From the NCBI GenBank assembly GCA_037389465.1, contig JAZARR010000021.1:62001-126000 (forward strand): a stretch of 64,000 bases of DNA. Direction: 5' to 3'. The stretch's first letter is position 1. The number at the start of each line of letters is the position of its first letter. This document shows positions 1-64,000 of this stretch, piece after piece. This stretch comes from Baylisascaris procyonis (lineage: Eukaryota; Nematoda; Chromadorea; Rhabditida; Ascarididae). A program made the position numbers and the translations under genes. A model generated the notes under the pieces. That model was not told where the DNA came from and searched no databases. It saw only the letters and a program-made list of their open reading frames with translations.

Positions 1-3000
1 ACATTTTCCATACTGAGCAGTTTAACGTACTCCCCCTACAAACCGGAAATACATCCAGTCCTGGACTATATCAACTGCTAATACATTTTCCATACTGAGC
101 AGTTTAACGTACTCCCCCTACAAACCGGAAATACATCCAGTCCTGGACTATATCAACTGCTAATACATTTTCCATACTGAGCAGTTTAACGTACTCCCCC
201 TACAAACCGGAAATACATCCAGTCCTGGACTATATCAACTGCTAATACATTTTCCATACTGAGCAGTTTAACGTACTCCCCCTACAAACCGGAAATACAT
301 CCAGTCCTGGACTATATCAACTGCTAATACATTTTCCATACTGAGCAGTTTAACGTACTCCCCCTACAAACCGGAAATACATCCAGTCCTGGACTATATC
401 AACTGCTAATACATTTTCCATACTGAGCAGTTTAACGTACTCCCCCTACAAACCGGAAATACATCCAGTCCTGGACTATATCAACTGCTAATACATTTTC
501 CATACTGAGCAGTTTAACGTACTCCCCCTACAAACCGGAAATACATCCAGTCCTGGACTATATCAACTGCTAATACATTTTCCATACTGAGCAGTTTAAC
601 GTACTCCCCCTACAAACCGGAAATACATCCAGTCCTGGACTATATCAACTGCTAATACATTTTCCATACTGAGCAGTTTAACGTACTCCCCCTACAAACC
701 GGAAATACATCCAGTCCTGGACTATATCAACTGCTAATACATTTTCCATACTGAGCAGTTTAACGTACTCCCCCTACAAACCGGAAATACATCCAGTCCT
801 GGACTATATCAACTGCTAATACATTTTCCATACTGAGCAGTTTAACGTACTCCCCCTACAAACCGGAAATACATCCAGTCCTGGACTATATCAACTGCTA
901 ATACATTTTCCATACTGAGCAGTTTAACGTACTCCCCCTACAAACCGGAAATACATCCAGTCCTGGACTATATCAACTGCTAATACATTTTCCATACTGA
1001 GCAGTTTAACGTACTCCCCCTACAAACCGGAAATACATCCAGTCCTGGACTATATCAACTGCTAATACATTTTCCATACTGAGCAGTTTAACGTACTCCC
1101 CCTACAAACCGGAAATACATCCAGTCCTGGACTATATCAACTGCTAATACATTTTCCATACTGAGCAGTTTAACGTACTCCCCCTACAAACCGGAAATAC
1201 ATCCAGTCCTGGACTATATCAACTGCTAATACATTTTCCATACTGAGCAGTTTAACGTACTCCCCCTACAAACCGGAAATACATCCAGTCCTGGACTATA
1301 TCAACTGCTAATACATTTTCCATACTGAGCAGTTTAACGTACTCCCCCTACAAACCGGAAATACATCCAGTCCTGGACTATATCAACTGCTAATACATTT
1401 TCCATACTGAGCAGTTTAACGTACTCCCCCTACAAACCGGAAATACATCCAGTCCTGGACTATATCAACTGCTAATACATTTTCCATACTGAGCAGTTTA
1501 ACGTACTCCCCCTACAAACCGGAAATACATCCAGTCCTGGACTATATCAACTGCTAATACATTTTCCATACTGAGCAGTTTAACGTACTCCCCCTACAAA
1601 CCGGAAATACATCCAGTCCTGGACTATATCAACTGCTAATACATTTTCCATACTGAGCAGTTTAACGTACTCCCCCTACAAACCGGAAATACATCCAGTC
1701 CTGGACTATATCAACTGCTAATACATTTTCCATACTGAGCAGTTTAACGTACTCCCCCTACAAACCGGAAATACATCCAGTCCTGGACTATATCAACTGC
1801 TAATACATTTTCCATACTGAGCAGTTTAACGTACTCCCCCTACAAACCGGAAATACATCCAGTCCTGGACTATATCAACTGCTAATACATTTTCCATACT
1901 GAGCAGTTTAACGTACTCCCCCTACAAACCGGAAATACATCCAGTCCTGGACTATATCAACTGCTAATACATTTTCCATACTGAGCAGTTTAACGTACTC
2001 CCCCTACAAACCGGAAATACATCCAGTCCTGGACTATATCAACTGCTAATACATTTTCCATACTGAGCAGTTTAACGTACTCCCCCTACAAACCGGAAAT
2101 ACATCCAGTCCTGGACTATATCAACTGCTAATACATTTTCCATACTGAGCAGTTTAACGTACTCCCCCTACAAACCGGAAATACATCCAGTCCTGGACTA
2201 TATCAACTGCTAATACATTTTCCATACTGAGCAGTTTAACGTACTCCCCCTACAAACCGGAAATACATCCAGTCCTGGACTATATCAACTGCTAATACAT
2301 TTTCCATACTGAGCAGTTTAACGTACTCCCCCTACAAACCGGAAATACATCCAGTCCTGGACTATATCAACTGCTAATACATTTTCCATACTGAGCAGTT
2401 TAACGTACTCCCCCTACAAACCGGAAATACATCCAGTCCTGGACTATATCAACTGCTAATACATTTTCCATACTGAGCAGTTTAACGTACTCCCCCTACA
2501 AACCGGAAATACATCCAGTCCTGGACTATATCAACTGCTAATACATTTTCCATACTGAGCAGTTTAACGTACTCCCCCTACAAACCGGAAATACATCCAG
2601 TCCTGGACTATATCAACTGCTAATACATTTTCCATACTGAGCAGTTTAACGTACTCCCCCTACAAACCGGAAATACATCCAGTCCTGGACTATATCAACT
2701 GCTAATACATTTTCCATACTGAGCAGTTTAACGTACTCCCCCTACAAACCGGAAATACATCCAGTCCTGGACTATATCAACTGCTAATACATTTTCCATA
2801 CTGAGCAGTTTAACGTACTCCCCCTACAAACCGGAAATACATCCAGTCCTGGACTATATCAACTGCTAATACATTTTCCATACTGAGCAGTTTAACGTAC
2901 TCCCCCTACAAACCGGAAATACATCCAGTCCTGGACTATATCAACTGCTAATACATTTTCCATACTGAGCAGTTTAACGTACTCCCCCTACAAACCGGAA

Positions 3001-6000
3001 ATACATCCAGTCCTGGACTATATCAACTGCTAATACATTTTCCATACTGAGCAGTTTAACGTACTCCCCCTACAAACCGGAAATACATCCAGTCCTGGAC
3101 TATATCAACTGCTAATACATTTTCCATACTGAGCAGTTTAACGTACTCCCCCTACAAACCGGAAATACATCCAGTCCTGGACTATATCAACTGCTAATAC
3201 ATTTTCCATACTGAGCAGTTTAACGTACTCCCCCTACAAACCGGAAATACATCCAGTCCTGGACTATATCAACTGCTAATACATTTTCCATACTGAGCAG
3301 TTTAACGTACTCCCCCTATAAACCGGAAATACATCCAGTCCTGGACTATATCAACTGCTAATACATTTTCCATACTGAGCAGTTTAACGTACTCCCCCTA
3401 CAAACCGGAAATACATCCAGTCCTGGACTATATCAACTGCTAATACATTTTCCATACTGAGCAGTTTAACGTACTCCCCCTACAAACCGGAAATACATCC
3501 AGTCCTGGACTATATCAACTGCTAATACATTTTCCATACTGAGCAGTTTAACGTACTCCCCCTACAAACCGGAAATACATCCAGTCCTGGACTATATCAA
3601 CTGCTAATACATTTTCCATACTGAGCAGTTTAACGTACTCCCCCTACAAACCGGAAATACATCCAGTCCTGGACTATATCAACTGCTAATACATTTTCCA
3701 TACTGAGCAGTTTAACGTACTCCCCCTACAAACCGGAAATACATCCAGTCCTGGACTATATCAACTGCTAATACATTTTCCATACTGAGCAGTTTAACGT
3801 ACTCCCCCTACAAACCGGAAATACATCCAGTCCTGGACTATATCAACTGCTAATACATTTTCCATACTGAGCAGTTTAACGTACTCCCCCTACAAACCGG
3901 AAATACATCCAGTCCTGGACTATATCAACTGCTAATACATTTTCCATACTGAGCAGTTTAACGTACTCCCCCTACAAACCGGAAATACATCCAGTCCTGG
4001 ACTATATCAACTGCTAATACATTTTCCATACTGAGCAGTTTAACGTACTCCCCCTACAAACCGGAAATACATCCAGTCCTGGACTATATCAACTGCTAAT
4101 ACATTTTCCATACTGAGCAGTTTAACGTACTCCCCCTACAAACCGGAAATACATCCAGTCCTGGACTATATCAACTGCTAATACATTTTCCATACTGAGC
4201 AGTTTAACGTACTCCCCCTACAAACCGGAAATACATCCAGTCCTGGACTATATCAACTGCTAATACATTTTCCATACTGAGCAGTTTAACGTACTCCCCC
4301 TACAAACCGGAAATACATCCAGTCCTGGACTATATCAACTGCTAATACATTTTCCATACTGAGCAGTTTAACGTACTCCCCCTACAAACCGGAAATACAT
4401 CCAGTCCTGGACTATATCAACTGCTAATACATTTTCCATACTGAGCAGTTTAACGTACTCCCCCTACAAACCGGAAATACATCCAGTCCTGGACTATATC
4501 AACTGCTAATACATTTTCCATACTGAGCAGTTTAACGTACTCCCCCTACAAACCGGAAATACATCCAGTCCTGGACTATATCAACTGCTAATACATTTTC
4601 CATACTGAGCAGTTTAACGTACTCCCCCTACAAACCGGAAATACATCCAGTCCTGGACTATATCAACTGCTAATACATTTTCCATACTGAGCAGTTTAAC
4701 GTACTCCCCCTACAAACCGGAAATACATCCAGTCCTGGACTATATCAACTGCTAATACATTTTCCATACTGAGCAGTTTAACGTACTCCCCCTACAAACC
4801 GGAAATACATCCAGTCCTGGACTATATCAACTGCTAATACATTTTCCATACTGAGCAGTTTAACGTACTCCCCCTACAAACCGGAAATACATCCAGTCCT
4901 GGACTATATCAACTGCTAATACATTTTCCATACTGAGCAGTTTAACGTACTCCCCCTACAAACCGGAAATACATCCAGTCCTGGACTATATCAACTGCTA
5001 ATACATTTTCCATACTGAGCAGTTTAACGTACTCCCCCTACAAACCGGAAATACATCCAGTCCTGGACTATATCAACTGCTAATACATTTTCCATACTGA
5101 GCAGTTTAACGTACTCCCCCTACAAACCGGAAATACATCCAGTCCTGGACTATATCAACTGCTAATACATTTTCCATACTGAGCAGTTTAACGTACTCCC
5201 CCTACAAACCGGAAATACATCCAGTCCTGGACTATATCAACTGCTAATACATTTTCCATACTGAGCAGTTTAACGTACTCCCCCTACAAACCGGAAATAC
5301 ATCCAGTCCTGGACTATATCAACTGCTAATACATTTTCCATACTGAGCAGTTTAACGTACTCCCCCTACAAACCGGAAATACATCCAGTCCTGGACTATA
5401 TCAACTGCTAATACATTTTCCATACTGAGCAGTTTAACGTACTCCCCCTACAAACCGGAAATACATCCAGTCCTGGACTATATCAACTGCTAATACATTT
5501 TCCATACTGAGCAGTTTAACGTACTCCCCCTACAAACCGGAAATACATCCAGTCCTGGACTATATCAACTGCTAATACATTTTCCATACTGAGCAGTTTA
5601 ACGTACTCCCCCTACAAACCGGAAATACATCCAGTCCTGGACTATATCAACTGCTAATACATTTTCCATACTGAGCAGTTTAACGTACTCCCCCTACAAA
5701 CCGGAAATACATCCAGTCCTGGACTATATCAACTGCTAATACATTTTCCATACTGAGCAGTTTAACGTACTCCCCCTACAAACCGGAAATACATCCAGTC
5801 CTGGACTATATCAACTGCTAATACATTTTCCATACTGAGCAGTTTAACGTACTCCCCCTACAAACCGGAAATACATCCAGTCCTGGACTATATCAACTGC
5901 TAATACATTTTCCATACTGAGCAGTTTAACGTACTCCCCCTACAAACCGGAAATACATCCAGTCCTGGACTATATCAACTGCTAATACATTTTCCATACT

Positions 6001-9000
6001 GAGCAGTTTAACGTACTCCCCCTACAAACCGGAAATACATCCAGTCCTGGACTATATCAACTGCTAATACATTTTCCATACTGAGCAGTTTAACGTACTC
6101 CCCCTACAAACCGGAAATACATCCAGTCCTGGACTATATCAACTGCTAATACATTTTCCATACTGAGCAGTTTAACGTACTCCCCCTACAAACCGGAAAT
6201 ACATCCAGTCCTGGACTATATCAACTGCTAATACATTTTCCATACTGAGCAGTTTAACGTACTCCCCCTACAAACCGGAAATACATCCAGTCCTGGACTA
6301 TATCAACTGCTAATACATTTTCCATACTGAGCAGTTTAACGTACTCCCCCTACAAACCGGAAATACATCCAGTCCTGGACTATATCAACTGCTAATACAT
6401 TTTCCATACTGAGCAGTTTAACGTACTCCCCCTACAAACCGGAAATACATCCAGTCCTGGACTATATCAACTGCTAATACATTTTCCATACTGAGCAGTT
6501 TAACGTACTCCCCCTACAAACCGGAAATACATCCAGTCCTGGACTATATCAACTGCTAATACATTTTCCATACTGAGCAGTTTAACGTACTCCCCCTACA
6601 AACCGGAAATACATCCAGTCCTGGACTATATCAACTGCTAATACATTTTCCATACTGAGCAGTTTAACGTACTCCCCCTACAAACCGGAAATACATCCAG
6701 TCCTGGACTATATCAACTGCTAATACATTTTCCATACTGAGCAGTTTAACGTACTCCCCCTACAAACCGGAAATACATCCAGTCCTGGACTATATCAACT
6801 GCTAATACATTTTCCATACTGAGCAGTTTAACGTACTCCCCCTACAAACCGGAAATACATCCAGTCCTGGACTATATCAACTGCTAATACATTTTCCATA
6901 CTGAGCAGTTTAACGTACTCCCCCTACAAACCGGAAATACATCCAGTCCTGGACTATATCAACTGCTAATACATTTTCCATACTGAGCAGTTTAACGTAC
7001 TCCCCCTACAAACCGGAAATACATCCAGTCCTGGACTATATCAACTGCTAATACATTTTCCATACTGAGCAGTTTAACGTACTCCCCCTACAAACCGGAA
7101 ATACATCCAGTCCTGGACTATATCAACTGCTAATACATTTTCCATACTGAGCAGTTTAACGTACTCCCCCTACAAACCGGAAATACATCCAGTCCTGGAC
7201 TATATCAACTGCTAATACATTTTCCATACTGAGCAGTTTAACGTACTCCCCCTACAAACCGGAAATACATCCAGTCCTGGACTATATCAACTGCTAATAC
7301 ATTTTCCATACTGAGCAGTTTAACGTACTCCCCCTACAAACCGGAAATACATCCAGTCCTGGACTATATCAACTGCTAATACATTTTCCATACTGAGCAG
7401 TTTAACGTACTCCCCCTACAAACCGGAAATACATCCAGTCCTGGACTATATCAACTGCTAATACATTTTCCATACTGAGCAGTTTAACGTACTCCCCCTA
7501 CAAACCGGAAATACATCCAGTCCTGGACTATATCAACTGCTAATACATTTTCCATACTGAGCAGTTTAACGTACTCCCCCTACAAACCGGAAATACATCC
7601 AGTCCTGGACTATATCAACTGCTAATACATTTTCCATACTGAGCAGTTTAACGTACTCCCCCTACAAACCGGAAATACATCCAGTCCTGGACTATATCAA
7701 CTGCTAATACATTTTCCATACTGAGCAGTTTAACGTACTCCCCCTACAAACCGGAAATACATCCAGTCCTGGACTATATCAACTGCTAATACATTTTCCA
7801 TACTGAGCAGTTTAACGTACTCCCCCTACAAACCGGAAATACATCCAGTCCTGGACTATATCAACTGCTAATACATTTTCCATACTGAGCAGTTTAACGT
7901 ACTCCCCTACAAACCGGAAATACATCCAGTCCTGGACTATATCAACTGCTAATACATTTTCCATACTGAGCAGTTTAACGTACTCCCCCTACAAACCGGA
8001 AATACATCCAGTCCTGGACTATATCAACTGCTAATACATTTTCCATACTGAGCAGTTTAACGTACTCCCCCTACAAACCGGAAATACATCCAGTCCTGGA
8101 CTATATCAACTGCTAATACATTTTCCATACTGAGCAGTTTAACGTACTCCCCCTACAAACCGGAAATACATCCAGTCCTGGACTATATCAACTGCTAATA
8201 CATTTTCCATACTGAGCAGTTTAACGTACTCCCCCTACAAACCGGAAATACATCCAGTCCTGGACTATATCAACTGCTAATACATTTTCCATACTGAGCA
8301 GTTTAACGTACTCCCCCTACAAACCGGAAATACATCCAGTCCTGGACTATATCAACTGCTAATACATTTTCCATACTGAGCAGTTTAACGTACTCCCCCT
8401 ACAAACCGGAAATACATCCAGTCCTGGACTATATCAACTGCTAATACATTTTCCATACTGAGCAGTTTAACGTACTCCCCCTACAAACCGGAAATACATC
8501 CAGTCCTGGACTATATCAACTGCTAATACATTTTCCATACTGAGCAGTTTAACGTACTCCCCCTACAAACCGGAAATACATCCAGTCCTGGACTATATCA
8601 ACTGCTAATACATTTTCCATACTGAGCAGTTTAACGTACTCCCCCTACAAACCGGAAATACATCCAGTCCTGGACTATATCAACTGCTAATACATTTTCC
8701 ATACTGAGCAGTTTAACGTACTCCCCCTACAAACCGGAAATACATCCAGTCCTGGACTATATCAACTGCTAATACATTTTCCATACTGAGCAGTTTAACG
8801 TACTCCCCCTACAAACCGGAAATACATCCAGTCCTGGACTATATCAACTGCTAATACATTTTCCATACTGAGCAGTTTAACGTACTCCCCCTACAAACCG
8901 GAAATACATCCAGTCCTGGACTATATCAACTGCTAATACATTTTCCATACTGAGCAGTTTAACGTACTCCCCCTACAAACCGGAAATACATCCAGTCCTG

Positions 9001-12000
9001 GACTATATCAACTGCTAATACATTTTCCATACTGAGCAGTTTAACGTACTCCCCCTACAAACCGGAAATACATCCAGTCCTGGACTATATCAACTGCTAA
9101 TACATTTTCCATACTGAGCAGTTTAACGTACTCCCCCTACAAACCGGAAATACATCCAGTCCTGGACTATATCAACTGCTAATACATTTTCCATACTGAG
9201 CAGTTTAACGTACTCCCCCTACAAACCGGAAATACATCCAGTCCTGGACTATATCAACTGCTAATACATTTTCCATACTGAGCAGTTTAACGTACTCCCC
9301 CTACAAACCGGAAATACATCCAGTCCTGGACTATATCAACTGCTAATACATTTTCCATACTGAGCAGTTTAACGTACTCCCCCTACAAACCGGAAATACA
9401 TCCAGTCCTGGACTATATCAACTGCTAATACATTTTCCATACTGAGCAGTTTAACGTACTCCCCCTACAAACCGGAAATACATCCAGTCCTGGACTATAT
9501 CAACTGCTAATACATTTTCCATACTGAGCAGTTTAACGTACTCCCCCTACAAACCGGAAATACATCCAGTCCTGGACTATATCAACTGCTAATACATTTT
9601 CCATACTGAGCAGTTTAACGTACTCCCCCTACAAACCGGAAATACATCCAGTCCTGGACTATATCAACTGCTAATACATTTTCCATACTGAGCAGTTTAA
9701 CGTACTCCCCCTACAAACCGGAAATACATCCAGTCCTGGACTATATCAACTGCTAATACATTTTCCATACTGAGCAGTTTAACGTACTCCCCCTACAAAC
9801 CGGAAATACATCCAGTCCTGGACTATATCAACTGCTAATACATTTTCCATACTGAGCAGTTTAACGTACTCCCCCTACAAACCGGAAATACATCCAGTCC
9901 TGGACTATATCAACTGCTAATACATTTTCCATACTGAGCAGTTTAACGTACTCCCCCTACAAACCGGAAATACATCCAGTCCTGGACTATATCAACTGCT
10001 AATACATTTTCCATACTGAGCAGTTTAACGTACTCCCCCTACAAACCGGAAATACATCCAGTCCTGGACTATATCAACTGCTAATACATTTTCCATACTG
10101 AGCAGTTTAACGTACTCCCCCTACAAACCGGAAATACATCCAGTCCTGGACTATATCAACTGCTAATACATTTTCCATACTGAGCAGTTTAACGTACTCC
10201 CCCTACAAACCGGAAATACATCCAGTCCTGGACTATATCAACTGCTAATACATTTTCCATACTGAGCAGTTTAACGTACTCCCCCTACAAACCGGAAATA
10301 CATCCAGTCCTGGACTATATCAACTGCTAATACATTTTCCATACTGAGCAGTTTAACGTACTCCCCCTACAAACCGGAAATACATCCAGTCCTGGACTAT
10401 ATCAACTGCTAATACATTTTCCATACTGAGCAGTTTAACGTACTCCCCCTACAAACCGGAAATACATCCAGTCCTGGACTATATCAACTGCTAATACATT
10501 TTCCATACTGAGCAGTTTAACGTACTCCCCCTACAAACCGGAAATACATCCAGTCCTGGACTATATCAACTGCTAATACATTTTCCATACTGAGCAGTTT
10601 AACGTACTCCCCCTACAAACCGGAAATACATCCAGTCCTGGACTATATCAACTGCTAATACATTTTCCATACTGAGCAGTTTAACGTACTCCCCCTACAA
10701 ACCGGAAATACATCCAGTCCTGGACTATATCAACTGCTAATACATTTTCCATACTGAGCAGTTTAACGTACTCCCCCTACAAACCGGAAATACATCCAGT
10801 CCTGGACTATATCAACTGCTAATACATTTTCCATACTGAGCAGTTTAACGTACTCCCCCTACAAACCGGAAATACATCCAGTCCTGGACTATATCAACTG
10901 CTAATACATTTTCCATACTGAGCAGTTTAACGTACTCCCCCTACAAACCGGAAATACATCCAGTCCTGGACTATATCAACTGCTAATACATTTTCCATAC
11001 TGAGCAGTTTAACGTACTCCCCCTATAAACCGGAAATACATCCAGTCCTGGACTATATCAACTGCTAATACATTTTCCATACTGAGCAGTTTAACGTACT
11101 CCCCCTACAAACCGGAAATACATCCAGTCCTGGACTATATCAACTGCTAATACATTTTCCATACTGAGCAGTTTAACGTACTCCCCCTACAAACCGGAAA
11201 TACATCCAGTCCTGGACTATATCAACTGCTAATACATTTTCCATACTGAGCAGTTTAACGTACTCCCCCTACAAACCGGAAATACATCCAGTCCTGGACT
11301 ATATCAACTGCTAATACATTTTCCATACTGAGCAGTTTAACGTACTCCCCCTACAAACCGGAAATACATCCAGTCCTGGACTATATCAACTGCTAATACA
11401 TTTTCCATACTGAGCAGTTTAACGTACTCCCCCTACAAACCGGAAATACATCCAGTCCTGGACTATATCAACTGCTAATACATTTTCCATACTGAGCAGT
11501 TTAACGTACTCCCCCTACAAACCGGAAATACATCCAGTCCTGGACTATATCAACTGCTAATACATTTTCCATACTGAGCAGTTTAACGTACTCCCCCTAC
11601 AAACCGGAAATACATCCAGTCCTGGACTATATCAACTGCTAATACATTTTCCATACTGAGCAGTTTAACGTACTCCCCCTACAAACCGGAAATACATCCA
11701 GTCCTGGACTATATCAACTGCTAATACATTTTCCATACTGAGCAGTTTAACGTACTCCCCCTACAAACCGGAAATACATCCAGTCCTGGACTATATCAAC
11801 TGCTAATACATTTTCCATACTGAGCAGTTTAACGTACTCCCCCTACAAACCGGAAATACATCCAGTCCTGGACTATATCAACTGCTAATACATTTTCCAT
11901 ACTGAGCAGTTTAACGTACTCCCCCTACAAACCGGAAATACATCCAGTCCTGGACTATATCAACTGCTAATACATTTTCCATACTGAGCAGTTTAACGTA

Positions 12001-15000
12001 CTCCCCCTACAAACCGGAAATACATCCAGTCCTGGACTATATCAACTGCTAATACATTTTCCATACTGAGCAGTTTAACGTACTCCCCCTACAAACCGGA
12101 AATACATCCAGTCCTGGACTATATCAACTGCTAATACATTTTCCATACTGAGCAGTTTAACGTACTCCCCCTACAAACCGGAAATACATCCAGTCCTGGA
12201 CTATATCAACTGCTAATACATTTTCCATACTGAGCAGTTTAACGTACTCCCCCTACAAACCGGAAATACATCCAGTCCTGGACTATATCAACTGCTAATA
12301 CATTTTCCATACTGAGCAGTTTAACGTACTCCCCCTACAAACCGGAAATACATCCAGTCCTGGACTATATCAACTGCTAATACATTTTCCATACTGAGCA
12401 GTTTAACGTACTCCCCCTACAAACCGGAAATACATCCAGTCCTGGACTATATCAACTGCTAATACATTTTCCATACTGAGCAGTTTAACGTACTCCCCCT
12501 ACAAACCGGAAATACATCCAGTCCTGGACTATATCAACTGCTAATACATTTTCCATACTGAGCAGTTTAACGTACTCCCCCTACAAACCGGAAATACATC
12601 CAGTCCTGGACTATATCAACTGCTAATACATTTTCCATACTGAGCAGTTTAACGTACTCCCCCTACAAACCGGAAATACATCCAGTCCTGGACTATATCA
12701 ACTGCTAATACATTTTCCATACTGAGCAGTTTAACGTACTCCCCCTACAAACCGGAAATACATCCAGTCCTGGACTATATCAACTGCTAATACATTTTCC
12801 ATACTGAGCAGTTTAACGTACTCCCCCTACAAACCGGAAATACATCCAGTCCTGGACTATATCAACTGCTAATACATTTTCCATACTGAGCAGTTTAACG
12901 TACTCCCCCTACAAACCGGAAATACATCCAGTCCTGGACTATATCAACTGCTAATACATTTTCCATACTGAGCAGTTTAACGTACTCCCCCTACAAACCG
13001 GAAATACATCCAGTCCTGGACTATATCAACTGCTAATACATTTTCCATACTGAGCAGTTTAACGTACTCCCCCTACAAACCGGAAATACATCCAGTCCTG
13101 GACTATATCAACTGCTAATACATTTTCCATACTGAGCAGTTTAACGTACTCCCCCTACAAACCGGAAATACATCCAGTCCTGGACTATATCAACTGCTAA
13201 TACATTTTCCATACTGAGCAGTTTAACGTACTCCCCCTACAAACCGGAAATACATCCAGTCCTGGACTATATCAACTGCTAATACATTTTCCATACTGAG
13301 CAGTTTAACGTACTCCCCCTACAAACCGGAAATACATCCAGTCCTGGACTATATCAACTGCTAATACATTTTCCATACTGAGCAGTTTAACGTACTCCCC
13401 CTACAAACCGGAAATACATCCAGTCCTGGACTATATCAACTGCTAATACATTTTCCATACTGAGCAGTTTAACGTACTCCCCCTACAAACCGGAAATACA
13501 TCCAGTCCTGGACTATATCAACTGCTAATACATTTTCCATACTGAGCAGTTTAACGTACTCCCCCTACAAACCGGAAATACATCCAGTCCTGGACTATAT
13601 CAACTGCTAATACATTTTCCATACTGAGCAGTTTAACGTACTCCCCCTATAAACCGGAAATACATCCAGTCCTGGACTATATCAACTGCTAATACATTTT
13701 CCATACTGAGCAGTTTAACGTACTCCCCCTACAAACCGGAAATACATCCAGTCCTGGACTATATCAACTGCTAATACATTTTCCATACTGAGCAGTTTAA
13801 CGTACTCCCCCTACAAACCGGAAATACATCCAGTCCTGGACTATATCAACTGCTAATACATTTTCCATACTGAGCAGTTTAACGTACTCCCCCTACAAAC
13901 CGGAAATACATCCAGTCCTGGACTATATCAACTGCTAATACATTTTCCATACTGAGCAGTTTAACGTACTCCCCCTACAAACCGGAAATACATCCAGTCC
14001 TGGACTATATCAACTGCTAATACATTTTCCATACTGAGCAGTTTAACGTACTCCCCCTACAAACCGGAAATACATCCAGTCCTGGACTATATCAACTGCT
14101 AATACATTTTCCATACTGAGCAGTTTAACGTACTCCCCCTACAAACCGGAAATACATCCAGTCCTGGACTATATCAACTGCTAATACATTTTCCATACTG
14201 AGCAGTTTAACGTACTCCCCCTACAAACCGGAAATACATCCAGTCCTGGACTATATCAACTGCTAATACATTTTCCATACTGAGCAGTTTAACGTACTCC
14301 CCCTACAAACCGGAAATACATCCAGTCCTGGACTATATCAACTGCTAATACATTTTCCATACTGAGCAGTTTAACGTACTCCCCCTACAAACCGGAAATA
14401 CATCCAGTCCTGGACTATATCAACTGCTAATACATTTTCCATACTGAGCAGTTTAACGTACTCCCCCTACAAACCGGAAATACATCCAGTCCTGGACTAT
14501 ATCAACTGCTAATACATTTTCCATACTGAGCAGTTTAACGTACTCCCCCTACAAACCGGAAATACATCCAGTCCTGGACTATATCAACTGCTAATACATT
14601 TTCCATACTGAGCAGTTTAACGTACTCCCCCTACAAACCGGAAATACATCCAGTCCTGGACTATATCAACTGCTAATACATTTTCCATACTGAGCAGTTT
14701 AACGTACTCCCCCTACAAACCGGAAATACATCCAGTCCTGGACTATATCAACTGCTAATACATTTTCCATACTGAGCAGTTTAACGTACTCCCCCTACAA
14801 ACCGGAAATACATCCAGTCCTGGACTATATCAACTGCTAATACATTTTCCATACTGAGCAGTTTAACGTACTCCCCCTACAAACCGGAAATACATCCAGT
14901 CCTGGACTATATCAACTGCTAATACATTTTCCATACTGAGCAGTTTAACGTACTCCCCCTACAAACCGGAAATACATCCAGTCCTGGACTATATCAACTG

Positions 15001-18000
15001 CTAATACATTTTCCATACTGAGCAGTTTAACGTACTCCCCCTACAAACCGGAAATACATCCAGTCCTGGACTATATCAACTGCTAATACATTTTCCATAC
15101 TGAGCAGTTTAACGTACTCCCCCTACAAACCGGAAATACATCCAGTCCTGGACTATATCAACTGCTAATACATTTTCCATACTGAGCAGTTTAACGTACT
15201 CCCCCTACAAACCGGAAATACATCCAGTCCTGGACTATATCAACTGCTAATACATTTTCCATACTGAGCAGTTTAACGTACTCCCCCTACAAACCGGAAA
15301 TACATCCAGTCCTGGACTATATCAACTGCTAATACATTTTCCATACTGAGCAGTTTAACGTACTCCCCCTACAAACCGGAAATACATCCAGTCCTGGACT
15401 ATATCAACTGCTAATACATTTTCCATACTGAGCAGTTTAACGTACTCCCCCTACAAACCGGAAATACATCCAGTCCTGGACTATATCAACTGCTAATACA
15501 TTTTCCATACTGAGCAGTTTAACGTACTCCCCCTACAAACCGGAAATACATCCAGTCCTGGACTATATCAACTGCTAATACATTTTCCATACTGAGCAGT
15601 TTAACGTACTCCCCCTACAAACCGGAAATACATCCAGTCCTGGACTATATCAACTGCTAATACATTTTCCATACTGAGCAGTTTAACGTACTCCCCCTAC
15701 AAACCGGAAATACATCCAGTCCTGGACTATATCAACTGCTAATACATTTTCCATACTGAGCAGTTTAACGTACTCCCCCTATAAACCGGAAATACATCCA
15801 GTCCTGGACTATATCAACTGCTAATACATTTTCCATACTGAGCAGTTTAACGTACTCCCCCTACAAACCGGAAATACATCCAGTCCTGGACTATATCAAC
15901 TGCTAATACATTTTCCATACTGAGCAGTTTAACGTACTCCCCTACAAACCGGAAATACATCCAGTCCTGGACTATATCAACTGCTAATACATTTTCCATA
16001 CTGAGCAGTTTAACGTACTCCCCCTACAAACCGGAAATACATCCAGTCCTGGACTATATCAACTGCTAATACATTTTCCATACTGAGCAGTTTAACGTAC
16101 TCCCCCTATAAACCGGAAATACATCCAGTCCTGGACTATATCAACTGCTAATACATTTTCCATACTGAGCAGTTTAACGTACTCCCCTACAAACCGGAAA
16201 TACATCCAGTCCTGGACTATATCAACTGCTAATACATTTTCCATACTGAGCAGTTTAACGTACTCCCCCTACAAACCGGAAATACATCCAGTCCTGGACT
16301 ATATCAACTGCTAATACATTTTCCATACTGAGCAGTTTAACGTACTCCCCCTACAAACCGGAAATACATCCAGTCCTGGACTATATCAACTGCTAATACA
16401 TTTTCCATACTGAGCAGTTTAACGTACTCCCCCTACAAACCGGAAATACATCCAGTCCTGGACTATATCAACTGCTAATACATTTTCCATACTGAGCAGT
16501 TTAACGTACTCCCCCTACAAACCGGAAATACATCCAGTCCTGGACTATATCAACTGCTAATACATTTTCCATACTGAGCAGTTTAACGTACTCCCCCTAC
16601 AAACCGGAAATACATCCAGTCCTGGACTATATCAACTGCTAATACATTTTCCATACTGAGCAGTTTAACGTACTCCCCCTACAAACCGGAAATACATCCA
16701 GTCCTGGACTATATCAACTGCTAATACATTTTCCATACTGAGCAGTTTAACGTACTCCCCCTACAAACCGGAAATACATCCAGTCCTGGACTATATCAAC
16801 TGCTAATACATTTTCCATACTGAGCAGTTTAACGTACTCCCCCTACAAACCGGAAATACATCCAGTCCTGGACTATATCAACTGCTAATACATTTTCCAT
16901 ACTGAGCAGTTTAACGTACTCCCCCTACAAACCGGAAATACATCCAGTCCTGGACTATATCAACTGCTAATACATTTTCCATACTGAGCAGTTTAACGTA
17001 CTCCCCCTACAAACCGGAAATACATCCAGTCCTGGACTATATCAACTGCTAATACATTTTCCATACTGAGCAGTTTAACGTACTCCCCCTACAAACCGGA
17101 AATACATCCAGTCCTGGACTATATCAACTGCTAATACATTTTCCATACTGAGCAGTTTAACGTACTCCCCCTATAAACCGGAAATACATCCAGTCCTGGA
17201 CTATATCAACTGCTAATACATTTTCCATACTGAGCAGTTTAACGTACTCCCCCTACAAACCGGAAATACATCCAGTCCTGGACTATATCAACTGCTAATA
17301 CATTTTCCATACTGAGCAGTTTAACGTACTCCCCCTATAAACCGGAAATACATCCAGTCCTGGACTATATCAACTGCTAATACATTTTCCATACTGAGCA
17401 GTTTAACGTACTCCCCCTACAAACCGGAAATACATCCAGTCCTGGACTATATCAACTGCTAATACATTTTCCATACTGAGCAGTTTAACGTACTCCCCCT
17501 ACAAACCGGAAATACATCCAGTCCTGGACTATATCAACTGCTAATACATTTTCCATACTGAGCAGTTTAACGTACTCCCCCTACAAACCGGAAATACATC
17601 CAGTCCTGGACTATATCAACTGCTAATACATTTTCCATACTGAGCAGTTTAACGTACTCCCCCTACAAACCGGAAATACATCCAGTCCTGGACTATATCA
17701 ACTGCTAATACATTTTCCATACTGAGCAGTTTAACGTACTCCCCCTACAAACCGGAAATACATCCAGTCCTGGACTATATCAACTGCTAATACATTTTCC
17801 ATACTGAGCAGTTTAACGTACTCCCCCTACAAACCGGAAATACATCCAGTCCTGGACTATATCAACTGCTAATACATTTTCCATACTGAGCAGTTTAACG
17901 TACTCCCCCTACAAACCGGAAATACATCCAGTCCTGGACTATATCAACTGCTAATACATTTTCCATACTGAGCAGTTTAACGTACTCCCCCTACAAACCG

Positions 18001-19689
18001 GAAATACATCCAGTCCTGGACTATATCAACTGCTAATACATTTTCCATACTGAGCAGTTTAACGTACTCCCCCTACAAACCGGAAATACATCCAGTCCTG
18101 GACTATATCAACTGCTAATACATTTTCCATACTGAGCAGTTTAACGTACTCCCCCTACAAACCGGAAATACATCCAGTCCTGGACTATATCAACTGCTAA
18201 TACATTTTCCATACTGAGCAGTTTAACGTACTCCCCCTACAAACCGGAAATACATCCAGTCCTGGACTATATCAACTGCTAATACATTTTCCATACTGAG
18301 CAGTTTAACGTACTCCCCCTACAAACCGGAAATACATCCAGTCCTGGACTATATCAACTGCTAATACATTTTCCATACTGAGCAGTTTAACGTACTCCCC
18401 CTACAAACCGGAAATACATCCAGTCCTGGACTATATCAACTGCTAATACATTTTCCATACTGAGCAGTTTAACGTACTCCCCCTACAAACCGGAAATACA
18501 TCCAGTCCTGGACTATATCAACTGCTAATACATTTTCCATACTGAGCAGTTTAACGTACTCCCCCTACAAACCGGAAATACATCCAGTCCTGGACTATAT
18601 CAACTGCTAATACATTTTCCATACTGAGCAGTTTAACGTACTCCCCCTACAAACCGGAAATACATCCAGTCCTGGACTATATCAACTGCTAATACATTTT
18701 CCATACTGAGCAGTTTAACGTACTCCCCCTACAAACCGGAAATACATCCAGTCCTGGACTATATCAACTGCTAATACATTTTCCATACTGAGCAGTTTAA
18801 CGTACTCCCCCTACAAACCGGAAATACATCCAGTCCTGGACTATATCAACTGCTAATACATTTTCCATACTGAGCAGTTTAACGTACTCCCCCTACAAAC
18901 CGGAAATACATCCAGTCCTGGACTATATCAACTGCTAATACATTTTCCATACTGAGCAGTTTAACGTACTCCCCCTACAAACCGGAAATACATCCAGTCC
19001 TGGACTATATCAACTGCTAATACATTTTCCATACTGAGCAGTTTAACGTACTCCCCCTACAAACCGGAAATACATCCAGTCCTGGACTATATCAACTGCT
19101 AATACATTTTCCATACTGAGCAGTTTAACGTACTCCCCCTACAAACCGGAAATACATCCAGTCCTGGACTATATCAACTGCTAATACATTTTCCATACTG
19201 AGCAGTTTAACGTACTCCCCCTACAAACCGGAAATACATCCAGTCCTGGACTATATCAACTGCTAATACATTTTCCATACTGAGCAGTTTAACGTACTCC
19301 CCCTACAAACCGGAAATACATCCAGTCCTGGACTATATCAACTGCTAATACATTTTCCATACTGAGCAGTTTAACGTACTCCCCCTACAAACCGGAAATA
19401 CATCCAGTCCTGGACTATATCAACTGCTAATACATTTTCCATACTGAGCAGTTTAACGTACTCCCCCTACAAACCGGAAATACATCCAGTCCTGGACTAT
19501 ATCAACTGCTAATACATTTTCCATACTGAGCAGTTTAACGTACTCCCCCTATAAACCGGAAATACATCCAGTCCTGGACTATATCAACTGCTAATACATT
19601 TTCCATACTGAGCAGTTTAACGTACTCCCCCTACAAACCGGAAATACATTCAGTCCTGGACTATGTCAACTGCTAATACATTTTCCATA
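1..19689. repeat. 82-bp satellite array, 240 copies plus 12-bp stub
   Basis: The unit begins ACATTTTCCATACTGAGCAG and repeats head to tail with a period of 82 bp and about 41% GC. The length is exactly accounted for: 240 x 82 = 19680, minus three single-base deletions, puts the end of the last full unit at 19677; 12 bases of unit 241 follow. Variants seen by eye: C39 to T at 3319, 11026, 13650, 15782, 16109, 17174, 17338 and 19552, and a five-C run shortened to four near 7904, 15939 and 16184. The last copy has two further changes (19650, 19665). All frames are closed, so it encodes no protein. Base 1 is in phase with the unit, so the array runs off the left edge. The unit has no unique spacers, so it is satellite DNA and not CRISPR. 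Its family is not recognised. Confidence 0.99.
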
Positions 19690-19766
19690 GTCGTAGCATA
19701 ATCGACCGCTCATCCCTTAGGTTAGCGATACAAGAAACTACGATAGCACAAGAATTTAGATTGAAT

Positions 19767-19819
19767 TTTATTCATTTTTTTTCCTGAAATAAAAATTCAT
19801 CGAAAACATAAAAACGAAC
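19767..19819 (-). promoter_or_regulatory. Alternative 3' end of torsin: 36-nt intron, stop and AATAAA
   Basis: After the exon 6 donor (19819) a consensus acceptor TTTTTATTTCAG ends at 19784. Splicing there gives a 16-nt terminal exon (19783-19768) adding RKKNE and a stop at 19770-19768. An AATAAA polyadenylation signal (19772-19767) overlaps the stop. Without splicing, the frame reaches the same stop after 17 more residues. Either way the product ends just after Walker B. Whether this end is used is unknown. Confidence 0.45.
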
Positions 19820-22800
19820 CTCAAAAAAATAAAGATACTCTTTCGATAGTCTATTCCTTCGAGATTATCATAGTGATCGATGAACGGCTTTATTGCATCC
19901 ATTACTTTTGGAGGCATTTTATCCACCTCGTCGAATATAAATAAACTCCTCTCGCATAAAGATACATTCCCGTGAATCCATTCACGTAAATTCTGCTGCA
20001 AAAATATAGCCCCCATTACCGTACATCCTTGAATAAAAGACCATCAGGTACCGTACATTCTTAAATAGAAGACCACTCTCCAATAGAACATCTCCTTGAA
20101 TGGAAAGTGATTTCTTCAAAAGCAGAAAAAGTAAGAGACCCCGTCGACCAAAGAATGCAGCTTTCCCTGCTCAAAACTATGCCAAATAGATATTCAAAGT
20201 TTTTTACTCGATTCAAATCGAACATTTATCTTAAATAGCCAGTGTTAAACATTACGATCTACACTGAAATTTACCCTTAAAAGGATATCAAAAAATTTGC
20301 ATCCATACAAAGGCTTCTTCTAGCTCGAACTTCTTTCTATACACCAAGATAGACAAATCACAGTACAACAAAAAGTGGGCGAATATCTTTCTACGGATGA
20401 ATTCGACCTCCCCTCCCTCCCTCCCTTGTTCCACCTCCCCTTCCCTTCCCTTCCCCCTTGTATAAGCTCAAAGAAAACTTTTTAAACTCGATTTTCGCTC
20501 AATAAGATATCATTGCCTACAAAAATGGTGTATAAATTGGGTAAGTGCCTCCCCCCTCCCTTTGCATTCCCTCAACGAATTATACCCGTTTAAAATAAGC
20601 GCAACCTGTAGAACATAAATTTCGACCAAATATGCAAACAACAAACTTGATATGTGGAAATTTCGTTTGGATTGGCAAAATGCAACGTTGATATAAATAA
20701 ATGCACATATTCACTTTTCATACCTTTCCTGCAAATATTCTGGATTTATAATAAGAAGCAATTCTCATCAATCTCTTTTTTCGGCTTAACAACTCCATCA
20801 GTTTATACTGTTTCCCTCTTTCTATTAAAGCTGGAATCTGTTGAATGCCCTCTATAATGAGATTCCTTTCCCTTAATTTTCGTTGAAGTGACATCTTTCA
20901 ATATGCTCAGAAAAGGCGACAACTTGCCAACGAAAATACATTCAATTAATTGACTTAAAAAACTACTATTACTTCATCATCAATTCAGATAATTCTTTTG
21001 TTGTTGCTTCAATTTAAACCCGCCTCAATTAATTTTTGACTTTCAGCTACCTAATGCTTATGTGATGGGTATATCCGCCTATGTCCCCAAAATCAAGGAG
21101 ATAAGGATTAAAAATTGGGATCTAGTGGGAATAGTTTATTCTCGTATACTCCCTCTTAAGAACTTGACTACTCAATGGAACAATTGTTTCATCTTCTACA
21201 TATTCGATTCCTCAGTTTTGCCTTCATAATGCTTAAGCAAGTTCCTTTCCAATTTTCTGCAACGACAAATGATGACAGAAGAAGAGAGGGTAGAGGAGGC
21301 GGAGAGGATGGCAAGAGGGAGATGACTAAAAGGCTCTAAAAATCAGGATCTCATCAATCCAAAAAGACTACTATTACCATTTATCACATCTTTCATCAAT
21401 TAAATATAAACCAATCATGTAATGTCCTCCTCTTCCGTCCAACTATTAATAAAACACTTACCTACAAACTCGAATATGTGCTTTTATTCAATGTGAGCGC
21501 GTAATGTTATCTAATATGAAAAAAAGAGCTGCAAACTTACTTGAACATATTTTCAGCAATCATCGAAGTGAGATAGTTCTTACCACATCCTGTCCATCCA
21601 TGAAACGATATTACCAACGCTTTCTTTGGATTCCTCAAATATTATGCGTATCGATTAAACAAAACAATCCATTTCCGGGTTAACTAATTATCACTAGTAA
21701 AACCACTGTATTAAAATAACTCTTCAATTAAAAAATAATTTGAAGTGGCATCATGAAAGTGCAAAATCTATAGCACTGATATAGGAACAAATACAGAGCC
21801 TAAGCAACAAATAAATGGTGATGGTGGCGCTTCCGGTAGCTCAGTGGTGAAACGATCGCCCTAATACGCAAAAGATCGCCAGTTCGCTCTTCTAGCAACA
21901 ATTTTTGTCAAGGTCATCGAACAATGGTTGATAAAATCAATGATAATATTTATGGTAAAGAAAAATTTATGATAAAAATTTATTCAATTTTCTAAAATAT
22001 CTTAAAGATAAGCGATCAGCTTTTTTCTCTGTCCTATATTCCACGGTGACGTACACACAAATTTCCGGAAGACTGTGAAGTTTTCCTCTCGTCGGCCCTA
22101 AACAAAAATCAACTTGTGCACCGCATCACATTGCGGAAAATTGAGATCACTTCGAAAAAAATTTTTTTCTGATTGCTGCAAAAAATCATTTTTTAATTTT
22201 TCTTCTAAATTTTTCCAGGAATTTCATAAATATTTCCACTATGAGAAGGCATTAAAAAAAGTGCTTACTCATTATTAAAATGTGATTCAATTGCTGGAAC
22301 GACTGTTTCTTGGGCAAGATGTTGTCCATATAACCTCTGCCGCATCGTTTTGCGCAATCCTGTAAATGAAAGTTTCATAGTTTTTAGTGAAAGTGATAGT
22401 TATTCACATGTTTTCTCTTCAAACAGCTAAAGGTGCTGATGACGGGCAAAAGGAAAAACCTTCCAAAAGAGATTTGTTTGCAGCACAAATTAGATTATAA
22501 ACTCCCTTCAAGATCGCAATATTATTCAATGTTTGAACGTTTCAATTTTGATTTGGCGCACCAACTTTTCCAATTTTTCATTTACTTTTGCCTTTCAATT
22601 TTTTTAAAATCACCAAAAATTTTCGTTTCTTTTTCATTTGATTTGCAAAGAATTATGGCCATATCGGTACATTACGGATTATTATTTGAAGTGCAAAGTA
22701 ATTACTCTATAAGCCGAACTTTCAATTATGAGAGTATTACTTCATTACGGTTACGAATTAATACAAATTTCAGTTATGAAATATAACAAAACAGTGGGAT

Positions 22801-24555
22801 GAGAGATCAGCTCGGGAATCCTGAAAACATAATCCCCTCCCCTACACTAACATCAACTGCCCGTTTCACCTTATTAATGCGATTATCAAATATGCCTATA
22901 AAACATCTCTATAATAAAACTGGACCAACTCATTGATCAACTTTTGAAAAGCTTGAAAGTAATTTGGTTTATAAGATTCGAATCATGATTGTGTAAAATG
23001 GGTCATTCTTGGAAGAACGGAAAATAAACATACAATATTTTTTAGTAGTGAAACATTACTGAAAATTTGAGAGTAGTTTGCAATTTCCCAAGCACAGAGA
23101 TCTCAAAATCGAATATTCTTTGATTGAAGGCGATCCCTAAAGATTCAATGTTGCATTATGGTGATATTTTGCTAGTGCATGAATAATTTCTTTTAAATAA
23201 TCGGCATTTACGAATAGTTGATATACTTACCATTGGCATGCATATACACCCAATTGTTTATACAACATTCGAAAAATTTACATCTTGTATATTGATAAGT
23301 ACCATAAAAAAGTGATAACGCTGCCACAGCACCTCCACCCACAATTAAACTCACTGGCTCTGCATTTACCTGCAATTGCATTAAATGCTTATATCTATCT
23401 CATTGGCTAATAATTCGAGATGGTCATAAACCATATTCGCATCGAGTGACCATTCACACAGAGTGACCTTCCCCTCACCGACGAAATCTCTTCCCTATTT
23501 TAATTCAAGAAATTAGAAACTCTTCAATATAGCTTAAAAAATGTGTTACAGCAAAACATACATTTAATAACTTTTAACTTTTAAACTTAATTTTAAAATT
23601 CAGCGTTATTTAAAAAACATTCAATTTTTTTTTATTTTTAAACATATTTAAACATTTAAAAATTAAAATTTTAAAATTTAAAAGCAAAACATAATAACTT
23701 AATTAGAAACTTTTAAAACATTCAGCGTTATTCACCGTTCACCATCGTGGTTTATGCAAGAATGTATTATGGGCTTCGTTATCGTCGCCAGTTGACGGTT
23801 TGGCGTGCTACATTCAAACGACTCAACGATGCAACAGAAAAAGTTCTGATTGTAATTCAGCGTTGCATAAAGACATGCCAAACGGCGCTTTTGTCCTCAA
23901 CAAAGACCGTAACACATCCCATCATGAATCCAACTACTTCCACGATTATTCACTCCCTAAGTGGTATGAGGCGCAAGTTACATAATCATTCATTATCACA
24001 TATTTGTTTCCGAATAAATATTTAAAACACACAGCCCCGTCCTTAAGGTCGTAAAGCTCACATCACGATTTCATTAATACACCGAAGCAACATTCCAAAA
24101 TCGAAATTATGCAATTTGTGATAGAAGAACTTCATATTCCTCAAAAAATTACTAAAGGAATAATATCCCAAAAATTATTCCCCTCCTTCATACAAAAAAT
24201 AAGAGCATTCTCTCTAATCGTTTTGAATATTATATGTGGTTTACTCTCCTTTCATTACGGATAATTCAACATTTAAGCTTACAGCGTATAAAATCCTACC
24301 TGTCAATGCTTCAATACAAGACGCCCCTCTCCAATTTGCTTCCCATCCTCCGACTGAGCTTACTTTTAACTACCAAAAATTACGCCTTCTTTCTACGCTC
24401 CCCATTTCTTATCGAGCTCACTCTCAAAAACTACTTTCATGAATCGAGCATCGGTTTGTTTTGAGCGTTACAATTAATAAAAAAAGAAAAAAAAAAAACA
24501 AAGTAAACTCACCGATAATGACCACCAATATAACGATAATAAGAATGCAATGCAT
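19768..24555 (-). CDS. Torsin-family ER-lumenal AAA+ ATPase, 3' part missing
   Basis: Exons (minus): 24555-24513, 23359-23231, 22359-22269, 21633-21541, 20728-20647, 19995-19820; all five joins keep phase. The first ATG follows an in-frame TAG and encodes a hydrophobic signal segment. Next come a hydrophobic stretch and CKFFECC, the N-terminal cysteine cluster of torsins. GQHLA is in exon 3. Exon 4 has a torsin-type Walker A, GWTGCGKN, with Asn in place of Thr/Ser. Exon 5 has YVHLF...STLHF. Exon 6 has the sequon NVS and Walker B SLFIFDEVDKM, ending at KSIFIFL. About 204 residues are present against roughly 330 for the family; sensor 1, sensor 2 and the C-terminal GCK region are absent. The exon 6 donor (GTTCGT, phase 2) predicts Ser next, as in other torsins, but the satellite starts 130 bp on. 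The listed left end is the read-through stop at 19768. Torsins work in the ER and nuclear-envelope lumen with LAP1/LULL1-type activators. Confidence 0.88.
20017..20110. repeat. Imperfect 32-bp direct repeat in torsin intron 5
   Basis: Two copies starting TACCGTACAT (20017-20043 and 20049-20075) match at about 23 of 27 positions. A weaker third copy follows near 20086. The repeat lies on the 5' side of torsin exon 6 and is unrelated to the 82-bp satellite. Confidence 0.6.
21831..21905 (+). repeat. tRNA-like segment (degenerate, possibly a SINE head)
   Basis: An A-box-like TAGCTCAGTGGT is followed about 40 nt later by a B-box-like AGTTCGCTC. The acceptor, anticodon and T stems do not pair properly, so this is not a working tRNA gene. 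It lies in torsin intron 3 on the opposite strand. A tRNA pseudogene or the RNA polymerase III head of a SINE are both possible. Confidence 0.35.
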
Positions 24556-26443
24556 CTAAATCTTTGTAATGGAGTGGCAAATATCAACATATCTAAAATT
24601 TATCCACTATTACATCAGCATTGATATAAAAAAAAGTGAATTAAACATATGCAAATCGCTATTTTATAGTACGATGGTATTTATATGGAAACGAATGCAC
24701 TCAACATGAATTATATTATGGAGGAACGAACACGCTGGATGCGAGAAGAACAATCTGAAGCATTAGCGATGTGGGAAAGAAAATTACAACTGAAACTCCA
24801 GTTTTTTTTTTTTTTTCATTTATTGCAAATAATTTTTGAAATTCCAACTCGGATAGAAGAAATGAAGGATACAGGAAGGTATGAAAGGAAGGGAGGTGCC
24901 GCATGGATATGGGGATTTCCCTCCCTGACGAGTTATGTGACGCTGCTGCGTGGTGGTACGCATGAAGTGAGCTTAATAATGAAATTTGCATATATCCTGA
25001 ACCCTTTTTGCGTTGATTTATTTTTGTTTATAAATTTTTGTTTTGAATATTGGAAGACCTCCAAATTATCTAATATTCAATAGCAGAAAAGCAACGGGGA
25101 TTGCCGATTTATGCAAAAACCTCGGATGAGGCGTGAAAATTCTAGATCAAAAACACTCAAAACTATTTTAGTTTTAAACAAGCGAAATTATCTTCCTCAC
25201 CTCCTTTCCTAGAAATTTTTATGTATTTCCACACCATCACCATCGTATATGGATGACTCTCAAATTCAAAAATATCTATACAGATTTAAATTATTGATTG
25301 ATTTTCGATGAGAAAACATTATTTCAAAGCAATTATTGAATATAAGCGATAGTGCATTGAGAAATAACAAGTGCAAGCAACACTAACTGTTAGATGAGTT
25401 CATGTTTATTCACATAATAAAATACTCAAAAACCACGAAGAAACAAATATATACATATGCGCACAAAGCCATCATTTAATCATTAAAACAAGGAACCTTG
25501 CAGATTCATGAGCACCATCACTTCTCACTTTACCCAAGAAATATATCCCCTTCCTACATTATCTTTATTAAGGTTGGAGTCATTGTCATGTAAGAATTAC
25601 AACCTTAGATGAACCGTGAATGAAAGACATCCAGTTTCGCGTTGAAAATTGTTTGCAGCCCAAACAATTGAGCCACTGGGTCATTATTCATGACTATACG
25701 TTAAATTGCTTTCTTTGAAAGCGTTTTGCATTTTTTATACACTCAAATATTTCATATTCGAAATATAAATGAAAATAAAATAAGACGAAAACCATGAAAA
25801 TATATATTTATAAAGAAAATATGCAGAAATACGGCAAAATTTGAAATTAAAAAAAGAGATTATAGTTATGCAAATAATATCAACCAAATAATATATACGA
25901 AAAAAGATGAAAAAGACGAAATGATTGCTGCAAAGATTGAGATTTATCAGCAGATATGAACATAGCTCTAGATAAAAATATCTGACTATCGCATTTCTCG
26001 AACTAGCAAGCGGTAAAAATCTGTTCAACGCTTCTACCTACTAAGCCAATAAACGACGCTCCATCTGCTTTGTTTTCATATAGGAAAAATCGAAATTAAT
26101 GTAAACAGATTATGCATCAAAAAATGGCTATCACATCTCTCTATGTTACTTAGTTCTTTACCTTCACTTCTGCGTTTTAAAGAAAATAGCAACACTTTGT
26201 ACGTCTAATAATGGAAAACTGTTTCAGTTCCATAAATCTCTTTCTACTGTGACCTATAAGAGTGTATTTTTTGAAATCACACAACATAACTTATAGGCAT
26301 TAATAAACTTAAATATTTAAACAAAATATATTGCCAACTCCATCAGCTAGAGACCATAAACTTAGAAGTAAAGTTAACGCCAATCGGCTGACGCTTACTA
26401 GACGCCGTAACTCACCACCACAAGAACAGCAAGCAACGAATAG
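24556..26443. other. Intergenic, RNASEH2C 3' end to torsin 5' end
   Basis: About 1.9 kb separate the RNASEH2C stop from the torsin start, and this should hold the torsin promoter. A plus-strand ORF (24685-25083, 132 codons) runs through a 17-base T run and has no recognisable domain, so it is not called. Poly-A/T runs and AT-rich single-copy DNA fill the rest. No further gene is seen. Confidence 0.6.
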
Positions 26444-27857
26444 TCAATCATCGGTAGCCAAATCAGCAGCAATTTTGAGGAAATTCAATGCTCTTGGGAT
26501 TGGATTCCTTTCGGATGGTCTTCGATCATATTCCCATAACATGAACGCATCGACGGATCCTTCTTCATCGAATACTTGTCGTGTACCTTCAAATAAATCA
26601 TTTAAGCGATTATTTGTGAATATAACTCTAAGAGGATAGTTGAACAGGCCAATTAGCACCATTCTTTATCGACTGCACTTAAATAAAATATTTAATTAAA
26701 CAGAATGCATACTGAAAAAGTATGCAGTAAAAAGTACACATGGCATATGAATTGTAACAATGAGCATTTCACAGGTGTACGGTTGGAAAGGACAAAAGAA
26801 GTGACGTTTTTGTTCTAATCACTTAATTAGTAAAGAAAGAAGTGAGGTGCTCGAGTGCTATACCTGACTTATTGGTACAGGTTGATATACACTTTGCGAG
26901 AGTGGTGAATAGGTAAATCAGGGGGAGGGGAGATGAAGCACGAGGGGAGAGAGAAGATGCACATAGTCCAATCCGCTCGAAATGGAATTATATACAAAAT
27001 CAGACTGCCTCAGAAAGGCAAATTTCTGGCGCAACCGTTACCTGCCCCATGGGTATAAATAAAATCAAGTGCCACTATTGAGTTACAAGATCTATAAACA
27101 AAAGTAAAAGTCGAATATCTCCAATCTATAACATAGAATACTTATAGTAGTTGAATATGAAATTAAAATATATACAATAATAGCCAAAAAATATCGATAT
27201 CTGAGATACAAAACCTTTTTATAATTTAACTGAACAAATAGATAGAAATTGAATAAAACAGCGAAAAAGTAATACCATTAGTGAGGCGTTGCTTTGTGAC
27301 GAACATTTTATAACCATCAGGTAAGTGCATCATCGATCCATTCAAATATCGACCTCGAAATGTAGATTGCTCCTCGCCATCTGTTACATCAATAACGAAA
27401 TTTATACTACTTGTTATGACTGCATTACTTATTTTGTCAATTCTTCAATGATGACATCGCCCAACTTAAATGAGTCAAGATGCGGTCTCACTAACAGCAC
27501 CAATTCTTATGAATATATAAAAAAATAACGGAATAAATAAATGGATCATTTAAATAAATGAACGAATAAACAAACAAATTCCCATACTCTATGAAGATAT
27601 ATACATAGGTAATATCAAAAGGCAACAATAGAGAATCATTGTATAACGAAATGAAATGTGCTGTTTTGCTCCCTTCACCAAATCCTAAATCTCGTTAAAA
27701 AAAACCAACTTTCGCCAACTGAATCCCTTTGAAAGTACGACTTTACATTCGCTGGTCCCGTATAACTGATCTTGCATGGTAGAAGATGAATCTCCGGTAG
27801 AACCTTTTCTGACCCTGTCTTTGAACCACAGAACGTCACCTCGGCCGCAGAATCCAT
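26444..27857 (-). CDS. RNASEH2C: Ribonuclease H2 subunit C
   Basis: Exons (minus): 27857-27710, 27419-27276, 26625-26444; phases join at 1/2 and 1/2, giving 157 aa (human subunit C is about 164). Diagnostic segments are EIHLLPCKISYTGPANVKSYF-like sequence in exon 1 (from about residue 22), FRGRYLNG and LPDGYK in exon 2, and the C-terminal LWEYDRRPSE...RALNFLKIA in exon 3. Subunit C is a non-catalytic member of the RNase H2 heterotrimer, which cuts RNA in RNA:DNA hybrids and removes ribonucleotides misincorporated into DNA in the nucleus. The ATG was chosen because it gives the usual length and lies 18 nt after an acceptor ATTCCAG (27876), suitable for trans-splicing. The exon 3 acceptor (after TTAGAG) is the least certain boundary. 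The neighbour upstream ends only 86 nt before that acceptor, as in an operon. Confidence 0.85.
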
Positions 27858-29118
27858 ATAGATAAATCGTAAGTCCTGGAATATCGATCATTCATCCATA
27901 AAACTATATATTGTATTTGCTGGGTGTGTTTATTCTTCGTAATTCCCCAACAGGCTTTCACTTGAGAGGGATTCCCGTTCAAAAGACCAATTAAGCACTG
28001 AAGTGAACAAGCATGATGCCCAGAATCGGTGAACGCATTTACCGACCAGATGCTAATGGATTCTCGCATACTCGAACGTAACAGTTCGAATATTATGGAT
28101 GGCATCGTAATTCCCCCTTCCCCTATCACCGTCATGCTGGCAAAGTTGCTGAATATCTCGAGATGTACGCCATTCATTTTGAAGAAGACAGTCCTCAGCC
28201 TCTCAACAACTCAACACTAATGTTACTTAAACCATAAGCGAAGCAGTATCAAGCAAGGTCAAAATAATATAAACACCCCTCGAGATCATCAATCTTTCAG
28301 AATATGCCTTTCTACCCTTAACCTTCAAACCTTTAAAGAGCCTAGTGAAAGCATTTATTTCATCTCAAATATTTGCACGGAATCATTACCGCTGAGAAAA
28401 AAAAAAAAACGAAATAACATTTATACAAATATTTATTTTTCAATACAAAATTAGTGAAAAAACGAAAAATAGGTAAAAATGCCAGATAGTTGGCAATAAC
28501 ATTTTATAAGAATTCATACATTTAAATATAAATACAATATTTCCTCAATTTTAAACGATCACATTCGGAAAAAGAGTGGAAACAATAAATGGGAATAGTA
28601 TCATGGCCTATAATTCCAAGAATACTACTTGTAATTAATATATAAGTAAATCCAATTCTTTTTTTTTTAAAGAAACCTCATATCGACGATAATTAATTAT
28701 ATCAATTAAATTGTTTTAATTTCAGTTTTCGTTTGTTGCAAACTTGTTTAAATATCAATAAATCTTCAACTTTCAAATTAAACATCCTTATTGAAATGTT
28801 TCAACAACCGAAATTATATCTCGTTGAATGCTATAAAAGTCGCTAGAAACCCGTTGATAATATATTATAACACTTATATGCTTTCTGTATTTATATCCTC
28901 TTGCCGCGCAAACAAACGTTGCAAACTTTCGCCGAATGATAGTGCTGTGTCCCACCGATCGAACGGTACAGAACGCAGTCGACTCGGTTCCGAGGAGAGT
29001 ATCGAGCGTGGAAACGATCGTGGTGAACGCCATTCTACTACCAACGTTAGTCGAATTTCTCCTTCAGGTTCTTCATCCAAAAGCGATAACTCTATCTGAA
29101 TTCACTCTGTATTGAGAG

Positions 29119-29156
<38 letters not shown>

Positions 29157-31615
29157 TACGCAAAACTATGATGATCATAATGACCTTCTTTAACGCTTCC
29201 CCCTCCTCCCGCTCTTTCCCAACAATCATAAAAAGCTTTCCATTTAAACTTATAAGAAAGAAAACATTTTTAACTTTTTGCTCAAGTCCCATCGGTTCTA
29301 TTGTGCATATGCTTGGCATGCCTAATCCGATAAGCGTATAATTCCAATGAAAAATAACGCCCCATCAATACATTCGCAATGGCTAACCAGTAAAGCATCT
29401 GCTCAGTAACCCGAAGGTCGCGAGTTCGATACCTTTGCGAACAACGTAACGTTTTCATTGTTCAAAGCGCAATTAAACTTATTGGACGATATCCCAGTTC
29501 GCTCGATTGTTGATCGAGCAACGCTCTACCTCTTAATTATCCATCCCACTGGCCAACGTCAGTACCACTCGGACGACAGTTACATACCTGGACTTCATCA
29601 ATGACGTCATTCTCAATATTTCGCTATTACATCTTTTTCAAACAGATAAATATAAAAAATTATACCGTAACACAAAAATATAAAAAATTATACCGTAACA
29701 CAATCAGCTTCCTCAGGATGCATCTTCCAGGCAATAAATTTGAATGGATATTCCACTTCTGAACATTCCACTATGGCCGCATCGAATCTGAAAAAAAAAA
29801 CGAGAAAAAAACATGAAAGCGTGAAAAATTATTTACTCGATTACCATAAGATGATGTTTGATCTACTCCGTCGTACCCCTCGAAATCGATACAGTATATC
29901 TCATATAAAGTCTTTACTTTTTGAGATTCGAAAACTAGGATCTCTACTAATGAGATTCAAAGATTATCAGAATCCCCCTCCCCATAAAAGAAATCATCCC
30001 TAATAATTTTCACAAAAAATTGAAAATCTACGTTTCAAAACAAGATTTTCAAATCATAAAAAAACGCATTAGTTATATATGGAAAGCGAAAATTATATTA
30101 GTTAGAAGAAATATTGCAATAGGTTGTTTTATAATAAGTTTCGATAAACGATAAAAATAAATAAAAACCATTTTTTAATAAAAAATTGTTACATTAACTA
30201 GACCATCAGATATCACTATCAATAATCAGTTTGCGACGTACTATTCATGAAAAGTCGAGAAGGACACTTTCAAATCAACAATGAGGGTTGGATTGGAGTT
30301 TAACTCAAAAATTCTAGAAATACAACAAAATAAAGAAATTAGAAGAATCTAACATACAAGCTACAAAGTTCGGCATATTCGCTGCACGTTGAGAGCAATG
30401 TTGAGCTCTCATTCCAATTTAATTCGAATGTAGCACCCAAACTACATTTCACTTCCGGTGCCGACTCCGGGAAATCAGAGGACGGCCGCAAACAAATCGA
30501 ATACTCAGAAGCGGCGAACCTGAAACCGATTAGACATCACTTTACGAACACATTCCTTTACTTGAACCTCCTTCAAGGGATGATCACAAATCACCAAATT
30601 TGCACTGCCAACCCGCATCGCTTCCAGCCCTGAGGTTCTGCGACCTATATCGAAACATAGGGACTTCTCGAGCTCAGATGAAGAAACTTCCTCAGGGCCG
30701 AGAGTTCCTGAGCTCCGGCGACGATAGCCCCTTCCCCTTCCATCTCCTTCTTATCTTCATGACTCAAATTTGCTCTTGACGCAACAACACGACAACAAAT
30801 GTGATGGATGCATGGAGTTCACTAGAGGCAACATGAATCAATATTGCGACGATCACGGGTCAAGCAGCCTCACATCGACTGCGATGGACATGAAAAAGAA
30901 TATTAGGGTGGGATTCATTCCTCAACGATATTGACTCCAAAATAAACTCCAACTAAAATGCGATATGCTATTGGCAATGATTAGAGAAAAGAATTAACGC
31001 TAATTAATAATACGCCGCTATATTTCTATATGAGTTATTGAATGCAAACTTCGATTACAATCTATTGCGATGTTTAATTGGTACCAATCATTACGATTAT
31101 AATTCAGGTCGAATATCGCAATAGCCGTCGTTATATGCCTATTGGATGGGTTTATGACGTTAGCATCCACTCATTTATGAATAATAATAGAAAAATTACC
31201 TGAATTTTACCTTAATTGTTATTTACCTGATTGCCAATCAACTCTACTGTTCAACTTGGAAATTTAAATGTTCAATATTTTAAAACTGGACTAAAGCTTT
31301 AGTTGATACCAATTCAAAAAAAAAAAAAAAAAAAATCGGAATCAATTAGTAAACCTACTTGAAATTCACGACAAGTGAATCAAGAGATTGGCCAAGTTCA
31401 CTGTCATAACCGGCATCAAGAACATCACAAACATCACATAGCCATCGCCATTTACCATCAGATATTCGTCGATGACTCGACCATAATTGCTCGAGAGTTG
31501 GTGTTATATTATTGTCGGTTATTGATGAATCAGAAGAGTTCCTTTCGAGGGGTTCAGCAAATACAACCCACGGATCATTCAATATCTCATTCACTGCATC
31601 CATTTCAATGCTCAT
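27836..31615 (-). CDS. Unidentified five-exon gene upstream of RNASEH2C
   Basis: Exons (minus): 31615-31359, 30519-30358, 29787-29694, 29095-28918, 28209-27962; the phases join cleanly (2/1, 2/1, 0/0, 1/2), giving about 313 aa. The start ATG lies 4 nt after an acceptor AAAATGCAG. The protein is acidic at the N-terminus and has no signal peptide, transmembrane segment or motif I recognise; short marks are LNDPWVVFAEP, CSLGATFELNW, FIAWKMHPEE and LTLVVEWRSP. The exon 4 end could also be 28927 and the exon 5 start is uncertain. At the 3' end, a GTGAAA donor at 27961 joins in phase 0 to the RNASEH2C acceptor, which would fuse the two proteins. Without that splice the frame stops at 27836, inside RNASEH2C exon 1. 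Intron 1 holds a GC-rich island. Confidence 0.65.
29121..29158. repeat. (TA)n microsatellite
   Basis: A TA-dinucleotide run just upstream of exon 4 of the unidentified gene, broken by one C near its end. Confidence 0.95.
29371..29610. mobile_element. tRNA-derived SINE-like segment
   Basis: A tRNA-like head (29373 to about 29445, plus strand) has a perfect 7-bp acceptor stem (TTCGCAA with TTGCGAA), a GCT/AGC D stem and a good B box, GAGTTCGATACC. The anticodon and T stems carry mismatches, so it is not a functional tRNA. The loop would read AGT (Thr). A GC-richer tail to about 29610 holds an oppositely oriented tRNA-like stretch (TGGCCAGTGGG on the minus strand). It lies in intron 3 of the unidentified gene. 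A decayed SINE is the best reading. Confidence 0.45.
29648..29703. repeat. Perfect 28-bp tandem duplication spanning a splice donor
   Basis: Two identical 28-bp copies (29648-29675 and 29676-29703) abut. The copy nearer the exon supplies the donor of exon 3 of the unidentified gene (ACG then GTATAA at 29693). The second copy repeats the same donor 28 nt downstream. Use of the second donor would put a TAA in frame, so only the first gives a full protein. Confidence 0.9.
30540..30940. other. GC-rich island with ORFs open on both strands
   Basis: About 400 bp near 50% GC sit in an intron whose flanks are about 30% GC. On the minus strand one frame is open across 30545-30750 and holds LCFDIGRRTSGLEAMRVG, then a good donor CAA-GTAAAG, but its phase does not fit the neighbouring exon. 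On the plus strand a frame is open from 30590 to a TAG near 30725 (with SSSDEETSSG), then on to a stop near 30934 in the same frame (with KCDGCMEFTRGNMNQYCDDH). Choices are a nested gene, an alternative exon, or a transposon relic. Confidence 0.4.
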
Positions 31616-33637
31616 ACATCTGCATTTTTAAGGAGACGTTCAATAATCTAAACGATTCTAAGAAAAAATAATTAAAAGGAAGTAGGGAGGAAAAGGCAAA
31701 AAATGGGAAAAAAGGTAAAGGGGGATGGGAAGAGGGGGTAATTCAGGCTCAAAAAAGACCCCCAAAATATATCAAACAACAAAACATTCAGTAATAAGAA
31801 TCAAAGGTAAATGAAGAAAGCATAATATGATAAATGAACATAATATTCATAGAAATCTTCCTAAACAAAAAAAACAAAACAAACTCCAAATTTGATCCCT
31901 CAACGAAACCGAAATCGACATCGAACGAAAGGATCGTTTTTAAATGAAAGTGAAGAATAAAAAAGCGAATAAAGTGAATGGAAATATACCACCTGATGGT
32001 TTTATTATAGCCCTTATCGAGGGCCATAGATCTGATTTTTGAGGTTTAAAATTTCTACAAGTCTCACTAGTTATCCAGTAGATTTTTTTATATTAAATAA
32101 TTCCCAACGTAATGATAAAACATTGCGAAAAGGTAAAATGACAGCCGGCTGACATGAAGAATAATTTTTTTTTAAAGATTATTGTGGAAAACAGGAAACG
32201 TCATCCCTAACTTATCGAATAAGACCTGAAAGGATGATTGCCTTCGTGATATCGACATCATTCAATGAGGTGAAAGTTGCAAATTTCTATTTTTGTCGAT
32301 AGAGAAAAATTCAATAAAAACTGCAAAAGTTTTACTCCTCAAGACATCAAGGTGAAATAAGGTGAGGTGAAAGTTCCCGAGCAAGTAGCTTAACCTTGAC
32401 CTTCTTCTTAGAAAGTTGTCAAGTTTCAAGTGTAGCAGACTATTTGAATATACTTTTGCCTAACTAGACACATTTTCCCTATGATACATTAAAAAGAGAG
32501 ACTGGCATTTACGTATAATTTTAAATGATTTAAAAATTTGCATATTAACAAATTTGCATACATTTAATTTTTATGATTCTTAATAAAAAAAAAAAACTAT
32601 CATGGAAGTATTGAGCATGTAACAACAATAAGATGAAACCTCTTTCCATGCCATTATTGCCTATAAACGATTTATGAATATTTAAATAATAAAATGTAGA
32701 AAATCATTTTTAAGATGTAACCATTGGCAAAAGAAAAAACAATTTCGAAAATATTGAAAAATCGTAGAAAAAGATTTCCAATTTTTAGTAAATTAGAAAA
32801 AAACGGCAAATAATTTTTAAGAAATTCAAAAAAGAAAAAAAACATTTTCTAGAAGATAAAGATATGGGAAATGAGAAAAAACAATTATGACGTCATAAAC
32901 CCTTTATGCAAATTTTCCGCATCTCAAATGTATGAAATATTGCCGATTAATATGTAACATAAAAGGAATCTCAACGAACCTTATCGGTATCTCACTTATG
33001 GACGTTCACTATTATCACTTAGATGGGAATTTCCATACCTCGATACTCATTACGCAGATTTTTTTTTTCTGCAAACGGTTCTACATGATGCAGCTCAATA
33101 TCAACGAAATACGTCGAAACATGAGCGAAGAAGGAAAGAATGCGTCTACGATGTAAATGAATGCCTCTTTTTTCTTTCTTTATTTTAGCATCATCCGATT
33201 TGAATAATCCTTCTTAATTTTATTTATAAATTATAAAAAAGAACACTTCAACTAATTTCTGAAAATATAATAATTCAAATGTATTTTCAAAAAATTATTC
33301 GAGAAAAAAATCTAAAAATTTCGTAAATTTTATATAACTTCAAGCGGTAAAGATAATAAAAAAATATGAATACGTAGATAAATCAAACGAGGAAAACAAA
33401 TGAGAAAAAATAAAAAATTTATTTTATTTGCATAAATATTTATTCTATTTGAATATTTTATTTTTACTAAAAAAAAATTTTTTTTGCATTAATTTTCCAA
33501 TAAAAATAACAAAAATAATAAAAATGATCCTAATAAATGAGCACATTAATATGCGAATAATAACAATAACGCGTAAAAACACAATAACAACGAGCAAAAA
33601 CAATGAACGAAAACCAAATTCTCAAGAAAAAAAACTT

Positions 33638-33747
33638 ATGCATAATTCAAAATCTAAAAAGCGCATAGGCCATTTTATGCATAATTCAAAATCTAAAAAG
33701 CGCATAGGCCGTTTTATGCATAATTCGAAATCTAAAAAGCGCATAGT
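33638..33747. repeat. 39-bp minisatellite, about 2.8 copies
   Basis: Units begin at 33638, 33677 and 33716 with ATGCATAATTC; the unit is 39 bp, a multiple of three. In one plus frame each unit reads MHNSKSKKRIGHF with small changes, inside a 117-codon ORF (33428-33781). That ORF starts in low-complexity AT-rich sequence, so I treat it as a repeat and not a gene. Confidence 0.85.
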
Positions 33748-34353
33748 CTGCAATGATAACCAAATAAAAAATTTTTATTAACGTTTGCTAATATTTTTTC
33801 ACTTTAAAAAATCTCAAAAAATTGCACAATTTTTACTAAACTCATAAATAAAAATAAAGCTATTTTAAACGGGAATAAATAGAAGGACTAATCAAAAAAC
33901 ATCGATGAGATTATCCCATCCCAATATCTGAACGACCTTAGCTAATGAACGTATCGTGGATCTTCCGACGAGAAACTTTTTTCCCTTCTATATTTCTTCC
34001 TTCTTGTCATCTCACCCTTTCCCTCTACACCTCTCAGTCTTTTCACAGCAGTTATTCTACCTGATTGCAATTGAACTCGAGGTCATGCTGCAGTTTGCGA
34101 TTATCATCTCTCATTGATGTAATGGTGAGATCGGATACATATAAACCCATCCGCATCGTATAATAAAACATATCCAGAATATTCGAGAATTTTATAGAAA
34201 ACATTTGGAAAATAACGGCGAATTGAAATAAATCACTATTTAAACTTCCAGCAATTCCCACTCAAAATTTGACATTTGCATAAGAAGCAGTAATTTGCAT
34301 ATATGCAACATGGCCGCATCGAAAGTGCTAAGAAGTCTTCACCTATTGCATAT

Positions 34354-34380
34354 GAGCTCGAGCTCGAGCTCGAGCTCGAG
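34354..34380. repeat. Palindromic hexamer repeat (AGCTCG)n
   Basis: Four and a half copies of GAGCTC in tandem; each unit is self-complementary. In one frame it reads as a run of serines, but the ORF has no other support. Confidence 0.9.
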
Positions 34381-34701
34381 TTCAAATAGCCGGCCAGATC
34401 AAGAAACACAAACACAACGTAACCACATCATTTATGCAAATCATCACAAGTTTAAATGCTTTAATCTTGTACACTTATAGTTCGACTCGACTCCACTGCG
34501 TAATAAACGATCAATTCGCGATCACTATTCGAAATGCAAATCTCTAAGATCACGTAAAGGAATATCCAAAAAATCTGTATATCTTTCTAGAAATCTTTAC
34601 TTTCTTTTTTGTCCCTCTCTACCTTCCTTGCCCCTTATACTTTCATAACAACATATTCAGTAATAACTATAACAACAAAACGAAAATTCAATAAAAATCA
34701 A

Positions 34702-37700
34702 TCATAAGACGATTTTATTTAGATTACTAAATCCAACTCCGATACAGGTCAATATTGCCTTATTCTCTGATCCAATTTTCTGATCGTCACCTTCTTTCCG
34801 TGTTTTCTTCCATTCATCGATCTTGAAGGTGATTTCGAAAATTTTCCTTAGATTCCTTAATGCGTGGACACTGAAAATGATCAATCCCATCTTGAAAGGC
34901 TAACAAAGCAAAGACCTCAGTTCAGGAAGCGCATATTCCCACCACGATCGCTTAGAAACATGAAAGGTCTTCAGGCAATAACTTTCCACCTCTGAACAGG
35001 AAGCTCGTTCTACTCCTCTCTCCCATTTTTCTTCTCTCTCAGTTACCACAACCTTATAACAGATTCTAGCCACCTTTCCTTTCTTCTTCTAGCTTACTCA
35101 ACAAGTGAGTGCAACACATCGGTAAAGAACTAAGAACCGGCAAAAATAAAAAACAACCAACCAATAAGTGGATAGCGGTCCAAAGAGGTATTTGCTTACA
35201 TCCTTCTCACCGAGTGTCATAAAAGTAACCGCAAGTGCCTGTGCACACGTATCCAAGCATCCTCCCTTCAAAATAACTCCACTATTCACATCGTCACATA
35301 TCACATAAAATAATACATGTTTAACTATCTGGTTACAATACCCACACATATATTGCTCGGCTTGTACCATTCTAAAGCTTCCAGTGGGTAAGTTGTGTAC
35401 CGAAAATTTTGGCAAGGCAATACAACGAATTAGCTAAGCGAAACCATGTCTTTTTTTAAACCTCGACGACAGGAAAGGGAACGAGTGAAGGAATTCCTTT
35501 CACAAGAGTTCCGAGCGTAAACAAACCTAAATAAATAAGAACCCAAAATTTTGGGTAAGAATTTTCCACAAAGCTGAAATTACTTTTTTTCGGCTGAACT
35601 ATCAGATAGGCAACTGTAAAATAAATTTTTTAAGAAAATAAATACAAACAAATATGTATCAACAAAAAAAGAACCGAATAAATTTGATTGAGAAGATTGC
35701 AAGCGGCTAGATGGCCGACATCTTCTGCGATCAACGGATTTCCCGGCTCATCTTTTGGCTTTGATATCGCTTCACCGTGATAGAAGACACCTTCTGTTGT
35801 TTCGGCAGTCAAAAAAAGACCATATCCAGGCGATCTAAAGCAAATCTGATCTGTCACAATCCAAACCCTCATTGCAACTATTAAATACCTCAACCGTCAA
35901 ATATAGAAAGTTGACTCACTAAACAAACTGCTGCAACACTTATGTGTTATATGTTTTTCTGAAGAACGCAATATATAACTGTATTATTGGCATGCATCGC
36001 ATTGAGTAGCACAAACAGATCTCATATCCATCACATACAAGCATCTAGTAAATCACAACCTCACTGATTCAACGATTCATCTTGACCTTTACTTATCTGT
36101 CGTTGTTTTTTTACCTCCATCCCAAAACAGTATATTAGGGGATCACTGCCAACAAAGTCATCTAAAGACTATTCACAGGATGTTAAATCTAGAAATATCC
36201 CCGCCAATTCAACTCATAGTTTTTAATTTCACATCGTACATAAACAGAAATATTATATGAAGGAAAAACACCTGCCCATTTCTATCACAGAAGCTTGTTA
36301 GTGATCATAATGGTCCAAAACAATGGCTCATTATCTCTCCTCCTCGCAGTCTGCTCATCACAGTTGGTCAAGCAACCTCATCTGCCACTAATAAACGATG
36401 TTTCCGGGTAGGGATCGTATCACTGATATGCGGACACAAATAAAAACGATGACTTTAACAAGCACTTGAAATTAAATCTCTTTCACCTGAACTAGATCAC
36501 ATACATTAAGTTGCATTTACAAACTTTGCCCCTGACAGATATGACCAGGAGACGAAGTTCTTGTCAGAAGTTCGATTGTAAAGTTACTATTTTGTTAACG
36601 CAAGACGAGCGTTGTATAATGAGTGGTGGATGCCTTTATAGATCCATCCCAGGTGCATGGCTTTATTCCCTAAGTCTTCCCAGTCCTAAGTCTATGGCAG
36701 GTAGTAATCTAAAGCCATGTGCAGGATAGATGAATACTTACGATCCGCCTGTAGCACCTTTACGTTGATCAACAGTTATGTAGACGTCTGCAATATAGCC
36801 TCGTAACGTTTTCTTTGCAGCGTCGATCATACGATGTGCCAATGAGGGGGATACTTTTGTAACGTAGGCCATACCTCGAATCTTGCACACTTTACCAGCA
36901 CGTTCCTCCTTAATAAATCTTTTTAACGCTAACTAAACTCTTAAGATTATCTGCTTTTCCTCAATCATATTTGCATATAAATATCAACGTTAACAGGAAA
37001 TAAGAAAAAACAATTCACGCAGACTATGAATATTTTAAGAAGTGAGAGTGCAGAAAAAGTAGTTTAAAATTCTATGAGAGATATCCGAATTATGAAAAGA
37101 ATTAAATTATACTTCGTTGAAAATACCCTTCCTATCATTTATTTCCCCACAGAAATGCCCCCAATTGATGGCAGCTCCTTATCAAAGAGATCTGCATATC
37201 CATACAGCAGCTTACTGAATACAGCAATCTCTATGAGCGATACGCGGTATGAACGCCGTTTAGTTTAATATATACGGCTCATCTAAACAGCATGTAACAA
37301 ACACACTAGCATATTAAATGAAAGTAATAAGACGTCGAGAAATGCAACCTTTTTTTTGGACATAGGCACATTTTGAACAGAACGCTTTCGATGATTATCG
37401 AGAAAATAAGACCCCTTGAGCTTTTATTCAAGAGAATAGGATAACGTGAACTAGATAGAACAACGCCATTTGATGTTTCATTAATAGCCATTGTTACAGA
37501 AAAAACTGACTCTATACTACCAACGTCGCAAAACTGTTTTCAAAAAAAATTTGCAAATCGTCGGTCCTCAACTCAAGCGTCAATACAACGACAATCGGTG
37601 CAAGAGTGGACCTTCAAGAACAGTTCAAAGAACACAGCTAAGTAGCATACCTGTACAGGTCGTAGAGTCCTTACAATTGGTGCTGTGAGAAGCACACTTC

Positions 37701-40700
37701 CACCACCATCTGGCTTTAATCCACGGGATATAATCTGCAGACAGATGTAAACGAATATATGACATTATTGCTTCAACCACCATCAACCAATTAAAAGCAA
37801 ATCGATACGTGATCGTTGCTTATTTCATATCTTCGTTTCTTTTATTTTTAAACTTCAGGCATAGTGACAATTATATTTATAACCCGCTATACCGTATCTA
37901 CCGTAAAAGCCCACTTACCGTACTTCACTACACTCGGTTTTTCTACACATCATACTATACCACGCGTCATACTGTATTCTATAAGAAGTACTGTACAATA
38001 TGGTTGATGGTACATAATGCTATATGTGTTACATGGAAAGCAATGCTCAAAATCCTTCTTCCATGGGAAATTCCGAGTTTTTTTTTTCGAATTATTCAGC
38101 ACTGCAAAGTGATTCAGTGATACTCAAATGCTGCATACAAAACAACAAACCACAGTAAAGAAAACTTCACTTCAAGCTCTAAATAAGGTTGGATGAATCA
38201 ACAATTAGCCCTATTGACTATCAACGAATTGAACAGAATTGTTTACGAGTACACTTTGAGATACTCTAATATCGATTGATTTCTTTATTATTTAATTTGA
38301 TCAATAATATTTAAATATTATGAGCATTTAAAAAAGGTCTTTTAGTGCAAGAATTTTAGGATAGCGGCATAATAGAGCATCTCACAAATAGTATAAAATT
38401 CCTTTGAGTAGTACAAAATATTTTTTTTTCTTTTCTCAAAAGTTTTCTATTCCCTTTCTTTTCCCATAATCTTTCTATGTTTTTTCTTCCTTTTACATCT
38501 CCCTTCTATTAAAGAATCACCTAGTGATAGCTATTATTAGCTCATTATCACCCTATCACTTACTCTCTATCCATCAACAAAAAAAAACTAAGTTTTAATT
38601 ATAAACAGATAAAAATAATAAAAAGAAAACCTTTATATCTAGCTGCTCGTTATTCAAGACGAATTTCTTGAACACTGGCAACCATGTACTTCGAATCGCA
38701 TCAACGCTTAATTCGTTAGGTGCGTTAGTCACCCCAGTCAGACGTGCACTTAATGGTCGTTTACAGAACGGAGCCAACATAAGCAATGGTTCCAAAAAAT
38801 AGCTGAAACAAGATATATAATAAGCCATAGTCCCAAATCATCTTATGCGTCACAACATGCTAAAACCTTCTCTAGCTATATTCCGCCTTTTTAAGTTGCT
38901 TCTGCCGCTAAGCCAACCAAAACTGTTTTAATGAATAATTAAAACCTCCGAAAAATGCGAAGGAAATAAAAGCAACAAATTATAATCGAGCAGGCCGTAT
39001 ACTTATCTGCTTCGAACGTCCGAAAAATTATGAAATTTGGCGATAAAATATGGTGAGAAGAACATTGCTGAACAAGAAAGTATCACCGTTGAAAAATAAG
39101 ATGTTCCCTTTGATATGCAGAAATGAGTCCGAAATCAAAGTGAGAGATTTGCTCATATATGAAACTTATTTCTTTTATGCTTTCTATATTACTTTATTAA
39201 CTTCTATATTATTTTATATTTTATTACCGCAATAGTCATATTCCCTCGTCGAATAGGATGACAAAATACACCATGGTAACTTAGAGGATATGTGCTTTTT
39301 TTCAGTCATTCACCGGAAGTGTAGATTGACCAGAAGCATAAGTAATCCAGAAATTTATATACACTATCCAGGTAGATAATCTTTTTAAAATCTTATGAAG
39401 GGAAAACTGAAAGACTGTGAATACGCTATACAGGCAGACATCCCTCAAAATCAGGCATACTCCTTACATATTTTTGAATCTTTCAATTCATGCACAAAAG
39501 CGATCGGTCACATTTTCAAAGATTAGTTGCAACTAAACATTGGTCTATTTATTGCGGCATATGGGAAAGCCGTCCTCTGTTTATTCCTCGATTACAATTC
39601 GAAGTGCGGGATTGCTTACTGCTAGGAATCTTGTGAGAACTCTATAATGCGGTGTTAGATGATCGAAACGATAGCAACATCTGAAATAACCTACCTCATA
39701 CATCTTTCGTTGCCACAATCAAGCGATACGGAACCTCCTTGGATGATGCCTGGCACAAATCGAATCTCCGTTCCTAAATACATCGTTTGAATAATTAGAA
39801 TGAACGTAACAAGTGGTTTGTAATGTATTCGCCTATAATAAATACGATTACTGATTCAATGAAACGATGCTCTTTAAGCGGAGAATCTAAATTAAACTAA
39901 TGGAAAAGGTAAATCATTGGACGAAAAATTGGAATTAGAAAAGCGCTGAACTCAGAAAAATCAAAGCGTTCTGGTTTGACTCGCATTTTGACTAAACAAA
40001 ACACCCATCCCCTCCCCCCTTTTCTTTATAGTGTTCTTCAAACGAGTACATATTCACATATAATCCATTTATACAATGCAAGCTAAATCGTCAACTCACC
40101 GGTTTCATTGATTTCAATTTGCGTTCCATTTGTGATTTTCTCAAGCAAAGATAACAATTTTGTCTCGAAATCTGAAAAAAAAAACAGTTCCATAAAGCAA
40201 AGATGAATAGAGTATAACGTCATGATACCTTCACTACCTGTACTTGTAGAATGCATATTGAATATCCAATTTCCATGTATCAACATCTCTTGTCTACTTT
40301 TTGCATACTGAAGCCCGGGCACTTGATGTTGTTGGATAGGGGTTAAGTCTGGCCCGATTGCATCACTTGAACAATATCAGGTTTAACCATAATCGCATGG
40401 AGATGACTTAAACCGGCGCTCGATTCCATCACAAAGACCCACCCAGAAGAGGATTTCATTCATCTTTATACGGCAATGGGTAAAATCGCATTCTGGCTCC
40501 GCTGCCGTCACCGATCGGAACCAGATATGAGGCAGATCGACATACCCATAATCGTGTTTGCTTCTTATCTATTTCAGAATTGTTCTTCATTCATAAAAAG
40601 TGATAGTTGGGTAATACCTAAGCATCGGAATTAAATGTCGTAATTCATAAATCAACAATTGAATAAACCTTTCAAGCCAGGTTCATCATCCATTGCACGA

Positions 40701-40801
40701 ATCTCTCGTATCGTAACCGGTCGTCCACTCAATATCGAATAGGTAAGACGTTGCCGCATAAAATTACAACCCTCAAAATATAATCCCTCCAAATTATCCA
40801 T
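34702..40801 (-). CDS. RCL1: RNA 3'-terminal phosphate cyclase-like protein
   Basis: Nine exons (minus): 40801-40669, 40171-40100, 39773-39695, 38802-38631, 37734-37651, 36908-36742, 35834-35675, 35265-35162, 34870-34702. All eight joins keep phase and give 379 aa, matching the family (human 373). Landmarks in order are GCNFMRQRL and SGRPVTI (residues 11-31), LLEKITNGTQIEINETG, GGSVSLDCG, YFLEPLLMLAPFCKRPL and GVTNAP, GGGSVLLTAPI, KIRGMAYVTKVSPSLAHRM, SPGYGLFLTAETTEG, GGCLDTCAQALAVTFMTLGE, and the C-terminal ILTCIGVGFSNL. RCL1 resembles RtcA cyclases but is not a cyclase; it acts in the nucleolus with the GTPase Bms1 in the small-subunit processome for 18S rRNA maturation. The ATG matches the family N-terminus and lies 24 nt after a TTTTATTTAG acceptor. 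The exon 6 acceptor ATTATTAAG is non-consensus. Confidence 0.95.
36656..36728. repeat. Inverted repeat in RCL1 intron 6
   Basis: GTGCATGGCTTTA and TAAAGCCATGTGCA are complementary apart from a 2-nt bulge, separated by about 45 nt. Transcribed from either strand it could fold into a hairpin of about 12 bp. No miRNA-like structure beyond this stem is evident. Confidence 0.4.
40320..40570. other. GC-rich island in RCL1 intron 1
   Basis: About 250 bp near 48-50% GC in an AT-rich intron. On the minus strand one frame is open for about 55 codons, with YVDLPHIWFRSV and NEILFWVGLCDG, then stops. It does not join RCL1 in phase and matches no family I know. A relic of a mobile element is the simplest explanation. 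Confidence 0.35.
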
Positions 40802-41095
40802 CGAATTTGCTTCATATAACGCCCTCTAAATAAAATTTACTAATAATAAGGCGACGATATTTCGGGCATAAGAACTGCATTTCAGTCGCGTTCAGGACTA
40901 AATTTAATATTGTACCATACGGAGATGATTTAATTTAGTTCAGGTTGGGCGATAGGTTAAAGCCTCTCTCAACTCTAATGGACCAGATTTAGGCAAATTC
41001 TTTAAATGGATTGAATTTAAGCTTATTGTAGAAGGAAGTTTGGGATGCTTTGTGAGTATGCGGTTTTTTAAGGTGTCGAGGCGCTTTTTGCATTA

Positions 41096-41299
41096 ATGCT
41101 TTCTTTTGGTTCCCTTTCTTTTGCCTGTACCCCCAATCGGTCTCCGAATGGTTTCCAGTGTGGAGCGTTTTTTTGTGATCGTTTGTTGTCAACTGATGAG
41201 TTTGACGATGATATATCCAATGTTTGTTGCCGTTTCAACAATAAAATTGAGGAATTTAATGAAGTTGTTCGCTACATTGCATTAGCACATAATTTATAG
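41096..41299 (+). CDS. Uncharacterised small ORF
   Basis: A 67-codon frame upstream of RCL1, in the opposite direction, encodes six cysteines and an acidic-amphipathic tail (STDEFDDDIS, IEEFNEVVRYIALAHNL) ending in TAG. The frame is open 8 codons before the ATG, and another plus frame is open just upstream (about 40962-41094), so this could be the last exon or a frameshifted remnant of a longer protein. The minus strand is also open here for about 85 codons and reads as a basic Lys/His-rich peptide. The patch has an unusually T- and G-rich plus strand compared with its surroundings. No family recognised; a mobile-element relic is possible. Confidence 0.25.
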   Translation: MLSFGSLSFACTPNRSPNGFQCGAFFCDRLLSTDEFDDDISNVCCRFNNKIEEFNEVVRYIALAHNL

Positions 41300-41635
41300 T
41301 GCAATATCATGAAATCTAACATATAGATCACGAACGATTTAAATCGCAAGCAAAACATATCACAAAATAAAGTTTAAACAGCGAAGAGAGCAGATCACGA
41401 CGACGATAGTTTATTATATATAACTATGAATGTATTCACCAAAGGATAAAGGCACATATATTGAAAATTGATTTTCCAGGAAAGTGAATCCTGGAAAACC
41501 GATTCTTCAAGGTCGGAAGTATTGCCGGAAGGTGGCATGAAAACTTAAGAAACCAAACTTTTGATCTTATATTTACATCACTACTTATAGAATCACTGGA
41601 CAAATTAGACAAGAAACGAAGCAAAATAACTGCAG

Positions 41636-41712
41636 GAGAGAGAGAGAGAGGGAGAGAAGGAGAGAAGGAGTGAGGGAGAGAGAGAGAGGAAGGTAAAGGA
41701 AGAGAGAGGAAA
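41636..41712. repeat. GA-rich low-complexity tract
   Basis: AGAG-type purine repeats on the plus strand, with occasional GG and AAGG interruptions. Confidence 0.9.
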
Positions 41713-42141
41713 ACTTAGATCGATCACAAGAAAGCATAAATCCCGGATAGAGCTATTAATAATAAAATAGAATAGAATACTCTCATTAAACTGAACAACA
41801 CATGGCTGTGATATTAAAATAGTAATACATAGGAAACTTATTAAATCCTCCCATACATTTTCGTTCATAAGATGGCCGTAAATTTTTCAGTTTTCTTGGC
41901 AAGAAGCCAAAATAATCGGCACAATTCCAAATTCCTTTAAATAGTCCAGAAATATTTTCTAGTATGCTAAATCCCACTGGTTTTGATGAAATATTTATTG
42001 AGAATAAATGTTTTTTTTTGTTTTTTTTTATTTGTTGAGGATAAATGTGTCTTTTAAAGCGTTGAAGATTTCATAAAATTGAAGCTGAAATCTTTAACTC
42101 TACAAGAAATTGCAAATGCACAGATGATAACTATGAGATTT

Positions 42142-42366
42142 TCAGAGCTGATTTCCCTCAACTCTGACGAAATTTGTTTCGTCTAGGGTCAGAGGAAGTA
42201 GCCATTTAAATGACCAATGGTCAGTAGATTTGATGCTATGAAGATTGTTGGTGGTGGTGATGACTTTCACATCATCGATAAAGAGGAAGAAGGATCTAGA
42301 TTCAGATGGGAGAGAATTGAGTAGGTCATTAATAAAGATTAGAAAGATGGGGCAGCTAAAGATTGA
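42142..42366 (-). mobile_element. Non-LTR retrotransposon reverse-transcriptase fragment
   Basis: One minus frame, open for 74 codons between stops, contains PIFLIFINDLLNSLPSES, like the GPILFLIFINDL segment of non-LTR reverse transcriptases. It then has FLFIDDVKV, the catalytic motif C (FxDD, usually FADD), and DHWSFKWLLPLTLDET, like the W-S-x-x-W-x-L-P-L-N stretch that follows it. Motifs before this are lost and stops flank the piece on both sides, so it is a dead 5'- and 3'-truncated copy. The clade (jockey-, CR1- or RTE-like) cannot be decided from this length. Confidence 0.7.
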
Positions 42367-43127
42367 TCACTCAAGAATTACTTAGCATGAGTTCGACATC
42401 GAGACAATTATCTGAGTTAATCTATAACTCAGTAATGAACACTATTTTCGGCTTATAACAATCGATGAAAAATGCAAAGCCAATGCAAGGTTGTTGAACT
42501 TTTCCCTTCGTCAGCGAGCCGTTGAGAAAAATTTCAATCAAACTCAGAAAGTTTTTTATGAAATATTTCCAAAATAACGTAAATTTCAATGGTGATCGAA
42601 CATATGAGTGACGAACTGAAATTTGATCAAAGCTTTGAAGTGTCACTAAATTTGACATTTGCGCCAAATTGTTATCGCATACAGGTGATCATAGCCGTTA
42701 TGTTTCTATAAAACTTGATATTGCCTATAAAACTAAACGAGTTTCATGTATCGGCCGTTCGTGTGGAACATCCACAAAACATTCTTGTTGGTGTAAAACT
42801 GACTGAACCTGGATTTAAGGCATGGCCTGACCTTTTATAAGATGCAAGCAACAAGTTGAGACACTGCAAACACAAAGATATGACCTCATTGCAATGCAAT
42901 TTGCAGATGCAAGTCCACAAAAGCGTGTAAAAAGCCTTAAAACCCTACTCACCTTTAAAAAGCTTTGAAAATAATAGAACTCACTTAAAGCCTGACCTCA
43001 CGACTAAGTCTGACCTTTGAACTAAGTGATGTAACCTTACTGAAAGGACAATTATCGCGGAAACAACTATCAGATAGCGTTGATGTTACGTATAACTAAG
43101 CCATTACTTCAATTTAATTTAATTTTT

Positions 43128-43200
43128 GTGCTCGGTTGGTGTAGTGATTGTTTAGTGGATTAAACATCACTAGATCAGAAGTGCTCCTTCTTTCCCACCA
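43128..43200 (+). repeat. tRNA-like segment (weak)
   Basis: TTGGTGTAGTGATTG resembles a polymerase III A box, followed about 35 nt later by AGATCAGAAGTGC, a poor B box. Stems do not pair. It may be a decayed SINE head. Confidence 0.2.
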
Positions 43201-46200
43201 AAATGATAGAAAAAAAACCAAGCTTCCGTTTAAACAAATACACTAATCCATTCGATTAATAAAAATGCTAAATGAGCTTGGAAGAATGCCTGCACAGTTG
43301 GATGGAGTCGACTCCAGATGACGTCTAAGCCATATATAACGGCGATATCGTATTCGACGAATTTACACCGCTTCCTAGTATTAATTTAAAGATTTGAATT
43401 TTTACATATTTTGCTTCACAGTATTTATAAACGTTTTTATGCGAAATAAAAAAAAAAAAAAGCTAGCAGAGATAAGAAACATTACAAATGTTACTATAAT
43501 ATCATATAAAACAAAAACAAACAAAAAAAGTAATAATAGATACCCAAATGAAATCAACACTTCATCATCAAACAGTGATAGCCCACCCAGTTCAACTTTT
43601 ACCCCTCTCCTTCCCTCCCTCCCCACCCCCCCCCCCCCGGACCCAAAAAATTCCACAAAAACACTGACAAAGACGAGGTGCACAAATTATATATGCGTCA
43701 TATGTTTTCAAAGCACAAATTGTCACACCTCTAAGCGAGTGTGACCTCAGGTGTATAGCCTCAGGTTCATGAAACCCTCTCATTAGCGAGCAAAAACCTA
43801 CCTTAACAACAATACAATAGCTATACTTAACGGAGTACAATAATGCGTCGACCTATTCGACAAATACTATTCGCATCTTCGAACTTTTATTTGGATGATA
43901 GCGTTCCACGTCTACATATAAATAACGTAACCTTATCAAAAACGTTGTAATATTTGCGGTTTTTTGAATTATAACTTGTAATCTTTAGATATCACCATTC
44001 TGAACATTTAATTCCGAATTAAAAAATAAAAAATTTTAAAAATATTTTCTAAATTGAAAAATTTGAAATGTTTTTTAGTGAAAATTTTTAATCACATTTT
44101 TCAAGTGGAAAATTTCAATTCTTTTTTTTTTTCAAATGCTGTTGTTTAAAACTTTCTACATATTCAACAAATAGGTCGAATATAATCAATCACTAGAACA
44201 ATAAAGATTATTTAAAAATACAATTCAAGCAATACATTCACATATATTAACAATCATAGAAATAAAAAAAATAACAATTTGTGGCGAATTGTATGAAATA
44301 CAATTTTTTTTTTTTTTTTGTTAATAATAGTGGGCAGTTTATCATTATAAAACAATAAAAATATTCGCAAATTCAACGTTGTAATCAAACAATTTTAGGT
44401 AAATATAAAATCGAGATAATCAAAGAAATATTCGATTTTAATGAAAATTTGGAAAAATTTTAGAAAAAAAAATTAAAAAAAAATGAAAAATTTAAATAAA
44501 CGAAAAAAAAAACATTTTGTATATTTGTTGATGAAGAATCATTTGGGAAATAACGCTTTTATAGAAAAATTGGGAGTGTAAATAAAATTGAAACTCATCG
44601 TTTAAAGATTTACCAAGCAATCCCTCCGTCCTTTCCGTTCTCAGAAAAGGCTATCGCCATCTTCTAGTGATTCTCCTACTCCACCTATCCGTTTTTAAAG
44701 ACAAAAAATTAACTGTTCTTATAAGCGTCTATTCTACAATACTGCCATTAAATGAAATCAAAGAATACCTATACATTAAAATCGTTGATGAAATAAAGAT
44801 AGGGAAAGATAAAGCCACTGATAAAATAGAGTCAGAAAAGATAAAACAAATGAGTGAACTGATAAAATAATAGTTAGAAAAAACTCTTTCATTTCTTCAT
44901 AGAGAAAAAGAGGAGATGAAGGTGCAGAAAGGTGAGGAAGAGGATGGATTGGAAGATTCGTTAAACGACAGAATTCCCTTTTATAAAATGGTTCATGTTT
45001 TTTTTTTCGAAAAGCTCAAATATTAATTTCATGCGAATTTCATTCAATTATTGGTTGATATTCTCTTCTCTTTTTCTCTGCTGACTCTTAACAAAAAAAA
45101 AATTGACAAAATTATAGAAAATTCGAGATTCCTAAAGTGAAAAATAAATCAATATCTCTTACACTAATTTTTTTCTCAAATTTTTATTTTTCACTTCAAT
45201 TATCCTCAAATAAAAAGAAAAAGAATTTAGAAATATTTCAACTCGACAGTTCATTTCAATATCGATAACAGTATAATTCCAAACCGATGATTATTTAATT
45301 GCGCAAAAAATGAATTTTTTTTTTTTCAGAATCGATTTAAATTTATTTCGTAAATAAATTTTCCAATTTCTAGCTTATGTTTCATCACTCAATGAATTAT
45401 TCACTAATATATCGATAACAAATTATCGTTATTTAATTTTTATTAATTAAAAAAATTTCCATCATTTTTTCAATGATTTTTAAAAATGGATTCATAGAAA
45501 TTTTAATTCATAACGAAAATATAATTATAAAATGAAAAGAAGAACACAACTGGAAATAATTCACTTCAAAAACTCAATAAAAGGAAGTATTATTGAAATA
45601 TTCAACAATTCAAATAACAAATCCTCCATCCCTTTCTTCATTTAAAAGTATTCTTTTGTCTTCAAATATATTAGGAATTAAACTAAAAGAGGCGATTCAA
45701 AGTGTACAATAGAATTTCTCTATCTTTTATAGCGCTTGGGTGGTCCCATAATGAGATTCTAATAATCAAATTAAAGAATTTCAACGCAATAGCGATGCTT
45801 TTAGTGATGAAATATTGCAAAAATAAACATCAAATTGCTAATCATAATATCCCTTCAAAGACAATAATAAAGTGTATCAGCACATTGCTAGCAACATCAT
45901 TTAAAATAAATAATTTTTTATAAGCGATATGAACGTAATGAATGTAATTAATAAAGGTACTAAATTCGATAATTGGCTAAAGATTAAAAATTAAAAATTT
46001 TCCCATCATTCTACTACCTTGATAAGATAAGTGGGGAAATTTGGGAAAAAAAAAAATGAATATAAAACTGTTCAAATACTGATAAGCTTTGATATTCTCA
46101 AACGAAAAAACAAAACTTATCAAAGCTATCAGTGATAAATTCAAAGTTTATTATTAGAAAACAAACAAACAAATAAAAAAAAAAACACTAGGCATTTTTT

Positions 46201-46450
46201 GTCAATAAGAAAGATCAACAAATCTGATAATCAACACAAACATTACAAATGAAAATTGCATTACTATCTTATTAGCACTATTGATTACTAATTATGAAAG
46301 TGGATTAACACACCATTTAATGAACTCTTAACGAGGCTTCAATAAGAAATATGCCAATTATTTTGACCGGATGGGATCTATTCGACCGGAAATAGCTCGG
46401 TCGAATAAACAATAGCTGCCAATTGAAGAAGTTCTGACGATTCAAAATCG

Positions 46451-46455
<5 letters not shown>

Positions 46456-46487
<32 letters not shown>
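46456..46487. repeat. (TA)n microsatellite
   Basis: A TA run 130 bp downstream of the GLUT stop codon, followed by a short TA-rich echo to 46506. Confidence 0.95.
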
Positions 46488-46493
<6 letters not shown>

Positions 46494-46614
46494 TAATGTA
46501 TATATAAACGACTTCATGTGGATGCACTCACTATTAGCACAAATAAAAGCCTCATTAAGCAACTAAATCCAGCAAACGAAGAACATCGCTCTTGTAAATA
46601 ATACAAGGAGCATC

Positions 46615-49600
46615 TCATTGCTTAGCAGCACGACGTGCCCAAATTGACTTTCCACGTTTCATCTCAGCATTGATATCCTCCACGCTACGTCCTTTCGTCT
46701 CCGGTACATAAACCCAAGTGAAGAAGATGAAAAACGCCAAAAAACCAGCGAAAAGCAGGAAAGCATATTGATTCAATGTTTGCTGAAAATTTATTACTAT
46801 TTTAATTACTACTTATATTTATTTTGCAGTAATAATTATCATTATTCATTAAAACTCTCATAGAACAACTGCTCACTATTTTAAATAATCTTTTTTATAC
46901 TCTTACTGAAATCTAAATGAAATCAATTTCCTTTACTTCCCACTCGTGCAATGATTTCTCTCACCACTAAACCATTCACATTCTAAATAAACATTACACG
47001 TTGATAGCTGTAATGCTATCGGTCATGGAAATGAATGGCTCTGCACTGCAAACATTATCTCTGAACTACTGAAGTGTCAGAAAGAGAAAAACAGCCCTTT
47101 GACTACTCCACTATCATATTTTAGCACCTTTGGAATGAAAGTCTCTGATCGATCCTCTTCCTCCTTTATTCACTTTTACTTCCTAGTGATTTCGAAGACG
47201 TATTAATGGCATAAGCCCAAAGGGCTTATAGAGAAAGAAATACTGTACTACGATTATTTCATATTTCATGCTAAACATGTGCTAAAAAGTTGTACTTTTA
47301 AAGATCCCTTTACACCAATTTTTACTAAAAAAAGCATTTTGTGTTGGGGCAACAAAAATGACCGATAGAATTTGTGCACTCTAGTTGCGAAAACTGAATT
47401 GCACAAGATTACATTTCAGGGGTCATATTACTTTGAAACCTAGCGATTTCCACTGCCCATCACATTTATACGCACGACTAGATTAGCGTGACCTCTGGCA
47501 GCATTAGTATCGCCCTGGGTAGCTGGTTAGCATGACCTTTGGTAGTTTTAGCATGACCTTGAGTAGCTTTGAAAATACCTCATGAACACCTTCTAGTAAA
47601 CCCATCGGAAACCCACCTGCTCATCAATACACTAGTCAAAACATTCCCCATAAACAGATAGAAGACGATAATAACACTTACATTAAGGAATTCCCAACTT
47701 GTGCCAACAATGAAATTCGAAGTCCAATTAACGTTCGCTGCAATCGAATTCGCTGCACCACGTGCTCCCGAATCGAACAACTCTGATACGAAGAACCATG
47801 GGATAGAACCTTAAAAGCACATATATGCGCTTTTAACTAATAAAAAAAAAATATATCAGCGTTAACATTCAGCCATCAATCTACTTTGAGTTAAAAAAAC
47901 CCACAAATCGGTTGAAAATGGTGGGTCGATTAAAATTAGTGGGTTGCCTTCCTAATCATATAAAGTTTTATGTAAACTATCGCATTATTCTATAGCTTTC
48001 AATTTCCATTAAACAAATAAGAAGTATAATACCACGATTATAGATTTTTTAACCTAACGCTTAAATATCTTTAAATATTTTCGCACTAACATATCACATA
48101 TTTACCATTACAATTCGGCAATCAGATATATGAAAATAATAAATAATATACGTTTGAGGTGTAAACGAGAACATAAACATTTTATAAAAACCCTACAATT
48201 AATGTGTTTGCAAGGAAAGATAAATGAAAGAAGAGAAGAGGTGGATGAGAGGGGATAGACTCTTATTTTTTCCGGCCCTATCTGCTTCTATATCATTTTC
48301 CTTACTCCTCCGAACAGCTAAACATTCCCAGTTTACACTCATCATGTTTCCTCGAATATATTTCAGGCGACATCTAACCGCACAATCGGGTATATCCTTC
48401 ACAAAAAGAATAAAGAGGAAATCGGTGACCGTCTGCCAAACGATTTTAGTAGAGAGCCGTCCCTTTTTTTGGTTAAATTAAGGAGACTCCAAAAACATTC
48501 CGATGAATTTTAGTAATGGAGAGGAATATAGAAGTGAAAAAATAATTACTAATAAAAATATGAAGATGAAAGGAACAAAACTGCTACCAGGTCCGGTGGC
48601 GAATGCAATGACGAAAAGGAAGACGAAAACCATCGATGGATATGATGCCCATCGATTGTTCATCTTATCCGCATTCTAAAATAAGCCAGGAATATATGGA
48701 AAAGATTTAGTTCTTCTCACAGAACGTTTAAAACATTTTGAGAAAATTCAGTTAGAGTTTCAAGGTCAAGACTAAATAGAAGCTCGAGCAACACCTGGAG
48801 CTAACTTCAAATTAAGCATGGTAGAAAAATTACACTGAGAAAGGAAAGAATTGGACATTAAAGATTAAAATTAAGGATGATTCAAGCAGAGTAATTTCCA
48901 CGTTAAATTAAAATAGACGATGAACTTATCGACGATCACGTTGATAACTAAATAAACGAGACATCCACAAAGCAGCAGTGAATTTCGGAAGTTCACTCTT
49001 AATTCAAGCCTTCAACTCTTCTAATCTCAATTGAAAGTTTTATATTATTCTTTCATTCATATTCCCGATCCCCTTCCACTCCTACTTAATCTCCCTTCTC
49101 CCATATTGTCCCTCTTATTTCAATGCTGCGAAGAAGGTAAGACTCAATCAACGAGATGAATTGTTCCGCAAGTAAGCTAAAAACTGTCTAGTGGTAATCA
49201 ATATAATCAAGCAAATGCAAATTGTGGGCAACGGTGACGTCGGACGAACAGTGGAGAACGGAAGAGGGGGGGGAGAGAGACGGGAGTATAGATGAAGGAA
49301 ACACTTTTTCCTGTCGCTATCCGTTTCCCTCGAAAACTGTTCTTTAAAATTCGCGCACATAAAAACAACGTCGAAGAACCTCACAACTAACTGATATCTG
49401 ACAAAATTGACTCCACTGAATAAATTAGCTAAATGGTTAAATCTAATTAAAAATTTTTTGCATATTCACAATAGAAGGTATTTATAGAAGAGTTATTGAA
49501 CATACATAAAGAGTTATCGAAATGGTCAGCAGAATCGACGTCACCATCATACCCGCCAGACCGATCAACAATAAAAGTCGACGGCCAAATTTGGGATGAT

Positions 49601-52600
49601 CGACCTGCAAAGATAATAAATTCAAGCGGGCAATGTTAAATTAATATTATTATCGTATTTTTACTATTATTATGCCTAATTAGCTGTTGAATATTATAAA
49701 AAGGAAATAAATAAAACAAGTTAATTATGAGAAGAGATTAGCTTTACTTCCCTATATCCCCCTCTTTAAAAACGAGGGATAATGGGTTAAAATTTGTTGC
49801 AGATGTGATGCAAAAGAAGACATTATAGCGCACCGCTATGTAAACAGACAGTGTAAACATATACTCGACCAGACAGCTGCACACAACTTTACCGTATGGT
49901 AGGGTCAAGCACTTGTCCATGCAATCAAACAGTCAACACAGCTTTACCTGCACAATATATGGACCATCCGACCTTACAGTTCACCTGTATATACCTGGAA
50001 GTTACCTTTGCTACCTCCATCATCCACATTCATTTATAAGTTCGCAAACTTAGAAGGTAATCTTTGCAAAAATCAAAGAAAACTAACCAAGTAGACAGAA
50101 ATGAGTGTCATGATCACATTGCATAGACCCATGCCAAGTGTTGCATAGATCGCATTCGCTCCGAGACCAGCACCCTCGAAGATTGCCGTCGAGAAGAACA
50201 TCGCCACATTAATACCCGAGAATTGTTGTGCCATCATCATCATAATAGCAATGAACATTGGCCAGCGATAGTCACCCTTGAATAGATCGGGCATACTTAC
50301 CTTCTCGGTTGCTGCCATCGTTGCCGCTTCTTCACGCATCACATCCATTTCCGCTGATACCTTCAAATATTAATTTCAACAATGTTTTGGGAGGTTAGGA
50401 GGGAAGGAGAGAGGGGAGATTGAATTTCAGCTATCGGAGGTGACAACCAAATGTTTTAAAAATTTTATTGAGAAACCAATCGGTTAAATGTGAAAAAAAA
50501 ATCGGTAAGTGATAAGGCGAACTTCAATTAAATATGCCATTCCTGAATTAAATAGAAAAATTCAAACTCATCAACTCACCTCCATATCTACTAGTCGCAA
50601 GCAGTTCAACTAATACCTTTCTATTATAAACATGCAAATCTCACTAATTCAGCAATCAAGTAGGCAATCCAACCGATTCCTTAAATAAATAAAATAAACA
50701 GACACAAAGAAGATAGCACAATAATTACTGCATAAATAAGCCAGAAAAAAGCTCAAAATTTAGATATGTAATCAAAAAATTAAAGGAAAAAACAAACATC
50801 CTCTTTGCCTCTGAGTTTCTTCAGATCAATCTCTGCTTGTTGTGCACGATCCCTGACGATCAAAGTGTATTTTGGTGATTCGACACAGAACGGTAATGTG
50901 CACATTTGGAGTATCACCGGTACGACTGTGAATGCTGCAAATTTTAGTTTTATTAATAAAACTTTAAAATATCCACAATTTGAGGACAGAAGAAAGGATC
51001 GCTGATTGCAGACATTTAACAGCACTCAATTGAACCGATACCACTAAGTAAATAAGTAAATAACACAAGTGGCGTCCCCTTTAGCTTATTCCTCGCAAAA
51101 TGGTTCACTTGGCTATCTCAGAAACGACGGTTCCCATTGTAGCGCACTCAAACTACCACGAAGAAATCCGACGGTATTCTTCTGTAGTTCTGAATGTGCT
51201 ACTGCTAATCTCGCATTGAAATCCCAACCCTGTCCTCTATATCCTTCCATCCACCCCTTCCCTCATCTACGTTCACCTCCCTTCCCCCCCCCCTCCCCAT
51301 CATCAATGTAGTTTCCAGCTCTAATAACTGCAATATTAAGACGGGGACATTGTGGGGACATTCCACGAAACATTTCCGATTATCGAAGCAAATCCATATA
51401 TATTTAACAATAAAAAACAACTGTGATGTTCTAAACGTCGAGCTGCGTTTAGCAGTGAAACGTATGATGCTATATAACAATTCAAATAACGATTCCCATT
51501 ATTACTCAGCGAAAAAAATATTCCGTATAAACATTCATAGACAACAATTTTCAGTTGAAGCTCGGATCTCTATCCTCGAGCTTTTAAACGAGCTGATATG
51601 GTGGTATTAAATTTTTTCTTACCAAAGATTAGTGGCCAAAGTTGACGAGTGCCCAAAAGTTGTGGCAATCCAATAATTTGCGAGAAGAGAATCGCAATCG
51701 TAACGAGGAGTTGATTAACACTACCGATAGCACCACGTAAATTGACCGGCGATATTTCAGTCAGGTACATCGGTACAAGACCCGAACTGATACCTGAAAT
51801 TTTGAATTTTATCAATAACTCCCTTACCGCATAACAACTTATCACTAATACACATTTTACAATCATCGAATACCATTTAATCAATACTACATTCTTAATT
51901 TAACCGTGTGTCAACTGATGCATTTGTGACCACTGATTCTACTTTAGAGAGTTTTTGAAGGCAATTATACTAATAACTTGTTATCAATTAAAACAGCTTT
52001 ACACCTGTACGTCAAACTGGGGGCATAAAAACGTTTGTTTTTTTTTGAAGGTCTACTTTATGGAAAAAATTTACTCAATTATTTAGAATTGCAGCATATA
52101 AATTTAAAAATAGATATTACAGAACAGTACCGGAAACTCGGTTAGAAAGAGCAAATTTAGGACGGTAGAAAAAAACCTAGCTGATAAAGGAAAGTAGCCA
52201 TTCAGTGTAATGCTTCCTCAAATACATCGAATTGTTGTACATCATAGTAACTACTTTTTTAAGCGTTCTGTAGCATTTTTTTTTAAATCCTATAGATGTT
52301 TTTTATTTCTCACCTCAGGAAGTATTTGGGTTCTGCCAAAATTTTCAGCGAATTAGGGAAATTACTTGAGGTTTTTGCCTAACTATTCGATAAATAAAGT
52401 AAACTATGTACGTTCTTCATCGAATTGTTCGACAAATTAAAAAAAAAAGAAGTGACAATGCATATCGGAATATTATAACTTCATAAAACATTTTACCGCA
52501 ATTGATGCCAATTACGATACGACCGATCATAATCAACGGATATATATTGACGTATCGTGCGGATGCCATTAAAATAGCTGCAATCACAGCAAGCACATTG

Positions 52601-52923
52601 TTCGCGAACATCGCTCCCTTGCGACCCAAACGATCGGCCACCCAACCAGATAACAGACCGCCGATCATACCACCCACTGCGAAGAGACCAACCGTTATGC
52701 TCCTTAAATATTTTCTCATATTTTACCGTTATCTTTGTCTGCTCAATACAGCTATTGTATGCTATAGTTTTCGTCAACACAATGAGAGATCTCAACATTT
52801 TTTCTACTAGAAACAAATTATAACATATCGGATTCTGAGGTTTGTGGCAGTTTTTGGCAATCCGACTACCGATCGGACTCCGTTTCGACCGTTTGTCTCA
52901 CTCTAGTTAGCTCGCAGGTTGGA

Positions 52924-52978
<55 letters not shown>

Positions 52979-53731
52979 AAATTTTCGAAGGAATGGGTAG
53001 AGGACTTATAAAAAGATCATCACGGAAAAGTACGTAAAACAATAAAAACCCATATCACTCTCCATATTTAGGTGAAATTCAAAGAGGATAAAATAAAAAT
53101 AAAAGAAGAAGAGAATAAACTCAAACAAATATTAAATGTATTGATGTGGTGCAAAATAATAAATGATGGAATGCTTATCGCTTCATTTCATTAATGAACA
53201 AAAAAACAAATAAGCTGACATGATTAGCTAAATGGAAGCAATAATCAATGCAAAATATCTACTCCGCAAATCGGAATCATGCTGCAATAAATGGAAAATT
53301 AGTTCCCTTTGAAATTATCAAAAACTGCATACAAATAGCATTCCTACTAATTATAATCATCAAAAGCTTCCAACAATGAGACCCGCAGAGAAGTCAGGAA
53401 CTAGAGCTTGAGCTCAGGCACAACTTCAATAAATAGTGAAAAAATAGTTTTGATATGCTCACCATTGAACTTTTGCGATATCCTCAATAGCAGGTCGGTT
53501 GCCAAACAGATGTTCGTGTGAATCAACGTACCATTCCTTTATTACCTGTAAACAAGCTTGCTAAATATACTTGCATTGAAATAGAGCTTAATTCTAATTT
53601 CAGAAACATCTTTCTTTCTTATATAAAAAAAACAATGTAGCTTTTCCACGTTCTTTAATTCAAAGTCCTTCTTTCCCTCTCTCTACCGACCTGTCATAAA
53701 ATCCTTTAAAATCAGATAAAAACAAAAAAAG

Positions 53732-53786
<55 letters not shown>

Positions 53787-55164
53787 CAACTGCGGAATAT
53801 ATCTTCAGGTAATTTTTTCAAAACAAACATATGAAGCTCTTAATCACAACTTTTCACCCCCAGGATCCCCTATAACAGAAGGACGGATATTGTTAGCTTT
53901 AAAGGTTATGGACGATGGATGTTTGCAAAGTCTAAAAAGCACCACTTTAGATCATCGATCGCAAATCGCAACAATTTCTTATCGATGTTCATATTTGTAT
54001 TCTTTTTCTTCGCCTCTACAATAAAATAACCCATCATAGCTATCGTAAGCGACGATTACAAAAAGTTACGGTAATGTTCTCAATGAGTAGACCTTACATT
54101 TGGACAATATACATTTCATTTTCTTACAACTTACAGGGGATTAAATAAAATTTATTACATTCACGAATCAGTTAAATAAAAAGTGCTGTAGTTGCCAATT
54201 GCTATTCGATCAGTCAAAGTCTATTCAATTTCTTTTAGATATCACCTGCATATTGCTACTGCCTAAAGTTTTCCATCATCAAGTCTTTTAGTCTTAACGA
54301 ATTCACTAATTGTGCCGACGATTACTGAAGATTAGCAGACCGACAACTTGCATCTCTAATTAGTTACAAAATACTTTTTATTTGCTTTTTGCATCAAAAT
54401 ATTTTAACACCAAAACTCGAGTTGAAAATATTCGGCGATGAATGAAAGAGAAGAGAACCGGAAACGACGAAAGTCGATTGAATCTGCAATCGACTATCGG
54501 CTGAATGGAATTGTTCCCTCGGCTACTACCATCACCCTCCCACCTTACCCCTTCAGGCATTATCTCGAATTTCGCCGATTCTCTCCTCTCTCCCTTAGGT
54601 CCCACTTTGTGTGACGATCAGAGAATGTAAAATAGATTATTCAAAAAAAAAACTGAAAATATAAATGCACACCTGTTGAGGTACATTAATGCATCCGATA
54701 TGATAGCCAAATTGAAACGATCCTCCAATAGTCGATGCGAATACAGCCAATAAAAGGGCTCCAGTATAACCACCCTAAAAAAGTTATTTTAAACAAAACA
54801 GTGAAGGAACATGAAAGAAATTGAGATGATCCATTCATTGTTCAACAGATATTGTTGCACTTAGCTGAAAACAACAGATATAAAAGGCAATACAATGCAA
54901 TTAGAAAAAAATACTTGTTATGGATTATAAGTTGGTTCCTTCTGCTCGAGAACAGATATCGTAAGCTAACAATTACAAACCCAGGTGTTCGTTCTCGTGT
55001 AAGTTTCAAAACTTTACATGACATATATGATTGCAGACTTTCTTTGATTTTATCAGCAGGCTTCCTCTCATTTGGGAATGATCTTTCCTAAAATTTTTAC
55101 GTTTCTTTCACAGTAAAGAGAGAAAGAAGCTGGACATGCATAAAAGATAAGAATAATTCGCTTC

Positions 55165-55253
<89 letters not shown>

Positions 55254-57541
55254 ATCGTTCCCACAATAAATCTGTTTTCAGTCAAAACGAATGCAAAAGA
55301 AATAGTAAATCATTTATCACAGATTGAGAGTGTTTACCGAATGAAAAATGAGATATAACGCTGCAAAATGAAAACAACATAAGTGCAATGAACAGCCGTC
55401 TGGCAATAATCGAATACACCAACTATGATATACGAGATCATCTCAACAATTCTCTCATAAACTGTTACTTCGCTTCTTAGATGATAAATTATTGTGCTGC
55501 AATATGTGCATCAAAGATCCCATCACGAATGCCTTCCTTTCATTTATAGAGAAGAATTACTGAACGACGAGAATGAGATCATAGTTCACCAAGATTGTTA
55601 TTGTAAAGCGGAAGAGAAGTTGTTCGCAGGGATATATTTATCGAACCATGATAAGCTGATTAAACTATGATAAGCTGATTAAACTATAAGATCCTCTCTG
55701 ATTTTAATTTCGAAATTAATAAAAAAAAACTTCTAAAAAATTCCGAACATTAGTGAAACTTGGGTATCCAACTAAATCAGAATTGGATTGACATGCTAGG
55801 ATCGCAGAAAAATACCACCAAAAGTGATTTGGAGGAATAAAAAATTTTTTTCGGTCGCATTTCGCAAATAGAAGAATAAAATTGGGTCATTAATTTTATA
55901 ACAATTTTCATTGAAACTGTCGAATCGAGAGATCAAGAAACACACACATTTGAATGAATACATTAAAAGTTATGATATCGTTACGATTCAATCTCGAAAA
56001 TTTTTTAAAACTCTTGCATAAATATTGTAATATATAAATGCAATCGTTGGCTGCATTTACCTATGGCCTCATTATGCTGGATAGAGGTGAAATTAAACTA
56101 CACAAGCAGGTAAGGAATATTAGTGCTAAAACCCCCCTCCCGATCCTGAATTGAAGAACTTCTCCTTACTCCTTCTCTCTCCCCCCCCCCCCTATACCCA
56201 CTCTTCATTATTTCCACCAAAGCAGCATTTCGAGAATGCAAACAAGCATAATGAAGAGTTTCTAGATGTGATCAGTAAAGATGATTCATTAAGAAATTTT
56301 TTAAACGAGAATGAATATCGGAAATGAATAAAAATAAGAAAAATGAAAATAAATGCAAAACGTGGGCAAATATATTTTGCTAATGAATATTTTAAAAAAT
56401 GCATTAAGTAATTTTAAATCCTTTTTTGAATTTAAATAAATTTCAGTAATCAATTCGATTATCCAAAACATCAGAAAAGATGCAATATTAATATAAAAAG
56501 AACTTAAAAGATGCAATAGATATGATTAGAAAAAGTTTATAAAAATATTAAAATTCAAAAAATTATAAAAATTTCTCGAAAAAAAAATATTCCCCATTAT
56601 ATTAAGAATTTATTGACAGCCTTGAGGGACTGAGAAACAAAATTGAAAAAAAAAAACACTTTCCCCAAGAAAAAAGATTAACTTCACGAAATGTTCGAAA
56701 AAGAAAATATTCGTGCACAAATCCAATAATGTCCCTTCCGAGTGAAAATCAATCCCATTTGTCTGTTAATGCAAATATTTTTGGACCGCTTATTATGATG
56801 AAACAACGCCGCGTTAATGTTGCATAAAGAAATATCGTAGTCTTAAAAATATAGCCCCTCCCCTTAGAAGATGTATATAAATTAGGAATTAATGTAAAAG
56901 GTAGTAAAATATTGCACAATAAAATCAAATGAATGATCTTCAGATGTTGCCAGATTCCAAACATTCCAACAAAAACTCAAACTTCGCCACCATTTGTTGC
57001 TTCATATTTCATAGTTGTCATGATTGATTATCTTCCTAATAATTTACTCTTCACTACAAAATTTGAAAGTACTGAAATCGCCTATAAACCAGATATCAAG
57101 CAACAAGAAACTATTCACTGTTTTCCTTCGATCTATATGAGGAACGAGTTGCAGAATACAATACCCTCAGTTGGGGGGTATATAGTGCCAAATCGATATA
57201 AATGAAGGTCTCTCTACTTTGTGCCAAAAGATATGGATGAAAACTTGTATATTAACTGGCAATTTGCAGACAGAAGGGGAAAAAAACGAATAAGATATAA
57301 AAGTGTTGCTCTCCCAAAAGATATGCAAATTCAGCATTTCTTTGAATGAATAAACAGAGACCGAAGTTCTTTTTGATCTACTTATTGACCATTGTTGCTA
57401 TTATTGATCAACTCGTTTCCTAGCCCCACCTCAACTACCCAAAGAAATCAGATGATACCACACCTGGAGTCGAGTATCCGATGAACGTTTCTCTTGTAGA
57501 GCTTTCGATTCGTCAGTAATATCGTATCTATGAGACGGCAT
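46615..57541 (-). CDS. GLUT/SLC2-type facilitated glucose transporter
   Basis: Eleven exons (minus): 57541-57464, 54774-54673, 53545-53463, 52702-52497, 51793-51623, 50934-50798, 50360-50088, 49604-49506, 48675-48588, 47809-47682, 46782-46615. Every join keeps phase; the product is 510 aa (family about 490-510) with 12 expected membrane spans in the plasma membrane. Signature motifs in order: GGSFQFGYHIG in span 1, DRLGRK between spans 2 and 3, YLTEISPVNLRGA after span 4, CVESPK before the central loop (normally PESPR), QQFSGIN in span 7, FGRR between spans 8 and 9, GPGSIPWF in span 10, and VPETKGRS after span 12. These are class I GLUT features, closest in type to nematode FGT-1. The first extracellular loop lacks an N-x-S/T site, which class I transporters usually have. 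The 26-residue exon 1 has no homology that I can use; it was chosen for ATG, donor and phase. Introns hold three (TA)n runs. Confidence 0.95.
47483..47571. repeat. About 22-bp minisatellite, 4 imperfect copies
   Basis: Diverged units of the form TTAGCATGACCTTNGGTAG repeat four times just downstream of GLUT exon 10 (in the last intron). Confidence 0.7.
52929..52976. repeat. (TA)n microsatellite
   Basis: A pure TA run of 24 units in GLUT intron 3. Confidence 0.97.
53734..53783. repeat. (TA)n microsatellite
   Basis: A pure TA run of about 25 units in GLUT intron 2. Confidence 0.97.
55166..55249. repeat. (TA)n microsatellite
   Basis: A pure TA run of about 42 units in GLUT intron 1; it generates an Ile-Tyr repeat ORF that is not a gene. 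Confidence 0.97.
55649..55686 (+). promoter_or_regulatory. Duplicated 19-bp unit with paired TGATAAG sites
   Basis: Two perfect copies (55649-55667 and 55668-55686) of ATGATAAGCTGATTAAACT lie in GLUT intron 1. Each holds TGATAAG, the preferred site of nematode intestinal GATA factors (ELT-2 type). Regulatory use is inferred. Confidence 0.4.
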
Positions 57542-57583
57542 TTCGTATAACGCAATGAATGCAGTTCGATGAAACAAGTGATG

Positions 57584-57677
57584 CTTATCTAGGCAGCAAC
57601 AAGCAGCACCTCAACTCGACGATGTGTGATGAGGGGGAGGAACGAAGGAGCTGACGCAGAAACACGATTGCTTATCT
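57584..57677 (-). promoter_or_regulatory. Two AGATAAG sites upstream of the GLUT start
   Basis: Identical AGATAAG motifs read on the minus strand at 57590-57584 and 57677-57671, 43 and 130 bp upstream of the ATG. A related CGATAAG is at about 57761. They fit GATA-factor binding, so intestinal expression is plausible for a sugar transporter; this is inference. Confidence 0.4.
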
Positions 57678-58681
57678 ATGCCCAGCCTTCCCATTGAATC
57701 GACGCTAACTTCATATTCACTCATCCTCCCCACATGATGGGATCTCTCATCCATACTTATCGCACTTCTTCAACACTCTCCAAGCAAGCACATATCACTT
57801 TCACACTCTTTCTTTTTTTAGCTCAGTATATCAATGAATGATATCTGATAGGCAGTCATAAGGGCAGCAATTCGCTACGAAATTTGCATTCCCTCACTCA
57901 TAATTCCCTCCCCCCCTCCCCCAACCTAAATCAAAATAAAAAGCAAACGCCAAATATAAACGTGAATGATGCAAATCGCATCACATTCTATTTTTTTTTT
58001 TTTCTTTAATGGTCGTAGAAGCCAGTGCATAATGAGTGTGCTTTTATGCCTAACAGCTATGATCCTTGATGCCTAGAAGTCTATTACGAAACTGGTATGT
58101 TGTTAGATGCGTTTTCCGACGATTTTCAAACAAAGATGATAGAGGGATGGATGGGTCATTTAAAGTGGAAAAACATCTAAAATTTATTTATTTAATTATT
58201 TATTTTATTTTAATATATTATTATGTAATCATCCTATAAAATTTCTGGTCACGAAACAATTATTGCAACTCAGATCTAAGATTCTCAAATTTGAACAACA
58301 TGAAATATTTGAAGCGTAAATATCGGCTAATCAAACTTCTTTTACAGTGAAGACAGAATATTCCTTATAAGCAAATCACTTAATGCAGCTCTTTTTTTAT
58401 TTATAAAGTCTCAAAAAGAAAGATCGAAAAATTTTGAACCTCACAGAAAATATTTTTCTTTCAAATAAGCTGCACCAATAAAAATAAAAAAATAATAAAA
58501 ATATATCGTAAGTGAAGTACAGTTAATATAAATAATACTTGAGACATCAGGTACTCTATGAGATAAATATACTTGGATAATATTTGAGATAGGAACCAGA
58601 TGCTCTCTTCATTCCCGAATGGCTATCATATCAGATGCAAAATCGATGAAAAACTATCAATAAGGATCTTCATTCCTGGTC

Positions 58682-58918
58682 ATGATCCAATCACCTTCCT
58701 CATTTCTTTTCCATAATCATATTATACATTCATATCAATTCGGTTACCGTACAACTTCAAATAGAACCTCTAGGGCTAATAATGTTCCAATATTTACGGA
58801 AGATTCGAGATTACTGCGATGTGTTCCCTTCCACAAAAAACCAACTCGAAGTCTCATCAAGTGGCTCTCATATCCAAATGACGTTGAAGTGAAAAAATGT
58901 CGCTGCGTATCTCAATAA
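58682..58918 (+). CDS. Possible C-terminal exon of a cystine-knot secreted protein
   Basis: The last third of this frame reads LLRCVPFHKKPTRSLIKW, then 9 residues, then VKKCRCVSQ and a stop. The C-V-P start and terminal C-x-C resemble the end of TGF-beta and PDGF/VEGF cystine-knot factors. The Cys spacing (27) is shorter than the 32-34 usual there, and only one Cys precedes VP. The upstream part is low complexity, and a possible acceptor (CAAATAG) ends near 58764. No earlier exon or signal peptide joins to it. A chance ORF remains likely. Confidence 0.2.
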   Translation: MIQSPSSFLFHNHIIHSYQFGYRTTSNRTSRANNVPIFTEDSRLLRCVPFHKKPTRSLIKWLSYPNDVEVKKCRCVSQ

Positions 58919-61734
58919 CTCTTACATCGTACACATTCACGTTTTTGGCATCGAATTTTTCTCTGTGCGCAAACATATCTCACTCGATCTTTACGAATGT
59001 AGTCAAACAATTACCGTATAAGCTCGAAAAGAACCCCACCCAAGACTAAGAATTTTTGCATGATATTTTAACGAGTTTATTATGAGAAAATATGTCAAAA
59101 GTCTAAAAAATTTACAAGCACGACAATAGTAAAAATGCTTCAAAAATATGAAAATATATCATTTTTTGAGTTTTTTGATCGATAGGAAAGAAGGATTCAA
59201 TGAAAGGGGAAAAGAATGAAGTGTAGGTGAGGGCGAAAGGGGACTATTTCACACCGGAAACTGTAAGTAGAAATTTCTAGTTAAGTGGCAAAGTGAAATA
59301 ACTGAAGATGATTTCCTTGTTACAATTCCTAATCTACGCTAGTATTCCAGAAATGAATCCCATAATGAAAAGCCAAATAAATCCTCCAGGATAAAAGAAA
59401 TTTCTTCGAAAAAAAAAAGATCGTTAAGCACTTTAAAAAAAATTTTTGCCACTTTTTTCTCATTTGTTTTTCTCTGTCAGATATTGGAAATAATAAAATA
59501 TCAATGCGAACAATTGAAATTAGTAAAATTCGAAAGAATAAAAAATTCAAATTATTTGGAAAATATTTATTCCTCATTTCCAATATGAATATTCGAAATG
59601 AAAAAGAAGAATATCGTAAATAAAGAAAAATTTCTTTCCAAAATCTGATTGAAAATCAAAAAAAAAAGTGCGAAATTCCAATACGACTCTCTCACTCAGC
59701 GAAAATATTATCATTGGTGATTGCAGTTTTTAAAGCTTGCTGATTGGCAAGCAAAAAAAAAAAACAACTGTTTCAGTTATGACGTCAATTTGAGACGCTC
59801 GCGAAATGAAACAGTACTTTTACGACATAAGCCCAGGGGTTTTAAAAAATTGAACGAGAAGTGATTAATGATGAGCAAAGATGTATTTTACAAAACTTTA
59901 AAATGTCCAAATTTAGCTACCAAAAATGAACTATGACCTTTTAACTAGAATTTCGAATATTCATTAATGTAACTACTGTTAAAGAGAATATTGAAAAAAT
60001 TTGCATATTTGTATGGTATAATTTATGGCTGAAATATATACGCACATCCGAAAGAACGGAACAATGATCAATATTCGTTTTCAGTTAAAAATTTATTTAT
60101 GACTCAGACATAGCCGAGTGAAAAAAGATTTCTGAACACAAAGTATACTGCAATTTTAAATATCTGCAAGAGTATAGAAATTATAAATACTCGTAATGTG
60201 AGCGAAACGCGACCAATTAGAATAAATTTGGCTACCGACACCGAAGGGAACCGGAAAAAAAAAATTCGGTTGCAGACACCGATGTCAATTGGAACAGAAT
60301 TACGTTATGGTCACCAATGGCAATTGGAATGTGCACATCAGCTAATTTAATCCAATTTATTTATAGATTATGAGCATTAAATTTCCAGCAAAAGGTTTTG
60401 TACCCCATAATTCAAACTACTGAAAAGAGATATACAGATAGCGATGTATAATATATACGTGAACTTCTATAGACGCATTGTTGACATAATAGAGTTGCTG
60501 CCAAAATTTGCAAAAGAGAGCTTAGAAAAATTACAACGAAAAAGAGTTAATAAAAATTTAAAAATGAAATTAATAAAAAGGTGAGTAATTGATCGTTAAA
60601 AATATGAAGCAATAAGCACAGACTGCAATATTCATTGCAATGACATTGCAATAGCTACTGCAAAAAGATATTGCAACGATTCATAAATTCAACAAATCCC
60701 ATGACTAAATTGCCTTTGCAAGCATATTTTTCATGCAAACGAATGCAATGAGATGTCACAAGTGCAAAATTGCCTTGTGGGCATTCCGATTTAAATAAGA
60801 CACTTCAGCTTGAGGCATATTCGATGCACAAGTGCATGTATGCCATCTTCGATTGAATTCACCACAAAACCCTTTTCGACGCATTCCCTTGCTTTCACTC
60901 ACTTATAAACCCCTTCTCATCGCCAATGTTTGTTGAACAATTCAGGACTGCTTGCTGATCCAACACTCGATCCCCCTCCCCCCTCCTTAGTCGGAAACAA
61001 TCTCCACACCCCATAATCTCCGACGACTACTGACACAGACCAAATGTTCTCATGGATAGCACCTTCACCCGTTCATTCCCATGGGTAATCCAAGGAAACA
61101 TTTGGGCACTTCTGGTACTCACATCGACTCACTAACTTATGAAGCAACGATTAGTGAAAATACAATATAATACTACTTTTACTATTATTCAGTTATTATA
61201 AATGCAAAATTGTGAAAAGGTAAATTGACAGCCGTGTGTCAACTAAATAAACGGTTCACTAATTGCATTTCGCATTTTTTTGCAATTCTTTGCTTAGCTC
61301 ATATTGCATCTCTTGTACTTTATCCTACTCTTCTTTCTTTTACTCACTGTATTGGTAGCTTCCTTAGTTCGTTGTGAATAAAAGTATGAATAAAGGTAGA
61401 AGGCTTTCTTAGATAGCGATATTATATCAAATAATATGTATATTTGCGTTAAACTTTAAATTGAAATATCTTTAAAAGCGCAACATTTGATTAAATTCAA
61501 GACAAAAACAGCTGCACACCAATTCCATTAAAAATAGTGTTGTCTATGAGCCAATATTCAGCAGATACCACTTAATACCTTCATACATGAAAAAAACAAT
61601 TTGTTGTTTCGATTTTTTAGGTGTCCCCTTCATTTAAGAATGCTTGGTTTCATTATTAAGGATGGAAAGTGGGTGAATGGGGATGAACAGAAAGGAAGAA
61701 AGGAATGAAGGGGCACATTTTTAGTTTTTTTTTG

Positions 61735-61737
<3 letters not shown>

Positions 61738-61778
<41 letters not shown>
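61738..61778. repeat. (TA)n microsatellite
   Basis: A pure TA run of about 20 units in intergenic DNA. Confidence 0.97.
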
Positions 61779-61781
<3 letters not shown>

Positions 61782-63011
61782 GCTTGATCGAAATAGTTTT
61801 CAAATCTGGCATATTGCCAAAGATCATTTTTAATAATGCAATTTTAGAAAACTTGAGGGGCAAAAGTGTTCAATGACTTAAAGAAAAAACAGTTAAAAAT
61901 AGCAAAGATTTCCCCTGCAAAGATTTATCTTTGAAATTTCTTCACAATTTCTAATAGTTGTAATTCATCGATTCCCCCAGTCTTTTTCTGCCAATAGATA
62001 AGACTTTCAATTATTTCAAATATTTATTTGTCCACTCAAAATAAAATTTTTATTGAAAATTTCAAAATTTATAACCCTCTCTCTCTCCATTCCATTCAAT
62101 TGCAAAGAATGCATTCAAGTTGGAATAAGTTTGCAGTATGCATTCACATTCATTTCGAAACCAGATGAATGCAAAAAAAAAAAACATTATTTTATTGCGT
62201 CATGCTAGCATACGTCATCGAAGCTAAACGATCTTCTCCTCTCATACATCACTTTCAGCGCACACCGCAACATTCCACTCTATTTCATGGTCACAACAAA
62301 TATTTTAAAAAAAATAAAAAATAAAATGTGTTCCCTCTGAATTTTTTTTTTCCATTAGAAATCATAAATCAATTGCAACTATGAAATAATGCAACTCGAA
62401 AAATATAAATAAATTTTCAAAAAAATATTCAACAATTAATTTTATAGAAAATACTGTAAGTTGGAAAATATGAGAAATAAAAAAAATTAAAGACGTCCCG
62501 TAGTTTAAAAGTTTTTTTCACAATGAGATAAATCCATTCATCAATACCAAGCTTATGCTTATATTCATATGAAAATGAAACTATTCATTACAATAATTAG
62601 CGAGAAAAGTGTTTTTTTTTTGTTAAATTTCAATGCTGAAATAAACGGTCAAATTTGATCAATGATTTTGAATTTCAATAGGGAAAATAAAAGAAAAGTG
62701 GAAAAAATATTAGAATAATTGTTGAAAAATGTCAGAAATGAAAAACTATCAACGCTACTGGTTTAGTCTTAATGCGATCAAACGCAAATCGATAATTAGA
62801 TGTTTTTTGACATTCTCCTTCGTAACGAATCTGAATGAGAGAACTTGCAATAAACTAAACTTTTGTTTTTGGTGCTCCTACTTCCTGTGATATAGTCTCT
62901 TTCCGGCTCCGGAGATCTTTTAACGTTCCGCTTTCCGATTCAGTGACTTGCCCTTTTGCGGATCATCCCTAATCCTCACGATCCACTATGAACATATCTG
63001 ACACATTTATG

Positions 63012-63133
<122 letters not shown>

Positions 63134-64000
63134 CGCAGTCTTGCCTGCCATCCCCTCCTCCTTTTGGGCTCAATAAAGTGGTGAATTTCTGCAAATTCTT
63201 TTTTTTTTCAGTAGGACAATTCATCAAATCGGTTGCCAATTTTATTAAAAAAAAAAAACGTATATTTTCCCATCAAATCGTTTTTGGATGATTAATACCA
63301 ATCACTATCCAACTTTCCTATTCGAAATTCCTAACATTTTCAATAATCTCATAATAAACAAATCTCACGTATAAATTTTAATCCACCTAAATCATAACTC
63401 AATAAGATTTTCACCTCGAAGTATATTTAAATTAATGAGGTATAACTTATTACTAGATGTGCAAAATAAAGCATTCCCATTCCATTCTCTCTCGAAATCA
63501 ATCAATTCGCATTCATTCGTCTCAAATAATATCTCTATTCATCCAAAAATAGACTGTGACCCGCCGCACATCGTGCCTTTCAATGAAAAATCAATCGTTT
63601 AACGCATAAAGCTTCCGCATTTCCATTGCCCTTTCTTTTTTGCCTCAATCGATATATTCCCACATCCATATAAATATGTAAATTAAACAACATTTGAGCT
63701 ATATGCAAATGAGCGAAAATTAATCGATCAGAATAAATGAATAAAAATATTTTTTCGAGTATTTCACCAATATTAATGAATAAATATTTCGTTGAAGGTG
63801 TTTTCTTTAGTGCAATAAAAGATACCGACTCGATCCTAGACGAGTTGTAGAGATAAACAAATGTGGGAGGGGTTGGGGAGGGAGAGAAGGGAAAATTTTT
63901 TGCCCTTTTTCTTGAGTAAATAATACCACTAGTTAATAGCACTAATCAGCAATCTCTATAGAGTGTTTACTTTACTGCTTCATGATTGCTAAACATTGCT

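Follow-up and report, generated by a model that had tools for sequence, protein, structure and literature searches.

Torsins are cofactor-activated AAA+ ATPases of the ER lumen, with a Walker A motif (GWTGxGKN) and a Walker B motif (FIFDE). In the window, by which we mean the whole 64,000-nucleotide stretch analysed (C21:62001-126000, from an ascarid nematode), a torsin gene reads through six exons and then meets a long tandem satellite. Does the gene span a satellite-filled intron, or has it lost its C-terminal third? These were the two options left by an initial annotation of the locus.

We found that each of the six exons has GT directly after it and that AG stands directly before each of exons 2-6; the joined exons form a single open frame of 219 amino acids plus two leftover bases (Table 1). 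Their product matched Pfam Torsin at 1.4e-49 and Torsin-1A structures at 1.5e-51, and an N-terminal torsin query was 95% identical to A. suum at 69% coverage. The Walker motifs read HGWTGCGKN in exon 4 and FIFDEVDK in exon 6. Consistent with the initial annotation, exon 6 ends at base 19820 with a phase-2 donor (AG/GTTCGT) and is followed downstream by 19.7 kb of satellite. The residues that come next are S-N-A in the solved Torsin-1A, as had been proposed for the family, and S-N-S-G-G in Ascaris suum (P0005). A tblastn search with three torsins detected no C-terminal torsin exon in the window, in agreement with the claim that the next exon is missing from the remaining 130 bp.

Table 1 Features of the torsin locus, in window coordinates.
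Feature	Position	Strand	Basis and remarks
82-bp tandem array	1..19689	.	TRF and unit tally; 240 units in window
Unique part of intron 6, donor to array	19690..19819	-	130 bp; AATAAA at 19772-19767; no torsin exon
Torsin exon 6, Walker B, phase-2 donor	19820..19995	-	tblastn, 98.3% to A. suum over 59 aa
Torsin exon 5	20647..20728	-	frame, splice sites, tblastn
Torsin exon 4, Walker A	21541..21633	-	tblastn, 31/31 aa identical to A. suum
Torsin exon 3	22269..22359	-	frame, splice sites, tblastn
Torsin exon 2, hydrophobic N-terminal region	23231..23369	-	frame, splice sites, tblastn
Torsin exon 1, proposed start and signal sequence	24513..24590	-	reading frame and donor only; without tblastn support
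RNASEH2C-like gene, upstream neighbour of torsin	26447..27857	-	modelled by hand; exon limits approximate

TRF analysis resolved the satellite into 240.1 copies of an 82-bp unit with 99% matches. An identical 82-mer makes up 228 of the 240 full units in the window; the other 12 comprise eight with C39T, three whose C run is shorter by one base, and the final unit, which carries two changes. The window portion is the right-hand end of the array on C21, which extends for 62 kb more to the left, as far as the contig's left end (C21:1-81689, 996 unit intervals, 81.7 kb). The initial figure of 240 or more repeats therefore holds for the window and underestimates the array. The near-identity of the units seen here is not representative of the array as a whole and may be due in part to polishing. 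The sense-strand unit contains no GTRAG, AGGT, TTTCAG or AATAAA, which is unremarkable for 82 bp. Folding of the sense unit gave z values of -1.88 for one unit and -5.41 for a dimer, to be read against shuffled controls that destroy the repeat and without covariation from relatives. To see whether the unit derives from its flanks, the doubled unit was compared with both of them by short-word blastn, with no match at E 1; Rfam and ARAGORN gave no match in the window. As expected, the satellite had 0 matches in viral and prokaryote collections, from which records near the window's genome were possibly left out.

To place the satellite in the genome, we counted pattern matches in the assembly. 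An exact 47-mer probe fell within the torsin copies on contigs C21, C198 and C199 in 1,319 of 1,319 matches, as did a 30-mer allowing up to 3 mismatches in 1,485 of 1,485. Both probes had 0 matches on the opposite strand, and neither found a third place in the assembly. Since all matches lie in torsin copies and in a single orientation, the 82-bp family appears private to torsin intron 6 at the probes used in this assembly. As assembled, it thus occupies one locus and is not an abundant bulk repeat of the genome, although the assembly may lack further arrays. A DNA search of the species' own genome with the 82-mer returned no match and was uninformative, because very common words are skipped by that search.

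The continuation of the gene was found on C198. At a threshold of E 0.001 in the 272.8 Mb assembly, exons 7, 8 and 9 were matched on this contig only (three matches, four candidates scored), at C198:5584942-5585066, 5583562-5583728 and 5583142-5583285, beyond the array and on the same strand as exons 1-6. Their acceptors are TTTTTTTCAG, AAACTTTCAG and TTCTTTTCAG, respectively. The exon 7 acceptor is in phase 2, so that AG/T gives Ser, and the exon reads Ser-Asn-Ser-Gly-Gly. The array on C198 lies at ~5585.66-5617.75 kb (390 unit intervals, 32.1 kb), with exon 7 on one side and exon 6 on the other. Intron 6 is thus ~32.8 kb long on this contig and longer on C21, where the array alone is at least 82 kb. 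That the array lies wholly within one intron is based on this one contig and on the absence of a third location in the assembly.

When the nine exons were joined, they encoded 364 amino acids with no internal stop. The joined protein matched Pfam Torsin (PF06309) at E 4.1e-49 over residues 56-182 and TOR1A_C at 5.2e-12 over residues 284-338, the latter depending on the C198 exons 7-9. It also aligned with Torsin-1A (6oif) through GCK, the sensor 2 motif of the torsin C-terminal domain, so that the sensor-1/GCK-type exons that the initial annotation suggested seeking beyond the array on the same strand are indeed there. As judged from its sequence, the nine-exon product is predicted to be an intact torsin with both Pfam torsin domains. 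With exons 7-9 present beyond the array on C198, the assembled gene is not truncated. A missing C-terminal third is therefore rejected for the assembly, and the satellite-filled intron is the option that stands.

The crossing itself is seen on one contig, and the quality of that contig has to be weighed. On the exon 6 side of C198, satellite runs stand in place of intron 5 sequence (5618165-5618480), a 14-base satellite piece is inserted in exon 2, exon 6 carries indels, and the array junction is without bases found in C21 and C199. The satellite patches are absent from both of those contigs and, together with the indels, look like correction errors; they lower trust in the array crossing. Array lengths also differ among contigs (32 kb on C198, 82 kb or more on C21), perhaps because C198 is collapsed or comes from a shorter allele. 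These defects would fit an assembly error in which C198 wrongly joins the exon 7 and exon 6 sides, with the array beside only one of them. However, in C21 and C199 too the exon 6 side gives way to the array, at an identical 100-base junction, and elsewhere in the assembly the array borders unique sequence at just one place, next to exon 7. Moreover, the 25,654 bp on the exon 7 side of C198 contain 0 satellite runs, neither probe matches at a third place, and the phase and order of the exons agree with the gene family. We therefore regard a false join as very unlikely, and the earlier worry about misassembly is mostly answered. Over the 659 coding bases of exons 1-6, C21 and C199 do not differ, and the 5 kb torsin region shows 0 mismatches between them in exons and introns and two gap columns. 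Because the two contigs are identical across torsin apart from these gap columns, they are not independent alleles. A purifying-selection test between them was useless, with 0 mismatches in exons and introns alike.

Taken together, these results imply that the locus is very probably a complete nine-exon ascarid torsin gene in which a satellite confined to this one locus, built of head-to-tail 82-bp units, fills intron 6. RNA polymerase II would copy the whole array, and the spliceosome would join 19820 to the exon 7 acceptor and remove the array as one long intron. The array would have arisen by expansion in place, through replication slippage or unequal exchange, once this lineage had separated from those of Toxocara and Anisakis; spread from elsewhere would have had no part in it, and no function for the array itself would be needed. 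A T. canis contig of 15,943 bp and an Anisakis contig of 3,653 bp, which may hold gaps, encode the residues flanking the exon 6/7 join.

The array might instead split torsin functionally, with most transcripts stopping before or inside it and yielding a product of ~236 aa without the sensor motifs. An AATAAA that starts 48 bases beyond the donor is a possible end site, read-through of the donor would add 17 residues before a stop, and the 36 bases that start at the donor have TTTCAG at their end; their removal as a tiny intron would again bring an early stop. In addition, repeats in gigantic introns are said, in an excerpt of PMC11207136, to hamper the Drosophila polymerase. However, an AATAAA is expected by chance at an estimated ~0.1 in 130 bp of the same composition, and the one here may be a chance occurrence. 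The reading frames of exons 7-9 remain open, and their exon-by-exon identity to A. suum is 90-98%; these exons have therefore been kept. Premature termination as the main fate of transcripts is thus unlikely.

Satellite-filled introns are known elsewhere. Like torsin, the Drosophila Y genes kl-3 and kl-5 are protein-coding, with exons on both sides of a satellite intron; according to the excerpt of PMC6508621, their introns are of megabase size, made of simple repeats and Y-linked, and their transcription in spermatocytes was demonstrated experimentally, whereas torsin intron 6, as assembled, measures tens of kilobases and holds an 82-bp single-locus unit in an ordinary AAA+ gene. Large human tandem arrays can likewise lie wholly within an intron, but in a different lineage, with different units and outside the group known for satellite elimination (PMC2588610, in part). 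Among the matches listed in the literature, no title or abstract opening described a satellite in a torsin intron. A conserved gene would, if our reading is true, need transcription through hundreds to a thousand 82-bp copies outside the Drosophila Y.

What sets the present case apart is its host: in those relatives of this worm that have been studied, body cells lose almost all of their satellite DNA. The germline satellites of ascarids, with units of 121 bp in Ascaris, 5 and 10 bp in Parascaris and 49 bp in Toxocara, are likewise tandem, but, as described in the excerpts of PMC9894435 and PMC9071541, they are bulk repeats that form 9-89% of genomes and are lost from the soma. By these descriptions, the 82-bp family differs in having one assembly location, inside a gene. 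Since >99% of satellite DNA is eliminated in the soma of the studied relatives (PMC9894435, excerpt), the torsin array offers a clean way to ask whether DNA is chosen for elimination by its satellite sequence or by its place on the chromosome. If this species eliminates satellites, the array is either spared or removed, with torsin cut in every somatic cell, a dilemma that we raise only tentatively. Sparing would mean that satellite identity as such does not target DNA for elimination; removal would mean that full-length torsin is kept for the germline only. The second outcome, in which programmed DNA elimination leaves germline torsin whole and somatic torsin broken, is the least probable of the readings considered here: the >99% figure concerns other satellites in other species, and the array-bearing ends of C21 and C199, scanned on both strands over their first 2,000 bases, contain no TTAGGC. 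The locus also carries a warning for genome projects, as such an array ends contigs, two further contigs hold only part of the gene, and correction can apparently write satellite letters into neighbouring exons.

In the assembly, (TTGCA)8, the Parascaris pentamer, has 72 matches, a count that is not decisive for the species. Upstream of torsin, the product of the RNASEH2C-like gene was 88% identical, at 65% coverage, to an Ascaris lumbricoides protein with an RNase_H2_suC domain, and one piece of its ORF alone scored 14.4 bits against RNase_H2_suC, below the Pfam cut-off of 20.8. With identities of 95% for torsin and 88% for RNASEH2C to Ascaris proteins, the worm probably does not belong to Ascaris itself. 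Two strongylid predictions (P0130 and P0134) combine RNase_H2_suC and torsin domains in one protein.

Torsin exons 1-6, all on the minus strand of the window, join in a single frame of 219 aa with two bases left over, and the encoded protein matched Pfam Torsin (E 1.4e-49) and the Torsin-1A structures (E 1.5e-51). A protein search at E 0.001 matched 157 proteins, and among the best 120 of these the closest named relatives came from Toxocara canis (87% over 89%) and from Ascaris suum (95% over 69%), with further parasitic nematodes ranking next. Together with the RNASEH2C-like neighbour described below, these identities place the source among the ascarids, probably outside Ascaris. The initial annotation had exon 6 stopping at 19820 and a tandem array past that point, and this observation was sound in all points: the exon model agrees, and TRF reported an array at 1-19689 with a period of 82, 240.1 copies and 99% matches, 228 of the 240 full units being the identical 82-base unit. 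The annotation left two options for torsin: a gene that reaches across a satellite-filled intron, or one whose C-terminal third is gone. Within the window, tblastn with three torsins as queries found no C-terminal exon. We searched the assembly (272.8 Mb, 293 contigs), in which exons 1-6 are present on three contigs, C21 (with the window at C21:62001-126000), C198 and C199. The C-terminal part gave three matches at E 0.001 (four candidates scored), all on C198; these are the missing exons 7-9, which lie past the array on the torsin strand (C198:5583142-5585066). The AG left by the exon 6 donor is continued by an exon 7 that starts T AAC TCA GGT GGA, and the join reads Ser-Asn-Ser-Gly-Gly, the same as in A. 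suum. All nine exons joined encode 364 aa without an internal stop, carrying PF06309 and PF21376 (TOR1A_C), and residues 72 to 338 align with Torsin-1A, GCK motif included. Truncation was thus rejected, since exons 7-9 are present on C198 and complete the open frame. The torsin gene is whole in the assembly, and the array is spanned.

Torsin exons, contigs carrying torsin exons 1-6, and further ORFs in the window
Feature	Position or size	Strand	Remarks
Torsin exon 1	window 24513-24590	minus	then GT; open frame
Torsin exon 2	window 23231-23369	minus	AG before, GT after
Torsin exon 3	window 22269-22359	minus	AG before, GT after
Torsin exon 4	window 21541-21633	minus	AG before, GT after
Torsin exon 5	window 20647-20728	minus	AG before, GT after
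Torsin exon 6	window 19820-19995	minus	AG before, GT after
Torsin exon 7	C198:5584942-5585066	torsin strand	good splice sites; 93% to A. suum
Torsin exon 8	C198:5583562-5583728	torsin strand	good splice sites; 90% to A. suum
Torsin exon 9	C198:5583142-5583285	torsin strand	good acceptor; 98% to A. suum
C21	128 kb		torsin exons 1-6
C198	5.64 Mb		torsin exons 1-6 near right end
C199	2.22 Mb		torsin exons 1-6 near left end
RNA 3'-terminal phosphate cyclase insert domain ORF	window 35633-35896	minus	1.6e-9
Sugar transporter family ORF	window 51573-51899	minus	1.6e-12

On C198, intron 6 measures ~32.8 kb; the exon ends applied give 32,775 bp, an approximate length because the exon 6 end on this contig is off by a few bases. 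The array makes up ~32.1 kb of the intron, or 390 unit intervals. The remaining torsin introns are 276 to 1,213 bp long, as calculated from exon coordinates. On the other two contigs the array extends to the contig end and reaches at least 81.7 kb (996 intervals) on C21 and at least 25 kb (305 intervals) on C199.

The C198 copy is disturbed in several places on its exon 6 side. Sequence of intron 5 has given way to four runs of satellite, 46-78 bp long and grouped in two patches (C198:5618165-5618480), a 14-base satellite piece lies within exon 2 (C198:5621336-5621349), exon 6 bears indels, and the exon 6 side junction is without ~30 bases present in C21 and C199. A scan of the flanks based on 11-base matches found the intron 5 and exon 2 fragments on C198 only, with no satellite runs in the stretches covered on its exon 7 side (25,654 bp), on C21 (46,413 bp) and on C199 (45,015 bp). 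Random sequences modelled on the C21 flank, three in all, gave 3, 1 and 0 satellite 11-mers. The patches are probably an error-correction artefact rather than biology, and together with the exon 6 indels they would show a gene caller a broken torsin. Over the 5,010 bp compared across torsin, C21 and C199 show 2 gap columns and no mismatch, indicating one and the same sequence in this region rather than two independent alleles. Upstream of torsin their identity is ~99.1%, including 2.5 kb at 95.4%. This block, at 26.7-29.2 kb of the window (C21 ~88.7-91.2 kb), is 95.4% identical in C21 to both C198 and C199, and the adjoining stretches are 98.2 to 99.7% identical between contigs.

The satellite itself was found at torsin only. 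An exact 47-base probe had 1,319 matches in the assembly, all forward and none reverse, and all inside the three torsin copies (811 + 326 + 182), as were all 1,485 matches (875 + 387 + 223) of a 30-base probe with up to three mismatches. Both probes come from the same part of the unit, are blind to more diverged relatives elsewhere and cannot reach arrays absent from the assembly; a whole-unit DNA search stayed silent although the array is present, and that silence is uninformative. In the assembly, the array meets unique DNA at two kinds of junction, one beside exon 6 (identical in C21 and C199 over 100 bases, altered in C198) and one beside exon 7, on C198. If the 82-bp family has no other home, these would be both ends of one array, an argument that holds whether or not the C198 crossing is correct.

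Most likely, the array would be passively transcribed and then removed together with intron 6. The sense strand of the unit has stops in all three frames and contains none of GTRAG, AGGT, TTTCAG and AATAAA, so that its repetition does not multiply splice- or poly(A)-type signals; for 82 bp, this absence is unremarkable. Polymerase moves at 1-4 kb per minute, and transcription of intron 6 would need ~8-80 minutes, depending on its true length. A function of the array is not needed to explain the locus. PMC2588610 includes a record of human tandem arrays lying wholly inside an intron. Satellite-filled introns are thus already known as a kind, and the special part is the setting, in the ascarid group, whose studied members rid the soma of more than 99% of their satellite DNA (PMC9894435). 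In this worm the array may be spared, or torsin may be cut in somatic cells.

A T. canis torsin (P0001) that covers sequence flanking the exon 6/7 join on either side comes from a 15,943-bp contig, and an Anisakis torsin (P0121), covering the exon 6 end and exons 7-9, comes from a 3,653-bp contig. Intron 6 is shorter in both unless the contigs contain gaps. Barring such gaps, the simplest interpretation would date the large array to after the T. canis and Anisakis splits. An RNASEH2C-like gene (window 26447-27857) is the immediate upstream neighbour of torsin and shares its strand. The protein it encodes had two matches, one of them from Ascaris lumbricoides with 88% identity over 65%, and two strongylid predictions (Dictyocaulus, Cylicocyclus) combine RNase_H2_suC and torsin domains in a single protein. 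Given this adjacency and the fusions, torsin here looks to be at its ancestral locus rather than a stray partial copy. The fusions suggest that the adjacency is old, possibly an operon.

Units with the base-39 variant C39T make up 15.1% (64/423) of C21:1-35000, 17.0% (50/294) of C199 and 15.4% (60/390) of C198, versus 2.1% (12/569) of C21:35001-81689 and 3.3% (8/240) of the window. Shortened C runs, in which a C-run base is missing, affect 26.7% of units in C21:1-35000 and 24.5% in C199, and ~1% in C198, C21:35001-81689 and the window. By both measures, few parts of the array vary as little as the window. Polishing may account for this on C21, whose noisy stretch also has more variation. C198 argues against polishing as the sole cause: it is clean in its C runs yet 15.4% of its units carry C39T, clustered towards exon 7 (46 of 121 units within the initial 10 kb, against 14 of 269 further along). 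Equally possible is a real gradient, as expected under local exchange within the array.

A tRNA-like stretch (GGTAGCTCAGTGG...) was spotted by eye in torsin intron 3 (window 21830-21905) and is perhaps a tRNA-derived SINE; ARAGORN and Rfam (gathering threshold) gave no match anywhere in the window. The final 200 bases at the right end of C199 are mostly (TTAGGC)n, placing torsin ~2.2 Mb from a telomere-like end. A 30-base telomere probe had 282,047 overlapping matches in the assembly. Short arrays of the TTGCA pentamer, the Parascaris satellite and thereby a possible clue to the species, occur on C89, C169, C177, C186 and C228 (72 matches to an 8-fold probe).
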